A stretch of 55,706 nt of DNA from Ruminococcus sp. GTDB taxonomy: Bacteria > Bacillota > Clostridia > Oscillospirales > Ruminococcaceae. Below the pieces are notes generated by a model. That model saw nothing but the letters and a program-made list of their open reading frames with translations, searched no databases and had not been told where the DNA came from. A program made the position numbers and the translations under genes. Every line of letters starts with the position of its first letter. Within the stretch, counting starts at the first letter, position 1. Of the stretch, positions 1 to 55,706 are shown in pieces. The stretch spans positions 1 to 55,706 of the forward strand of contig JAFYFU010000097.1 of NCBI GenBank assembly GCA_017543595.1, written 5' to 3'.

Positions 1-372
1 ATAAAATATAATATCTCCCACGCTGACGGCATAGCCTCATGCATTGTGACGGATAAAGAATGTGGCATAGACTGCGAACAAATCCGACCTTACAGACCCA
101 ATGTCGTAAAGCGTGCATTTTCCGATGAGGAAAAAATCCTGCTTGAAAATACTCCCGATGAAGAAAAAAACATGATGTTTTTCAGGCTCTGGACGCTTAA
201 AGAATCCTATGTAAAGGCAATTGGCACGGGGATATCATACCCGCTCAACACAGTGAGTTTTTCTTTTGAGAACGGAAAAATAAAAAGCAATATAAAAAAT
301 TTTAAGTTTAAACAGTATATAATAAAAAATAAGTATGCGGTATCCGTGTGCATAAAAGAAACCGACAGTTAA
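1..372 (+). CDS. 4'-phosphopantetheinyl transferase, Sfp type (5' end outside window)
   Basis: The reading frame is open from base 1 to the TAA at 370-372, so the start lies before the window. Family signatures are in the right order: NISH near the visible start, GIDCE (metal-binding GIDxE) about 15 residues on, then WTLKESYVKA (the WxxKExxxK catalytic region). Such enzymes move the phosphopantetheine arm of CoA onto a serine of acyl or peptidyl carrier proteins. The visible 123 residues are the C-terminal part. The long insert-free C-terminus fits the Sfp rather than the AcpS class. Carrier-protein partners are not in the window, so whether it serves fatty-acid or secondary-metabolite synthesis cannot be told. 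Confidence 0.88.
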   Translation: MKYNISHADGIASCIVTDKECGIDCEQIRPYRPNVVKRAFSDEEKILLENTPDEEKNMMFFRLWTLKESYVKAIGTGISYPLNTVSFSFENGKIKSNIKNFKFKQYIIKNKYAVSVCIKETDS

Positions 373-389
373 GGCTGTCGGTTTTATTT
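361..389. terminator. Convergent terminator shared by the PPTase gene and rlmH
   Basis: ACCGACAG and CTGTCGGT form an 8-bp perfect stem with a 6-base loop, followed by TTTTATTT on the plus strand. The stem contains the stop codon of the PPTase gene (370-372), and the rlmH stop (384-386) lies in the T-tract. On the minus strand the same stem is followed by TTTCTTTTAT, so it could serve both directions. Confidence 0.8.
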
Positions 390-860
390 GTGGTATTTTC
401 CGCCCTCAGAAATCTGAAAGGAACGGTATATCTGTTCGAGGAGCATAACTCTTGCAAGCTGGTGCGGAAAAGTCATTTTTGACATGGAGAGTTTAAGATT
501 CCCCATGGATTTTATTTCGTTGTCAAGTCCGAACGAACTGCCTATTATAAAGGTGATACTGCTGAAACCATTTACGCCTGCCTCTGAAATTTTCTCGGAA
601 AGCTGAACGCTGTCGAGCTGTTTTCCCTCTATGCAAAGGGGAATTATAAAGCCTTTGGCATATTTTTTAATCTGGACGGCTTCTTTTGACAGTGCCGAGG
701 AAATTTCCTTATCCGAAGGGTTATCGCTTAATCTGCACTCGTCAAGTTCATGAATTTCAAAAGAGCAGTAGCGTGAAAGCCTTTTGATGTATTCGGCGCA
801 GGCATTTCTCAGGTAATCCTCTTTGAGTTTGCCTGTTACTATAAGATTAATGTTTAAAAT
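384..860 (-). CDS. rlmH: 23S rRNA pseudouridine-1915 N3-methyltransferase RlmH, apparent ATT start
   Basis: SPOUT-fold enzyme that methylates pseudouridine 1915 in helix 69 of 23S rRNA. The C-terminal signature is unmistakable: SMSKMTFPHQLARVMLLEQ, then IYRSFQI and a terminal KYHK. A GSSFGL glycine loop and an N-terminal LIVTGKLKEDYL also match the family. From the proposed start it is 158 residues, the normal family length. No ATG, GTG or TTG exists in frame between the upstream stop (882-884) and the conserved N-terminus. The best start is ATT at 858-860, preceded by AAGGCGGTG (8 of 9 match to AAGGAGGTG) with good spacing. It overlaps the end of the upstream hydrolase gene by 7 bases and is last in the leftward operon. 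Confidence 0.88.
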   Translation of the reverse strand: MLNINLIVTGKLKEDYLRNACAEYIKRLSRYCSFEIHELDECRLSDNPSDKEISSALSKEAVQIKKYAKGFIIPLCIEGKQLDSVQLSEKISEAGVNGFSSITFIIGSSFGLDNEIKSMGNLKLSMSKMTFPHQLARVMLLEQIYRSFQISEGGKYHK

Positions 861-1639
861 ATTACAGCACCGCCTTCCGATTCAACAGGCGCAACGCCCA
901 TTAAATAATCTTTTCCGATTTGAAAATCTTTAAGGTGATTTTTTACGGTTGAGTAGGCAATTTCGGGCTTGTTGTTGTCCTGACTAAGATGACCGAGAAT
1001 TATATGCGTAGTACCGCTTTTTACCAGTCTTTCAACTTCTGCGGCGCAAGCCGTATTTGAAAGATGACCCGTGTCGGATAATATTCTTTCTTTGAGATAC
1101 AGCGGATAACCGCCTGTGCGGAGCATATTTTCGTCATAGTTTGCCTCTATGACTACGGCACGGCAGCCCGTAAGGGCATTATGCACTTCTGCGGTTACAT
1201 GACCGAGGTCTGTGCATACGGCACACATTTTATTGTCGCTTGTATATATTTTATAACCGCAGCTCTGAATCGAATCGTGCGGAGTGTTAAAGCATGATAT
1301 TTCATGGTCGGCGCAGATTATTGGCTTTGAAAGAATTTCAACAACACGTGAGCAGGAGGAAATTTTATCTTCGGCACAAAGTTTCTGCAAAGTTTTTTTC
1401 TGACCGTAAACGGTTACGCCTGTTTTTTTGGTGAGCATTTTAAGACCGTTTACGTGGTCGGAATGTTCATGGGTTATGAAAACGGCTTTTATTGCGTCAA
1501 GGGGAATATTATTAAGTGCGAGTACCGCAGAAAATTTTTTGAAGCTTGCACCGCAGTCTATAAGTATTCCGCCTTTTTCCGTTCCTATAAAGGTTGAATT
1601 TCCTTTGCTTGATGAAAACAGTGGGTAAATTCTTGCCAT
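854..1639 (-). CDS. MBL-fold metallo-hydrolase, YycJ/VicX-like
   Basis: 261 residues, starting at an ATG preceded by AAAGGAG. The metallo-beta-lactamase motif HEHSDH is at residues 57-62, with the conserved N-terminal FSSSKGNSTF and LIDCG strands before it. Later metal ligands are plausible in DLGHV and in ILGHLSQDN near residue 217. The closest family I recognise is YycJ/VicX, often linked to the WalRK cell-wall regulon and proposed to be a DNA-processing nuclease; its substrate is not established. Here it is not beside walK but follows a small membrane protein and precedes rlmH. Confidence 0.85.
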   Translation of the reverse strand: MARIYPLFSSSKGNSTFIGTEKGGILIDCGASFKKFSAVLALNNIPLDAIKAVFITHEHSDHVNGLKMLTKKTGVTVYGQKKTLQKLCAEDKISSCSRVVEILSKPIICADHEISCFNTPHDSIQSCGYKIYTSDNKMCAVCTDLGHVTAEVHNALTGCRAVVIEANYDENMLRTGGYPLYLKERILSDTGHLSNTACAAEVERLVKSGTTHIILGHLSQDNNKPEIAYSTVKNHLKDFQIGKDYLMGVAPVESEGGAVIF

Positions 1640-1651
1640 TGAAAATCTCCT

Positions 1652-2311
1652 TTAAATGTCGTCCATAGTGCTTTGCTGATGAACGTGTTCGTATTTTTCG
1701 AGATTATTTCCCGTTAGTGAAACACCGTCCATATCTGATATGATTTTTTTATTGCTCTTATGGGTATCTTTATATTCTTTCATTCTTTCTTTCATATTCT
1801 GTTCTTCCTCACGTTCAATGAATCTCTCGTTGAAATGCGGGAAACCTCTCTGCGTTTCAAGCTGATGATAGACATAGTTTGCACGGATATTAAATACGGA
1901 TACGCCTATGCAGAGAGAGGAATAAAACAGGGAAATATAAAAGGCAACGGGGTTTATGTCAAATAAATGTTTGAATTTAAGGATTGTAACAAAGATAAGG
2001 TTTGCAATATTCAGGACAGGCGCAAGCATTGCACCTAAGTCGCTGCGTCCGTAACTTCCCTTGAATGCAAGGAAAAATCCGAGAGGGGCTGTCACAAAAT
2101 AATCGGCAATCATCAGGAAAGCAACGCCCGAAAGAGAATCTCTCCCCGTAAGCGTCATGAGCCAGTCCCAGCTTACGCCCGTCATGCTTGTAAGGGAATA
2201 CATTATCATGAAGATTCCGCCCACAAGATAAACATAGAACGTATAGCTCCATATTTTTTTGCATTTTTTCATTTTCAAGGCATTTCTTGATATTTCCGCA
2301 TCAAAAGGCAT
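1652..2311 (-). CDS. Membrane protein of unknown function, four TM segments
   Basis: 219 residues starting at an ATG preceded by AGGAGGGG. I do not recognise the family. Hydrophobic stretches near residues 24-44, 63-83, 90-110 and 123-143 suggest four membrane helices. They are followed by a charged cytoplasmic-looking tail of about 70 residues, rich in E and K (REEEQNMKERMKEYKD). It sits 30 bases after cysS and 12 bases before the YycJ-like gene, so it is co-transcribed with them. Nothing links it to either function. Confidence 0.75.
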   Translation of the reverse strand: MPFDAEISRNALKMKKCKKIWSYTFYVYLVGGIFMIMYSLTSMTGVSWDWLMTLTGRDSLSGVAFLMIADYFVTAPLGFFLAFKGSYGRSDLGAMLAPVLNIANLIFVTILKFKHLFDINPVAFYISLFYSSLCIGVSVFNIRANYVYHQLETQRGFPHFNERFIEREEEQNMKERMKEYKDTHKSNKKIISDMDGVSLTGNNLEKYEHVHQQSTMDDI

Positions 2312-2341
2312 AGTATTCCCCTCCTGACAAAAATCATGCTG

Positions 2342-3754
2342 TTATTTTCTTGTTATTTCAGTACCCTGTCTTGTATCTTTTATATTGAATCCGAGTTCGG
2401 ATATTTTGTTTCTGATTTCGTCCGCAAGAGCGAAATTTTTGTCTTTTTTAGCCTGTTTTCTCTGTTCTGCGAGGTCAAGGATTTCCTGCGGAATAATATC
2501 CGATTCTGTGGTATCGGCTTTTTTCTGTGCATTTGCTATGAAGTCAAGACCGAGAACTTCGTCAAATTTTTTGATAAGCGCAAGCTTTGTTGCTGAATTT
2601 GCATCGGATTTGAGAACATCATAAACGGCAGTAACAGCCATAGCGGTATTTAAATCGTTGTCGAGCGCATCGCAGAAAACTTTCATAAGGCGGTCATACT
2701 CGGAAGTATTTATATCTTCTTCTTTTTCGGCTAAGAGAGGTATGATTTTGTCGAGGATTTTCTCATATGCGGTTTTTGCGTTGTCAAGGTTTTCCCAGTC
2801 GAAAACAAGGGATTTTCTGTAATGGGACTGCAAGCAGAAAAATCTGTATACAAGGGGATTGTAGCCTTTTTCTTCGAGGAGCGAAACCGTGAGAAATTCT
2901 CCGCTTGACTTGCTCATTTTGCCCGAACTTGTGTTGAGGTGAAGAACATGAAACCAGTAATTGCACCATTTATGACCGAGATAAGCCTCCGACTGTGCGA
3001 TTTCGTTTGTGTGATGAGGAAAAGCGTTGTCAATTCCTCCGCAGTGAATATCAAGATATTCGCCGAGATTTTTCATGCTTATGCATGAACACTCAATATG
3101 CCAGCCGGGATAGCCGACACCCCACGGGCTTTCCCATTTAAGTTCCTGAGCATCAAATTTTGATTTTGTAAACCAAAGAACAAAATCAGCCTTGTTTTTC
3201 TTGTTGCTGTCCTCCTCAACGCCTTCACGCACACCGACAGCCAAGTCTTCCTCTTTGAAATCGTTGAAAACATAGTAATTTTCAAGCTTTGAAGTATCAA
3301 AGTAAATATTTCCGCCTGCTTCGTAAGCGTAGCCTTTTTCCATAAGCACGGATATTACACGGATAAACTCATCTATATAAGTTGTTGCGGGGACAACAAC
3401 ATCAGGTGTTTTGATGTTTAATTTTTTGCAGTCGTCAAAAAAAGCGTCCGTATAGAATTTAGCTATTTCCATGACTGTTTTGTGTTCACGCTTTGCACCT
3501 TTAAGCATTTTGTCATCGCCCGTGTCACCGTCACTTGTGAGATGACCCACATCTGTTATATTCATAACTCTTTTAACGTCAAGACCGCTGAATCTCAGGT
3601 ATTTTTCAAGGATATCCTCCATTATATAGCTTCTGAGATTTCCGATATGTGCATAGTGATAAACGGTAGGACCGCAGGTGTACATACCTACTTTTCCTTC
3701 CTCACGGGGGATAAATTCTTCTTTTTTGTGTGAAAGTGAATTATATAACTGCAT
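2342..3754 (-). CDS. cysS: Cysteinyl-tRNA synthetase
   Basis: 470 residues, the usual class I CysRS length. It charges tRNA-Cys with cysteine using ATP. Seen: YTCGPTVYHYAHIGNLRS with zinc-ligand Cys27 and the HIGH-equivalent HIGN at 36-39; HIECSCISM around 219-227, also part of the zinc site; FPHHTNEIAQSEA around 245-257; and KMSKS at 279-283. It lies 21 bases after the upstream unknown gene and heads the run to the YycJ-like gene and rlmH. There is no insertion or truncation. Confidence 0.97.
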   Translation of the reverse strand: MQLYNSLSHKKEEFIPREEGKVGMYTCGPTVYHYAHIGNLRSYIMEDILEKYLRFSGLDVKRVMNITDVGHLTSDGDTGDDKMLKGAKREHKTVMEIAKFYTDAFFDDCKKLNIKTPDVVVPATTYIDEFIRVISVLMEKGYAYEAGGNIYFDTSKLENYYVFNDFKEEDLAVGVREGVEEDSNKKNKADFVLWFTKSKFDAQELKWESPWGVGYPGWHIECSCISMKNLGEYLDIHCGGIDNAFPHHTNEIAQSEAYLGHKWCNYWFHVLHLNTSSGKMSKSSGEFLTVSLLEEKGYNPLVYRFFCLQSHYRKSLVFDWENLDNAKTAYEKILDKIIPLLAEKEEDINTSEYDRLMKVFCDALDNDLNTAMAVTAVYDVLKSDANSATKLALIKKFDEVLGLDFIANAQKKADTTESDIIPQEILDLAEQRKQAKKDKNFALADEIRNKISELGFNIKDTRQGTEITRK

Positions 3755-3775
3755 AAAAATCTCTCCTCTTATAAA

Positions 3776-4411
3776 TTATACGTGTACGGGTTTTTCAAAT
3801 TCAATATTGTTTTTGTCGTCCTCAATGGGATACCAGCCTCTCACCGTACCGAAAAGGGTTTGTATTCGCCTTTTGGCTTGCACGGCAGAGGTCATAAAAC
3901 CGCCGTCACAGAGGACTTCCGATTCTGTCTCGACAAGAAGTAAAAATCCGTTTTTTCCCGAAAGTTCGACAATGCAGACCGAAACGGGATTTATATAAAC
4001 AGGTCTTTTTTCAATCGGTGAAACCTGAATATAGTCATATCTCATACTGTTGTTGTGGGCTATGTTGTCACGGAGAAGTTCCGCCCGCCAGCCCCTTGAC
4101 ATTCTTAGGTTTATAAATTCGCCGTATATTTCAAAGAATTTGTCAAAGGCGGATTCCTGAGAACCGCAGAGGCGCATTAATATCCTGTCCCAGCCCTCTG
4201 CCGAATAGATGTTTGTCTTTAAACACACAAAGTCCTGAATATTGCTGAAATTCAGCGGAAACAGCCTGTAAGACCCATTTGTGTAATTGCCGTTGTCGAG
4301 TTCGCAGGCACGGTAGCCGTCAAGAAAAGTTTTAAGAAGAACAATGTATTTTCCGCCGAGATAAATTTCGGGACGCTGACCTATTCTCTCTGTAATGTCA
4401 TATATACTCAT
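3776..4411 (-). CDS. Protein of unknown function upstream of cysS
   Basis: 211 residues when started at the ATG at 4409-4411, which has AAGGAG seven bases upstream. A longer frame to 4456 has no ribosome site and overlaps the promoter. There is no signal peptide or membrane segment. The N-terminus reads IYDITERIGQRPEIYLGGKY, a pattern I associate with a group of small uncharacterised bacterial proteins, and aromatic and tryptophan residues are frequent (SAEGWDRILMRL, RGWRAELLRD). No catalytic motif was recognised. It is the first gene of the leftward operon containing cysS. Confidence 0.7.
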   Translation of the reverse strand: MSIYDITERIGQRPEIYLGGKYIVLLKTFLDGYRACELDNGNYTNGSYRLFPLNFSNIQDFVCLKTNIYSAEGWDRILMRLCGSQESAFDKFFEIYGEFINLRMSRGWRAELLRDNIAHNNSMRYDYIQVSPIEKRPVYINPVSVCIVELSGKNGFLLLVETESEVLCDGGFMTSAVQAKRRIQTLFGTVRGWYPIEDDKNNIEFEKPVHV

Positions 4412-4446
4412 TGTCACTCTCCTTATACAAAAAATACGGCATTTAC

Positions 4447-4475
4447 ATTCTATCACAAAAGAATAATATAGTCAA
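4447..4475 (-). promoter_or_regulatory. SigA-type promoter for the cysS operon
   Basis: On the minus strand TTGACT (4475-4470), a 17-base spacer and TAGAAT (4452-4447) lie about 35 bases upstream of the first gene. It is back-to-back with the promoter of the ABC operon. Confidence 0.75.
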
Positions 4476-4524
4476 GGGTTATTGAATATTCCGAATAAAA
4501 GAATATCAGTTAAAAGATTTTTAC

Positions 4525-4553
4525 TTGACAATAACAATTAAATTTGTTATACT
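4525..4553 (+). promoter_or_regulatory. Strong SigA-type promoter for the ABC/DUF5696 operon
   Basis: Perfect TTGACA at 4525-4530, 17-base spacer, TATACT at 4548-4553. The predicted transcription start is near 4560, leaving a leader of about 190 bases before the TTG start at 4751. Confidence 0.8.
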
Positions 4554-4559
4554 TATGGA

Positions 4560-4750
4560 TAAGGATTTATGCAGTTTAGCAAACTGCGTATTTTGGACAT
4601 CGGGCATTAGGCAGCCTGCGTTCATTTGTTCGTGGAAATTTAACATCAGAGGTTGATTTTTGGATTTTGCGGTCTGTGCGGACGTATGCACAAGCCGTCA
4701 TAAGTCTTTATTTTTGTGATTTCACGCAAGGCGGGAAAGGTGGATAATTA
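4560..4750 (+). other. 190-base untranslated leader of the ABC operon with a start-proximal hairpin
   Basis: This gene-free leader begins with a perfect 7-bp hairpin, GCAGTTT AGC AAACTGC (4571-4587), extended by flanking A/T pairs. A second possible pairing, GACG with CGTC, lies around 4680-4700. There is no T-run after the hairpin and no riboswitch core I recognise. The operon's ribosome site (GAAAGGTGG) is at its end. Confidence 0.4.
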
Positions 4751-7708
4751 TTGAATATTAAAAAATTTTACCGAAAACTTGCTTCGGGTGTCTTGTCATG
4801 CATTTTTGCGGTAAGCAGTCTGTCAGGGGCGATTGATGCCTCTGCGGAAAACAATGTTTCTCTCAGAACTTTGAAATCAATGCAGGACGATTATTATTAT
4901 ATAGAACCGATTGATACGGGAATACCCACATACAGCGATTACTATGACGAATACTGCAATGAAAACCGCACCGATGAATCAATTGAAATCATGGGAAAGG
5001 ATTATATATCCTGCGAAAACGGCGATTTTTCAACAGGTTCGTACGGTTCGGAAAATGATGTGAGGGACGATGTACTCATATGGGAAAGCGCAGACGGAGA
5101 AATCACATATTCGGCAGATATCCCCGAAACAGGAATTTACTGCCTTGAAATGAATTATTTTCCGATAGAGTCAAACAGTTCGTCAATAGAACTTTCAATG
5201 TTCATAGACGGGAAAACTCCCTACGATACCGCATCAAGAATAACTCTCGGCAGAGTATGGGTCAACGAAACGGAAATATATACCGATTCAAGGGGGAATC
5301 AGGTGCGCCCCTCACAGATTCAAAAAGGTATGTGGAAAAAAAGCTTTTTCGGAGATATTGACGGGCTTTTCGGAGAACCGCTGTTTTTTTATCTTGAAAA
5401 GGGAGAACACGAAATAAAATTCACTTCCGAAAGAGCGCAGTTCGCAATAGAAAGTTTCAGATTCGGAAATCCAGAAAAAATCAAAACTTATGACGAATAT
5501 GTATCTTCCGTAAATTCTTCCGTATCAAAAGAAAATACACCGTCAAATATTTTCAGGATAGAGGGCGAAAATGCGCTTTACAAATCCGATTCAACGCTTT
5601 ACCCCACATATGACAATACAAGCTATCTCGTTTCACCGTCAGACCCACGGAAAGTAGTTTATAACACTCTCGGCGCAGGCAACTGGAAAAAAGCTTTGCA
5701 GTCGGTTACATGGACTATCCCGAAAGAAGATATAATTTCAGACGGCTGGTATAAAATCGGTATAAAATCCCGTCAGAACCAGATGAGAGGCTTTTACTCA
5801 AACAGAAGAATGTACATTGACGGGGAAATCCCTTGCGAAGAAACAGAACAGTTAAAATTTTACTATGACAATGACTGGAATCTCGTAAGCCCCAAAACAG
5901 AAAGCGGAGATTATATATATGTTTATCTTGACGCAGACAAAGACCATACAGTAACGCTTGAATGTGTTCCCGGAGAAATCGGCGACTATCTCAGGAAACT
6001 CGATGACATTGTTGCGGATTTGAATACATATTACCGCAAGATACTCATGATAACAGGTCCTTCCCCTGACAAGTACACGGATTATTATGTTCATGAAAAA
6101 ATTCCCAATCTCGAAAGCGAATTTCAGAGAATTTCAAAACAGCTTAAAGATGTTCAGGAAGGTATAGAAAATCTTTCGGGTTCATCGGGTTCGGAGGCTG
6201 CGGCTATCGAAACAATGACGGTAATTCTCGACAAATGCGTTAAAAAGCCCCTGAGAATCCCTGATTATCTCTCGCAGATAAAAGACAATATAGCGTCTGT
6301 TTCCGCATGGATAAGGGATTACAGAGACCAGCCCCTCGAAATTGACTATATTGAATTTGCTTCCTGCGACAAGGAATTTTCAAGCTGTAAGGAGAATTTC
6401 GGAAAATCTTTAAGTTTCAGCATGAGTGCGTTTTTCGGCTCATTCTTTGAGGATTACACAACGCTTTCGGACGTTACGGGAGAGGACGCAATAAATGTAT
6501 GGGTTTCCCTCGGACGTGACCAGGCACAAGTAGTAAAGGAAATGGCTGAAAACGAATTTATGCAGGAAACAGGTATCCCCATAGCGGTAAATCTTGTTGT
6601 CGGCGGAGTGGTTGAGGCTACCCTTGCGGGAAAAGGTCCTGATGTTGCATTGTTCCTCGGCGGAGAGTTCCCCGTAAACCTTGCCGCCCGTGATTTGCTT
6701 GTCGATGTTTCGGATTTGTCGGAATTTCCCGATTACCCCGAAGTTGAAAAGCGTTTTCAGGAAAATGCCATGACACCCTATCAGTATAACGGCGGAACTT
6801 ACGGACTGCCCATAAGCCAGACTTTCCCCATGCTTTTTTACAGAACGGACGTACTGACCGAACTCGGCTACAATTCACCGCCCGAAACATGGGAGGATTT
6901 AATTGATATGCTTCCCGCACTTCAAAGAAATTATATGTCTGTGGGACTTATACTTCCGCCTGCAAATATCTCCCCTGCAACGGAGGCGGGTCATACTTTT
7001 TCAATGCTTCTTCTGCAAAAGGGAAAAAATTATTACAATGAGGCACAGACAAAATCAACATTTGACACGATAGAAGCTGTACAGGCTTTTGAGGAATGGA
7101 CGGATTTCTATACAAAATACAGCTTTGTGTAGTCATATGACGCTTTCAGCCGTTTCAGAACGGGAGAATATCCCATAGTGATAGCAAATTATACTTTCTT
7201 CAATCAGCTTGCCGTTGCATCTCCCGAAATAAAAGGCTTGTGGAATTTCTGCCCCGTACCGGGAACAAAAGACAAAAACGGAAATATCTCCCATGCTGCA
7301 AATTCCACGGGTTCGGGAGCGGTTATATTCAAGAAAGTAAAGAACAAGCAAAATGCATGGGAATTTATTAAATGGTTTACCGAAAAAGACACCCAGACGG
7401 AATACGGAACTCAGATAGAAGGACTTCTCGGAACTATGGGACGTTTCGACACCGCAAACATTGAAGCTTTGTCCGAACTTTCATGGTCGCACAGCGAATA
7501 CGACAGGCTTTCCGCACAGCAGAAAGAACTCGTTGAAATCCCCGTCATACCGTCATCTTATGCGGTAACAAGAAATATCATGAACGCTTTCAGGGAAGTA
7601 GTAAACGAACTCGAAAATCCCCGTGATACGCTTATATGGTATAACCGTGACATCAATGACGAAATAACAAGAAAACGTGAAAACCTCGGTCTTGATACCG
7701 AAGAATGA
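4751..7708 (+). pseudogene. Extracellular sugar-type solute-binding protein with N-terminal carbohydrate-binding-like modules, interrupted by in-frame TAG
   Basis: One frame of 985 codons, starting at TTG 4751 (GAAAGGTGG upstream), is broken only by TAG at 7130-7132 (codon 794) and continues to TGA at 7706-7708. Residues 1-32 are a signal peptide ending in DASA-EN. Residues about 60-240 and 265-405 look like beta-sandwich carbohydrate-binding modules. A helical linker follows. From about 560 onward it is an SBP_bac_1-type binding protein; the part after the stop carries RFRTGEYPIVIANYTFFNQL, GLWNFCPVPGT and WEFIKWFTEKDTQ, all expected near the end of such proteins. The binding domain should deliver a glycan fragment to the permeases that follow. 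Normal family members are about 430-560 residues, so this one is a fusion. The stop replaces a Gln, Lys or Glu codon by one base. It is either a recent nonsense mutation or a base error. Confidence 0.85.
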
Positions 7709-7724
7709 AAGGAGGAGTTTGGTT

Positions 7725-8666
7725 TTGGCAAAGCTTTCAGCCGAAAAAACAGGCAAAAAAAGCAGAAAAGAAAAACGCCGTCTGCTATGGCTTTCAGTGA
7801 AAAAAAATAAAGCCTGTTATGCGATGATAGCACCGTTTATGATATTCTTTGTAATATTCACGGTTGTCCCCGTAATAATGTCGCTTCCTATGGGCTTTAC
7901 GGATTTCAACATGGCACAAGCTCCGAAATTCATAGGGCTTTCAAATTACACAACGCTTTTTCTTTCGGACAGAATATTTGTAAAGTCAATAAGGGTAACG
8001 ATAGTTTTTGCACTCTTTACAGGACCTGTAAGTTATATATTGTGTTTTCTGCTTGCATGGCTGATAAACGAACTTCACCCGAAACTCAAAACAGTATTTA
8101 CACTGATATTCTATGCGCCGTCAATGGCGAACGTATATACTGTATGGCAGTTGATATTCAGCGGAGATATGAACGGATATATAAATTCATTTCTTATTAA
8201 TTTGGGGCTGATAAATGCGCCTATACAATGGCTCACAGATGCAAATTATGTTCTGGGAGTAACAATAGTTGTTCAGCTGTGGATTTCTCTCGGAGCGGGA
8301 TTCCTCGCTTTAAGGGCAGGTTTTCAGAATATAGACCGTTCAATGTATGAGGCAGGAGCAATAGAGGGCATAAAGACACGCTGGCAGGAACTTATATATA
8401 TAGTTATCCCGTCAATGGGTCCTCAGCTTATGTTTGCCGCAGTAATGCAGATAGTAAGCTCATTTACGGCAGGAACGGTCGCACAGAATCTTGTCGGTTT
8501 TCCGAGTACGGATTACAGGGCGCACACAATAATGACACACGCCTACGACTACGGCTGGGTGCGCTATGAAATGGGATATTCCGCAGCAATATGCATGATA
8601 TTGTTCATAGTCATGTATATCTTGAATAAGCTGATAAGCCGTGTTCTCAGCAAATACATGGATTAA
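7725..8666 (+). CDS. Sugar-type ABC transporter permease (MalF-like), first pair
   Basis: 313 residues from TTG at 7725, chosen because AAAGGAGG lies 9 bases upstream; the start falls 16 bases after the binding-protein stop. Six hydrophobic helices follow a basic N-terminal tail (KKSRKEKRRLLWLSVKKNK). The cytoplasmic EAA loop that docks on the ATPase is present: YEAGAIEGIKTRWQELIYI followed by VIPSMGP. This is the larger, MalF/UgpA-like half of a permease pair, matched with the next gene. No ATP-binding subunit is encoded in the operon, so it probably uses a shared MsmK/UgpC-type ATPase, as many Firmicute sugar importers do. Confidence 0.92.
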   Translation: MAKLSAEKTGKKSRKEKRRLLWLSVKKNKACYAMIAPFMIFFVIFTVVPVIMSLPMGFTDFNMAQAPKFIGLSNYTTLFLSDRIFVKSIRVTIVFALFTGPVSYILCFLLAWLINELHPKLKTVFTLIFYAPSMANVYTVWQLIFSGDMNGYINSFLINLGLINAPIQWLTDANYVLGVTIVVQLWISLGAGFLALRAGFQNIDRSMYEAGAIEGIKTRWQELIYIVIPSMGPQLMFAAVMQIVSSFTAGTVAQNLVGFPSTDYRAHTIMTHAYDYGWVRYEMGYSAAICMILFIVMYILNKLISRVLSKYMD

Positions 8667-8680
8667 GGGGGTGGGGAAAT

Positions 8681-9562
8681 ATGCAGACAGCAGTAAATAT
8701 TGACAAGATAAAAGGCTCAAACAGACAGGCAGGCAAAAAAATCGGCGGAACTGTTGCAATATTCATATTCCTCGCCGTTCTCGGACTTTTCATGGTATTA
8801 CCCATATATCTGACGGTTGTAATGTCAATAAAGCCCGTTGAGGAATTGTTTATATTTCCGCCAAAATTATATGCAATACGTCCGACTCTGAATAATTTCA
8901 GCGATATGTTTGACGCACTCAACAGCAACAGAGTACCTTTTTCAAGGTATGTATTCAACAGCATAGCCGTTACTGTTTCGGTGACGGTATTGCAGAGTAT
9001 ATTTGCATCAATGGCGGCATTTGTCCTTGCAAAATGCAAGTTCCCCGGAAGCAAATTAATAAACAGCATAATAGTCGTTGCACTTCTCTATCAGAGTAAT
9101 GTAATATACATCATGCAGTATATTGTAATGGCAAAACTCGGACTTATCGACAATCCGCTTGCGCTGGTACTCCCCTCGATAGCCTCGCCTATGGGATTGT
9201 TCCTTATGAGGCAGTCAATAGGTCAGATACCCGATGCCATGATAGAAGCCGCAAAGGTTGACGGCGCAGGGCTTTTCAGGATATGCTGGCAGATAGTTAT
9301 GCCCAATCAGAAACCCGCACTTATGACGCTTGTAATATTTGCTTTTCAGGCGGCATGGAATATCCAGACGGGTACGCTTGTATTTCAGGAACAGTATAAA
9401 ACTCTCCCGACAGTCGTAACTCAGGCGGCATCAGCAGGTCTTGCAAGGGCAGGCGTTGCAATGGCGGCAGCGGTTTTCATGCTTGTACCGCCGATAGTTG
9501 TTTTCATGCTTGCACAGAGACAGGTAATTGAAACAATGGCTCATTCGGGAATCAAGGACTAA
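8681..9562 (+). CDS. Carbohydrate ABC transporter permease (MalG-like), first pair
   Basis: 293 residues with six predicted membrane helices. The EAA motif is MIEAAKVDGAGLFRICWQIV followed by MPNQKP. The start ATG has AAGGGGGTGGGG upstream and lies 14 bases after the first permease. MalG-like features include the early periplasmic region NNFSDMF and the cytoplasmic LAKCKFPGSK segment before the third helix. It forms the heterodimeric channel with the preceding gene. Confidence 0.92.
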   Translation: MQTAVNIDKIKGSNRQAGKKIGGTVAIFIFLAVLGLFMVLPIYLTVVMSIKPVEELFIFPPKLYAIRPTLNNFSDMFDALNSNRVPFSRYVFNSIAVTVSVTVLQSIFASMAAFVLAKCKFPGSKLINSIIVVALLYQSNVIYIMQYIVMAKLGLIDNPLALVLPSIASPMGLFLMRQSIGQIPDAMIEAAKVDGAGLFRICWQIVMPNQKPALMTLVIFAFQAAWNIQTGTLVFQEQYKTLPTVVTQAASAGLARAGVAMAAAVFMLVPPIVVFMLAQRQVIETMAHSGIKD

Positions 9563-9582
9563 GCACGGAAAGGGTGATTTAA

Positions 9583-11190
9583 GTGAAAAAAAGATTTAAA
9601 AAGCTTTTAACGCCGATATTTTCTTTCGTGCTTGGATTGAATTTTCTGACATCTCTCACAGCGTCCGCAGGCGAACCCTATGACGTTTACAATTATGACC
9701 GCTGGGGGGAGGCTATCCCGTCACAGGCGGGATATATCGCAGACAGGGCAGTTTCGGGCTATGATTTGGGAGCAGGTGCGTTTGATAATCCGAACGATAT
9801 ATTTTATGACCACAATGATATCTTTTATATAGCAGATACCAACAATAACAGAATAGTTGCGGTAAATTCGGATTTTGACGAAGTTGTTGAAATATATGAC
9901 AGGTTTAAAATGCCCGACGGTTCGGAAACAACTCTAAAAAAGCCCATGGGAATATTTGTCTCCGCAGAAAATGATTATATGTACATAGCGGATAATGAAA
10001 ATTCCCGTGTACTGATAAGCGACAGGGACGGAAATGTAATAAGCGAAATAACAAAGCCCGTTTCGGAAGTCTATGACCAGAAAAGAACTTTTCTTCCGCA
10101 GAGAGTTATAGCCGACAAGGCAGGAAATGTATATGTAGTTTTAAACAATATAACAACTGATGCGGCAATGTTCAATCCGCAGGGAGAATTTACGGGATTC
10201 TACGGCGCAAACCGTGTACAGCCCACAGCCGAAATAATAGGAAATTATTTTACCAATCTTTTCATATCAGAGGAGAAAAAAGCACGAAGGGCAAGAAATA
10301 TCCCCACGGGTATAACAAGTTTCGATATTGACGGGGATTTTATATTTACCTGCACGCAGTCATCAACGCAGACAACAGATACAGTCAAGAAACTCAATGC
10401 CGCAGGAAACAATATTTTCGCAAATATGGATTTGTCTTTCGGAGATTATACCCCCATGTACGACACTTCTCAGAATAAAGTCTTACAGCCCGCAATATGC
10501 GATATCGACATAGCCGAGGACGGAAATATAAATGTCCTCGATTTCACGACAGGCAGAATATTCCAGTATGACGAGGACTGCAATTTGCTGTTCATAACAG
10601 GTACGATTGCAAAACAGGTGGGTGGTTTTGACCATGTTGCCGCCCTTGAATCAAAAGGAGAAAATCTCTATGTTGTCGATTCAAGCAAAGATACAGTTAC
10701 CGTATTCACCGAAACGGATTTCGGAAAAATAGTCCATAAGGCAACAAGACTGCACAATGACGGCTACTATGAAGAAGCCCTTGAACCGTGGTATGAAGTC
10801 CTCAAACGTGACGGAAATTACAGGAGGGCATATATAGGCGTAGCGTCCGCACTTCTCCGAAAAGGCGACTATGAAGGTTCTATGAAATATTCCGAACTTG
10901 CGGATTCTTCAAGGATTTACAACAAAGCCTTTGAGGGTTACAGAATGAATTATCTGAAAAAGAATTTCGGATTTATCGCCCTGATTGTTATTGTTCTGTC
11001 GGCAGTATTCGTATTTGTAAGCAAAAAACTGCGGAAACGCCGTCTTGCAATTGAAAAGGCAAAACAGGAAGAACAAGACCAGCTTGCCATTCTCGACAGA
11101 CAAATCAGGATTCTCGAAGAAGCCTCCGTATTTGTAAGGGGCGGTCAGAATGACAATGACGAAAACGAAAAGGAGGAAAAGTGGATATGA
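9583..11190 (+). CDS. Secreted NHL-repeat beta-propeller protein with TPR-like region and C-terminal membrane anchor
   Basis: 535 residues from GTG 9583 (AAAGGGTGA upstream). Residues 1-29 are a signal peptide ending TASA-GEP. Residues about 60-370 hold NHL-type propeller blades (FYIADTNNNRIVAVNSDF, MYIADNENSRVLISDRDGN, NLYVVDSSKDTVTVF). Residues about 380-440 read as two TPR-like helix pairs (GYYEEALEPWYEVLKRDG, GDYEGSMKYSELAD). A single membrane helix (GFIALIVIVLSAVFVFV) near 464-480 is followed by a basic, coiled-coil-prone cytoplasmic tail. NHL propellers usually bind proteins or glycans. In this operon the extracellular part is a candidate organiser or ligand-contact surface; the exact role is not known. 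Confidence 0.82.
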   Translation: MKKRFKKLLTPIFSFVLGLNFLTSLTASAGEPYDVYNYDRWGEAIPSQAGYIADRAVSGYDLGAGAFDNPNDIFYDHNDIFYIADTNNNRIVAVNSDFDEVVEIYDRFKMPDGSETTLKKPMGIFVSAENDYMYIADNENSRVLISDRDGNVISEITKPVSEVYDQKRTFLPQRVIADKAGNVYVVLNNITTDAAMFNPQGEFTGFYGANRVQPTAEIIGNYFTNLFISEEKKARRARNIPTGITSFDIDGDFIFTCTQSSTQTTDTVKKLNAAGNNIFANMDLSFGDYTPMYDTSQNKVLQPAICDIDIAEDGNINVLDFTTGRIFQYDEDCNLLFITGTIAKQVGGFDHVAALESKGENLYVVDSSKDTVTVFTETDFGKIVHKATRLHNDGYYEEALEPWYEVLKRDGNYRRAYIGVASALLRKGDYEGSMKYSELADSSRIYNKAFEGYRMNYLKKNFGFIALIVIVLSAVFVFVSKKLRKRRLAIEKAKQEEQDQLAILDRQIRILEEASVFVRGGQNDNDENEKEEKWI

Positions 11191-11816
11191 TGGATTTAAA
11201 GCCCGCTGAATGGGTCAGACACGCAGTATGTCACCCTGTTGAGGGATTTGAAGATATGCGCTGGAAAAAATCAGGCTCTGTCAGAACAGCCTTTTTGATA
11301 GTATTTCTTCTTTTCGTTGCACAGGTGGCAAACGGCAGGCTTTACGGCTTTCAGTTCGGAGTTACCTATGACAAGACATTCAATATAATTCCCTATATAG
11401 TGCAGAGTATAATTCTTTTTGCTGCATGGGTGGTGGGCAACTGGTCTGTATGCACACTCCTTGACGGTGAGGGAACTATGAAGAATATCTGCATATACAG
11501 CGCATATGCACTTGTGCCTTATATTGTTCAGGTATTTGTAAATCTCATACTTTCGCATATTCTTGTGCGTGATGAAGCTGTATTCATTCAGGCGATAAGC
11601 ATAATAGGGACGGGCTGGACGGCGATACTGCTTTTCTCGGCGATAAAATCCGTTCATCAGTATTCTTTCGGAAAGACCGTATTTGCAATAATACTGACAA
11701 TAGTCGCTATGTTTATAATGCTTTTCCTGCTTGTTCTTTTCATGTCGCTCGTACAGCAGGTATATATATTCATCTCGACTATATATACGGAAATTTCTTA
11801 CAGAATAAGAGTATAG
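11181..11816 (+). CDS. Yip1-family integral membrane protein
   Basis: 211 residues, overlapping the NHL gene by 10 bases, so translation is probably coupled. The N-terminus is cytoplasmic and contains AVCHPVEGFEDMRWKKSGS, the typical P-x-x-GF-x-x-hR/K start of bacterial Yip1-domain proteins. About five hydrophobic helices follow, with the conserved NWSVCTLLDGEGTMKNI and SAYALVPYI stretches. Bacterial Yip1 proteins have no settled function. They recur beside sugar ABC permeases and large secreted proteins in Clostridia and Paenibacillus (recalled from memory), consistent with this setting. The gene ends in TAG, showing that TAG works as a stop here. Confidence 0.82.
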   Translation: MDMMDLKPAEWVRHAVCHPVEGFEDMRWKKSGSVRTAFLIVFLLFVAQVANGRLYGFQFGVTYDKTFNIIPYIVQSIILFAAWVVGNWSVCTLLDGEGTMKNICIYSAYALVPYIVQVFVNLILSHILVRDEAVFIQAISIIGTGWTAILLFSAIKSVHQYSFGKTVFAIILTIVAMFIMLFLLVLFMSLVQQVYIFISTIYTEISYRIRV

Positions 11817-11832
11817 AAACGGCGGTGACATT

Positions 11833-14679
11833 ATGTTGAAAAAATTAAAAAGATTTCTTCTCTGTCTGCTTGCCGTTTCAGCTTTGAGTATGTCGGGAAC
11901 GATTTACGCAGATGACGAGGAAGAAAATTATTCGGATACGGAAATATCGGAGGATTCCGAAAACGGCGAAAAACAGGAAAAAGCCTCAAAAATGAAAGAA
12001 TCTGTCGAAAAAGTCGAACTTACGGAAGAACAGGCTGAAAATCTCCTCGAATATACGGGCGAAATTGACGGCTTTGACATATACAGGGTGAGCAAGGACT
12101 ACAAGGATAAAATATGGGAGGCTCACGGCGGTCAGCCCGATAAAAAAGCAGAACTCACGGAAAAACAGCAGAAAGAAAAAGAACTCGCAGAAGAAGAAAT
12201 AGATATCGTTAAAAAACTCGGCGAATTTGTCGCTGTTGACCCATATAAGGGAATTGCTGTCGCCTCTTTTGAAAAAGGGAAAAAATCCGCTGACGGGAAA
12301 ATTTATCTCAGTGAAGGCGGAAGATTTCTCCTGACAGTGAATGAAGATTCGGGTAAACCCCTGAAAATAATGCAGGTCGTTTCAACCGTAGATGACCCTT
12401 ATGTTTTCAGAAGTATCAACAATCAGACAATGGAACTCATGGACGATGATTTCAAAGAAACCGTAAGAGTTTATTACAAGGGCGGAGTTTTCAGGGATAT
12501 GCAGATGTATTTCGCAGATGATGAGAAAAATGTCATCTGGCTTTCAAGGGACGGCTCGCAGGTTCTCGGCGTTTTCAGATATGCCTTTGAAAATGACAAG
12601 CTACGCATGATTGTTGACGACAGAAAAGGAACTTTCGGAATTGAAAATATGGAAACAAAATATATATGGTGGTCATCTCCTCTCGGTGTAACAAGGGACA
12701 GAATTGCAACTCCCCTGCTTGTAAATGAACTGCGTTCCTCAAATATGCTGAGATACGGCATACCCGAAAAGCGTTCAAACAACAGCGTACTGCGTTCGGG
12801 AACGGACGACTGCAAAATAAAAGTTTCCGATATTAAAAACGGCATAAAAATTGAATACAATTACGAAAAGGCGGGATTTAAATTTCCCGTTGAATATACA
12901 ATTGAAGATGACCACCTGAAAGCAAGCCTTAAAAAAGACGATATTCAGGAGACAAACCCCGAAAATATCGCAACGGAACTCACTGTTATGGGAAGTTTCG
13001 GCGCAGGCTCGGAAAATGAGGAAGGATATTTCGTGATTCCTGACGGAAGCGGTGCGCTCGTGAGATTCAACAACAACAAAACTATGGACACAAATGCCTA
13101 TACGCAGAGAGTTTACGGAAATGATGTCACAGCCGTTCCGACAAGCAAAGGTGCTGTCACGGAACAGATATATCTCCCCGTATACGGAATAGTCAAGCAG
13201 GACAATGCCATGCTTGTAATTGCGTCAAAAGGCGATTCAAACGCATATCTTACAACTCAGGTTTCAAGGCAGTCAAACAGCACTTACAATCTTTGCAGTT
13301 TTACTTTTATGCTCAGAAATACCGATACTTTCTATATGTCGGGAAACAACAGCGACAAAATAACTGTCTTTGAAAGAGGAGATATCAAATCGGACGATAT
13401 CGAACTTTTATATTATCCCATTTCAAAGGAAAATGCGGACTATGTTGATGTTGCCGAAAAATACAGGGAATATCTCATGTCACGGCAGAGAGTAACCAAA
13501 AAAACAAAATCAGAAAATGCACCCATGTATGTAAGCCTTTACGGAGGCACGGAAAAGAAAAAACCCGTTCTCGGAATACCCGTCACTATGAAACAGGCTG
13601 TTACAAAATATGACGAGGCAGAAGAAATTTTAAATTCGCTGAAAACAAACGGCGTTGAAAATATGGTTGTCACATATAACAACTGGACTGATGACGGAAT
13701 AAAAAATCAGATAGACAAAACCGCAAAGCCTTCCGATACTCTCGGAGGAAAAAGCAGTTTCAAGGATTTCAAAAAATTCACAGGCGAAAACAATATAAAG
13801 CTTTATCCCGTATCCGACAACAGGGATTTCTATTCGGGAAACGGATATTATTCCTTCACCGATACGGCGGTAAGGGTTTCGGGGGCTTATTCAAGAATAA
13901 TAAGCTATGACAGGGCTTACGGAATACCTGACGGATTCAAGAAAAATATGTCCCTGCTTTCACCAGACTGTTTTGCAGATGTATTCGGGAAGATTTCCGA
14001 AAGCTATGTAAATGCGGGGCTTTCGGGAGTTTCTGCGGGAAACCTTACAACTTCCCTCTACGGCGACTACGGCAAAAAGAATATTTCAAGGCACAAAGCC
14101 ATGATTCTTGAAACGGAAGTCTATCAGAAATTAACCGAAAAGCTTGCGGACGGTATTCTTGCGGACGGCGCAAATGCCTATGCCCTGCCCTATGTCAGCC
14201 ATATAACGAATGTCCCTGTGACATCAAGCAGATTTGACCTTTTCAATGAGGATATACCCTTTTATCAGATAGTAATGCACGGTCTTGTCCCCTATTCGAC
14301 AACGGCGGTAAACGGTGACGCTGATTCGGAAAATCTCCTGCTTATGGCTGCCGCTACGGGAAGCTGTCTGAATTACGATATGATTTATGAGGAAACAAGT
14401 ATTCTCAAAGATACGGAATTTGATGTTTATTATTATGCGAACTATGCAAACTGGATTGAAACCGCCTCCGCAGAATATAAACTCTTACAGCCCGTTCTCG
14501 AAAATGTCAGCGACAGCACAATCACAGGCTATAAAGCCGAAAATGACGGAAAATACATAACGACAAGCTATTCAAACGGCACTGTCACAAAAGTCGATTT
14601 TGAAGAAAAAACCATTGATTTCAACGGGAAAATCATTGACCTTAAAGATTATGATAACAAGGGAGGTGTACAGTTCTGA
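11833..14679 (+). CDS. Large secreted DUF5696-like protein, possible glycan-active enzyme
   Basis: 948 residues with a signal peptide at 1-26 (LLAVSALSMSGTIYA-DD) and an acidic, charged linker after it. The middle part (about 395-560) is beta-rich (YFVIPDGSGALVRFNN, QIYLPVYGIVKQDNA). The C-terminal half has alternating alpha/beta character like a TIM barrel (NGVENMVVTYNNWTDDG, NNIKLYPVSDNRDF, NAGLSGVSAGNL, PYVSHITNVP). The layout resembles glycoside hydrolases of the barrel type, but no catalytic pair can be assigned by eye. I recognise it as DUF5696-like from its size, architecture and operon company. Its stop overlaps the next permease start (TGATG), so it is tightly linked to transport. 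Function inferred: surface capture or processing of a glycan. Confidence 0.75.
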   Translation: MLKKLKRFLLCLLAVSALSMSGTIYADDEEENYSDTEISEDSENGEKQEKASKMKESVEKVELTEEQAENLLEYTGEIDGFDIYRVSKDYKDKIWEAHGGQPDKKAELTEKQQKEKELAEEEIDIVKKLGEFVAVDPYKGIAVASFEKGKKSADGKIYLSEGGRFLLTVNEDSGKPLKIMQVVSTVDDPYVFRSINNQTMELMDDDFKETVRVYYKGGVFRDMQMYFADDEKNVIWLSRDGSQVLGVFRYAFENDKLRMIVDDRKGTFGIENMETKYIWWSSPLGVTRDRIATPLLVNELRSSNMLRYGIPEKRSNNSVLRSGTDDCKIKVSDIKNGIKIEYNYEKAGFKFPVEYTIEDDHLKASLKKDDIQETNPENIATELTVMGSFGAGSENEEGYFVIPDGSGALVRFNNNKTMDTNAYTQRVYGNDVTAVPTSKGAVTEQIYLPVYGIVKQDNAMLVIASKGDSNAYLTTQVSRQSNSTYNLCSFTFMLRNTDTFYMSGNNSDKITVFERGDIKSDDIELLYYPISKENADYVDVAEKYREYLMSRQRVTKKTKSENAPMYVSLYGGTEKKKPVLGIPVTMKQAVTKYDEAEEILNSLKTNGVENMVVTYNNWTDDGIKNQIDKTAKPSDTLGGKSSFKDFKKFTGENNIKLYPVSDNRDFYSGNGYYSFTDTAVRVSGAYSRIISYDRAYGIPDGFKKNMSLLSPDCFADVFGKISESYVNAGLSGVSAGNLTTSLYGDYGKKNISRHKAMILETEVYQKLTEKLADGILADGANAYALPYVSHITNVPVTSSRFDLFNEDIPFYQIVMHGLVPYSTTAVNGDADSENLLLMAAATGSCLNYDMIYEETSILKDTEFDVYYYANYANWIETASAEYKLLQPVLENVSDSTITGYKAENDGKYITTSYSNGTVTKVDFEEKTIDFNGKIIDLKDYDNKGGVQF

Positions 14680-15596
14680 TGACGGACAACAAAAAAACAG
14701 GGAGAAAACTTCCCTATGAAAAACGCAAGGCTTTGTACGGCTACGGGTTTATATCCCTGTGGCTTGTCGGAACGGTTTTCTTCTTTCTTATCCCACTGAT
14801 AAAATCCCTCTGGTACTCTTTCAACGAAGTATCAATAGGAACTCAGAAAATGGTGACCGAATGGGTCGGACTCGGCAAGTACGAATATGTTCTCAATGTG
14901 GACGAACACTACACGGAATATCTGAAAGATATGCTTGTCGAAACGCTCTGGAAAACTCCTCTTGTACTGATATTTTCGCTGTTTATAGCGGTTATACTCA
15001 ATCAGAAATTCAAGGGGAGAACCCTCGCAAGGGCAATATTTTTCCTGCCCGTAATAATTGCCACCGGACCTGTATACAAGATAATCAACGGCGATATGAG
15101 TTCAACGGGAAATACGGGTGCGGCACAGTTTTCAACCATGTTTTCAACCGATTTGGTGGGAGAGCTTTTGCAGTTTCTCGGCATATACGGTCTCAGCGAC
15201 AATATGAGCAGTATGATTTCCACAATAGCCGACAATATTTTCGGAATCGTCTGGTCAAGCGGAATACAGATACTTATATTTCTTGCGGCTTTGCAGAACA
15301 TTCCGCCGTCCGCAAAAGAGGCTGCACAGGTTGAAGGCGCAACGGCATGGGAATATTTCTGGAAAATAACTTTCCCGTATGTAAGCCCTTTTATCCTTGC
15401 AAATCTCATATTCACGGTAATAGACTCTTTTACAAGTCCCACAAATACAGTCATGAAACGTATTCTCGCCATGAAAGAGGACTGGAAATTCGGAGAAGCC
15501 TCCGCTATGGCATGGATATATTTTCTGATAGTTCTCGGTGCAATAGGACTTATAACCGTCACAGTAAATAAATTGATTTACTATGAAGTAGACTGA
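14679..15596 (+). CDS. Sugar-type ABC transporter permease (MalF/UgpA-like), second pair
   Basis: 305 residues. The ATG overlaps the DUF5696 gene stop (TGATG) with GGGAGG upstream. Six helices are predicted. Family landmarks are PLIKSLWYSFNEV near residue 38, LARAIFFLPVIIATGPVY, and the EAA loop AKEAAQVEGATAWEYFWKIT followed by FPYVSP. It differs clearly from the first permease (7725-8666) in sequence, so it is not a recent duplicate. It pairs with the next gene. Only one binding protein is seen for both pairs. Confidence 0.92.
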   Translation: MTDNKKTGRKLPYEKRKALYGYGFISLWLVGTVFFFLIPLIKSLWYSFNEVSIGTQKMVTEWVGLGKYEYVLNVDEHYTEYLKDMLVETLWKTPLVLIFSLFIAVILNQKFKGRTLARAIFFLPVIIATGPVYKIINGDMSSTGNTGAAQFSTMFSTDLVGELLQFLGIYGLSDNMSSMISTIADNIFGIVWSSGIQILIFLAALQNIPPSAKEAAQVEGATAWEYFWKITFPYVSPFILANLIFTVIDSFTSPTNTVMKRILAMKEDWKFGEASAMAWIYFLIVLGAIGLITVTVNKLIYYEVD

Positions 15597-15609
15597 GGAG
15601 GTGCGGTTT

Positions 15610-16626
15610 ATGGCTGAACTTACAGATATTTTAAAATCCGACAAGCAAAAGCTGAAAGAAAAAAAAGAGGCTCAGAAAATCCGCATAAAAACTATGTCAA
15701 GCCGTGAGAGGTCTTATCTCAGGAAAAAAGTCTTTGCCGACAAAATATGGGTTTTTTTCAGGTTTGTGATACTTTTCGGTCTGGGATTCGTTATTCTCTA
15801 TCCGCTTATATACATGGTAAGCTGTACTTTCAGGGAAAGAACCGATATGAATGACCCTACCGTAATGTGGATTCCGAGAAATTACACGCTCAATATCCTG
15901 AAAGAAACAATAGTTGCCATGGATTTCCGGAATACTCTCGAAACAACGCTTGTGCTGAATATAGGCTGTTCTCTGGTTCAGGTAGTATCCTGTGCGATAA
16001 CGGGATACGGCTTTGCAAGGTTTAAATTCAAGGGAAAAGGTATCTTGTTCGGAATAGTTATCATGATGATACTTGTCCCCACACAGGTCATATCCCTGCC
16101 CTTGTATACGCAGTTCAGGTTTTTCGGAATAGGAAACCTGACAATGAATTTAATCGACACAAAAGCGACAATGTATCTGCCTGCACTAACCGCAAACGGA
16201 ATACGTTCGGGGCTTATGATACTGATATTCAGGCAGTTTTTCAAGGGACTGCCGAAAGAACTCGAAGACGCTGCCTATATAGACGGCTGCGGACCTTTTA
16301 TGACTTTTGTGAGAGTAATGGTACCAAATGCGGCATCATCATTTCTCACGGTATTTCTTTTCTCTGTTGTGTGGTACTGGAATGACTACTATGTAAGCGC
16401 AACTTTTTTCACAAATACAAAGACAATCGCCCTTATGCTCCAAAATCTTGACACGGAACTCAAATTAAGGCTTTTCAATTCCGCAACGGTTGAAATATCT
16501 CCCCGTGAACAGATTGTCTGGAAAGAGGCAGGCTGTCTTATGTCAATAATGCCTATTCTCGTGCTTTATACCTGTTTGCAGAAATATTTCACGGAAGGTA
16601 TCGAAAGAAGCGGTCTTGTCGCATAA
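15610..16626 (+). CDS. Carbohydrate ABC transporter permease (MalG-like), second pair
   Basis: 338 residues from ATG 15610. A GTG nine bases earlier lies inside the ribosome site (TGAGGAGG), so ATG is preferred. A long basic N-terminal tail (about 50 residues, KQKLKEKKEAQKIRIK) precedes the first helix, unusual for MalG-like proteins. The EAA loop is LEDAAYIDGCGPFMTFVRVM followed by VPNAAS. It forms the channel with the preceding permease. Last gene of the operon; a strong terminator follows at 16681. Confidence 0.92.
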   Translation: MAELTDILKSDKQKLKEKKEAQKIRIKTMSSRERSYLRKKVFADKIWVFFRFVILFGLGFVILYPLIYMVSCTFRERTDMNDPTVMWIPRNYTLNILKETIVAMDFRNTLETTLVLNIGCSLVQVVSCAITGYGFARFKFKGKGILFGIVIMMILVPTQVISLPLYTQFRFFGIGNLTMNLIDTKATMYLPALTANGIRSGLMILIFRQFFKGLPKELEDAAYIDGCGPFMTFVRVMVPNAASSFLTVFLFSVVWYWNDYYVSATFFTNTKTIALMLQNLDTELKLRLFNSATVEISPREQIVWKEAGCLMSIMPILVLYTCLQKYFTEGIERSGLVA

Positions 16627-16680
16627 AATTTATCTATCACTGATTTTTCAGAGACAGATTATTACAAGTAAGATATAAAT

Positions 16681-16713
16681 AAGCGTGAACTTTGAAGTTC
16701 ACGCTTATTTTTT
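16681..16713 (+). terminator. Terminator of the ABC/DUF5696 operon
   Basis: A perfect 12-bp stem, AAGCGTGAACTT TG AAGTTCACGCTT, is followed by ATTTTTTT. The stop codon of the convergent XRE gene (16705-16707) lies at its 3' edge. Confidence 0.9.
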
Positions 16714-17031
16714 TGTGTTCTTTTCTATTTCTTCAAGCACAAGTTTTTCCATGTCACAAAGCAACTTATATCTTGTTTTTTCGGGTGCAGAACGATAAAG
16801 ATTAATAAGCTGTTTTTCATCTTCGTCCAAATCTGTACGATATTCACCAAAAACAATAAAATCAATTGAAGTATCAAGGCGGTCTGCAAGTTTCATGAGA
16901 ATGTCTCCTTTCGGAAGCTGTCCCTTTTTCCAGTTTCCTGTACTGCCTGTACTCAACCCAAGTTCTTTCAAAACAGCAGAAATAGATACTCCCTTATTTT
17001 CGCATAATTTTTGAAGTCTTATGTAAAACAT
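16705..17031 (-). CDS. XRE-family helix-turn-helix repressor
   Basis: 108 residues, ATG preceded by AAGGGGGGAG. Residues about 5-62 form a Cro/CI-type helix-turn-helix (ISAVLKELGLSTGSTGNWKK, GDILMKLADRLDTSIDFIVF). The rest is a helical tail (LINLYRSAPEKTRYKLLCDM) typical of short Clostridial XRE proteins. It is far too short to be an Rgg/ComR-type peptide receptor. It is divergent from a tiny hydrophobic-peptide gene, and a TCAT-N4-ATGA dyad lies in the spacer of each of the two facing promoters. The likely job is autorepression plus repression of the peptide gene. Confidence 0.88.
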   Translation of the reverse strand: MFYIRLQKLCENKGVSISAVLKELGLSTGSTGNWKKGQLPKGDILMKLADRLDTSIDFIVFGEYRTDLDEDEKQLINLYRSAPEKTRYKLLCDMEKLVLEEIEKNTKK

Positions 17032-17070
17032 ATAAAAACTCCCCCCTTATTTTGTGCAAAACATAAAATT

Positions 17071-17113
17071 TCATTTTTATGAGTAAAACCTCTTGACATT
17101 TTCATAAAAATGA
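17071..17113. promoter_or_regulatory. Paired dyad operators between the XRE gene and the peptide gene
   Basis: TCATTTTTATGA (17071-17082) and its exact reverse complement TCATAAAAATGA (17102-17113) are 31 bp apart, centre to centre. The right copy lies in the spacer of the rightward promoter. The left copy lies in the spacer of a weak leftward promoter (TTTACT, 16 bases, TATGTT on the minus strand). This is the arrangement expected of operators for the adjacent XRE protein. Confidence 0.65.
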
Positions 17114-17120
17114 GTATAAT
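17093..17120 (+). promoter_or_regulatory. Promoter toward the 29-residue peptide gene
   Basis: Perfect TTGACA (17093-17098), 16-base spacer, perfect TATAAT (17115-17120). The spacer contains the TCATAAAAATGA dyad. The leader to the peptide start is about 160 bases and AT-rich. A second TATAAT near 17225 has no clear -35 box. Confidence 0.75.
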
Positions 17121-17287
17121 ATAATTAAAGAATAAAAAGAACATCTGAAAAAAACAGACAAACACAACTAATTATAATTGTACCACAAAACTTGAATATT
17201 TGCAATTTATTTTTATTAAATTGATATAATTAAAAGTATATGGCTTGTTCGTATAAACTTTTAAAATAAATAAAAGGGGGTATGAGT

Positions 17288-17377
17288 ATGATTTCAGCAG
17301 GCGCATTTTTAGGATTTAGTATATGCTGGAGTGTTGGATCTGTTGCATTCGCTGGTCATGTTGCTGGTTGGTGGTGA
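17288..17377 (+). CDS. Small hydrophobic peptide (29 residues) paired with XRE repressor
   Basis: ATG 17288 follows GGGGG at 7-base spacing; an ATG at 17282 would add two residues but sits one base from that ribosome site. The peptide starts MISAGAFLGFSICWS and ends AGHVAGWW. It is almost free of charge, could span a membrane once, and is rich in G, A, S and aromatic residues. It has its own promoter, operator and terminator, so it is a complete small transcription unit. Candidates are a type-I-like membrane toxin, a bacteriocin or a signal peptide; the WW end recalls XIP-type pheromones, but the neighbouring XRE is not of the ComR size. No function can be assigned. Confidence 0.55.
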   Translation: MISAGAFLGFSICWSVGSVAFAGHVAGWW

Positions 17378-17415
17378 TTAATCAAACTAACCTAAGTAAG
17401 GAAACAAAATAATCA

Positions 17416-17456
17416 AAACTCCCGACACGGATAAGCCGTATCGGGAGTTTTTTCAT
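17416..17456. terminator. Terminator between the peptide gene and ndoA
   Basis: AAACTCCCGACACGG, loop ATAAG, CCGTATCGGGAGTTT: a 15-bp stem with one mismatch, followed by TTTTTT on the plus strand. The ndoA stop codon lies at its right edge, so it may also act on the convergent transcript. Confidence 0.85.
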
Positions 17457-17800
17457 ATTTCCAGACCGAAACTTATTGAGAGTGCTGTATTGACCTTGTT
17501 CATCGAACGCAGGTCAAGCTCTCCCATTTTGTCACGCAGACGCTTTTTGTCTATGGTGCGTATCTGTTCAAGCAAAACTATGCTGTCCTTTGCAAGACCG
17601 CACTTATCCGCCTGTACTTCTATATGCGTGGGCAGATGATTCTTGTCACGCTGACTTGTTATTGCGGCGGCTATGACGGTCGGGCTGTGCTTGTTGCCGA
17701 CATCATTCTGAACGATAAGTACAGGTCTTATTCCGCCTTGTTCAGAACCCACAACGGGGCTTAAATCCGCATAGTAGATTTCTCCTCTTTTTACCGGCAT
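17453..17800 (-). CDS. ndoA: Type II toxin endoribonuclease, MazF/NdoA family
   Basis: 115 residues from ATG 17800 with GGGAGA upstream; a longer frame to 17830 has no ribosome site. Family hallmarks are VKRGEIYYADLSPVVGSEQG, GIRPVLIVQNDVGNKHSPTV, AAITSQ and the C-terminal EQIRTIDKKRL. These enzymes cut single-stranded mRNA at short specific sequences (UACAU for the Bacillus homologue). It is 130 bases downstream of polA. No MazE/EndoAI-like antitoxin gene is adjacent on either side, which is unusual; the antitoxin may be elsewhere. Confidence 0.93.
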   Translation of the reverse strand: MPVKRGEIYYADLSPVVGSEQGGIRPVLIVQNDVGNKHSPTVIAAAITSQRDKNHLPTHIEVQADKCGLAKDSIVLLEQIRTIDKKRLRDKMGELDLRSMNKVNTALSISFGLEI

Positions 17801-17930
17801 AATATCTGTCTCCCAATAATTTATTTGCATATACTGCTGATATTATTATTGACAGCATAATTATTTTTATACTGTCCCGTTTATTATATGCAGATAATTA
17901 TTTTGGGGATAATACTTAAATGATAATATG

Positions 17931-20456
17931 TCAGACCTTTGCATCATACCAGCTTTCGCCCGTGTTTACATCAACGACAAGCGGAACTTTCATTTCATGT
18001 ACATTCTGCATTTCTTCCCTGAGAATTTCCGCACAGCGTTCCGCACAGGAAATATCCGATTCTATGATAAGTTCGTCATGAACCTGCAATATCAACTCCG
18101 CATTGAGATTCTCGGCTTTAAGCCTTTTATAGACGTTTATCATGGCGATTTTTATTAAGTCTGCGGCTGTACCCTGAACGGGGGTATTCATGGCGATTCT
18201 TTTTCCTGCCGCCTGTGCGACTTTATTTGACGATAAAATTTCGGGTATGCGTCTTTTGCGTCCGAACATTGTTGTAACGATTCCTGTTTCCTCGGCATTT
18301 TTAACGGTATTGGTCATAAATTCGTCAACTTTGGGATATTTCGCAAGATAGTCTTTTATATACTGCTTGGCTTTTTTGAGAGTTACGCCTATATCTTTTG
18401 AGAGGGAAAATGCGCCTATACCGTAGATTATTCCGAAATTGACGGCTTTTGCGGCACTTCTCATTTCGGGAGTAACCATTATTGCAGGCATATCGAAAAC
18501 CTGTGAGGCGGTCTGTGTATGGATATCCTCACCCGAAAGAAAAGCTTCCGTCATGTTCTTGTCACCGCAGAGATGCGCCATAACACGCAGTTCTATCTGG
18601 CTGTAATCGGCATCGACAAGGATTTTTCCCTTTTCCGCCGTGAAAAATTTTCTCATCTGCGAGCCGAGTTCTGTTCTTACGGGGATATTCTGCATATTCG
18701 GTTCAGTTGAAGAAATTCTTCCCGTTCTTGTTTCGGTCTGTCTGAAAGATGTATGGATTTTCCCGTCAGATGATACTTTATCGAGCAGACCCGTGACATA
18801 AGTCGATGTAAGCTTTGTATACTGACGGTATTTGAGGACGTTTTCTATTATGGGAGAATATCCACGGAGTTCTTCAAGGGCTTCCGCATTTGTTGAATAT
18901 CCGCTTTTTGTTTTCTTCATGGCAGGCAGTCCCATTTCTTCAAACAGGACAACTCCAAGCTGTTTCGGGGAGGATATATTAAATTCGTGACCTGCTTCTT
19001 CATAGATTTCCTTTGTGATTTCTTCCGTCATTTTTGATATCTTTTCGCCGAATTTCTTAACGCCGTCCTGATTTATGGTAATTCCGTGGTGTTCCATTGA
19101 GGCGAGAACTTCCGTCAGGGGCATTTCTATATTTTCAAGCAGACAGGTCATTCCCTGATTTTCTATTTCGGAACGCAGTTTTTCGGATAATCTTTTTATT
19201 GAAACAAGGTCTGCATATTCACCGTTTTCGGAACAATAATGTATTCCGTATTCTCCGCAGAGTTTATCGACAGCATAATCAACAGCGGAACTGTTCAGCA
19301 GATATCCGCAGATTTCAATATCTGTTTTCAGGTTTTTCAATACGGTATTATGAATCAATGCCCAGCGGTAATGTGGTTTTGCACAGACTGTTGATTTCTC
19401 ACATTCAGATTCAAAAAACAAACATATTATATTTTCGTCCGAGCTTGTATATATATTTTCCCCGTCACGGACAGAGAGTTTCCCGTCCCTGAAAATATAG
19501 TCGGCTTGTGCAAGGGAGAATATTGTATTTTCGTCAAGTTCCGATATTTTCGGTTCTATGGGATTATATTCTTCTTCTTCGACTTTCGGGGAATATACGG
19601 CTATATTCATTTTCTCCATAAGCTTGAACATTTCAAGACTTGTAAGCAGCTTGCTTATGCCCTCGTTGTCGGGAGAGGATATTTTATAATTGTTAAGGTC
19701 ATTGTCTATGGGTACATCACGCACAATAGTTGCAAGCCATTTGCTTTCCTTTGCGGATTCCCTGCCTTCGTCAAGCTTTGACTTAACGCCTTTTGAAAGG
19801 TCTGAGCCTTCAAAATTTTCATAAAGGTTTTCAATGGTCTTGTATTCCCGTATGAGAGTTTCGGCAGTTTTCTTTCCTATTCCCGCAACTCCCGATATAT
19901 TGTCGGAGGAATCTCCCATAAGTGCCTTAAAGTCTATAAGATTTATCGGTTCAAAACCGTATTCGTCAAAAAATTTTTGACAGTCATAAATATCGGTCTT
20001 GACATTCGCAGAGAAAATTATCTTTACTTTTTCGTCAATAAGCTGAAAACAGTCTTTGTCACCCGTCAGCACAAAACATTCGTTGTTGCTGTCGGAACAC
20101 ATTTTCGAGAGAGTGCCGAGAATATCGTCTGCCTCATAGCCCTCACATTCAACAACTTTTATTCCCATAAGATTGAGAAGATTTTTTATAATCGGCATTT
20201 GCTGTGCGAGTTCATCGGGCATTTTTTTTCGGTTAGCCTTGTAAGTTGATACTGATTTGTGCCTGAATGTAGGTTTTCTCATGTCAAAGGCAACCGCAGC
20301 GGAATCGGGCTTTATTTCGGAAAAAATTTTAAGATATACATTCATAAAACCGAATACTGCACCTGTCGGTATTCCGTCTTTATTTGTAAGAGGTGCTTTT
20401 ATCGCATAAAAAGCACGGTTCATAAGGCTGTTTCCGTCTATTGCAAGAAATTTCAT
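17931..20456 (-). CDS. polA: DNA polymerase I without a functional proofreading site
   Basis: 841 residues; ATG with GGAGG upstream. Residues 1 to about 290 are the 5' nuclease (LAIDGNSLMNRAFYA, YEADDILGTL, TGDKDCFQL). Residues about 310-470 occupy the 3'-5' exonuclease position but lack the acidic DxE, D and YxxxD catalytic set. The polymerase domain is complete: VDADYSQIELRVMAHL (motif A), RSAAKAVNFGIIYGIG (motif B) and QVHDE (motif C, 791-795). This is the common Gram-positive form, which fills gaps and removes RNA primers but does not proofread. It has its own promoter. Confidence 0.97.
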   Translation of the reverse strand: MKFLAIDGNSLMNRAFYAIKAPLTNKDGIPTGAVFGFMNVYLKIFSEIKPDSAAVAFDMRKPTFRHKSVSTYKANRKKMPDELAQQMPIIKNLLNLMGIKVVECEGYEADDILGTLSKMCSDSNNECFVLTGDKDCFQLIDEKVKIIFSANVKTDIYDCQKFFDEYGFEPINLIDFKALMGDSSDNISGVAGIGKKTAETLIREYKTIENLYENFEGSDLSKGVKSKLDEGRESAKESKWLATIVRDVPIDNDLNNYKISSPDNEGISKLLTSLEMFKLMEKMNIAVYSPKVEEEEYNPIEPKISELDENTIFSLAQADYIFRDGKLSVRDGENIYTSSDENIICLFFESECEKSTVCAKPHYRWALIHNTVLKNLKTDIEICGYLLNSSAVDYAVDKLCGEYGIHYCSENGEYADLVSIKRLSEKLRSEIENQGMTCLLENIEMPLTEVLASMEHHGITINQDGVKKFGEKISKMTEEITKEIYEEAGHEFNISSPKQLGVVLFEEMGLPAMKKTKSGYSTNAEALEELRGYSPIIENVLKYRQYTKLTSTYVTGLLDKVSSDGKIHTSFRQTETRTGRISSTEPNMQNIPVRTELGSQMRKFFTAEKGKILVDADYSQIELRVMAHLCGDKNMTEAFLSGEDIHTQTASQVFDMPAIMVTPEMRSAAKAVNFGIIYGIGAFSLSKDIGVTLKKAKQYIKDYLAKYPKVDEFMTNTVKNAEETGIVTTMFGRKRRIPEILSSNKVAQAAGKRIAMNTPVQGTAADLIKIAMINVYKRLKAENLNAELILQVHDELIIESDISCAERCAEILREEMQNVHEMKVPLVVDVNTGESWYDAKV

Positions 20457-20486
20457 AGGTATTCCTCCAAAAATAAGTATATTTTT

Positions 20487-20515
20487 ATTATAACATAAGG
20501 CAGTTAAAATAGCAA
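20487..20515 (-). promoter_or_regulatory. polA promoter
   Basis: On the minus strand TTGCTA (20515-20510), a 17-base spacer and perfect TATAAT (20492-20487) lie about 30 bases before the polA start codon. Confidence 0.7.
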
Positions 20516-20549
20516 GTATGACGAATAAATTATTTGCTTTATATTCGCC

Positions 20550-20579
20550 TTGACAATTGTCCCTGCGTTGTGATATAAT
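20550..20579 (+). promoter_or_regulatory. Promoter ahead of the 20606-20784 repeat and the 20802 gene
   Basis: Perfect TTGACA (20550-20555), 18-base spacer, perfect TATAAT (20574-20579). The predicted start is about 20586, so the transcript would carry the whole repeat/hairpin element in its leader. Confidence 0.75.
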
Positions 20580-20605
20580 TTCTATGAATCAGGCGAAATC
20601 TTAAA

Positions 20606-20784
20606 CAAGCCACAAAAGGCAAAATCTGACGATTTTAAATAGGGGGGCTTGGGGGGACAAAGCCGCCCCTTGACACAATGAACGAGAAAATCTTTGATTT
20701 TTGAGTGAATGTGTCAAGCCCAAAAGGGCGGCTCCCCCCATTCAAAATAATAGGCAAGCCACGAAAGGCAAAATCTGACGATTT
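20606..20784 (+). repeat. 30-bp direct repeats enclosing a large imperfect hairpin
   Basis: CAAGCCACAAAAGGCAAAAT and the ten bases after it (20606-20635) recur with one change at 20755-20784. Between them, GGGGG...GCCGCCCC TTGACACA (20651-20677) is complementary to TGTGTCAAG...GGGCGGC TCCCCC (20710-20739), with a small internal loop. The loop of the hairpin is about 32 bases. This fills most of the 345-base stretch between polA and the next gene. It could be a dispersed palindromic repeat or a structured leader; no coding capacity is seen. Confidence 0.65.
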
Positions 20785-20801
20785 CAGATAAGGAGACTAT
20801 C

Positions 20802-21506
20802 ATGGAAGAAAATAAATTACCCATACAAGAGGACAGCGTTTTCGGAAGCGGTCACGAAAATTTCTTCACTGACCCAGCCGTTGACGAAAAAACCAAAACT
20901 GCCGTTTCTCAGGCAAGCGAAATTTATCTGATTATAAAACAGCTCATCGAACAGAAAGAACAGGAATGGAAATTACTCGGTGGAAAAACTCCCCTCGCCG
21001 TCCTGCTCCGAAACGATATTTTTGAACTCGGTGCGTTTCTGTCAGCACTTTCGGGCGGATTCGGAAATTATACCCTTACAGTCCTTAACGGAATATGTGC
21101 GGTTGACGGATATATGGCAGGCAACAGAAAATTTGTCGAATATGTCGAAAACCTCGGTTTCGGAGAATTAATCGAGACTCATTCCTCGTCACCCGAAACA
21201 GAAAAGGCTCTCAACGCTTTTACCGACAGAAAAACAGGTTTCCTTGACGCTCTCACAAAGTTTCAGGACAATGACGATATTTCCATGATTTATTTCATGT
21301 ACGGCAGTCTTATAACTACCGAGGGAAATATCCTCCACGAAGCAAGCCGGACTATACAGTCAACTGTCGGCTGGAATAATTACCTTAAAACTCAGTACAC
21401 CGTACTTGCGGAACATCTCACGGGTTCTGCGGGCAAGGAATTTGATAAAGTCCTTTTCCCGTATCTTCAAAAAATAAATGACGAAATGAAAGAATATATG
21501 AAATAA
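20802..21506 (+). CDS. Soluble protein of unknown function
   Basis: 234 residues, ATG with AAGGAG upstream. No signal peptide or membrane helix stands out, and I do not recognise the family. It is acidic and largely helical, with segments such as SEIYLIIKQLIEQKEQEWKL, GNYTLTVLNGICAVDGYMAG and MIYFMYGSLITTEGNILHEA. It is a single-gene unit: it has its own promoter (20550), a leader filled by a repeat/hairpin element, and the next gene (yajC) has a separate promoter directly after its stop. Confidence 0.75.
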   Translation: MEENKLPIQEDSVFGSGHENFFTDPAVDEKTKTAVSQASEIYLIIKQLIEQKEQEWKLLGGKTPLAVLLRNDIFELGAFLSALSGGFGNYTLTVLNGICAVDGYMAGNRKFVEYVENLGFGELIETHSSSPETEKALNAFTDRKTGFLDALTKFQDNDDISMIYFMYGSLITTEGNILHEASRTIQSTVGWNNYLKTQYTVLAEHLTGSAGKEFDKVLFPYLQKINDEMKEYMK

Positions 21507-21510
21507 ATGC

Positions 21511-21539
21511 TTGCATTATTTATTCCCCTGTGATATAAT
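21511..21539 (+). promoter_or_regulatory. yajC promoter
   Basis: TTGCAT (21511-21516), 17-base spacer, perfect TATAAT (21534-21539). A 13-base palindrome GCCGTAATACGGC (21554-21566) lies just before the ribosome site and may form a small hairpin. Confidence 0.75.
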
Positions 21540-21581
21540 GATGTTTATGAACAGCCGTAATACGGCAGAATGGAGATATTT

Positions 21582-22082
21582 ATGAAGAAAAAAATCACAA
21601 CCGCAATTTTTTCAGCTTTTTCAACGGCAGTAACAGCGTCTTACTTTGCGCTTAATGCTTTCGCTGAGGAGGCAGCAGACGCAGCACAGCAGCCTGCTAT
21701 GGGTTCAACCGTTACAACCCTTATACTTCCGCTTGTTATCGTTTTTGCGCTCATGTATTTCATGCTTATCCGTCCCCAGAAAAAACAGGAACAGGAACTC
21801 AAAAATATGCAGAACAGTCTCGAAATAGGTGACGAAATTGTCACCCGTGACGGAATTATAGGCATGGTTGTCCGCATAGGAAAAGACAGCATTGTTGTCG
21901 AAACAGGCGGCGACAGAAATAAAATCCGCCTTAAAACTTGGGCTGTTGCCGAAAACGTAACCGCTAAGGAAAGAATGGCTGCAAATGCCCCCAAAAAAGA
22001 AAATCCCCTCGCAGCAGCAGGGCTTTCCAATGAGGCTGATACAAAAAAATCAAAAAAGAAAAAAGAAGATTCCGAGGAATAA
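21582..22082 (+). CDS. yajC: Preprotein translocase subunit YajC
   Basis: 166 residues from ATG 21582, which has TGGAG eight bases upstream; an ATG at 21570 would be too close to any ribosome site. After an unusual signal-peptide-like N-terminus (KKKITTAIFSAFSTAVTASY) comes the family core: TLILPLVIVFALMYFMLIRP, then QKKQEQELKNMQNSLEIGDE and IVTRDGIIGMVVRIGKD. YajC is an accessory membrane protein of the SecDF complex. secD and secF are not adjacent. The C-terminus is a lysine-rich tail. Confidence 0.93.
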   Translation: MKKKITTAIFSAFSTAVTASYFALNAFAEEAADAAQQPAMGSTVTTLILPLVIVFALMYFMLIRPQKKQEQELKNMQNSLEIGDEIVTRDGIIGMVVRIGKDSIVVETGGDRNKIRLKTWAVAENVTAKERMAANAPKKENPLAAAGLSNEADTKKSKKKKEDSEE

Positions 22083-22091
22083 TAATACAAG

Positions 22092-22132
22092 CCTCCGAAT
22101 AGAATTTTAAAAAGTTCTGTTCGGAGGTTTTT
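22092..22132 (+). terminator. yajC terminator whose 3' arm is the ribosome site of the next gene
   Basis: CCTCCGAA (22092-22099) pairs with TTCGGAGG (22120-22127), extended by AGAA/TTCT, then TTTTTC. The GGAGG at 22123-22127 is also the only ribosome site for the ATG at 22134. Confidence 0.75.
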
Positions 22133-22133
22133 C

Positions 22134-22532
22134 ATGCGCCGTAAACATATAAATATTCACGCAAACAAAATATCAAGCATATTGCTTTCGGTTCTGATTT
22201 CATCGGTTATTGTAACAGTCTGCTGTGTATTTTTTTCTTTCATAACGTCTGCCTTTATTAAAAATATGAAATTTTCCGTATTTTTTTCTTTTGCCTCATT
22301 GATTACAGGCTGTTGTGCAGGCACTTACATATGCGGAAAATACCGCCGTAAATCAGGGCTTTTATGCGGTACAGCCACAGGAATAACATTATATTTAATC
22401 ATATGCGTTACAGATATTATCTGCTTTGAAAGAATCCCCGATATAAAAAAACTCCTCCTGCTTGCCCTTGCGGGTGCAATAGGAGGAGTGGCAGGCGTTA
22501 ATTCAAAACGCCCGAAAAATTTAAGGGATTAG
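22134..22532 (+). CDS. TIGR04086-family membrane protein
   Basis: 132 residues with four hydrophobic helices (SSILLSVLISSVIVTVCCVF, FSFASLITGCCAGTYICG, LLCGTATGITLYLIICV, LLLLALAGAIGGVAGV). The TGCCAGTYICGKYRRKSGL stretch, with its small-residue helices, is characteristic of this Clostridial family of unknown function, usually found next to yajC as here. The start ATG lies 6 bases after the GGAGG that forms the 3' arm of the yajC terminator, so its translation depends on read-through and on opening that hairpin. Its 3' end overlaps the end of htrA by 4 bases, convergently. Confidence 0.85.
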   Translation: MRRKHINIHANKISSILLSVLISSVIVTVCCVFFSFITSAFIKNMKFSVFFSFASLITGCCAGTYICGKYRRKSGLLCGTATGITLYLIICVTDIICFERIPDIKKLLLLALAGAIGGVAGVNSKRPKNLRD

Positions 22533-23872
22533 AAATTGCCCGATGTATCTTCCATGAGCATAAATTCTATGTCGTAATACTGAACTTCCTTGTCTTTTGT
22601 GACATTGGCGCACTTGGCAGGTACTTTGTCGCCTGCCTTATATTTTGCGCTTATGGTGTCATAGAGTTCATTATAGTTCTGAACGGGCTTTCCGTCAATT
22701 TCAGTTATGAAGTCGCCCTTTTTGAGTTTTGTTTTTGCAATATCGCAGTCCTCGCTTATGTCAATGATATAAATGCCCTTGAAATCTTTCGGCAATTCAT
22801 ATCCGAGGTCTGATTCTATAACTTCAATCTGTTCTGCGCTGTCCATACCCGTGAGGGTTATGCCTATCCTGAAACGTCCCGACATATAGCCCTGGTCGAT
22901 AAGTTCTTCAATTATGGGCTTTACAGCGTTTATTGTTATCGCAAAGCCGAGCCCCTCATAACTGCTGCTGACATATTTTGAAGATGTGATTCCTATGACC
23001 TGACCGTACATATTGACGAGTGCGCCTCCCGAATTTCCCGGGCTTATAGCGGCATTTGTCTGTATACATTCCATTTCAAAGCCTGTTGAATCACTTCTTA
23101 TCTTACGCTTTACGGCTGAAACTATTCCGTCCGTCACGGAGCTTGTAAGTCCTGCGGGGTTTCCTATTGCAATAACCTGCTCCCCCACTATGACTTCATC
23201 GGAATTTCCGAGAATTGCGGGAGTAAGTTCCGATGAGGAAACTTTTATGACGGCGATATCCGTTTTTGAATCCCTGCCGATTATTTTTGCGTCAAGGATT
23301 TTTCCGTCAACAGTATGAATCGTGTGATAGCCGTCAGCCTTTAAAACATGGGCATTTGTGACAATATAGCCGTCCTTTGAAAGCACAACTCCCGAACCTG
23401 TTCCGTGGAGTTCTTTTTTCATGGAATCGCCGTAGGCATAAATTTCAACGATAGAAGACTTTACGGCTGCGGCTGCGCCTTCCGTTGTATACTTTCCGTT
23501 CTCGTCAACAAAATTTTTAAGGTCGTTTGCACCTTCGGGCTTTGCATTCTGGTAAAGAACGATATGTTCATTCGGAATCATATTCTGAATATTGCCCACG
23601 CCTTTTCTTATATCGGAAACTATGCCGTATACCGCAAGGACAGCGGAAATAACAAATACAAGGGCGGCAAGGACAAAAGTCCCACGTTCACGCCTTGCTC
23701 TTATTAATTTTTCTCTGCGTTCCTCGGAAGCTTTCATGGCATCGGCTTCGGCTCTGTCGAAATCGCTTACTCCGACAGGTTCATAATAGGGATTATAAAC
23801 GGGACGGGGCTGAGGTGTCCCCGAATCATATGACGGATTGTTATTCTCCGTAAAATTTCTGTCTTCGTCCAT
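22529..23872 (-). CDS. htrA: HtrA/DegP-type membrane-anchored serine protease with PDZ domain
   Basis: 447 residues. A cytoplasmic, proline-rich and charged N-terminus of about 64 residues is followed by one membrane helix (about 65-83). The trypsin-like domain carries His175 (TNAHVL), Asp205 (KTDIAVIKV) and Ser281 (SPGNSGGAL). A PDZ domain occupies roughly 340-440 (GIYIIDISEDCDIAKTKLKK, GDFITEIDGKPV). HtrA proteases handle misfolded exported proteins. It follows a response regulator and kinase in the same operon, like the CssRS-HtrA pairing in Bacillus, which suggests that the two-component system senses envelope stress. Gap to the kinase gene: 17 bases. Confidence 0.95.
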   Translation of the reverse strand: MDEDRNFTENNNPSYDSGTPQPRPVYNPYYEPVGVSDFDRAEADAMKASEERREKLIRARRERGTFVLAALVFVISAVLAVYGIVSDIRKGVGNIQNMIPNEHIVLYQNAKPEGANDLKNFVDENGKYTTEGAAAAVKSSIVEIYAYGDSMKKELHGTGSGVVLSKDGYIVTNAHVLKADGYHTIHTVDGKILDAKIIGRDSKTDIAVIKVSSSELTPAILGNSDEVIVGEQVIAIGNPAGLTSSVTDGIVSAVKRKIRSDSTGFEMECIQTNAAISPGNSGGALVNMYGQVIGITSSKYVSSSYEGLGFAITINAVKPIIEELIDQGYMSGRFRIGITLTGMDSAEQIEVIESDLGYELPKDFKGIYIIDISEDCDIAKTKLKKGDFITEIDGKPVQNYNELYDTISAKYKAGDKVPAKCANVTKDKEVQYYDIEFMLMEDTSGNF

Positions 23873-23889
23873 AAAACACTCCTTTATAA

Positions 23890-25329
23890 TTATTTTTTGC
23901 TTACAGTGTTCTGTCTTGGGTCTTCGGGTATCTGAATCTGAAACTCGGTATACTGACCGTAAACGCTTTTAACTACTATATTTCCGTTATGGAGATGTAC
24001 AATTTTTCTTGAAATTGAAAGACCCAGACCAAGACCCGTTGTATCTTTTCCCCTTGATGAATCCGTCTTGTAAAATCTGTCAAAAACCTGCTGTATTTCG
24101 GAATTTTTAAGACCCTCTCCCGTATTTCTTACGCCTACCGTGCATATGCCGTCTTTTTTCTCGAAAGTAAAGGAAAGCGTTCCGCCGTCATTTACGAATT
24201 TAACGGCATTTTCAACGAGGTTGTAAATTACCTGCTGCATGAGGTCAGCGTCAACTACTGCCATAAGCCTGCTGCTGTCAAGTTCTTCAAGCTGTAAATG
24301 TTTATCCTCTATTTTTTTCTCAAACATGAGGACTATCTGAATAACAAGGTCTGTGAGGTTTGTTTCCCTGAAATTCGGTGTCAGTGTTCCCGATTCAAAT
24401 TTTGTCATATTGAGCATTGAGCTTATAAGCATACGGAGTCTCTGAATTTCCTTTGAAACAAGGACAAGATATTCTGTCTGCTTTGATTTTTTGATAGTAC
24501 CGTCAAGTATTCCGTCAACAAATCCGCCTATTGTTGTCATAGGGGTTCTTAATTCGTGGGAAACATTTGCGATAAAGGTCTTGCTTGTTTCCTCGCTTGT
24601 TTCAACATCTGCGGCAAGGGAGTTTATATGTTCGGCAATATCCCTGAGCATTTCGGGCTTGTCGGTAGTAATTTTCTCCGAAAAATCTCCCTTTGCGTAT
24701 TTTTCGCATATTTCGTGAAATTCGTTTTCATACTCGGAATATTTGCGTATCTTATTTCTTATGATGAGATAAGCGGAGAAAACTCCCACGGAAGCGACAA
24801 TGACATAGATAAGGGCGATTTTAAGGCTGAATATATCTATATCGTCAACATCACCGTAAACAAGGACATATGCCGCAGAAGGCTGTGAAACGCCGTCTTT
24901 CAGCAATATTTTTGAACCGTAAAGCAGATAGGGTTCATTTGAGGATATAACCGCAGTATTGAGATGCAAATACACATCATCATCAATGATTTTCATAAAT
25001 TTTTTATCAAGGCTTGACGATTTTTCTGTTTCCGATATCAGGCATTTTCCTTCCTTGTCGTAAACATTCAGCATAAAGCCGTGGAGTTCCTTTATATTGC
25101 GCTGAAATGCAAGGATATCGTCCGTAATGACAGTGCCGTCCTTTTTGTATTCGTCTTTTATGCAGTTTATGAACAAATCGCCTGTTGATTTTAGTTCTTT
25201 GAGTTTTTCCTTTCTGAAAGCATAGGAGGCAAAACTAACCGTAACTATGCCCGATATGACGGCAACGAAAATAATGAGAAAAAGCGTATATCTTGAAATT
25301 CTGTAATATGTACTTTTCTGGCTGTCCAA
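23890..25329 (-). CDS. Membrane sensor histidine kinase
   Basis: 479 residues from a TTG start at 25329 (weak GAGATGATA upstream). Two membrane helices (about 14-37 and 170-191) bracket an extracellular sensor region of about 130 residues. A HAMP-like linker is followed by the phospho-acceptor His258 (ANVSHELRTPMTTIGGF). The ATPase part has NLVENAVKF (N box), VRNTGEG and TGLGLGLSISRKIV (G boxes). The partner is the OmpR-type regulator just upstream, and htrA lies downstream. Two hairpins lie between the regulator and kinase genes. Confidence 0.95.
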   Translation of the reverse strand: MDSQKSTYYRISRYTLFLIIFVAVISGIVTVSFASYAFRKEKLKELKSTGDLFINCIKDEYKKDGTVITDDILAFQRNIKELHGFMLNVYDKEGKCLISETEKSSSLDKKFMKIIDDDVYLHLNTAVISSNEPYLLYGSKILLKDGVSQPSAAYVLVYGDVDDIDIFSLKIALIYVIVASVGVFSAYLIIRNKIRKYSEYENEFHEICEKYAKGDFSEKITTDKPEMLRDIAEHINSLAADVETSEETSKTFIANVSHELRTPMTTIGGFVDGILDGTIKKSKQTEYLVLVSKEIQRLRMLISSMLNMTKFESGTLTPNFRETNLTDLVIQIVLMFEKKIEDKHLQLEELDSSRLMAVVDADLMQQVIYNLVENAVKFVNDGGTLSFTFEKKDGICTVGVRNTGEGLKNSEIQQVFDRFYKTDSSRGKDTTGLGLGLSISRKIVHLHNGNIVVKSVYGQYTEFQIQIPEDPRQNTVSKK

Positions 25330-25346
25330 TATATCATCTCTTTTCG

Positions 25347-25410
25347 TTCACGGGAAAACCCGTGAAAAATCAGGTTTATATAATTCAAGGCGGAAAAAAT
25401 CCGCCCTGAA
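25347..25410 (-). other. Two tandem hairpins between the response-regulator and kinase genes
   Basis: In the leftward transcript TTCAGGGCGGA/TCCGCCTTGAA (25410-25384) is followed by TTCACGGG/CCCGTGAA (25366-25347). Neither is followed by a proper T-run. They could set the regulator:kinase ratio through RNA stability or partial termination. Confidence 0.55.
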
Positions 25411-25413
25411 ATA

Positions 25414-26121
25414 TTATTCGTCCTCTTCGGCTTCAAACTTATAGCCTACGCCCCAAACGGTTTTCAAAGCCCATTTTTCAGAAATGCCTTCAAGCTTCTC
25501 ACGCAGTCTCTTTATGTGTACATCTATTGTTCTTGAATCTCCGTAGTATTCAAATCCCCATACTTCATCGAGAAGCTGGTCACGGGTATAGACCCTGTTG
25601 GGGTTTGACGCAAGGTAGAAAAGGAGTTCAAGTTCTTTCGGCGGAGTATCTATAACTTTTCCGTTTACTTTGAGTTCATATCTTGTCATATTCACGCAAA
25701 GCTTATCATAGCGCACTTCTTTTATTTCGGGTTCTACGTTTATATTTCCGACACGCCTTGTAACGGCATTTATACGGGCAATAACTTCCTTTGCGTCAAA
25801 GGGCTTTACGATATAATCGTCCGCACCGAGTTCAAGACCGATAACCTTGTCGATAGTTTCTCCCTTTGCGGTAATCATTATTATCGGAACATTTGATTTT
25901 TTTCTTATTCTGCGGCAGACCTCCCAGCCGTCAATGCCGGGGAGCATTATGTCAAGCAGAACCATATCTGGATTAAGGGCGTTGAATTTTACAACAGCCT
26001 CCTCGCCGTCATGTGAGAGAATAACGCTGTATCCGTCCTTTTCGAGATAAAGTCTGAGCAGGTCGCATATATTCTTATCATCGTCCACTATAAGAACTTT
26101 CAAACTTTTTTCGTTTGCCAT
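25414..26121 (-). CDS. OmpR/PhoB-family response regulator
   Basis: 235 residues, ATG with GAAGG upstream. The receiver domain (about 8-120) has the acidic pocket DDD at 13-15, the phospho-acceptor Asp57 in LLDIMLPGIDGWEV, and the conserved TAKGE lysine near 105. The C-terminal winged helix has ELELLFYLASNPNRVYTRDQ and the DNA-contact segment DSRTIDVHIKRLREKL. It is the first gene of the regulator-kinase-htrA operon. A near-perfect promoter lies upstream with repeated TTGTC/GACAA elements that might be autoregulatory sites. Confidence 0.95.
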   Translation of the reverse strand: MANEKSLKVLIVDDDKNICDLLRLYLEKDGYSVILSHDGEEAVVKFNALNPDMVLLDIMLPGIDGWEVCRRIRKKSNVPIIMITAKGETIDKVIGLELGADDYIVKPFDAKEVIARINAVTRRVGNINVEPEIKEVRYDKLCVNMTRYELKVNGKVIDTPPKELELLFYLASNPNRVYTRDQLLDEVWGFEYYGDSRTIDVHIKRLREKLEGISEKWALKTVWGVGYKFEAEEDE

Positions 26122-26168
26122 TTTATTACCTTCTTTCTCTGCATAATATGATGCATACTGTCAATTTT

Positions 26169-26197
26169 ATTATAACTCATATTGTCCAAATTGTCAA
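26169..26197 (-). promoter_or_regulatory. Promoter of the regulator-kinase-htrA operon
   Basis: On the minus strand TTGACA (26197-26192), a 17-base spacer and TATAAT (26174-26169). Related ATTGTC elements repeat on both sides (26158-26199), a possible autoregulation site. No hairpin terminator is visible for recG between here and 26271. Confidence 0.8.
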
Positions 26198-26270
26198 TTA
26201 AAAATCAACAAATTCTTACCAAAAATTAATTAAAGAAAATATTTTTATGATTATTATTAAAATTATTTTG

Positions 26271-28307
26271 TTATCCTGTTATATCTTTGTCAAAAAGGCG
26301 CAGGGTATCGACACGCAAAGAATGGTTTTCGGGATTTTTCAGTTCGGGGTCGTCACGGAGAATCTCCTCCGCACAAATCTTTGCTTTTTCCATGAGTTCG
26401 GCATTGCAAGCGATATCGGCAATTTTAAGGGGCGGAAGTCCGTGCTGTGCGCTCCCGAAAAAATCTCCCGGACCTCTCATTTTCAAATCTTCCTCGGATA
26501 TTTTAAAGCCGTCAGCCGTTGAGGACATAATTTTCATGCGTTTTATGCAGTCATCGGAATTATTGTCCGTTATGAGTATGCAGGTGCTTTCAAATTCTCC
26601 ACGCCCCACACGCCCTCTTAACTGGTGCAACTGTGAAAGTCCGAATCTTTCGGCATTTTCTATAACCATAACTGCCGCATTGGGAACATCTACACCGACT
26701 TCAACGACAGTTGTGCAGATAAGAGCCTTGATTTCGCCGTCACGGAATTTTTTCATTACTTCTTCTTTTTCGGAGGATTTCATTTTTCCGTGGAGAAGGG
26801 CTGTCGTATAGCCTTTAAGGTCTTGTTTTTCGGCATTTTCGGCATAGGATTTAATGGCAAACAAATCGCTTTCGCTGTCCTCAATCATGGGGCATACAAC
26901 ATAAGCCTGCCTGCCCTCGTCAAGTCTTTCACGGACGAAATTAAATGCACGGTGGCGGAGTTTTCCTGTCACGGCATAAGTTTTAACGGGCTTTCTGCCT
27001 TTCGGCATCTGAGTTATTACCGATATATCCAAATCACCGTAGATAATCAAAGCAAGGGTTCTCGGAATGGGAGTTGCAGACATTACAAGCTTATGCGGAG
27101 AATCTCCCTTTTCGGCAAGCGCAGTTCTCTGATTCACACCGAAACGGTGCTGTTCATCTGTTATTACAAGCGCAAGATTTTTGTATTCAACATCTTTCTG
27201 TATTACGGCATGAGTTCCGACAATTACATCTATTTCCCCCGAAAGTATCTTTTCGCAGAGGATTTTTTTATTTTTCGCAGTCAGCGAACCCGTAAGCAGA
27301 CAGGTTTTAAGACCGAACGGTTCAAGGAATCCCGAAAGCGTTTTGTAATGCTGTATGGCAAGAATTTCGGTAGGTGCCATAAGTGCCGACTGCAAACCGT
27401 TTTTCGCCGTGAAATAACAGGCTGCGGCTGCAACAGCGGTTTTTCCGCTTCCTACATCGCCCTGCAAAAGTCTGTTCATGGGAATATTTCTGCACAAATC
27501 ACAAAGTATTTCCTTTACGGCTTCGTTCTGTCCGTCCGTGAGTTCAAAAGGCAGACCGTTAAAAAATTCCTTGATTTCTGTTTTTTCGTCCATTTTAAAG
27601 GCTGTGCTTCTGCGTGTGCGTGTTCTCATAACGGACATTCCGAGCTGTAATTTCAGAAGTTCATCAAAGGCAAGCCTTTCCCTTGCAAGCTGTGCGGTTT
27701 CGGGACTTTCGGGAAAATGAATATGTTCAAGTGCCTTCATAAGAGGCATTAATTTATATTTTGTCATAATATTTTCCGAAAGCGTTTCAAAAGGTTCGGA
27801 CTTCATAATATTTACAGCCTGACGCATATTTGTTCTTATCATTACAGACGTAAGCCCCTGAGTGAGTTTATATACGGGCTGAATCATATTTATATCATTT
27901 TCCTGTATATATACGGGGGAATGTATTTCCCTGCTGACATAGCCGTCCGTAACTTTTCCGTACATATAATAAGTTTCTCCCTCTTTAAGGGCATGAAAAG
28001 CATATACGTTGTTGAACATAACTATAATTATATTGTCTGTGCCGTCTGTTGCAACGGCTTTGCAGACAACAAGCTTGCTTCTTACCGCTTTCGGAGTAGT
28101 TTTCCTTGTGACAGTCAGTTTAAGAAAACAAAATTCATCGGGGTCTGCCTGTGCTATGGGAATATATTTTCCGAAATCCATATAAGAGCGTGGAAAATGA
28201 TATATAAGTTCATAAGGGGTATTTATACCGAGTTTGCGGTATTTTTCACCTCTTGCCTTTCCAACGCCTTTAAGATATTCTATTTCACTGAATAAATTAG
28301 CTGCCAT
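26271..28307 (-). CDS. recG: ATP-dependent DNA helicase RecG
   Basis: 678 residues, the family's normal length. It reverses stalled replication forks and moves Holliday junctions. The N-terminal wedge/OB domain includes YLKGVGKARGEKYRKLGI and PYELIYHFPRSY. Helicase motifs are GDVGSGKT (283-290), DEQHRFGV (384-391), SATPIPRTL, TTVVEVGVDVPNA and QLHQLRGRVGRG, in order. It has its own strong promoter. The downstream operon starts independently, so recG looks monocistronic. Confidence 0.97.
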   Translation of the reverse strand: MAANLFSEIEYLKGVGKARGEKYRKLGINTPYELIYHFPRSYMDFGKYIPIAQADPDEFCFLKLTVTRKTTPKAVRSKLVVCKAVATDGTDNIIIVMFNNVYAFHALKEGETYYMYGKVTDGYVSREIHSPVYIQENDINMIQPVYKLTQGLTSVMIRTNMRQAVNIMKSEPFETLSENIMTKYKLMPLMKALEHIHFPESPETAQLARERLAFDELLKLQLGMSVMRTRTRRSTAFKMDEKTEIKEFFNGLPFELTDGQNEAVKEILCDLCRNIPMNRLLQGDVGSGKTAVAAAACYFTAKNGLQSALMAPTEILAIQHYKTLSGFLEPFGLKTCLLTGSLTAKNKKILCEKILSGEIDVIVGTHAVIQKDVEYKNLALVITDEQHRFGVNQRTALAEKGDSPHKLVMSATPIPRTLALIIYGDLDISVITQMPKGRKPVKTYAVTGKLRHRAFNFVRERLDEGRQAYVVCPMIEDSESDLFAIKSYAENAEKQDLKGYTTALLHGKMKSSEKEEVMKKFRDGEIKALICTTVVEVGVDVPNAAVMVIENAERFGLSQLHQLRGRVGRGEFESTCILITDNNSDDCIKRMKIMSSTADGFKISEEDLKMRGPGDFFGSAQHGLPPLKIADIACNAELMEKAKICAEEILRDDPELKNPENHSLRVDTLRLFDKDITG

Positions 28308-28337
28308 TGTCTCACTTCTCTCATAAAGTATATTATT

Positions 28338-28366
28338 ATTATAAATAGAATTATTGTTTCTGTCAA
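28338..28366 (-). promoter_or_regulatory. recG promoter
   Basis: On the minus strand a perfect TTGACA (28366-28361), a 17-base spacer and a perfect TATAAT (28343-28338) lie about 30 bases before the start codon. It is divergent from the yaaO promoter 31 bases away. Confidence 0.82.
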
Positions 28367-28396
28367 GCGTTTAATATTTTTCCTTTAATTATTCTA

Positions 28397-28425
28397 TTGA
28401 CAAATCCGTGAATTATATCTATAAT
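28397..28425 (+). promoter_or_regulatory. Promoter of the yaaO-like gene
   Basis: Perfect TTGACA (28397-28402), 17-base spacer, perfect TATAAT (28420-28425). The predicted start near 28432 leaves only a short leader before the ribosome site AGGGGG at 28453-28458, which supports translation from 28466 rather than from the distant ATG at 28529. Confidence 0.82.
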
Positions 28426-28465
28426 TTTATTATAACAATATAAATTATTCTCAGGGGGAATTGGT

Positions 28466-29779
28466 ATAAATACGCCTATATATGATTTTCTTTTAAAATA
28501 TTCATCATCTGATATTCTCCGCTGTCATATGCCGGGACATAAGGGAAAATTTCAGGATTTGAAAAATATCTGCAATATTGACATTACGGAAATAAAAGGC
28601 GCAGACAGCCTTTTTGAAGCCGACGGAATAATTTTACAGAGCGAAAAAAATATGTCAGGGCTTTATAATACTGCGGGGAGTTTCTATTCCGCAGGCGGTT
28701 CAACTCTCTGTATTCAGGCTATGCTTGCGGCTATGAAATTTGAAAACAGAAAAATTATAGCCGTCCGAAATGTTCACCGTGCATTTTTAAATGCCGTTGC
28801 TTTGCTCAACCTTGATGTTATATGGCTTATGCCCGAATATAAATGCGGACTGCTTTCGGGAGAAATAAACATTGACGAGACAGAAAATTTACTGAAAAAA
28901 TATCCCTCATCATGCCTTTATGTAACATCTCCCGACTATACGGGAAAAACCGCAGATATTAAATTATTATCGGAAATCTGCCATAAATATGACAGTGTGC
29001 TTATTGTTGACAATGCACACGGGGCGCACCTGCATTTTCTCCCCGAAAGTATTCACCCGATATATCTTGGGGCGGATATTTGCTGTGATTCAGCACATAA
29101 AATGCTTCCTGCACTGACAGGGGCGGCAGTCCTGCATACATCATCTGAAAAATATGCAAAAGTCCTGAAACAGTATATGAGCATTTTCGCCTCAACAAGC
29201 CCGTCATATCTGATTATGGCATCTCTTGACCTGTGCAACAAATATATATCCGAAAATATCAGGGAGGATATAAAGAATAATCTTACATTTATAAAAGATT
29301 TTAAAAATAAGAGGAATGTTAAATTCGCTGACGGTGAACCTTTTCATATAACGCTGAAAGCCTCAGAATCAGGGTACAACGGAAATCAAATCGCCGAATA
29401 TATGCGTATTAACGGCGTTGAATGTGAGTATTCCGATAATGATATTGTAATATTTCTAATGTCTCCGCTTAATGAAATTGAAGATTACAAAAAGCTTTCG
29501 GAATGTTTAAACAAAAGTTTAACATCTGCTGAAAAACATGAAATAATATCCCCCGAATTTTCAATGCACCTCCCGAAAAAAGCTTTGTCAGTGAGAAAAG
29601 CCGTATTCTCGGAATCTGAGGAAATACCTGTTGAAAACTCCCTCGGAAGAATTTGTGCGTCCGTGAAAGTTCCCTGTCCGCCTGCTGTGCCGATTGTCGC
29701 AAGCGGTGAAATTATAGACGAATCCTGCATAAATATTTTCAAAAAGTATGGCATTTCTTCCGTAATTGTGGTAAAATAA
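28466..29779 (+). CDS. PLP-dependent Orn/Lys/Arg decarboxylase family protein (YaaO-like), apparent ATA start
   Basis: 437 residues if started at ATA 28466; the first ATG (28529) would cut off a conserved N-terminus. The frame upstream of that ATG encodes NTPIYDFLLKYSSSDILRCH and then MPGHKG, exactly the opening of this family. The frame is closed by TAA at 28433-28435 and holds no ATG, GTG or TTG before 28529. AGGGGG lies 7 bases before the ATA. The PLP lysine is in CDSAHKMLPALTGAA. Members decarboxylate basic amino acids to polyamine precursors; substrate choice cannot be read here. In Bacillus, yaaO sits near tmk-holB-yaaT, matching holB and ricT downstream. Confidence 0.85.
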   Translation: MNTPIYDFLLKYSSSDILRCHMPGHKGKFQDLKNICNIDITEIKGADSLFEADGIILQSEKNMSGLYNTAGSFYSAGGSTLCIQAMLAAMKFENRKIIAVRNVHRAFLNAVALLNLDVIWLMPEYKCGLLSGEINIDETENLLKKYPSSCLYVTSPDYTGKTADIKLLSEICHKYDSVLIVDNAHGAHLHFLPESIHPIYLGADICCDSAHKMLPALTGAAVLHTSSEKYAKVLKQYMSIFASTSPSYLIMASLDLCNKYISENIREDIKNNLTFIKDFKNKRNVKFADGEPFHITLKASESGYNGNQIAEYMRINGVECEYSDNDIVIFLMSPLNEIEDYKKLSECLNKSLTSAEKHEIISPEFSMHLPKKALSVRKAVFSESEEIPVENSLGRICASVKVPCPPAVPIVASGEIIDESCINIFKKYGISSVIVVK

Positions 29780-29786
29780 TAAGAGC

Positions 29787-29804
29787 CGCTGTTTTTCAAC
29801 AGCG
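29787..29804. terminator. Convergent hairpin between the yaaO-like gene and the small XRE gene
   Basis: CGCTGTT TTTC AACAGCG forms a 7-bp stem. On the minus strand it is followed by GCTCTTATTATTTT, a weak T-run, so it more likely ends the XRE/DUF2975 transcript. Confidence 0.55.
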
Positions 29805-29814
29805 ACCCTGCGGA

Positions 29815-30027
29815 TTATTCGTCATCATTGATATATTCAAGTATATCCCCCGGCTGACAGCTTAAAGCCTTGCATATTGCATTTAATGTTGAAAAGCGTA
29901 TTGCACTGACCTTTCCTGTTTTCAGCTTTGATAAGTTTACATTACTGACACCCACACGTTCGCTGAGTTCATTAAGGCTTATTTTTCTGTCTGCCATAAC
30001 ACGGTCAAGTCTTAAAATTATTGACAT
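29815..30027 (-). CDS. Small Cro/CI-type regulator paired with DUF2975 protein
   Basis: 70 residues from ATG 30025-30027, with AAGGAGTGA upstream; a longer open frame to 30237 is only the other strand position of the upstream gene. Nearly the whole protein is one helix-turn-helix (ISLNELSERVGVSNVNLSKL, then KTGKVSAIRFSTLNAICKAL), ending DILEYI. It matches the YozG-like regulators that occur directly behind DUF2975 membrane proteins. It is 11 bases from the DUF2975 gene. It likely binds the 21-bp-spaced motif array upstream of the pair. Confidence 0.9.
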   Translation of the reverse strand: MSIILRLDRVMADRKISLNELSERVGVSNVNLSKLKTGKVSAIRFSTLNAICKALSCQPGDILEYINDDE

Positions 30028-30038
30028 ATAATCACTCC

Positions 30039-30710
30039 TTATAAAGTTTCGTCCGACTGCTGTTGAAGCTGTATGCCGTATGCGAATATATTTATTACCA
30101 TGATGATGACCAGTACAAGAAGTGCCATTGAAAGAAGTGAACCGTTTGCAACTCCGCCGATTACTGCAAGAGGTATAAGTGAATAGCCGAATTTTTTCAT
30201 CTTGTTTATTATTTCCTCTGTGAAAGGTGTTTCGCATTTTTCAATAGCCTTTGCAAGTGATGCGGCAAATCCGAAAACTATTGCCATACATATAACTTCA
30301 AGCATTGCCGATACTGTTTCAAATGTAATTTCCTTTATTATTTCATCTTTGCTTAACTGTGAGAAATCGCCTTTGAGATTTATTTCAGCCTTGTTTTCAT
30401 CAATTTCAACTATCTCATAATCAAGGGAGATAAAATCGTCAATTTTGATTTTGTCATTTTCAATAACGCCCTCAGCGTTCATGATATCTTCCGCATTTCC
30501 CTCGTTTATGGGCATACCGCTGAAATCCATTTCAATTTTTGCGTCTGCGTTGCCTGTGATTCTGATTCTGTCGGTAGGTATCATTCTTACGAATACCAGC
30601 GTACCCAAAAGGCATACTGCACCGATTATGCAGAATACCATAGCGATTCTGCTGATTATTCTGCAAGCCTTGCCCAAACCGTTGATTGTTTTAATATTTT
30701 TGTTCTCCAT
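30039..30710 (-). CDS. DUF2975-like membrane protein
   Basis: 223 residues from ATG 30710 with GGAGG upstream. Helices: about 18-40 (IISRIAMVFCIIGAVCLLGT), 130-155, 172-190 and 195-215. An extracellular domain of about 90 residues lies between the first two. It ends FAYGIQLQQQSDETL, the typical DUF2975 ending (F-x-Y-G-x-x-LQ-x-E/Q-x-D-x-T). Function is unknown; the constant pairing with a small XRE regulator resembles systems where the membrane protein antagonises or senses for the regulator, which is inference. Confidence 0.87.
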   Translation of the reverse strand: MENKNIKTINGLGKACRIISRIAMVFCIIGAVCLLGTLVFVRMIPTDRIRITGNADAKIEMDFSGMPINEGNAEDIMNAEGVIENDKIKIDDFISLDYEIVEIDENKAEINLKGDFSQLSKDEIIKEITFETVSAMLEVICMAIVFGFAASLAKAIEKCETPFTEEIINKMKKFGYSLIPLAVIGGVANGSLLSMALLVLVIIMVINIFAYGIQLQQQSDETL

Positions 30711-30752
30711 AATTAATTCCTCCGTTGAGTATTTTTTCCTTTCGGCAATTAT

Positions 30753-30781
30753 ATGATAGCACATAAATTTACGTTTGTCAA
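30753..30781 (-). promoter_or_regulatory. Promoter of the DUF2975-XRE operon
   Basis: On the minus strand TTGACA (30781-30776), 17-base spacer, TATCAT (30758-30753). Its -35 box overlaps the first element of the 21-bp-spaced repeat array, so a protein on the array would block it. Confidence 0.75.
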
Positions 30782-30890
30782 TAGTTTTTTATCGAATAAC
30801 ATTAAATTTTATACGTTTGCACATAAATAATTATCGTTTTGCATATTCTGCCTGTGCAGTTTTGACAACAAATATTTATCGTTAAACATT
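30766..30890 (+). repeat. Array of degenerate TTATCGTTT-CAT elements spaced exactly 21 bp
   Basis: The core CG falls at 30772, 30793, 30814 and 30835, that is 21 bp apart each time; a fifth lies at 30880. Elements: TTTACGTTTGTCA, TTATCGAATAACAT, TATACGTTTGCACAT, TTATCGTTTTGCAT and TTATCGTTAAACAT. Two helical turns between sites means all face one side of the DNA, as for cooperative repressor binding. They fill the 220-base gap between the DUF2975 gene and holB and overlap the DUF2975 promoter. Confidence 0.65.
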
Positions 30891-30931
30891 AAAAAATCAA
30901 TCAGAAACATAAAATATATAAGGTGAACAAC

Positions 30932-31917
30932 ATGAATAAGATTTACGGAAACAAAATTCTGCTTTCCACCCTGAAAAATATGATTAAAAATAACCATACG
31001 GCAAATTCCGTTATAATTTTCGGAGAAAAAGGGAGCGGAAAAAAATTAATTGCTGACTACTATGCAAATATGCTCCTCTGCGAAAATCCTGCGGACGGCT
31101 GTCCCTCGGTGTGTGTTCCTCATGCAGAAATTTTTCAAACGGAAATCACCCCGATGTGAAATATGTCGAAACAAGCGGAAAACTCGAAGGCTATTCCGTG
31201 GATACAATAAGGGATATAATAAGTGATGCCTTCATAAAGCCAAATAACAGGACAGGCAGAAAAATTTATATTTTCCGTGACTGCAACAATATGGATTCAA
31301 GACCGCAGAATATGCTGCTTAAACTCGTTGAAGAACCCCCCGAATATGCTTTCTTTATATTCACTGCGGAGTCAAAATATGAATTTCTGCCGACAATTTT
31401 ATCAAGATGTATCTGCCTGACAACATCGCCGTGTACCGAAGAAGAAGTTAAAAATGCCCTTGTCGGATACGGTTTTCCTGACGGAGAAATAAATTCCGCC
31501 GTTAAATCTTTTCACGGAAATACGGGTATGTGCATTGATTATATCACAGATGATAACCTGCGGAAACAAGTTGATTTGACAAAACTAATCTGTAATAGTA
31601 TAATAAGAAAAGATGAATATACTCTCAATTCTGCATTGTATTCAGTCGGAAGCGACAGGAAAAATATTCTTTCGGTTCTTTCAATGCTTGATAAAATCAT
31701 GAGAGACTGTGCCGTCCTGAAATGCGACAAAAATGCGGAGAATATAGGCTGCTGCCGTGAAAGTGCGGAAAGGCTTTCGCTTATGCTTACCGCAAATCAG
31801 GCGGAAAAAATTCACAGAAATATAGAAAATGCACGAAATGCACTGAGATTCAATATAAATGCACCGTTGCTTCTCTCTGCGCTTTGTGCGGAAATTATTG
31901 ATACTGCAAGGAGCTGA
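30932..31917 (+). pseudogene. holB: DNA polymerase III delta' subunit, one-base frameshift in the zinc module
   Basis: ATG 30932 is preceded by AAGGTG. The first frame gives IYGNKILLSTLKNMIKNNHT, Walker A FGEKGSGKK and YYANMLLCENPADG, then runs out of frame. The second frame takes over with CSSCRNFSNGNHPDVKYV and continues through VDTIRDIISDAFIKP, IFRDCNNMDSRPQNMLLKLV and EEPPEYAFFIF to the stop at 31917. The gene length (986 bases) is one short of a multiple of three. Adding one G between 31106 and 31107 would read PCGVCSSC, the normal zinc-binding sequence, and restores one continuous protein. HolB is part of the clamp loader and essential, so either the base is missing in error or the cell makes do otherwise. 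Confidence 0.88.
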
Positions 31918-31919
31918 AT

Positions 31920-32786
31920 ATGAAAGAAATAGTTGGAATACGCTTTAAAAGCGTGGGAAAAATATATTATTTCTCCCCCGAAGATATACAGGCAAAAGTC
32001 GGAGATATGGCTATTGTCGAAACAGTAAGAGGAATTGAATGTGGTGAAGTCGTTATCGCAAACAGGGAAATTGACGACAGTCAGTTTAATTCCCCTCTCA
32101 AACCCATAATAAGACTCGCTGACGAAAAAGATTTGGAAAACGTCAGAAAAAACAAACAGCGTGAAAAAGAGGCTTTTAAAATCTGTGAGGAAAAAATCCG
32201 CTCACGCAAACTTAAAATGAATCTTGTTGACGTTGAATGTACTTTTGACAATAACAAGCTTTTGTTTTACTTTACTGCGGAAAGCCGTGTCGATTTCCGT
32301 GAACTTGTAAAAGACCTGGCATCTGTTTTCAGGACAAGAATAGAATTAAGACAGATAGGTGTAAGAGATGAGGCAAAAGTCCTCGGCGGTCTCGGAATCT
32401 GCGGACGGGAATTTTGCTGTAAAAGCTATATGGGAGATTTCCAGCCCGTATCAATAAAAATGGCAAAGGAACAGGGACTTTCACTCAATCCCACCAAAAT
32501 TTCGGGAACTTGCGGAAGGCTTATGTGCTGTCTTAAAAATGAACAGAACGCTTATGAGGCTCTCTTAAAGATAACTCCCAAAGTAGGTGCTATCGTTGTA
32601 ACCCCTGACGGCGTAAAGGGCAAAGTTGAGGATTCAAACCTCATAACAGGAAAACTCCGCATTAAAACCGAAAAATCAGAAGTCCCCGTTACCCTCGACA
32701 GAAGTGAAGTAAAACTCCTCAAAGATGCCGAAATAAAAGTAAACCGTGAGGAACTTAAAGCACTCAAAAAACTTGAGGACAAATAA
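31920..32786 (+). CDS. ricT: PSP1-domain protein RicT/YaaT
   Basis: 288 residues, starting 2 bases after holB. The PSP1 core is clear: VGDMAIVETVRGIECGEVVI, FYFTAESRVDFRELVKDLAS, and the cysteine-rich GLGICGREFCCKSYMGDF and SGTCGRLMCCLKNEQNAY. Those cysteines form the [4Fe-4S] sites of the RicAFT complex that, in Bacillus, partners RNase Y in mRNA maturation and affects sporulation and competence. Neighbourhood holB-ricT is the standard Firmicute arrangement. RicA and RicF are not in the window. Confidence 0.95.
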   Translation: MKEIVGIRFKSVGKIYYFSPEDIQAKVGDMAIVETVRGIECGEVVIANREIDDSQFNSPLKPIIRLADEKDLENVRKNKQREKEAFKICEEKIRSRKLKMNLVDVECTFDNNKLLFYFTAESRVDFRELVKDLASVFRTRIELRQIGVRDEAKVLGGLGICGREFCCKSYMGDFQPVSIKMAKEQGLSLNPTKISGTCGRLMCCLKNEQNAYEALLKITPKVGAIVVTPDGVKGKVEDSNLITGKLRIKTEKSEVPVTLDRSEVKLLKDAEIKVNREELKALKKLEDK

Positions 32787-32787
32787 T

Positions 32788-33405
32788 ATGAAAATTAATT
32801 ATGCAAAAATTCTTGATGATAAAATCGAAGAATTAAAAAAATCAGGCGAAAAGCCTGTATTGCTTCTTCATGCCTGCTGTGCGCCCTGTTCAAGCCATAC
32901 CCTGACTGTACTGCATGAGTATTTTGATGTAATATTATACTTCTTCAATCCGAATATCTCCCCCGAAGAAGAATATATTTACCGCCTTAACGAATTAAAA
33001 AGGCTTGTTTCCGAAATGAATATGAATATAGATGTGATAAGTGAAGAATATGACCCTGAGCCTTTCTATGAACTCGCAAAGGGTCTTGAAAATCTCCCCG
33101 AAAGAAGCGAAAGATGCAGAAAATGTATAACCTACCGACTGAGAAAAACTGCGGGAAAAGCTAAAAGTATCGGTGCGGATATGTTTACCACCACTCTCAC
33201 AATAAGCCCGCACAAAGACTGTCAGTTTATAAATCAGTGCGGAAAGAATATATCTGAAATATACGGCGTTGAATATCTTTATTCCGATTTCAAAAAGCAT
33301 GACGGATATAAACATTCTATCGAACTCTCAAAGGAATATAACCTGTACAGACAGAATTACTGCGGCTGTATATACAGCAAGGAGAATAATAATAAACATG
33401 GGTAA
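32788..33405 (+). CDS. queH: Epoxyqueuosine reductase QueH
   Basis: 205 residues from ATG 32788 (GAGG upstream); a longer frame begins inside ricT. QueH (formerly DUF208) converts epoxyqueuosine to queuosine in tRNA. Seen: LLLHACCAPCSSHTL with Cys30, Cys31 and Cys34; ERCRKCITYRLRKTA in the middle; FTTTLTISPHKDC; and the C-terminal YCGCIYS. This is the full iron-sulfur and metal ligand set of the family. It starts 1 base after ricT and overlaps the next gene by 8 bases, so it belongs to the holB operon. Confidence 0.94.
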   Translation: MKINYAKILDDKIEELKKSGEKPVLLLHACCAPCSSHTLTVLHEYFDVILYFFNPNISPEEEYIYRLNELKRLVSEMNMNIDVISEEYDPEPFYELAKGLENLPERSERCRKCITYRLRKTAGKAKSIGADMFTTTLTISPHKDCQFINQCGKNISEIYGVEYLYSDFKKHDGYKHSIELSKEYNLYRQNYCGCIYSKENNNKHG

Positions 33406-33886
33406 AGAATTAAAAACCAACGCTATGCGTTTTCTCGACAAAAATAAAATAGACTATGAAATAAAAGTTTATCAATGCGATGAGTTTATTGACGGAATAA
33501 CCGTTGCAAATGCTCTTGGTCAGCCATTGGAAGAAACTTTCAAAACTCTTGTCGCAAAAGGAAAATCAGGAAATTATTACTGTTTCCTGATACCTGTCGC
33601 CCTCGAACTCGATTTGAAAAAAGCCGCTAAAAGCGTGGAAGAAAAATCTGTGGAACTGATTCATGTGAAAGATATAAACAAAATCACAGGCTATGTGCGT
33701 GGGGGCTGTACTCCCATAGGCATGAAAAAACAGTTTATGACAGTTGTTCATAATTCCGCTGAAAATCTGCCTTTGTTCTACATAAGCGGCGGAAGAATCG
33801 GCACACAGATAAGGCTTTCCCCTCAGAAGCTTATCAGTGCAATAAGAGGCAAATTTAATAATATTATTTTAATACAAGGTGAATAA
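33398..33886 (+). CDS. ybaK: Aminoacyl-tRNA deacylase, YbaK/EbsC family
   Basis: 163 residues from ATG 33398, with AAGGAGAATAAT upstream and an 8-base overlap with queH. YbaK-type editing enzymes hydrolyse mischarged Cys-tRNA-Pro. The fold's conserved parts are FLDKNKIDYEIKVYQ, FKTLVAKGKSGNYYCFLIP, KAAKSVEEKSVELI, GYVRGGCTPIGMKKQF and ISGGRIGTQIRLSPQKLI. Length and motifs are normal. Transcribed with holB, ricT and queH. Confidence 0.93.
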   Translation: MGKELKTNAMRFLDKNKIDYEIKVYQCDEFIDGITVANALGQPLEETFKTLVAKGKSGNYYCFLIPVALELDLKKAAKSVEEKSVELIHVKDINKITGYVRGGCTPIGMKKQFMTVVHNSAENLPLFYISGGRIGTQIRLSPQKLISAIRGKFNNIILIQGE

Positions 33887-33887
33887 A

Positions 33888-34211
33888 ATGGATTATTCAA
33901 TGCTGAGACAAATTCTTATGACATATAACTGGAACGGCGGTTTTGAGATACCCAAACGCATACTCTGCGAACCTGCCTGCGACCTTGCGCTTGCTATGGA
34001 GATATTTTATCTTTGTGACGGCTACGGTTATTTTCTCAACAGCAACTCAGGCTCAAAAGAATGGCTTGATTTTATAAGCAGACTCTATGGTGATATAATT
34101 GTCGGAAAATATCACGAATCCGAAAATCACTATGAAATACCGCTGACAGAATCACAGAAATTAAAAATGAAAGAAAACAAAATACCTAAGATATTTCTTG
34201 AAGATATATAA
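33888..34211 (+). CDS. DUF4274-like protein
   Basis: 107 residues from ATG 33888 (AAGGTG upstream); a GTG at 33879 sits inside that ribosome site. The sequence MTYNWNGGFEIPKRILCEPA followed by CDLALAMEIFYLCDGYGYF matches DUF4274, a small soluble family often compared with immunity-type proteins. No catalytic motif is visible. It begins one base after the ybaK stop and is the last gene of the holB operon. No convincing T-rich terminator follows; only the stem at 34215-34250. Confidence 0.78.
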   Translation: MDYSMLRQILMTYNWNGGFEIPKRILCEPACDLALAMEIFYLCDGYGYFLNSNSGSKEWLDFISRLYGDIIVGKYHESENHYEIPLTESQKLKMKENKIPKIFLEDI

Positions 34212-34367
34212 ACAGAACAATGCCGCAAGCTCTTGCCTGCGGCTATGTTCTTGAAAAGGTGTGGTATATGTAACGCCCGGAGGTACAGGGGCGCAGAAAC
34301 GGTTTTAAACAGCATACACTTCGGGAACTTTCCCCATTCCCCGAAATATTTTTCTCTCTCTGCTGTA
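34212..34367 (-). ncRNA. Candidate structured small RNA, family unknown
   Basis: A promoter (34401-34373) on the minus strand predicts a transcript starting near 34366. Read leftward it holds ACAGCA...TGCTGT (34366-34361 with 34314-34309) enclosing TTCGGG...CCCGAA (34345-34320). Next come CGCCC...GGGCG (34293-34274) and a strong final hairpin, GAACA..GCCGCA...TGCGGC..TGTTC (34250-34215), followed by the weak T-run TGTTTATATAT. No open frame longer than a few residues and no ribosome site are present. I found no SRP, tmRNA, RNase P, T-box or common riboswitch core. A 6S-like RNA is conceivable but not shown. Confidence 0.5.
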
Positions 34368-34372
34368 ATTAT

Positions 34373-34401
34373 ATTATAGCCTATATTTCAGGAATTTGCA
34401 A
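34373..34401 (-). promoter_or_regulatory. Promoter of the candidate small RNA
   Basis: On the minus strand TTGCAA (34401-34396), 17-base spacer, perfect TATAAT (34378-34373). It points into the 34212-34367 stretch, away from the DUF1836 gene. The DNA from 34402 to 34597 is AT-rich and I see no further feature in it. Confidence 0.65.
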
Positions 34402-34597
34402 TAACAGGCTTATTTCAGTTGTAATACAAATCAGTGATATAAGTTACATATTTGTAACAAAATTTAACCTTTTACTGCGTTAAACTGTTTTTTATATATC
34501 TGTGTGAAAATCTGCGAAAATATAAGAAAACACGAAAAAATCAAAGATATACCCAAAAAAATACAGATTTTAGGCTAAAATTATCAAAAGACGATAT

Positions 34598-34626
34598 TTG
34601 CAGTTCGCATGAACTTATGATATAAT
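34598..34626 (+). promoter_or_regulatory. Promoter of the DUF1836 gene
   Basis: TTGCAG (34598-34603), 17-base spacer, perfect TATAAT (34621-34626), about 25 bases before the ribosome site AAAGGAG. Confidence 0.75.
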
Positions 34627-34656
34627 CATTTTATCGTCAGAAAGGAGTTTTTGAAC

Positions 34657-35229
34657 ATGAACAGACTCATACCTGCAACTACCATAAAATACAACGAAAG
34701 TATCAGGAACTCGGCTTTTGACGCTGTTTCTCCCGTACTCGAAGCAACAGGAGGACTTACTCTCTCTCAGCTTTCAAAACTCACAGGGCTGGAAGGTTCA
34801 ACCATTCAGAACTGGATAAAGCGTGGCTGGGTTCCCTCAACAAAAGGGAAAAAATATTCCGAATGCCAGATACTCCGCATACTGCTTATAAATATGCTGA
34901 GAGGTGCTATGAAACTCGAAAATATAATAAAACTTATGACATATATAAACGGTGACGTTGAGGATACTTCCGATGACATAATTGAAGAAACTCTGCTGTA
35001 TAACAGCCTTTGCAGAATTATTTTCACCGTTGAGGAAGAAAGCGCATTCGACAGCAATTCCGTCAGGGAACTTGTTGCCCGTGAAATAGAAAACGCTGCC
35101 GACAGCATCAAGGACGAGCATAAACTCAAAAAAGCCATGTTCGTAATGGTTATGGCTTACAGAAGCGCCTGCATAAAATCCGAAATGGAAGAAGCCCTCT
35201 CGGATATACTTTCGGAAATGGAAACTTAA
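34657..35229 (+). CDS. DUF1836-family MerR-like regulator
   Basis: 190 residues from ATG 34657 (AAAGGAG nine bases upstream; the TTG at 34651 is too close to it). The N-terminal half holds a MerR-like helix-turn-helix: GGLTLSQLSKLTGLEGSTIQ then NWIKRGWVPSTKGKKYSECQ. The rest is helical and acidic, the usual DUF1836 arrangement. Target and signal are unknown. The last 19 codons exist a second time about 500 bases downstream (35671-35733), showing a local rearrangement just after the gene. Confidence 0.88.
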   Translation: MNRLIPATTIKYNESIRNSAFDAVSPVLEATGGLTLSQLSKLTGLEGSTIQNWIKRGWVPSTKGKKYSECQILRILLINMLRGAMKLENIIKLMTYINGDVEDTSDDIIEETLLYNSLCRIIFTVEEESAFDSNSVRELVAREIENAADSIKDEHKLKKAMFVMVMAYRSACIKSEMEEALSDILSEMET

Positions 35230-35231
35230 TT
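35169..35231 (+). repeat. 63-bp direct repeat, left copy (3' end of DUF1836 gene)
   Basis: Covers the last 19 codons and stop of the DUF1836 gene. It matches 35671-35733 at 61 of 63 positions, with an offset of 502 bp. Confidence 0.95.
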
Positions 35232-35247
35232 TAATATGGAGGTACTT

Positions 35248-35655
35248 ATGGTTAAAGAAAAAACAATATTTTGTAAAGATTGTGGACAAAAATTTATACT
35301 TTCGGTAGATGAACAGAATTTTTTTATACAAAAAAATCTTGAATTGCCGAAAAGATGCGAAAATTGTCGCAAATTAAGAAAAAATAACCAAACGGTTAAA
35401 AGAAATTCTTCAAATGCAACACCTTCTATTCCAAACAAAAATAATACTAATTCTGGTAAATTCAACATAAAAGACATAGGTGCTACAATTCCATGGATTA
35501 TTATAGCCATGGTAGTTATGATTCCACTGACGATTGTGCTTGCAATTTTTGTTTTTGCTGCTGCTCATATGACTACTATTTTAGTTGGCGGAGCAATTAT
35601 CATAGCTCTTATCGGTGTTATAGTGTTCATTTTGAAGGAAAGCGATATATTATAG
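35248..35655 (+). CDS. Zinc-ribbon protein with two membrane helices
   Basis: 135 residues from ATG 35248 (GGAGG 5 bases upstream). The N-terminal zinc ribbon has CKDCGQKF and, 21 residues later, CENCRK; this resembles the 'probable zinc-ribbon' domain. A polar Asn/Ser/Lys linker leads to two hydrophobic helices (IPWIIIAMVVMIPLTIVLAI and TTILVGGAIIIALIGVIVFI). Function unknown. Codon choice is markedly more AT-rich and less biased than the neighbours (for example AAT ACT AAT TCT GGT). The gene is flanked by a 63-bp direct repeat, so it looks inserted. Confidence 0.8.
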   Translation: MVKEKTIFCKDCGQKFILSVDEQNFFIQKNLELPKRCENCRKLRKNNQTVKRNSSNATPSIPNKNNTNSGKFNIKDIGATIPWIIIAMVVMIPLTIVLAIFVFAAAHMTTILVGGAIIIALIGVIVFILKESDIL

Positions 35656-35670
35656 TGAAAGCATACAAAG

Positions 35671-35733
35671 CTGTATAAAATCCGAAATGGAAGAAGCCCT
35701 CTCGGATATACTTTCGGAAATGGAAAATTAATT
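35671..35733 (+). repeat. 63-bp direct repeat, right copy (orphan DUF1836 gene tail)
   Basis: Encodes CIKSEMEEALSDILSEMEN followed by TAA in an unbroken frame, but without the rest of the gene. The bases just left of it (GCATACAAAG) still resemble the DUF1836 codons at the equivalent place, then similarity ends. Confidence 0.95.
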
Positions 35734-35766
35734 ATCTTAACATTTTTAAAGAAAAGGTGAATTGCC

Positions 35767-35853
35767 ATGGGAAAGAGAAAAAAACATAAACTTTTTTCAG
35801 ACTTTGATATTGTTGAATTTATAGTTGAATTTATTTTCGGTTTTTTTGACTGA
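35767..35853 (+). CDS. Possible 28-residue peptide
   Basis: ATG 35767 is preceded by AAAAGGTGA at 7-base spacing. The peptide begins MGKRKKHKLF and continues SDFDIVEFIVEFIFGFFD to TGA: a basic head and an amphipathic, phenylalanine-rich helix. It is followed by several hairpins and a terminator. It could be a real small membrane-active or regulatory peptide, or a chance frame; the ribosome site and the head-tail composition favour real. Confidence 0.45.
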   Translation: MGKRKKHKLFSDFDIVEFIVEFIFGFFD

Positions 35854-35931
35854 AAACTCATCTGTTAATATAGGGGAATTTTAGGGGAAACGGGCAGACA
35901 GACCCGTGAAAAGGCTTTGGGGAAAGCCGAA

Positions 35932-35961
35932 AAAACGCAGTCTTTTGACTGCGTTTTTTAT
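35932..35961. terminator. Bidirectional terminator between the DUF1836 region and tsaD
   Basis: AAAACGCAGTC TTTT GACTGCGTTTT: an 11-bp perfect stem with A-tract before and TT after, working on either strand. Two extra hairpins precede it on the plus strand: ACGGG...CCCGT (35890-35906) and GGCTTT GGGG AAAGCC (35913-35928). Confidence 0.85.
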
Positions 35962-35971
35962 TAATATAAAT

Positions 35972-36985
35972 TTATAATTCCGAATTTATCGACAGGCTTG
36001 CTATTGCGTTAAGGCTTTCATCAGCGGTTATCCCCGCAAGGAAATTATAACTTCCCTGACAGGCTATCATTGCACCATTGTCTCCGCACAAGGATTTTTC
36101 AGGCATATAAAACTCAAAGCCGTTTTTCCCACAAGCCTCCGACAAAGCCTCACGCACTCCCGTATTTGTTGAAACACCGCCCGCAAGGGCGATTTTTTTA
36201 TACCCTAATGTTTTTGCGGCATTTATTGTTTTTTCGGTGAGTATATCCGATATGGCTTTCTGTATGCTTGCCGACAAATCATTTGTATCAAGCTTTATAT
36301 TTTTCTGTTCCGCATTGTGTATCATGTTAATAACAGAAGTTTTAAGCCCCGAAAAACTGAAATCAAATTCATTTCCCGCAACAGACGGGTGAGGAAGCTT
36401 AAATTTTGAAGAATCCCCGTTCTTTGAGGCATTGTCTATATGAACTCCTCCCGGATAGGGAAATCCCATAGCCCTTGCACATTTGTCAAAACATTCGCCT
36501 GCGGCATCATCACGGGTGCGCCCCACAACACGAAATTCCGTATAGGATAAAACTTCAATTATATGGCTGTGTCCGCCGCTTGCAACTATGCACAAATAAG
36601 GCGGTTCAAGATTTTTGTGTGTGAGATAGTTTGTAGCTATATGACCTGCTATGTGATGCACGGGGATAAGGGGCTTGTTGCAAGCCATTGCAAGAGATTT
36701 CGCAAAACTTACTCCCACAAGCAAAGCACCTATCAAGCCGGGGGCATAGGTAACGGCTATTCCGTCAAGGTCGTCAAGAGTTACTTTTGCGTCATCGAGG
36801 GCTTTTCTTACAACTCCGAGGATATTTTCGCAGTGCCGTCTTGAAGCTATTTCGGGGACAACTCCGCCGTATTTTCTGTGTTCTTCAATCTGTGTGGAGA
36901 TAACCGAGGAAAGAATCTCACGGCAGTCCTTCACAACGCTTGCGGCGGTTTCGTCACAAGAACTTTCTATTCCGAGTATAAGCAT
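35972..36985 (-). CDS. tsaD: tRNA N6-adenosine threonylcarbamoyltransferase TsaD
   Basis: 337 residues, normal length. It transfers threonylcarbamoyl to A37 of ANN-decoding tRNAs. Motifs: LGIESSCDETAASVV at the N-terminus, YAPGLIGALLVG, metal-binding HHIAGH with His111 and His115, GGHSHI, GRTRDDAAGECFDKCAR and the ASP-fold ending GGVSTNTGVREAL and DNGAMIA. It follows rimI by one base, the common rimI-tsaD pairing; tsaB and tsaE are not in the window. Confidence 0.97.
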   Translation of the reverse strand: MLILGIESSCDETAASVVKDCREILSSVISTQIEEHRKYGGVVPEIASRRHCENILGVVRKALDDAKVTLDDLDGIAVTYAPGLIGALLVGVSFAKSLAMACNKPLIPVHHIAGHIATNYLTHKNLEPPYLCIVASGGHSHIIEVLSYTEFRVVGRTRDDAAGECFDKCARAMGFPYPGGVHIDNASKNGDSSKFKLPHPSVAGNEFDFSFSGLKTSVINMIHNAEQKNIKLDTNDLSASIQKAISDILTEKTINAAKTLGYKKIALAGGVSTNTGVREALSEACGKNGFEFYMPEKSLCGDNGAMIACQGSYNFLAGITADESLNAIASLSINSEL

Positions 36986-36986
36986 A

Positions 36987-37445
36987 TTATTTCATTCTCT
37001 TTCTCATAACTATTGCATTTTCAGTGGGATTTGAATAAAAGTTTTTCCTTACGGAAAGCCTTTCAAAACCGCATTTTTCATATAATTTTATTGCAGGGGT
37101 ATTACTCTCACGGACTTCAAGAAAAATTTCCTCCGTGTCATGGGGTATCTGCAATTCAAAAATCTGCATGAGACATTCGGCTATATGTTTTCTGCGGTAA
37201 TCGGGGTGTACGGCAACGCTTGTTATATCAGCCTCACCGCCTGCGAAATATCCGCATATAAGACCTGCCATTCTTCCCGATGAGGAACAGCACAGGACAA
37301 TTCCGTTTTCCTTTTCGGCTTCAGACCTGAAAGAATCCGCAGACCAGCCGTCCTCGCCGATACAAAGCTTATCGAGTTCCGAAAGCCTTTCATAAATCTG
37401 ATTATCGCTTTCGGGGATAACATAATAAAACATACTTTCTTCCAT
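36987..37445 (-). CDS. rimI: GNAT acetyltransferase RimI (ribosomal protein S18 N-acetyltransferase)
   Basis: 152 residues from ATG 37445; starts at 37463 (overlapping the glycosyltransferase gene) and 37433 are alternatives. The acetyl-CoA pyrophosphate loop is VAVHPDYRRKHIAECLM, and the terminal segment EVRESNTPAIKLYEKCGF is the GNAT/RimI signature. RimI acetylates the N-terminal alanine of S18 and perhaps other proteins. In Q/R-x-x-G/A terms the loop reads RRKHIA, a normal variant. Located between a glycosyltransferase and tsaD. Confidence 0.9.
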   Translation of the reverse strand: MEESMFYYVIPESDNQIYERLSELDKLCIGEDGWSADSFRSEAEKENGIVLCCSSSGRMAGLICGYFAGGEADITSVAVHPDYRRKHIAECLMQIFELQIPHDTEEIFLEVRESNTPAIKLYEKCGFERLSVRKNFYSNPTENAIVMRKRMK

Positions 37446-37446
37446 A

Positions 37447-39846
37447 TTACACCACATTCGCAATCATCAACGCATCAGCCGACAAATTATCTTTTTCCGA
37501 AATTACCCTCAGATTGAAAACACACTGCTGTTTAAAGGGGAGTGTAACAACGGGGAGCATAAATTCGGAAGTTTTTATATCTGTCTCATGTTTTGCAACG
37601 GCTGAAATATTATTTCCGTTCTCATCGGAAAACCAGTACATAAGCAGGAGATTTTTCGATTTTCCGAGAAATTTTATCGGTATTCTTGTCCAGCCCGAAT
37701 TTCTGAAAATTATATATTCAGGGGCATTTATTGTTATATTTTCGTCCTGACGGTTAATCACAAAGGACGGCATTTCCCTGTATTGCAGGAGATATCCCTC
37801 GCAGTAGGAATAATATACTTCCCTGTCGAGAATCTGCTGATTAAGTTCCTCGGAATATCTCATAATTTTTATCTGATTTTCCTCAATGGTATTTTCGTTG
37901 AGTTCATCGCTCAGACCGTGAAATACTCTGCCTTTTTCGTAGAGTACGCTGTAATGGTTTTCAAAAAGAAATTCTTTCGGCTTGACATATATATCCCAGT
38001 CGCTTCTTGCGCCCGGCCAGCCCATTGAAACATATGGAACAGTTTCAAACATATCGGGATATGTTCCTATTCCGTAATTGAAATAACTGCACCATTCGCA
38101 AAGCCCCTGCGAAATTATTTCGGGATATTTACCTGTCATTTCGTTGAATATTCTCTTGTCTATGACCTGTGGCTGATGTGAGGAATACATCATTGTCGGG
38201 TAATTGTTTTTACTGAGAAATTCACAGCTTTTTTTCATGCTTACATCAAAAGATGTGGGATTTCCGTAAGTACCCTGCCATTCGTTCAGGTCATAGCAGT
38301 AATAGGCGAGATATTTTCCGTCTTTTATGAAATTTTCCTGTTTTATGGTTCTGAGCGGTCTGTAATCGTCATCTGTCATTATGAAAACATCATCTATAAC
38401 GGGATTTTTCATGGCAAGACAGCGCAGATAGAAATTTCTTGTTGAATGGTCATCGGGGAGAGGATTTCCGTTGAGGATTTCGCTGTCCGTCAGGAATTTC
38501 ATTTCAAGTCTGCCGTTATATAATTTTTTAAGTTCCTCAACATTTTTATCGGGAGTACATAAAACTATTTCTTTTATAAACGGCATGAATTTCTCTATAT
38601 ACGGGAGAGTTGCGAGTATATCGTCATTTCTTGCGGTAAGACAGACAAGCTGTTTTATATTTGTGTTTTCGGGGACGGATTCTGCATTTTCGCTAACTGA
38701 CATTACAGCATTTTCCATAGCCTGTGCGGACTGATTCCAAGTGAACGGCACAAATTTTCCGACTTTTTCTTTCAGTGCCTTGTAAGCGTTTTCGTCATCT
38801 GCGATTCTGCTCACGCATTTTATAAAGTCGTCCTTGTCGTTCGGATTGAAATATTCAGCCATATCGCCTGCGACTTCATGCAGTACGCCTATATCGGAGG
38901 CTATAACGGGAGTCCCCCTCTGGAAAGCCTCTATGACGGGAAGTCCGAATCCCTCGTTGAAAGTCGGGAAAGCAACCGCAAAGGCATTTTTATAGAGCAT
39001 ATCTATTGTTGCGTCATTGGGCTTTTCCACGAAAAACAGGCTTTTATTGAACAGGTGGTGAGTTTTTATTCTCTTTTCGAGCTTTTCAACATTCCAGCCT
39101 ATGCGCCCCGCAAAAATAACTTTTATGCCTTTTTGGGCAAGACCGTTTTCAAGTGCATCTATAACAAGACTGTGATTCTTTCGGGGTTCGATAGTTCCCA
39201 CCATGAGAATATATTTGCAGTTTTCGGCAATTTCGGCAACTTTTTTATCGGAAACTTCTGTCGGGTCATTGGTCTTTTTTGCGAAATCGCTTCCAAGCGG
39301 AACGACAATGGTTTTCTTGCGTTTGGCACTGAGTTTGTCGGTAAGTTCATTAAGGGCTTTTACGGTTGCGTCTGCGGAAGTTATAATCAAATCCGCATAT
39401 TTTATATTTGCGCCCGTGTAAATCATGAAATTCATGGCAGTATTTTCATGGCAGAACTGCGGGTGAGTTATCGGTATCAGGTCATAAAGCTGAGTGACTA
39501 TTTTAACGCCGTTCTGTTTGAGAACAGGAAATAAATAACTGCGTTTTACCCTGCTGTTCCAAACGCTGTCTATATCGAAAAATACCGCACCCGAAGGAAT
39601 GTCACGGGGTTCGATTTTTTCGACTGTAACGGCACTTCCACGGTTTCCTTTGCCGTGTGCGAAATAGTCATAGAATTTTTTGTTGTCTATCTTTCTGTAC
39701 ACATTTCTTACATGAGAATATGTCATAAGGACGAGTTCATTTTTTCCGCTTTCCAACATTCTCACGACTATTTCTTTCACAACACGCTGTATACCCGTGA
39801 GGAAATCAACAGCCATAAGATTTGAAAGGTCTATATATATTTTCAT
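37447..39846 (-). CDS. Two-domain glycosyltransferase: GT4 plus a second GT-A-like domain
   Basis: 799 residues. Residues 1 to about 380 are a GT-B retaining glycosyltransferase of the GT4 type: DLSNLMAVDFLTGIQRVVKE, LMVGTIEPRKNHSLVIDALE at about 214-233, and the E-x7-E element EGFGLPVIE at 298-306. After a linker, residues about 398-700 form a separate domain with an acidic MTDDDY at 490-495, compatible with a nucleotide-sugar/metal DXD site, and WQGTYGNPTSFD and YPDMFETVPYVSMGWPG downstream. The C-terminal 100 residues look beta-rich. Joint action on a surface polysaccharide or glycoprotein is inferred. Acceptor unknown. It follows a DUF4214-like gene by 13 bases. Confidence 0.85.
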   Translation of the reverse strand: MKIYIDLSNLMAVDFLTGIQRVVKEIVVRMLESGKNELVLMTYSHVRNVYRKIDNKKFYDYFAHGKGNRGSAVTVEKIEPRDIPSGAVFFDIDSVWNSRVKRSYLFPVLKQNGVKIVTQLYDLIPITHPQFCHENTAMNFMIYTGANIKYADLIITSADATVKALNELTDKLSAKRKKTIVVPLGSDFAKKTNDPTEVSDKKVAEIAENCKYILMVGTIEPRKNHSLVIDALENGLAQKGIKVIFAGRIGWNVEKLEKRIKTHHLFNKSLFFVEKPNDATIDMLYKNAFAVAFPTFNEGFGLPVIEAFQRGTPVIASDIGVLHEVAGDMAEYFNPNDKDDFIKCVSRIADDENAYKALKEKVGKFVPFTWNQSAQAMENAVMSVSENAESVPENTNIKQLVCLTARNDDILATLPYIEKFMPFIKEIVLCTPDKNVEELKKLYNGRLEMKFLTDSEILNGNPLPDDHSTRNFYLRCLAMKNPVIDDVFIMTDDDYRPLRTIKQENFIKDGKYLAYYCYDLNEWQGTYGNPTSFDVSMKKSCEFLSKNNYPTMMYSSHQPQVIDKRIFNEMTGKYPEIISQGLCEWCSYFNYGIGTYPDMFETVPYVSMGWPGARSDWDIYVKPKEFLFENHYSVLYEKGRVFHGLSDELNENTIEENQIKIMRYSEELNQQILDREVYYSYCEGYLLQYREMPSFVINRQDENITINAPEYIIFRNSGWTRIPIKFLGKSKNLLLMYWFSDENGNNISAVAKHETDIKTSEFMLPVVTLPFKQQCVFNLRVISEKDNLSADALMIANVV

Positions 39847-39859
39847 ATTTGTTATCCTT

Positions 39860-40348
39860 TCAGTCCACGCCCATAATTTTCTTTGCGGCTTTTTTCATGG
39901 GGGCGGGCATTTTTCTGTACATATTCATAAGTTTTTCGGGCATGGTCACGGCAGAAGCCTTTTTAATGCCCTCTATACTTCCTCCGAAAGCGTTTTTCTC
40001 GGAGTATATATTATTTTTTACTTTTATTCTTGTATTTGCAAATTCGGCAGACCTGAGAATACTTCTTGTGACAAGTTTCTGAAATTCGGGGGCGGGCAGA
40101 TTAATTCTCTCCTCCCATGATTTTTTTGCATTGTCGTCTATATTTCTCTGCAAGAGTATTCTGTAAGCGGTTTCAAGAAATATTTCGTTGTCGGTTATTT
40201 CGGCAAGTTCGGAAATGTCCACATAAACAGGATTTGAAGATGCAATTTTCCCGTAGCATATTTCTGACATCTGAAATTTTCCGCCTGCGTTTTCCATATT
40301 TTTGCTGACTATATCATATATATCCGTATAGATATTCATATTATCCAT
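39860..40348 (-). CDS. DUF4214-like protein next to glycosyltransferase
   Basis: 162 residues from ATG 40348 (CGGTGA upstream); neighbouring ATGs at 40354 and 40339 are possible. The middle reads EIFLETAYRILLQRNIDDNA then KKSWEERI and LVTRSILRSAEFANTRI, the pattern of DUF4214 (F-x-x-x-Y-R-x-x-L-x-R-x-x-D ... S-x-EF). This domain often accompanies sugar-active or S-layer-associated proteins and may be a glycosylation adaptor. The C-terminus is basic (MYRKMPAPMKKAAKKIMG). First gene of the operon with the two-domain glycosyltransferase. Confidence 0.78.
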   Translation of the reverse strand: MDNMNIYTDIYDIVSKNMENAGGKFQMSEICYGKIASSNPVYVDISELAEITDNEIFLETAYRILLQRNIDDNAKKSWEERINLPAPEFQKLVTRSILRSAEFANTRIKVKNNIYSEKNAFGGSIEGIKKASAVTMPEKLMNMYRKMPAPMKKAAKKIMGVD

Positions 40349-40394
40349 TGACATCACCGTTTCAAATAATGATACCGCACAAGCGGTTAATTTT

Positions 40395-40423
40395 ATTATA
40401 TCTTATATATTTCATCTTGTCAA
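40395..40423 (-). promoter_or_regulatory. Promoter of the DUF4214-glycosyltransferase-rimI-tsaD operon
   Basis: On the minus strand perfect TTGACA (40423-40418), 17-base spacer, perfect TATAAT (40400-40395). A short ACCGC..GCGGT dyad lies between the predicted start and the first gene. Confidence 0.82.
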
Positions 40424-40519
40424 GTTGCAATTCATTATATTTTCAAGGCTTTAAGGGGTCTGATTTTATGATTGTCACAAAAAACGCCGTTGTTATTCCA
40501 TATAAAATCAATATTTAAC

Positions 40520-40554
40520 AAAAAACCCGAAAACAGCAGCGGACTGTTTTCGGG
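40520..40554 (-). terminator. Terminator of the 11-gene operon
   Basis: On the minus strand CCCGAAAACAG, a 7-base loop, CTGTTTTCGGG, then TTTTTTG: an 11-bp perfect stem (40554-40526) directly after the DtxR-like gene. Confidence 0.88.
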
Positions 40555-40560
40555 ATTCTT

Positions 40561-40941
40561 CTATCTTTTGCGGATTGTCCGCTTTACAAGGTGCTTTAAT
40601 CTCTCGCAGGTATCGTTTGGAAAATCCGTCAGGAACAATATGGTCTGCGAATGTGCTTCCTCCGCAGGGAGTTTAAGAAAATTATGGAAAAACATATATA
40701 CTTCGTTGAAATTTGAGAATATTTTATTGACTGCTTCAATACCTTCGGGGGTAAGTACCACGCTGTTGCAGAAATCCTCATATACAAGCCCTGAATTTGC
40801 AAGACATCTCAGCATTTTGCTGACGCTTGGTCTTGAAACACCGAGATGACGGGATATGCTCACGCATTTAACATATTCGTCCTTGTCGGAAAGTTCCTTT
40901 ATCGCTATGAGATATTTTATCTGTCCTGCACAATGTTTCAT
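40561..40941 (-). CDS. DtxR/MntR-like transcriptional regulator lacking the metal-site residues
   Basis: 126 residues, ATG with AAGGAGG upstream. The winged helix is of the DtxR/MntR kind: CVSISRHLGVSRPSVSKMLR then CLANSGLVYEDFCNSVVLTP and EGIEAVNKI. The second half still resembles the dimerisation domain (FFHNFLKLPAEEAHSQTILF). However, when laid against Bacillus MntR, the metal ligands Asp8, Glu11, His77, Glu99, Glu102 and His103 all appear replaced. It is probably a metal-independent derivative. It is the last gene of the long operon, 23 bases after pgsA. Confidence 0.72.
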   Translation of the reverse strand: MKHCAGQIKYLIAIKELSDKDEYVKCVSISRHLGVSRPSVSKMLRCLANSGLVYEDFCNSVVLTPEGIEAVNKIFSNFNEVYMFFHNFLKLPAEEAHSQTILFLTDFPNDTCERLKHLVKRTIRKR

Positions 40942-40964
40942 AAATCCCTCCTTATGAATTAAAT

Positions 40965-41549
40965 TTATTTATCCGAATCAATAAGATGCCAGTAGCCTTT
41001 AAGGTATACTGCGCCAGAAATAACCGTCAATGCTGTTGATATCCATATCAGTACGGGAATAACCATGTTATCGACAGTATCCGTAAGACCTGCGGGAAGT
41101 CCGAAACTGAAATCATAGCACACACTCAGCCACAAAAGCGCAAATATTATTGCTATCATCGTAAAGGCTGTTTTGAGTTTTCCCCATATGCCTGCGGCAA
41201 CTACTATTCCGCTGTCAGCCGCAAGAAGTCTGAGTCCCGAAACCATAAATTCCCTTGCGGTTATTATGACAAGCGGTACTGCGCCCATTCTTATTTCAGG
41301 CAGTTCCACAAATACCGCAAGTGCGGAAATTACAAGGACTTTATCCGCAAGCGGGTCAAGAAATTTTCCGAAATTCGTTATAAGATTCCGTTTCCTTGCA
41401 ATACTTCCGTCAAGTGCATCTGTTATTGCCGCCGCCGAAAATATCAGAAGTGCTATAAGATAATGAAACGCAAATTTCCAGTATATGAACATCAGAAAGA
41501 AGGGTATAAGAAATACTCTTAAAAGTGTGAGTTTATTCGGCAGATTCAT
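40965..41549 (-). CDS. pgsA: CDP-diacylglycerol-glycerol-3-phosphate 3-phosphatidyltransferase
   Basis: 194 residues, an integral membrane enzyme making phosphatidylglycerol-phosphate, the first step to phosphatidylglycerol and cardiolipin. The CDP-alcohol phosphotransferase motif is complete: DALDGSIARKRNLITNFGKF then LDPLADK, with D-G-x2-A-R, G and D-x3-D. The N-terminal MNLPNKLTLLRVFLIPFF is typical. Its start overlaps the end of rimO by 17 bases, and no separate promoter is seen. Confidence 0.95.
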   Translation of the reverse strand: MNLPNKLTLLRVFLIPFFLMFIYWKFAFHYLIALLIFSAAAITDALDGSIARKRNLITNFGKFLDPLADKVLVISALAVFVELPEIRMGAVPLVIITAREFMVSGLRLLAADSGIVVAAGIWGKLKTAFTMIAIIFALLWLSVCYDFSFGLPAGLTDTVDNMVIPVLIWISTALTVISGAVYLKGYWHLIDSDK

Positions 41550-42876
41550 CTGCTATCACCTCTCCTATCAAGTCATAATCAAGCGTGTCCGTAATCTTTA
41601 TCTTTACATATTCACCGACTTTCAGCGGTCTTTCGGACGTAAAGAAAACTTTTCCGTCTATGTCGGGGGCATCATTGGGAGTTCTTCCGAAATAACATTC
41701 TCCGAAACGGTCAAAGCCCTCAACTACCGCTTCAAGTTCCTCACCTAAAAGTTTTTCGTTGTTTTCCGCACTTATGAGCATTTGCTGCTGCATTATTATA
41801 TCCGCACGGTGGGAGGCTGTTTCCTCGTCAATCTGTTCGGGGAAATCATATGCCTTAGTACCTTCCTCACGGGAATACGCAAAACAGCCCAGCCTGTCAA
41901 AACGCACTCTTTTTACAAATTCGGCAAGAGAATTGAATTGTTCCTGAGTTTCTCCGGGGAATCCCGTTATGAGAGTTGTTCGCAGGACAACATTCGGAAT
42001 TTTCTCTCTTATATGCTTAAAGAGGTTTTCGAGTTTCCCCTCATCGCCCCAGCGTTTCATACGGCTCAGAATATCCCCGTCACTGTGCTGTATCGGAATT
42101 TCGAGATATTTTACGAGTTTTTCCTCGGACGCAATTGTTTCGAGGAGTTTGTCCGTTATTCTTTCGGGGTAGCAATAGAGAGTTCTTATCCATTTAAGTT
42201 TTTCTATTTTGCAGAGCTGTCTTAAAAGTTCGGGGAGTTTTGATTCTCCGTACAAATCTTCTCCGTACTGTGAAGTATCCTGTGCTATAACGACAAGTTC
42301 GGTAACACCGTTTTCCGCAAGCCACTCAGCCTCTTTTACAAGTTCCTCAATGGGTGTACTTCTGAATTTCCCTCTTATCTGCGGTATAGCGCAGTAAGTA
42401 CAGCAGTTTGAACAGCCCTCCGCTGCTTTGAGGTATGAGAAAAACGGCAAGGTTGAAATTATTCTTTCTCCCGTCATTTCTGCGCTGAGTTTCGGTGCAA
42501 AGTTTATATATCTTTCATCTGCTGTTACATGATTTATAATATCAACTATATCCTTGTTGTTTCCTATACCGATTACCGCATCGGCTTCGGGAAAGAGTTC
42601 CGCTGTTTCTTCCTTATAGCGTTCGGAAAGACAGCCTGTGACTATTATTTTCTTGATTGTTCCCTCGGCTTTGAGTTTTCCGAGTTCAAGAATAGTTTCG
42701 ATAGCTTCTTCCTTTGCTGACTTTATAAATCCGCAGGTATTGACTACCACGATATCGGCAAGTCCCGCATCTGTTACAAGCTCATATCCGTTTTTTCTGA
42801 GCTTATACAACATTCTTTCCGAATCAACAAGATTTTTTGAACAGCCAAGCGATACCATTCCAACTTTTACCGCCAT
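41533..42876 (-). CDS. rimO: Ribosomal protein S12 methylthiotransferase RimO
   Basis: 447 residues from ATG 42876 with GGAGG upstream. Radical SAM enzyme adding a methylthio group to Asp89 of ribosomal protein S12. The N-terminal cluster ligands are Cys12 (SLGCSKNLVDSE), Cys48 (VVNTCGF) and Cys82 (VTGCLSERY). The radical SAM CxxxCxxC is Cys155-Cys159-Cys162 in EGCSNCCTYCAIPQIRGK. A C-terminal TRAM domain ends the protein. The SLGCSKNLVDSE form with EE-free CAIP context separates RimO from MiaB. Confidence 0.95.
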   Translation of the reverse strand: MAVKVGMVSLGCSKNLVDSERMLYKLRKNGYELVTDAGLADIVVVNTCGFIKSAKEEAIETILELGKLKAEGTIKKIIVTGCLSERYKEETAELFPEADAVIGIGNNKDIVDIINHVTADERYINFAPKLSAEMTGERIISTLPFFSYLKAAEGCSNCCTYCAIPQIRGKFRSTPIEELVKEAEWLAENGVTELVVIAQDTSQYGEDLYGESKLPELLRQLCKIEKLKWIRTLYCYPERITDKLLETIASEEKLVKYLEIPIQHSDGDILSRMKRWGDEGKLENLFKHIREKIPNVVLRTTLITGFPGETQEQFNSLAEFVKRVRFDRLGCFAYSREEGTKAYDFPEQIDEETASHRADIIMQQQMLISAENNEKLLGEELEAVVEGFDRFGECYFGRTPNDAPDIDGKVFFTSERPLKVGEYVKIKITDTLDYDLIGEVIADESAE

Positions 42877-42880
42877 TTTT

Positions 42881-43510
42881 CTAATCCTCCGATAAATCTG
42901 CATTTTCAAAATATTCTCTTACCGCACGGTTTATATCGTCAAAGCTGTAACCGTACCTGAAAAGAATACCCTTTAATTTTTCAATTTCTTTTCTGTCGTT
43001 TCTGTCCCTGAGATGCCTGCAATATTTGCTTTCTATGAGATACACAAGATTTTCGTAAAACGTGTAGTCCGAAAGTACGCTTTCGGCGGTATCCTCATCA
43101 ATGCCTTTCAGCATTATTTCTTTTTTGGCACGTTTATACCCGTATTTTTTTGATTCAACGTAACGCCTTGCAAGCTTTTCGGCATAACGTCTGTCGTTGA
43201 TTATATCCGCCCCTGCGAGCTTTCTGACCACATCAAGGCATAACTTTTCGCTTTTATAGGTTTTCATCAGCTTTTCATATATTTCTTCCGCCGAATAGTC
43301 ACGGTAATCAAGACAGTAAAGGGAATACTGATAAGCCCTGCGGAAATTTGATGCATATATTATTTTCCTGAGCTGTTCACGGTCAAGCTTCATTCCCTTT
43401 TCTATCCCGAAATCCGTTATTATGTCAATGTGAAGATATATTTTACGCTGATTATCCGTTTCGACTTCGTAAGTAGTGCCTTTATATTTTTTTAAACCTG
43501 TTATCTCCAT
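42881..43510 (-). CDS. recX: Regulatory protein RecX
   Basis: 209 residues, overlapping the recA stop by one base (TAATG). RecX binds RecA filaments and limits their growth. Three-helix RecX repeats are visible: YCLDYRDYSAEEIYEKLMKT, INDRRYAEKLARRYVESKKY followed by GYKRAKKEIMLKGIDEDT, and KLKGILFRYGYSFDDINRAV. An N-terminal beta-rich extension of about 60 residues precedes them, as in many Clostridia. The gene ends in TAG. Confidence 0.93.
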   Translation of the reverse strand: MEITGLKKYKGTTYEVETDNQRKIYLHIDIITDFGIEKGMKLDREQLRKIIYASNFRRAYQYSLYCLDYRDYSAEEIYEKLMKTYKSEKLCLDVVRKLAGADIINDRRYAEKLARRYVESKKYGYKRAKKEIMLKGIDEDTAESVLSDYTFYENLVYLIESKYCRHLRDRNDRKEIEKLKGILFRYGYSFDDINRAVREYFENADLSED

Positions 43511-44712
43511 TATTCTTCGGCAGGTGTAAATTCTTCAAAGTCCTCATCATCTGCATTTGCGATGATATCTTCATTGATTGTATCAACATCTTCCTCTGTG
43601 CTTTCAGCAGCTTCTGCGGCAGCCTGTGCAGCCTTGCCCTTTACTTTCTTGTCTTTTTTCTTTGTGGAATTTGCGACAACTTCATCTTTGCGGGCGAGTA
43701 TCTGTTCTTCGATTTCCTTCATGAGTTCGGGGTCATTTTTAAGGAGTTCCTTTACATTGTCCCTGCCCTGTCCGAGTTTCTTGTCATTGTAGCTGAACCA
43801 CGAACCGCCTTTTTTGATTATTTCGAGGTCTGTTGCGATGTCGAGGATTTCTCCCGTCCTTGAAATACCTGTTCCGTACATCATATCGAAATGTGCCTCT
43901 TTGAAGGGCGGAGCAACTTTATTTTTAACGACTTTGCATTTTGTTTCCGCACCGATTATCATATTACCGTCTTTTATGACTTCTCCCTTGCGGACTTCTA
44001 TACGTACAGACGCATAGAATTTCAATGCTCTGCCTCCGGGGGTAGTTTCGGGGTTTCCGTACATTACGCCTATCTTTTCACGAACCTGATTTATGAATAT
44101 GGCAACGCAGTTTGACTTTGAAATTGCGGCTGTAAGTTTTCTCATAGCCTGTGACATAAGTCTTGCAAGCTGTCCTACATGGAGGTCGCCCATTTCGCCG
44201 TCTATTTCCGCACGGGTAGTCATGGCAGCTATTGAGTCAAGAACTATAACATCTATTGCCCCTGAACGTATAAGGGCTTCTGCTATTTCGAGAGCCTGTT
44301 CACCGCTGTCGGGCTGTGAAACAAGGAGATTGTCTATATTTACTCCGAGAGCGTCTGCATATGTGGGGTCAAGGGCGTGTTCCACGTCTATAAATGCAGC
44401 TTCTCCGCCCATTCTCTGCGCCTGTGCGATAACTGAAAGCGCAACGGTTGTTTTACCCGAACTTTCAGGTCCGTAGATTTCAATTATTCTTCCTCTCGGC
44501 ACACCGCCTATTCCGAGAGCCATATCGAGAGTCATTGAACCTGTGGGGATAGCGTCTACTTTAAGGGTCTGTGTCTGACCGAGGCGCATAACCGCACCTG
44601 CTCCGTATTTTTTCTCTATCTGTTTGAGTGCGCCTTCAAGGGCAGCTTTTCTGTCCTCTTTTGTTGTGATTCTGGTTACGGGTTCTTTTTTTGCGAGTTC
44701 TTTCTTTGCCAT
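43510..44712 (-). CDS. recA: Recombinase RecA
   Basis: 400 residues, with an acidic/lysine tail about 50 residues longer than the E. coli form. It binds single-stranded DNA, pairs homologous strands and triggers the SOS response. Walker A GPESSGKT is at 81-88; [20 protein letters not shown] and [20 protein letters not shown] (loop regions) and the [11 protein letters not shown] segment are intact. It lies 3 bases after prmC, inside a long operon, and no GAAC-N4-GTTC LexA-type box or own promoter is visible directly upstream. Confidence 0.98.
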
Positions 44713-44715
44713 TTT

Positions 44716-45579
44716 TTAATCCTCCTGTTTAATAGGCTTCTGTGCTGTGACTGTACGGATAATTCCCGCAAGGTCACGGGTTAATTTTATATTTTCAAAT
44801 TTATTTTCAACAAGTATATTTTTGACATCTTCGTGCTGGTCATATCCGAACTCATAGCAAAGATATCCGCCTTTTTTAAGGCATTTTTTCCACTGTGCGG
44901 TTATTTCCCTGTAAAAACTCAGTCCGTCCGCACCTCCGAAAAGAGCAAGTTCGGGTTCAAAAGTTACTTCCTTTTGCAGGGTGTCCATATCCTCCTGCGT
45001 GAGATAAGGCGGATTGCAGACTATTATATCAATATCTTTCAGATTTTCGGTAAATTCAGGGTCTATCACATTGGAATTTATTATATTTATGTCAGCGTTA
45101 TTCAAAGCTGAATTTTGCTTTATTATATCAACAGCTTTCTGTGATATCTCAACGGCATACACTTCCGCCGAGGGGATTTCTTTTTTAAGGGTAACGGCTA
45201 TACAGCCGCTTCCGCTGCAAAGGTCATATATTACGGGAGAAATTTTTCCCTCTTTTCGGCAGATTTCAAGGACATTTTCCACAAGCACCTCCGTATCGGG
45301 ACGGGGTATAAGCACATCAGGCGATATCCTGAAATTATAGCCGTAAAATTCCCATTTGCCGAGTATATACTGCAAAGGATAGCCTTCACTGCGTTTTTTT
45401 ACATATTCCCTTATAGTTTTTTCATTTTCCTGAGATACCGCCTCCATAGGTCTGAAAAGCGGATTTTTTTCATCAAATATATCCTGAAATATGCAGAGCG
45501 TATCAAATTCGGCATTGGGGTTGCCGTAATTTTTCAGCATATCGGCACATTCGTTATAAAGTTCCTTTCGGCTTACCAC
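44716..45579 (-). CDS. prmC: Peptide chain release factor N5-glutamine methyltransferase PrmC
   Basis: 287 residues from GTG 45579 (GGAGGAGG upstream), overlapping the DUF1385 gene by 7 bases. Methylates the GGQ glutamine of release factors RF1 and RF2 using SAM. The SAM site is VIYDLCSGSGCIAVTLKKE, and the catalytic NPPY is at 189-192 (IIVCNPPYLTQEDMDTLQ). The N-terminal helical domain has PLQYILGKWEFYG. prfA, its usual partner, is not adjacent; recA follows instead. Confidence 0.95.
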   Translation of the reverse strand: MVSRKELYNECADMLKNYGNPNAEFDTLCIFQDIFDEKNPLFRPMEAVSQENEKTIREYVKKRSEGYPLQYILGKWEFYGYNFRISPDVLIPRPDTEVLVENVLEICRKEGKISPVIYDLCSGSGCIAVTLKKEIPSAEVYAVEISQKAVDIIKQNSALNNADINIINSNVIDPEFTENLKDIDIIVCNPPYLTQEDMDTLQKEVTFEPELALFGGADGLSFYREITAQWKKCLKKGGYLCYEFGYDQHEDVKNILVENKFENIKLTRDLAGIIRTVTAQKPIKQED

Positions 45580-46499
45580 CTGTCCTCCTCCTTGTCTTTC
45601 GGGATACAGGGTTTCATAGCGGCTATTGCTATTTCAATCATGCTGTCATCGGGTTCTTTTGTAGTGATTCTCTGCATGGCAAGTCCCGGGGCTGACAATA
45701 TTCTTGTAAACCAGTTGTCATTGTTTCCCGCAAGCCTTATACACTCATAGGATATGCCAACTACAAACGGAAGCAATACAAGCGATGCAATAACTCTCTG
45801 CCATGTGACCGTAAACGGAACAAAACACATAACCAGTATGCTTACTATAAGCACAATAAATATAAAGCTTGTTCCGCATCTCTTGTGGAATCTTATCTGC
45901 TTTCTGACATTTTCAACAGTCAGGGGAAGTTCTGCTTCGTGGCAGGCTATTGTCTTATGTTCCGCACCGTGATACATATACTGCCTTTTGATATCTTTTG
46001 TAAGGCTTATCAGGTACATATAGGCAACGAAAATTATTATCTTGACTATGCCTTCCAGTACGGAACGGATTATTATTTTTTCTTTTATATCGGGGATAAG
46101 TCCCACAAGATATTTCGGCACGAAAAGAAACAGTCCAAGTGCAAGCACAACGCCTATAACCGAACCTATAAGCATTACAACATCAATAAAGGAATCTCCG
46201 CCTGCCTCCTCCTTATCTTCTTCCGTTATCTGCTTGTCAGCCGATTTCATCATGTATTTGTAGCCCTTTACAAGAGATACCACAAAATTGCAGCAGCCTC
46301 TTACAAGGGGAGTTTTCTTATACCACGGGGCATTTTTTCCGTTATGCTCCTCCCATGTTTCAACGTCAATACTGCCGTCAGGCAGTCGGCAAGCCATAGC
46401 TCCCGTATTCGGTCCAAGCATCATTATTCCCTCAATGAGAGCCTGTCCGCCTATTTTTGACTTGAATTTTTCGGCACTTCCTGTATTATTACTGCCCAT
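45573..46499 (-). CDS. DUF1385 integral membrane protein
   Basis: 308 residues. The N-terminal soluble part has IGGQALIEGIMMLGPNTGAM, the hallmark of the family, followed by four membrane helices and the motif MYHGAEHKTIACHEAELPLT with paired His/Glu residues that could bind metal. The segment FHKRCGTSFIFIVLIVSILV is also typical. Function is unknown; it very often sits directly before prmC and prfA in Firmicutes, as with prmC here. A charged insertion (ADKQITEEDKEEAGGDS) lies between the first segments. Confidence 0.92.
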   Translation of the reverse strand: MGSNNTGSAEKFKSKIGGQALIEGIMMLGPNTGAMACRLPDGSIDVETWEEHNGKNAPWYKKTPLVRGCCNFVVSLVKGYKYMMKSADKQITEEDKEEAGGDSFIDVVMLIGSVIGVVLALGLFLFVPKYLVGLIPDIKEKIIIRSVLEGIVKIIIFVAYMYLISLTKDIKRQYMYHGAEHKTIACHEAELPLTVENVRKQIRFHKRCGTSFIFIVLIVSILVMCFVPFTVTWQRVIASLVLLPFVVGISYECIRLAGNNDNWFTRILSAPGLAMQRITTKEPDDSMIEIAIAAMKPCIPKDKEEDRW

Positions 46500-46517
46500 T
46501 GTATACCTCTTTTCAGA

Positions 46518-47924
46518 TTAAATATTATCTTTTGCGGGGAGCGATATTGTAACAGTTGTTCCAAGACCCTCGCCCTGACTTGTTATATCAAGTTTTCCGC
46601 CGTGCATTGAAACTATTTCATCGGCAACGGCAAGACCTATTCCCGAACCTCTCCTCGTATGATTTGCCTTGTAGAATTTTGTTTTTACTTTTGACAAATC
46701 GGATTTCTTTATTCCGACACCCGTATCGGTAACGGAAACAACTATATTTCCGTCACGTTCAAAAGCCTTTATTGTGACCGTATCCCCCGGCGAGGAATAT
46801 TTCACGGCATTGTCAATTACATTGATAAACACCTGTCTTATGCGGTTTTTGTCGCCGTAGACAAAGGGGAGCATTTCGGGTTCTTCATAGATGATTCGTT
46901 TAGTTTCCTTTTTGGCTTTTTCGCTGTAAATCAGAACAGCATCTCCGAGTTCCGCAAGTATATCCATAGTTGCGCTTTGAAGTGTGAAATGTCCGTTCTG
47001 CATACGGGAAAAGTCAAGGAGTTCCTCAACCATTTGTGATAGTCTTTCTGTTTCGTTTACGATAACCCTGACACCTTTTTTCATAGTTTCGGGACTGCCT
47101 CCGCCGTCTATCATGAGAGTTTCAGCCCAGCCCTTTATAGCTGTGAGAGGAGTTCTCAGCTCATGCGAAACGGAAGATATAAATTCATTTTTCATAGCCT
47201 CCGCAGTTGACAATTCGTCAGCCATATGATTTATAGCCGTGCATAGTTCTCCTATTTCGTCATCGCTGTTGTTTTCGATTCTCACGGAAAAATCTCCCAT
47301 TGCAAATTTCCTTGCTATGGAGCTTATCTGGCGTATCGGCTTTACTATTGAGCCTGCGAAATAAAGACCCGTTATTATAATTATCAATATAATAGCAGTG
47401 CATATTATTGTTATCATCAGGATATAGCCCTGAATTGTATTGTCTATTTCCGTGAGGCTTGTAACCATGCGTACCGCACTGTATTCTCCGTTTAATGACG
47501 ATATGGGCATTGATACCGCAAGGATTTTCTCACCGCCTGTGAGAGTTCCCGTATACGAACCCTCGCCCTCCTCCATAGCTTCTTCATAGTCGGGCATGGG
47601 TGCATCTTCATCTGGGGAAAATCCCGATGATGTAAGAACAACTCTGCCCTTTGAATTTATCGCCATGAGTTCTATCTTGTCCTTTTCGTTGAAGGTTTCA
47701 AGCATATTACGCATTTCCGCCGAAAAACTCGCAGAACTATCCTGAGAATGTATACTCAGTACGCTTGTTACGGCATTTATCTTTGAGATTATATACTGCT
47801 TTGCGGAACTGTAAAAATAACTCTGTACTGCGTAGATAACTACCATTTCGATTACAAGGAGAGCAAGAATTATAACACCGAGATTATTGAATATCCAGCG
47901 TTTGGTTATACTTTTTTTAGCCAT
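46518..47924 (-). CDS. HAMP-containing sensor histidine kinase
   Basis: 468 residues; its ATG overlaps the stop of the regulator gene (TAATG). Membrane helices at about 15-36 and 166-190 flank an extracellular sensor of roughly 130 residues rich in acidic residues (DEDAPMPDYEEAMEEGEG). HAMP about 190-240, phospho-acceptor His254 (ISSVSHELRTPLTAIKGW), N box NVIDNAVKY, G boxes VTDTGVGIKK and RGSGIGLAVADEIV. Signal unknown. A lipoprotein upstream in the operon could take part in sensing (inference). Confidence 0.95.
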   Translation of the reverse strand: MAKKSITKRWIFNNLGVIILALLVIEMVVIYAVQSYFYSSAKQYIISKINAVTSVLSIHSQDSSASFSAEMRNMLETFNEKDKIELMAINSKGRVVLTSSGFSPDEDAPMPDYEEAMEEGEGSYTGTLTGGEKILAVSMPISSLNGEYSAVRMVTSLTEIDNTIQGYILMITIICTAIILIIIITGLYFAGSIVKPIRQISSIARKFAMGDFSVRIENNSDDEIGELCTAINHMADELSTAEAMKNEFISSVSHELRTPLTAIKGWAETLMIDGGGSPETMKKGVRVIVNETERLSQMVEELLDFSRMQNGHFTLQSATMDILAELGDAVLIYSEKAKKETKRIIYEEPEMLPFVYGDKNRIRQVFINVIDNAVKYSSPGDTVTIKAFERDGNIVVSVTDTGVGIKKSDLSKVKTKFYKANHTRRGSGIGLAVADEIVSMHGGKLDITSQGEGLGTTVTISLPAKDNI

Positions 47925-48625
47925 TACTGAACGTCATTCCATTTGTAGCCGTAGCCCCATATTGTTATGATATATTTCGGGCTTGACGGTTCTTCCTCAA
48001 TTTTCATTCTTATTCTTCTGATATTTACATCAACTATCTTGTCATCACCGTAATAGCTTTCGCCCCATATGTGATTGAGTATGCTTGCACGGTCAAGGGC
48101 TGTGTTCTTGTTGTTCATGAAAAATTCAAGTATCTGGTATTCAACCTGTGTAAGTTCTATCGGCACGCCGTTTTTTGTAACGGTACGGCTTTTGAGATTC
48201 AGAACAAAAGGTCCGCTTTCAATTACAGACTGTTTTTCATTCTTGATAAAACTCATACACACACGCCTGTATATTGCGTCAACTCTTGCGGTAAGCTCCG
48301 AGGGGGAAAAGGGTTTTGTTATATAGTCGTCCGCACCTATCATAAGTCCGCTTACCTTGTCCATTTCCTGAGTTTTTGCGGTCAGCATGATAATTCCTAT
48401 TGTGGAACTCTTTTCACGGATTTTCTTGCATACTGTGAAACCGTCTATTCCGGGCATCATTATGTCAAGAAGAACAACGTCAAAATTTCCTCTCTCTGTC
48501 TCGAAAGTTTTCAGCGCAGCCTCTCCGCAGTTTACGTCAACAACGTCATAGCCCGCACGTTTAAGGTTGATGACAACAAATTCTCTTATTGTGTCCTCAT
48601 CTTCGCATATAAGTATGCGTTTCAT
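47924..48625 (-). CDS. OmpR/PhoB-family response regulator
   Basis: 233 residues from ATG 48625 (AAAGGAGTGA upstream); a GTG nine bases earlier belongs to the ribosome site. Receiver: acidic pocket ED near residue 8-11, phospho-acceptor Asp54 in VVLLDIMMPGIDGFTV, and LTAKTQE. Winged helix: LTQVEYQILEFFMNNKNTAL and DDKIVDVNIRRIRMKI. Partner of the kinase immediately downstream. No promoter is seen in the 13-base gap to the lipoprotein gene. Confidence 0.95.
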   Translation of the reverse strand: MKRILICEDEDTIREFVVINLKRAGYDVVDVNCGEAALKTFETERGNFDVVLLDIMMPGIDGFTVCKKIREKSSTIGIIMLTAKTQEMDKVSGLMIGADDYITKPFSPSELTARVDAIYRRVCMSFIKNEKQSVIESGPFVLNLKSRTVTKNGVPIELTQVEYQILEFFMNNKNTALDRASILNHIWGESYYGDDKIVDVNIRRIRMKIEEEPSSPKYIITIWGYGYKWNDVQ

Positions 48626-48638
48626 AAAATTCACTCCT

Positions 48639-49949
48639 TTATTTATATTTAAAACCTATTGCAACGTCACCCTCTGTTATGGAAAGTCCGTCAGAATTTT
48701 CCGTATAGGGCGGTATATAGGCAAGATATGAAAAATCTCCCTTTGTGTGAAGAAGCATATAGCCTGTTGAAATTCTGTCTCCTGCCGATGCCGAATCCTC
48801 TGCAACAAATATTCTCATAAGTTCCCTGCCTGCCTGATTGTTTTCGTTAAGGGCGCAGAATACAAGTTCATCATTTATCGCATCACGCTTTACTGTAACT
48901 TTATTATGCCATTTTTCGGGGAAAATAAATATATATCCGTTCTGTACGCTGTAATAGGAAGTATATTTTCTTTCTTTTTTCTCATTTTCGTTTATGAATA
49001 TCCAGTTTGTGAGTTTAAGCTGTTCGCTTTCGGAAACTTCCTCATATCCCGGAGCGATTGTCTGCACGGGTATTTCAAGCGAACCGTCACTGTCTATGTC
49101 AAACGAATTACAGCCTGCCGAACGCAGAGTTTCAAGGGATTCCTGCGGTTCTTTGAAAATTTTCTTTATTCCCGAACCGTCCATATATATTATATCCGTC
49201 TGCAACATTCCCGCACCCGATGCGGCATCTATGTAAAGTCCCGTATTGCCGTTTATATTTCCGTAGTTAAGGCTGTCAAACTCCGTAAAACTTCCGCTGA
49301 GTTCGGCACTGTACTTGTGATATTTTCCCTCTGCATCAAGTTTGTAAGCCTCCGCAACGGCAGGACTGCCCGACGATACACCCGCAAGGACAAGAAATTC
49401 ATTTGTTTCGTCTTTGTCAAGGTCTGTAACATCTATGAAAGAATATGGTTCAATAAAGGTTCTTTCTATTATGCCGTTGTTGTAATTGTATATGGAAACA
49501 TTTTTTTCCGAACGGTTTATAAGGCTGCTGCCGATTATAAGATTTATTCTTTCATTTTCACCGAGCTGAGATATTATTACTTTTTCTATTTCTGTTCCGT
49601 CTGCGGAAGTATCGCACACGGAACGCCATTTATCCCCGTCCTTGTCGAGAATATTTATTCTAAGGGTATTTTCCTCCACGGCAAGGCTTGTCTTTTCATA
49701 GAATACTATTGCTTCATTTCCACCGTCACCGTCTATATCCTCCACTATGAATGCGGAGAGATATTTTCCCGATTTCGGATATTTAAGGCTTATTGAAGTT
49801 CCTGCCGCATCTGTAAGTGCATTGTATATCTGTTCCTGTTCAACACTCAGTTTCGGCGGTGACATGAGAGTATCTATGCTTGCACTGAATGAACAGCCCG
49901 TCAGGATAAACACCGTAAAAGCAAGGGATAATATTTTAAAAGCTTTCAT
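48639..49949 (-). CDS. Lipoprotein with DxDxDG-type repeats
   Basis: 436 residues with a lipobox LTGC at residues 16-19, so the mature protein would be attached to the outer face of the membrane. Three short acidic motifs repeat at intervals: VEDIDGDGGNEAIVF, VTDLDKDETNEFLVL and SFDIDSDGSLEIPV. They resemble calcium-binding loops of FG-GAP/VCBS propeller proteins, so a beta-propeller fold is likely. Function unknown. It sits 13 bases upstream of the response regulator/kinase pair and 11 bases after citrate synthase, suggesting a role in sensing or in envelope biology. Confidence 0.82.
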   Translation of the reverse strand: MKAFKILSLAFTVFILTGCSFSASIDTLMSPPKLSVEQEQIYNALTDAAGTSISLKYPKSGKYLSAFIVEDIDGDGGNEAIVFYEKTSLAVEENTLRINILDKDGDKWRSVCDTSADGTEIEKVIISQLGENERINLIIGSSLINRSEKNVSIYNYNNGIIERTFIEPYSFIDVTDLDKDETNEFLVLAGVSSGSPAVAEAYKLDAEGKYHKYSAELSGSFTEFDSLNYGNINGNTGLYIDAASGAGMLQTDIIYMDGSGIKKIFKEPQESLETLRSAGCNSFDIDSDGSLEIPVQTIAPGYEEVSESEQLKLTNWIFINENEKKERKYTSYYSVQNGYIFIFPEKWHNKVTVKRDAINDELVFCALNENNQAGRELMRIFVAEDSASAGDRISTGYMLLHTKGDFSYLAYIPPYTENSDGLSITEGDVAIGFKYK

Positions 49950-49960
49950 TGTAAAAATAA

Positions 49961-51319
49961 TTACTCTCTGTTTTCAAGTTTCACATACTCACGCTCTTTT
50001 GCAATTGCCTTGTATGCAGGGCGGATAATCCTGCTGCTTGTGAGTATTTCTTCCATTCTGTGAGCTGACCAGCCTGCCATTCTTGCAACTGCGAAAAGCG
50101 GTGTGAATAATTCTTCGGGGATTCCCAACATTCTGTATACAAGTCCCGAATACATATCAACATTCGCACACATAGTCTTTTCACTGCCTTTTACTTCCTT
50201 GAAAATTTCAGGGGTAAGGCGTTCAATAGTTGCGAGGAGTTTAAATTCCGCCTCTATTTCTTTGCCTGCCGCAAGTTCAAAGGCTTTCTTTTTGAGTATT
50301 ACTGCACGGGGGTCGGAAATCGTATAGACAGCATGACCCATTCCGTAAATAAGTCCCGAACGGTCATTTGCTTCCTTGCGGATAACTTTTCTCATATAAT
50401 CCGCTACTTCGCCTTCGTTTTCCCAGTGCTTTATATTTTCCTTGAAATTGTCAAGCATATGTATTACTTGAAGGTTTGCTCCGCCGTGGCGAGGTCCTTT
50501 AAGCGAACATATTGCGGAAGAATATGCGGAATACGGGTCTGTTCCCGATGATGTAAGCACACGGCAGGTAAATGTTGAATTGTTTCCTCCGCCGTGTTCG
50601 GCTTGGAGCATGAGCAGTCTGTCAAGCATCTGTGCCTCATCTTTGGTATATTTTCTGTCGGGGCGCAGAAGTGAAAGTATGCACTGTGCGGTATTTTCCT
50701 CATATCTTATGGGGTGCATTATCATGCTTTTATTATCAAACGAACGCCTTTTGACCTGATAAGCGTTTGACATTATAACGGGAAGCTTTGATATAAGGCT
50801 TACAGCCGTTTTCATTTCATATTCAAGACTTTTTGTCTCACATTCGTCATCATATGAATACAATGCAAGGACGGAACGTGCAAGCTTGTTCATGATATTC
50901 TTTGACGGGGCTTTTAGTATCATGTCCTCAACAAATCCATCGGGCAAATCCCTCATAAGGGATATATGTGTGCAGAAAGTCTTTAATTCCTCTCTTGTGG
51001 GGAGATGTCCGAATATCAGAAGAAATACGGTTTCCTCAAAGCCGTATCTGTCTTCTTCCTCAACATTTTCCACAAGGTCATTTACGCTGTATCCTCTGTA
51101 AATAAGCTGTCCGGGAATCGGTTCAACTTCTCCCTCATTGAGTACATAGCCGTGAACGTTGCATATCTTTGTAATGCCTGCAACAACGCCTGTGCCGTCA
51201 CTGTTTCTCAATCCTCTTTTTACATTGTATTTTTCGTAAAGACTTGGATTGACAACCGAATTTTCTTTTATATTATTGCATAAACTTTTAATATCTTCAT
51301 TAAAATCCATTAAATGCAT
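49961..51319 (-). CDS. gltA: Citrate synthase
   Basis: 452 residues from ATG 51319 (AGGAG nine bases upstream; another ATG at 51310). Condenses oxaloacetate and acetyl-CoA into citrate, here most likely for glutamate synthesis in an anaerobe. Family signatures: PGQLIYRGYSVNDLVENV, HGGGNNSTFTCRVLTSSGTD, SLKGPRHGGANLQVIHMLDN and IYGMGHAVYTISDPRAVILK, with the catalytic histidines in RHGGAN and MGHAVY. The N-terminal 50-residue extension is longer than in short-form enzymes. First gene of an apparent 11-gene operon. Confidence 0.95.
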   Translation of the reverse strand: MHLMDFNEDIKSLCNNIKENSVVNPSLYEKYNVKRGLRNSDGTGVVAGITKICNVHGYVLNEGEVEPIPGQLIYRGYSVNDLVENVEEEDRYGFEETVFLLIFGHLPTREELKTFCTHISLMRDLPDGFVEDMILKAPSKNIMNKLARSVLALYSYDDECETKSLEYEMKTAVSLISKLPVIMSNAYQVKRRSFDNKSMIMHPIRYEENTAQCILSLLRPDRKYTKDEAQMLDRLLMLQAEHGGGNNSTFTCRVLTSSGTDPYSAYSSAICSLKGPRHGGANLQVIHMLDNFKENIKHWENEGEVADYMRKVIRKEANDRSGLIYGMGHAVYTISDPRAVILKKKAFELAAGKEIEAEFKLLATIERLTPEIFKEVKGSEKTMCANVDMYSGLVYRMLGIPEELFTPLFAVARMAGWSAHRMEEILTSSRIIRPAYKAIAKEREYVKLENRE

Positions 51320-51352
51320 ATTACCACTCTCCTGATATAATTGCTACTATTA

Positions 51353-51381
51353 ATTATACACCATATTCTGTATTATGTCAA
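51353..51381 (-). promoter_or_regulatory. Promoter of the citrate synthase to DtxR-like operon
   Basis: On the minus strand perfect TTGACA (51381-51376), 17-base spacer, perfect TATAAT (51358-51353), about 30 bases before the start codon. It is the only convincing promoter I see for the 11 genes down to 40561. Confidence 0.82.
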
Positions 51382-51409
51382 ACTATTTTTGAAAACGGAG
51401 GAAAACATA

Positions 51410-52402
51410 ATGAAAAAGTATCTGTCAGCCCTTGCTGTGCTTTCGGCAGCAATAATTTTTATCCCTGCCGTCCCCGTGATAATATCAGGGGAAACTTACG
51501 GAAAAGATTCATCGGACGAATATATTCTCGATGACAAGCCCTTGTTTTCAACAGAACCATATAAAGTTTTAAATTCCGAAACAGGCGAAATCATGGAAGT
51601 CCCCGTGGAGGAATATGTTATAGGGGCTGTCTGTGCCGAAATGCCCGCAAGCTTTGAAACCGAGGCTTTAAAGGCTCAGGCTGTCGCTGCCCATACCTAC
51701 GCCGAACGGCAAAGGCTCAAAGCCTCCGTTTCTCCCGAACCCGAACTATGCGGTGCGGATTTTTCGGACGATACCTCAAAATATCAGGGATTTTTCACAA
51801 ATGAAGAAATCCGCCGTCAGTACGGTGAAAACTATGAAAGCTACTACGCAAAAATCAAAGACGCTGTAAGCGAAGTCCTGCCCTATATAATTACCTATCA
51901 AAACGAACCTATAATTTCAGCTTTTCATTCCATGTCAAGCGGTAAAACCGAAAGTGCGGAAAATGTCTGGGGAACTGAAATTGACTATCTCGTCTCCGTT
52001 GACAGCAGTTTCGACAAAAATGCCCCCAAATACCTCGATGAAGTTTCCTATTCACGAAATGAGCTTGAAAATAAACTAAAAAAAGAGTTCAAAAATTTGA
52101 AACTTGGAAATGATTTAACAAAATGGATTCAGATTAAAAATGTTTCCGATTCGGGGACGGTTCTTTCCGTTGATGTCGGCGGTGAAAACATTTCGGGCAG
52201 TTCCCTGCGTGATATTCTCGGTCTGCGTTCAGCCTGCTTTGATGTGAAATGCAAAGACGATAAAATTATATTCACGACAAAGGGTTTCGGTCACGGTGTC
52301 GGCATGAGCCAGTACGGTGCGGACGCTATGGCTTCGGAGGGCAGTAAATGGCGTGATATTATCGCACATTATTACCCTCACGCTTCAATAGTCAAAATAT
52401 AA
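51410..52402 (+). CDS. spoIID: Stage II sporulation protein D (peptidoglycan lytic transglycosylase)
   Basis: 330 residues from ATG 51410 (GGAGG upstream). An N-terminal membrane anchor or signal (SALAVLSAAIIFIPAVPVII) is followed by VPVEEYVIGAVCAEMPASFE, with catalytic Glu77, then LKAQAVAAHTYAERQR, SMSSGKTESAENVWG and the terminal FGHGVGMSQYGADAMASEG. SpoIID cuts glycan strands during engulfment, indicating a spore-forming ancestry. No clear SigA promoter precedes it, as expected for a SigE-type gene, though I could not pin a SigE site. It lies divergent from citrate synthase. Confidence 0.93.
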   Translation: MKKYLSALAVLSAAIIFIPAVPVIISGETYGKDSSDEYILDDKPLFSTEPYKVLNSETGEIMEVPVEEYVIGAVCAEMPASFETEALKAQAVAAHTYAERQRLKASVSPEPELCGADFSDDTSKYQGFFTNEEIRRQYGENYESYYAKIKDAVSEVLPYIITYQNEPIISAFHSMSSGKTESAENVWGTEIDYLVSVDSSFDKNAPKYLDEVSYSRNELENKLKKEFKNLKLGNDLTKWIQIKNVSDSGTVLSVDVGGENISGSSLRDILGLRSACFDVKCKDDKIIFTTKGFGHGVGMSQYGADAMASEGSKWRDIIAHYYPHASIVKI

Positions 52403-52885
52403 TTATTTTAAATATTTTTCTATTTCGTCAATACTGCCATATGTCCTCAGAAGTTTATATCCCGTGTTTTCAAGTACGGCATTTACAAATATATCTCTTT
52501 CGATTCTGTCGGGACGCTGGTGCGAACGGTCATCAAGCTCTATAAGCACTATTATATTTGTATCCTCATCAGCAAGTACAAAATCTATGTGTTTGGACTT
52601 TATCTTGTTGAAACACTGAATCCACATCGGATTTTCCTCCTTTGGCTTGGGTTCTACAAGGTCTGCGAGGCGAACTTTCGTAAATATCTGCAAACCATAT
52701 TTTTCGGCTGTGGGTTTTAATCTCTTATAAAATTTATATTCCCTGTCGGTAAGTATGGGCTTTGAAACGTACATTTCGGTTATATCGGACGATTTTTCCT
52801 TTTTTTCTTTTTTATCTGAATTTAATGCAAGATATATTATAATTCCAAGTATCAGCAGAACAAAGAAAAGGGCTTTGTTGTCCAT
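52403..52885 (-). CDS. Membrane-anchored DUF2726 nuclease-like protein
   Basis: 160 residues from ATG 52885 (GGAGATG upstream). An N-terminal membrane helix (KALFFVLLILGIIIYLAL) and a charged linker lead to a DUF2726 domain. PILTDREYKFYKRLKPTAEK begins the restriction-endonuclease-like fold; HIDFVLADEDTNIIVLIELD followed by DRSH carries the D-x(n)-E-x-D pattern of PD-(D/E)xK nucleases, and DIFVNAVLENTGYKLLR follows. Substrate unknown. It is convergent and abutting with spoIID. Confidence 0.83.
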   Translation of the reverse strand: MDNKALFFVLLILGIIIYLALNSDKKEKKEKSSDITEMYVSKPILTDREYKFYKRLKPTAEKYGLQIFTKVRLADLVEPKPKEENPMWIQCFNKIKSKHIDFVLADEDTNIIVLIELDDRSHQRPDRIERDIFVNAVLENTGYKLLRTYGSIDEIEKYLK

Positions 52886-52915
52886 TTTCATCTCCTTAAA
52901 GTTTTTATATAACAC

Positions 52916-52945
52916 AAAAACCGCCCTTCCTTAAAGGAAAAGCGG
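52916..52945 (-). terminator. Terminator of the rpsM-rplQ ribosomal operon
   Basis: On the minus strand CCGCTTTTCC TTTAA GGAAGGGCGG (G-T and one mismatch allowed) is followed by TTTTTG, directly after rplQ. Confidence 0.82.
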
Positions 52946-52961
52946 CTTTTTATATCTGCGA

Positions 52962-53303
52962 TTAAACGAGCTTGATTATAGCCATTTCAGCAGCATCACC
53001 ACGGCGAGGTCCAATCTTTACGATTTGTGTATAACCGCCGTTTCTGTCAGCGTACTTAGGTGAAATCTCGTCAAAAAGCTTCTTGGCAACAGCTTCCTTT
53101 GTTACATAAGCCATTACCTGACGCTTGGAGTGCAGATCATTATTTTTACCGATAGTAATCATTTTTTCTGCAACAGCACGAACTTCCTTTGCTCTTGTAA
53201 CGGTTGTTTCAATCTGACCGTTTTCGAGAAGGAAAGTTACCATGCCACGGAGCATTGCTTTTCTATGGTCAGATGTTCTGCCCAGCTTTCTTGTACCCGG
53301 CAT
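52962..53303 (-). CDS. rplQ: Ribosomal protein L17
   Basis: 113 residues, the compact bacterial form. Diagnostic [20 protein letters not shown] at the N-terminus and [20 protein letters not shown] and [14 protein letters not shown] at the end. A large-subunit protein near the exit tunnel. Last gene of the alpha operon; a terminator follows. Confidence 0.98.
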
Positions 53304-53333
53304 TGTAATTCACTCCTTTTCTTTATCAGTGAT

Positions 53334-54299
53334 TTAATCTTCTTCTGAGGCAAGCTCAAAGCCCAGTGACTGGAGCTTTTCCTTTACCTCATCGAAGGAT
53401 TTCTTTCCAAGGTTTCTAACCTTCATCATTTCTTCCTCAGACTTGTTGATGAGGTCATCTACGGTATTTATTCCGGCACGTTTAAGACAGTTGAATGAAC
53501 GTACCGACAAGTCAAGGTCCTCAATGGTCATCTCAAGGATTTTTTCCTTACCCTTGTCGTCCTTTTCAACGAGTACCTCTGTAAGCCCTGCCTCTTCCGA
53601 GAGGTCAATAAACAGCTTCAGATGCTCATTGAGGAGATTGGCTGCCTGTGACAGTGCTTCCTTTGCGGAGATTGTGCCGTCTGTCCATACCTCCATGGTA
53701 AGCTTGTCATAGTCTGTTACCTGTCCCAGACGGGTATCCTCTACGGTATAGTTTACCTTGAGTACAGGTGTATATATACTGTCCACTGCGATAACATCAA
53801 CGGGGAGGTTTATCTGCTTTTTGTTTCTTTCTGCGGAAACATAGCCTCTGCCTCTGTCGATAGTTATTTCCATGTACAGTTTCGCATCTTTGCCCAGCGT
53901 AGCAATATGCATACCGGGGTCAAGAATATTGACCTCAGAATCGGTTTTTATGTCGCCTGCGGTGATTTCACACTCGCCTTCCGCCTCCACGTAAACCGTT
54001 TTCGGTCCCTCGCCGTAGAGCTTTGCTGTAAGACCTTTGATGCTGAGGATAATTTCCGTAACATCTTCCTTTACGCCCGGAATTGTTGACAACTCATGGT
54101 GGACTGTTCCGTCCTTGCCCGAAAGCTTTACGGAGGTAACAGCCACACCCGGAAGTGAGGAGAGCAGCACACGTCTGAGGCTGTTGCCCAACGTTATACC
54201 GTATCCACGCTCAAGCGGTGCTAAAACGAATTTGCCGTATTTGCCGTCACTTTTAAGCTCGACAATGTCGATATCCGGCTTCTTGATATTTTCCAGCAT
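53334..54299 (-). CDS. rpoA: RNA polymerase alpha subunit
   Basis: 321 residues from ATG 54299 (GGAGG upstream; a longer frame to 54320 is not used). N-terminal assembly domain: [20 protein letters not shown] and [21 protein letters not shown]-terminal promoter-contact domain: [20 protein letters not shown] and [15 protein letters not shown]. Order rpsM-rpsK-rpsD-rpoA-rplQ is the standard bacterial one. Confidence 0.99.
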
Positions 54300-54357
54300 A
54301 AAAACCCTCCTATTTCGCAATAACTGTTTTCTTCGAGTTCTGTCGTTTCAAGTATTA

Positions 54358-54957
54358 TTACTTGGAGTAAAGCTCAACGATGAGGTGTGTTGCTACCTCA
54401 TAGTCTATATCCTCTGCTGAGGGAAGACGAGTAACCGAAGCGGAGAAATCGTCCTTCTTTGCATCAAGCCATACAGGAACAAGTCTGTCCTTTGTTTCTT
54501 CAACGGTATTCTTGAACTTGTCGGAAGTTCTGTCCTTTTCTCTGAGGGCGATAACATCGCCTGCCTTTACTCTGTAAGAAGGAATATCTACTTTATTGCC
54601 GTTTACAGTATAGTGACCGTGTGAAACGAGCTGTCTTGCTTCTCTTCTTGTGAGAGCGAGACCCATTCTGTAAACCACGCTGTCAAGTCTGGATTCGAGA
54701 ACAGTGATAAGGTTGTCACCTGCTTTGCCCTCCATCTTTGTAGCTATCTCGAAATAGTGTCTGAAAGGCTCTTCGCGTAAGCCGTAGATGAATTTGAGCT
54801 TCTGTTTTTCTTTAAGCTGTAAGCCGTATTCTGATATCTTCTTTCTGTTGTTTGCGTTCTTGAATCTGATGGATTCTTTCTTGGAAACGCCCATTACAGC
54901 GGGGCTTATGCCCAGATATCTGCACTTTTTAAGAATAGGTTCTTTCTGTACTGCCAT
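54358..54957 (-). CDS. rpsD: Ribosomal protein S4, zinc-free form
   Basis: 199 residues. The S4 RNA-binding domain is clear: ESRLDSVVYRMGLALTRREA, RQLVSHGHYTVNGNKVDIPS. The N-terminus (KKCRYLGISPAVMGVSKKES) lacks the Cys4 zinc knuckle found in many S4 proteins, so this is the C-minus type. S4 starts small-subunit assembly and may repress this operon. Confidence 0.98.
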   Translation of the reverse strand: MAVQKEPILKKCRYLGISPAVMGVSKKESIRFKNANNRKKISEYGLQLKEKQKLKFIYGLREEPFRHYFEIATKMEGKAGDNLITVLESRLDSVVYRMGLALTRREARQLVSHGHYTVNGNKVDIPSYRVKAGDVIALREKDRTSDKFKNTVEETKDRLVPVWLDAKKDDFSASVTRLPSAEDIDYEVATHLIVELYSK

Positions 54958-54978
54958 TTTAAAACACCTCCTGTGTAA

Positions 54979-55383
54979 TCAGACACGACGTCTTTTGGGC
55001 GGACGGCAGCCATTGTGGGGAATGGGTGTTACGTCCTTAATCATTCTTACCTCAAGACCGACAGTCTGAAGCGCTCTGATAGCAGCCTCACGACCTGCGC
55101 CGGGTCCCTTTACGTATACTTCAACGTTTTTAAGACCATGCTCCATTGCTGCCTTTGCTGCTGTTTCTGCTGCTGTCTGTGCTGCAAAAGGAGTTGACTT
55201 CTTTGAACCTCTGAATCCGAGTTCGCCTGCGCTTGCCCATGAAATAGCATTGCCTGCTGTATCTGTAATAGTAACAATCGTGTTATTGAAAGTTGACTGG
55301 ATATGAACTGCGCCGTTTTCAATATTCTTACGCTCTCTGCGTCTTCTGATTGTTGAAACTTTTTTACCTTTCTGCTGTGCCAA
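54979..55383 (-). CDS. rpsK: Ribosomal protein S11
   Basis: 134 residues. Diagnostic [39 protein letters not shown], and the C-terminal [18 protein letters not shown]. It forms part of the platform and messenger-exit region of the small subunit. 21 bases upstream of rpsD. Confidence 0.98.
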
Positions 55384-55397
55384 AGCTCATGACCTCC

Positions 55398-55706
55398 TTA
55401 CTTCTTCTTGTTAGCGATAGTCTTTACGGGACCTTTACGGGTTCTTGCGTTTGTCTTGGTTCTCTGACCTCTTACGGGGAGACCCTTTCTGTGACGAACG
55501 CCTCTGTAACAGCCTATTTCAACAAGTCTCTTGATGTTGAGCTGAACTTCACATCTGAGGTCGCCCTCAACCGTATAGTTTGCACCGATATAGTCACGGA
55601 GTTTAGCTACGTCCTCTTCGGCGAGGTCCTTTACTCTTGTATCGGGATTTACGCCTGTTGCTTTGAGGATATCTGTTGCAGTCTGACGACCGATTCCGAA
55701 GATATA
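55398..55706 (-). CDS. rpsM: Ribosomal protein S13 (5' end outside window)
   Basis: The stop TAA is at 55398-55400. 102 codons are visible, beginning [14 protein letters not shown], so about 20 N-terminal residues lie beyond the window. The C-terminal [20 protein letters not shown] and [18 protein letters not shown] are typical. S13 contacts tRNA and the large subunit at the head of the 30S particle. Confidence 0.97.

Follow-up and report, generated by a model that had tools for sequence, protein, structure and literature searches.

An operon with two sugar-permease pairs, an NHL-Yip1 module and a GH129-fold DUF5696 protein in Ruminococcus sp. and other Bacillota

The eight-gene operon on the forward strand of the window (the whole 55,706-nucleotide stretch of Ruminococcus sp. 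DNA analysed herein) is real and deeply conserved. With reasonable confidence, we interpret it as encoding two co-working CUT1 oligosaccharide importers together with constant accessory proteins, the second importer being fed by unlinked solute-binding proteins (SBPs) and a single ATPase serving the assembly.

Operon architecture and conservation

The annotated features are collected in Table 1. Across the eight genes, Pfam identified an SBP, four BPD_transp_1 permeases, NHL, Yip1 and DUF5696, with no ABC ATPase family matched among them, as expected from the original prediction of an operon lacking an ATPase gene. The coordinates bear out the proposed run of eight consecutive, close-set genes, and a terminator-like hairpin does follow the last of these. 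The strong promoter that had been claimed amounts to a consensus match, in a region where the scan returned 53 promoter-type sites versus 38 expected by chance. Known RNA families were not found in the window at gathering scores. The source genome, a draft assembly of 127 contigs, is that of an R. flavefaciens-like, rumen-type bacterium.

Table 1. Features of the operon region (positions in the window)
Feature	Position	Strand	Remarks
Eight-gene operon		+	Intergenic gaps ≤20 nt or short overlaps; permease 1 start set at TTG 7725
Promoter-like site, TTGACA-17-TATACT	4525..4553	+	Consensus scan only, 11/12 positions
CUT1 solute-binding protein	4751..7708	+	N-terminal CBM35/6-like modules and coiled coil; split by TAG into ORFs 4751-7132 and 7178-7708
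In-frame TAG in binding-protein gene	7130..7132	+	Missed in the original prediction
Permease 1, MalF side	7725..8666	+	BPD_transp_1; orthologues one clade, 100/100
Permease 2, MalG side	8681..9562	+	BPD_transp_1; EAA loop present; orthologues one clade, 100/99
NHL/TPR protein	9583..11190	+	Signal-peptide-like N-terminus; NHL β-propeller (about 36-377), TPR helices (379-440), membrane helix (462-480)
Yip1-family membrane protein	11181..11816	+	PF04893, E 6.3e-15; several hydrophobic stretches
DUF5696 protein	11833..14679	+	Signal-peptide-like N-terminus; predicted GH129 fold over residues 249-944
Permease 3, MalF side	14679..15596	+	BPD_transp_1; EAA loop present; orthologues one clade, 100/100
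Permease 4, MalG side	15601..16626	+	BPD_transp_1; EAA-like loop present; orthologues one clade, 98/99
Terminator-like hairpin	16677..16710	+	15 pairs, then T run

When the same gene set was sought in relatives, the full order SBP-perm1-perm2-NHL-Yip1-DUF5696-perm3-perm4 was recovered in 36/37 genus- and order-level loci (with NHL and Yip1 sometimes as one gene) and in 16/23 class- and phylum-level loci. NHL and Yip1 are fused into one gene in 17 of 61 loci and are absent from none of the 61. All 35 sampled congeners of the source genome match DUF5696, and the unit may thus be central to plant-oligosaccharide uptake by these fibre degraders. The two halves of the unit occur in equal copy number in 37/39 genomes, of which the eight 3:3 cases carry no weight because three candidates per genome were scored. 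Flanks of non-genus loci encode LacI-type regulators (6) as well as GH3, GH26, GH43 and GH8 (2-3 each), as tallied over 99 of 176 flanking ORFs and the best 25 of 140 families; these are suggestive of plant glycans, if not decisive. Among the literature matches listed, no paper was plainly on this gene set.

Components of the unit

The binding protein had been predicted to be fused to carbohydrate-binding-like modules, and its N-terminus indeed resembles CBM35/6 in a profile of 20 relatives. Given the TAG interruption, Pfam detects SBP_bac_8 on both ORF pieces and SBP_bac_1 on the second. Across loci, the cassette CBM-bearing SBP is mostly without a recognised lipobox, by a crude test that assumed the earliest start codon available for each gene and overlooked at least one probable lipobox (L095); the contrast with other SBPs rests on a loose test, as the strict motif passes in only 5/11 other SBPs and 11/30 second SBPs (SBPx).

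All four permeases exceed the Pfam cut-off for BPD_transp_1. A tree built from 16 of the 60 loci together with 20 further permeases places perm1 to perm4 in four separate clades, with MalF-side and MalG-side proteins apart, in keeping with the proposed two MalF/MalG-like pairs. The EAA pattern was found in permeases 2, 3 and 4 and was unmatched in permease 1, where an EAG variant is visible. For the membrane-anchored propeller/TPR protein, the propeller, the TPR and one membrane helix are all supported, while the Yip1-family assignment of its neighbour is confirmed by PF04893 (55.9 bits versus a cut-off of 28.6).

The DUF5696 protein, proposed to be secreted and barrel-like, has a Pfam match, a signal-peptide-like N-terminus and a predicted GH129 glycosidase fold. 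Profile similarity extends to five PDB sequences of GH129 proteins (E 1.6e-11 to 9.8e-8); we take the 5wz* entries to be GH129, and 8rzk was assigned as such from its title. From the GH129 glycosidases NagBb (5wzn) and ZgGH129 (5opq), DUF5696 differs in that its gene sits inside a transporter operon and in its identity of 13-15% in structural alignments. Enzyme activity is uncertain, since no acidic barrel residue is invariant across the 41 aligned rows: D745 is Asp in 34 of these; position 841 carries Glu in 33 rows, and the 8 remaining ones, which include the window's protein, have Ala. No viral relatives of DUF5696 were confirmed, nor was the word DUF5696 found in the literature searched.

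ATPase, binding proteins and competing interpretations

The source genome encodes one OB_MalK protein (a MalK/MsmK-type ATPase) on another contig, and exactly one is present in 14/14 cassette genomes, never beside the cassette; G399, with no DUF5696 match, also had no OB_MalK match. The absence of an ATPase from the operon is thus ordinary, and use of a shared genomic ATPase by the importer is likely, as originally suggested. In the passages considered from work on Caldicellulosiruptor, a shared MsmK ATPase is demonstrated, and C. bescii grows less well on both oligo- and polysaccharides once msmK is deleted (PMC8579813).

That a single binding protein accompanies the two permease pairs is true of the locus but probably not of the genome, as contig C18 carries two unlinked SBPs of the second-SBP clade. 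These group with second SBPs on a 95/94 branch of the SBP tree, apart from nine SBPs located beside another permease pair. At least one such unlinked SBP is present in 34/36 genus genomes, the source genome included (E 1e-20). Moreover, a second, different SBP lies beside the unit in 20/23 class- and phylum-level loci, directly after permease 4 in nine of those 20, versus 0/37 genus- and order-level loci; in some of the latter (e.g., L063) little sequence extends past one unit end, such that a second SBP could be missed. In the tree, 5/34 unlinked SBPs fall on the other side (L250, L264, L265, L266 and the source genome's own L208, which has no permease neighbour), as do 4/31 SBPx, two of which are contig-cut cassette SBPs; the tree leaves out L254, which is truncated at 313 aa, as well as L280 and a pair of short L104 ORFs, which had no usable domain. 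From these sequence relationships, permeases 3 and 4 of the source genome are probably fed by SBPs encoded elsewhere. The idea that one binding protein has a choice of two channels is not supported, given the adjoining second SBPs outside the order. We consider it unlikely even when confined to Ruminococcus and its order, where it would draw on the finding that no additional SBP adjoins the unit at any of the 37 loci, and on L168 (R. flavefaciens 007c), which keeps its SBP with permeases 1 and 2 absent from the locus, as if that SBP could serve permeases 3 and 4. An SBP1-like protein is also absent from 12/14 order-level genomes with a DUF5696 match (E 1e-20), and one SBP for both pairs could therefore still apply there; against this stand the different SBP adjoining permeases 3 and 4 in most class- and phylum-level loci and the unlinked SBPs kept across the genus.

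A further alternative is that two importers with unrelated cargo merely share one promoter, with NHL-Yip1 and DUF5696 belonging to the second alone. The second half (NHL-Yip1, DUF5696, perm3, perm4 and SBPx) does occur without the first at L105, L106 and L110, implying that each half can form a transcription unit of its own; at L111, L115 and L117 their order is swapped. Separate units for the permease pairs in relatives would argue against one machine, and L105, L106 and L110 partly do so. However, every one of the 37 genomes that match DUF5696 strongly (E ≤ 1e-100) encodes the N-domain of the first half's SBP (in G161, as a contig-edge piece only), several of them on another contig, leaving unrelated cargo improbable in our estimation. 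We give equally little credence to the window operon being a decaying copy with a non-working first importer. Its TAG is in frame at an alignment column that does not vary among 59 relatives (placed by the surrounding motif, the window itself being outside the alignment), and the binding-protein gene, present in 68/80 named loci, is uninterrupted in all 64 that are not cut by a contig end (4 are so cut). Given these uninterrupted relatives, the window copy carries either a point lesion or an error of assembly; the remaining seven genes are open and conserved, and one base in a 127-contig draft may be wrong. A recoded TAG was also considered and not adopted. A further, still tentative reading is of a composite importer in which two CUT1 channels tied by the propeller/TPR-Yip1 proteins, with a surface GH129-fold protein, form a hub for many interchangeable unlinked SBPs (about 20 in G056). 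There, 22 SBP genes lack an adjoining permease in the stretches examined, a count outside which lies a PF01547 match on C21, and the C55 match (L256) was unrecognised by the SBP profile; families around these SBPs are mixed, with few glycosidases among the best 25 of 84 families.

Proposed mechanism and comparison with known systems

Two co-working importers thus remain our preferred interpretation. In the first, permeases 1 and 2 would work with the CBM-bearing binding protein; in the second, permeases 3 and 4 would draw on binding proteins encoded elsewhere in Ruminococcus (in the source genome, the two C18 SBPs). The NHL propeller/TPR and Yip1 proteins may form one membrane-anchored scaffold outside the cell, with the secreted GH129-fold DUF5696 protein trimming or holding glycan side chains ahead of import. 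Both channels would be powered by the genome's single MalK/MsmK-type ATPase, and the likely cargo would be plant cell-wall oligosaccharides derived from xylan or β-glucan. If confirmed, this would identify a dual importer that is conserved and includes both a scaffold and a GH129-fold component, give a role to DUF5696 and bacterial NHL-Yip1 proteins, and allow a direct test of one importer serving many unlinked binding proteins.

The closest parallel is the C. bescii xylan locus xloEFG-X-GH129-axoFGE, from Athe_0174 onward (PMC8579813, PMC12285236), which appears to be the same unit as the Ruminococcus eight genes. By name, the relevant passages give an SBP with two permeases, gene X, GH129 and two permeases, in the same order; the CUT1 importers there have a common MsmK ATPase. 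The second pair there has an adjoining SBP of its own (axoE) and downstream xylan genes, whereas no second SBP adjoins the unit in the Ruminococcus loci. Those passages leave X unnamed and do not treat the locus as a phylum-wide conserved unit. Locus L113, probably Caldicellulosiruptor (genome G334) from its gene order, shows every element of the layout, a 716-aa NHL-Yip1 fusion standing where C. bescii has X. The C. bescii locus is described as responding to xylan and Avicel (PMC8579813), which fits the predicted capture and import of a glycan. In Paenibacillus O199, GH129 and CBM35 proteins are reported, in the portion of the study consulted, as found only on crystalline cellulose (PMC4867992); this fits the unit, presuming those proteins to be products of its genes.

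Several binding proteins with one transporter are described for Athe_0597/0598 in the section concerned (PMC12838199). There, as may be the case here, one channel has several SBPs; the extra Ruminococcus SBPs differ in being unlinked and numbering about 20 in one genome, and would be used by the channel. Ultimately, the unit resembles CUT1 importers with MsmK/MsmX in pairing an SBP with two different permeases in an operon without an ATPase, and departs from these in an SBP that bears a CBM and mostly has no recognised lipobox, as well as in the addition of a second permease pair, a propeller/TPR-Yip1 module and a GH129-fold protein.

Architecture and conservation of the cassette

The eight-gene cassette probably encodes two CUT1 importers together with a constant set of accessory proteins. 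Its genes, spaced by at most 20 nt or overlapping slightly, encode by Pfam a binding protein (SBP), four BPD_transp_1 permeases and one protein each of the NHL, Yip1 and DUF5696 families, with a promoter-like site at one end and a strong terminator-like hairpin at the other. The operon of the original prediction is real, with one correction; i.e., its SBP gene, taken as intact, carries an in-frame TAG. This column, placed by the surrounding motif, is invariant among 59 relatives; at the 68 loci of a second set having the gene, it is uninterrupted in 64 and cut by the contig end in 4. We regard the TAG as a lesion or assembly error.

A search of relatives for the same gene set, proposed alongside that prediction, recovered the whole unit at 36/37 genus/order loci and 16/23 class/phylum loci. 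In this first set (n=60), the order SBP-perm1-perm2-NHL-(Yip1)-DUF5696-perm3-perm4 was complete at 25/26 same-genus loci (L069 being cut) and at 11/11 same-family/order loci. Among the seven incomplete class/phylum loci, (i) the halves are swapped in L111, L115 and L117, (ii) the second half (NHL through permease 4, with an adjoining SBP) stands alone in L105, L106 and L110, and (iii) L109 is cut. The second set (n=80), which shares some genomes with the first, contained 64 complete loci, 15 stopping at a sequence edge, and L168 without permeases 1 and 2.

Table: Coordinates of the operon and of individual features in the window and at other loci
Feature	Location	Position	Strand	Observation
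Operon	window	4751-16626	+	eight genes
In-frame TAG	window	7130-7132		within SBP gene
Sigma-70 consensus	window, downstream of operon	17093-17120		perfect match (12/12)
Further CUT1-like permease pair	L205 (window genome, C33)	30-7030		near 814-aa binding protein; also a 549-aa protein resembling a membrane-fusion adaptor
Tandem SBP genes	L104, after permease 4	10525-18093		four in tree, plus two shorter overlapping ORFs
SBP gene directly followed by NHL gene	L168 (R. flavefaciens 007c)	4850-9362		permeases 1 and 2 absent at locus

DUF5696, a term not found in the literature searched, was matched in 35/35 sampled congeners (exactly one copy in 33/35) and, above cut-off, in 0/14 control genomes. 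The best 80 of 584 confirmed named relatives of the window's DUF5696 protein are for the most part Ruminococcus records, which marks the window genome as Ruminococcus flavefaciens-like. Across a phylum sample of 398 genomes, DUF5696 was matched at E 0.001 in 46, comprising 37 strong (E <= 1e-100; window genome counted) and 9 weak or partial cases. The CBM35/6-like N-domain of the SBP was present in 37/37 strong genomes (in G161 as a contig-edge piece only); it was also strong in G162 and G212, which lack DUF5696, and partial in seven more. One 1.8-Mb genome of the same order (G045) carries six DUF5696 genes, several within full cassettes.

When the permeases of 16 loci were placed in a tree with 20 others, permeases 1-4 formed one clade each, which indicates that the two pairs represent distinct lineages of old origin. 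Yip1 and NHL are one fused gene in 17/61 loci and two genes in 44/61; this fusion argues that they function jointly.

Probable binding proteins for the second importer

The second importer in Ruminococcus is probably supplied by unlinked binding proteins. A second SBP (within 3 kb of the unit, same strand, matched by SBP profile) was found at 20/23 class/phylum loci and at 0/37 genus/order loci, the sequence past one end of the unit being short in some of the latter. On contig C18 of the window genome, where no permease match was found, two divergent SBPs lie close together with one small gene in between. A tree built from 85 SBP domains places both with the second SBPs (branch 95/94), on the side holding 29/34 unlinked and 27/31 second SBPs. 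The opposite side holds 9/9 SBPs adjoining another permease pair, 11/11 cassette SBPs, and unlinked L250, L264, L265, L266 and L208 (window genome; labelled 'other CUT1' in the tree, counted among the unlinked). At E 1e-20, at least one C18-type SBP occurs in 34/36 genus genomes (window genome counted), the remaining two being 73-74% complete. Against supply by unlinked SBPs, 12/14 order-level genomes having a DUF5696 match yielded no such protein at this threshold.

A genome of the same order (G056) carries 22 SBP genes without a permease within the stretches fetched (L241-L255, L258-L260); 20/21 in the tree form one clade within the second-SBP group. Of its 12 permease matches, four belong to the cassette and a fifth lies on the same contig; the rest are a pair adjoining an SBP on C17, a pair on C59 (where no SBP_bac_1 match was found) and three singles.

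Energization and known relatives

No ATPase is among the eight genes, as originally predicted; its absence is ordinary rather than odd, since the window genome encodes a single protein with a MalK OB domain, on a different contig, and in C. bescii MsmK is common to CUT1 importers (PMC8579813, excerpt). There, mutants deleted for MsmK grow less well on oligo- and polysaccharides (same excerpt). Exactly one OB_MalK protein was found in 14/14 cassette genomes tested, beside the cassette in none.

We infer the substrate, scaffold role, enzyme activity and unlinked-SBP pairing of the unit. At locus L113, SBP, permeases 1/2 and a 716-aa NHL-Yip1 fusion are followed by DUF5696 and permeases 3/4, then by two SBPs and a gene read as GH43-like. 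The published C. bescii operon xloEFG-X-GH129-axoFGE-xynF... responds to xylan and Avicel (PMC8579813, excerpt), and XynR binds the operator of this locus with a Kd of 161 nM (PMC12285236, excerpt). If gene numbers follow gene order, axoE would correspond to Athe_0181, which belongs to the binding proteins with the highest specificity for complex substrates (PMC5865380, excerpt).
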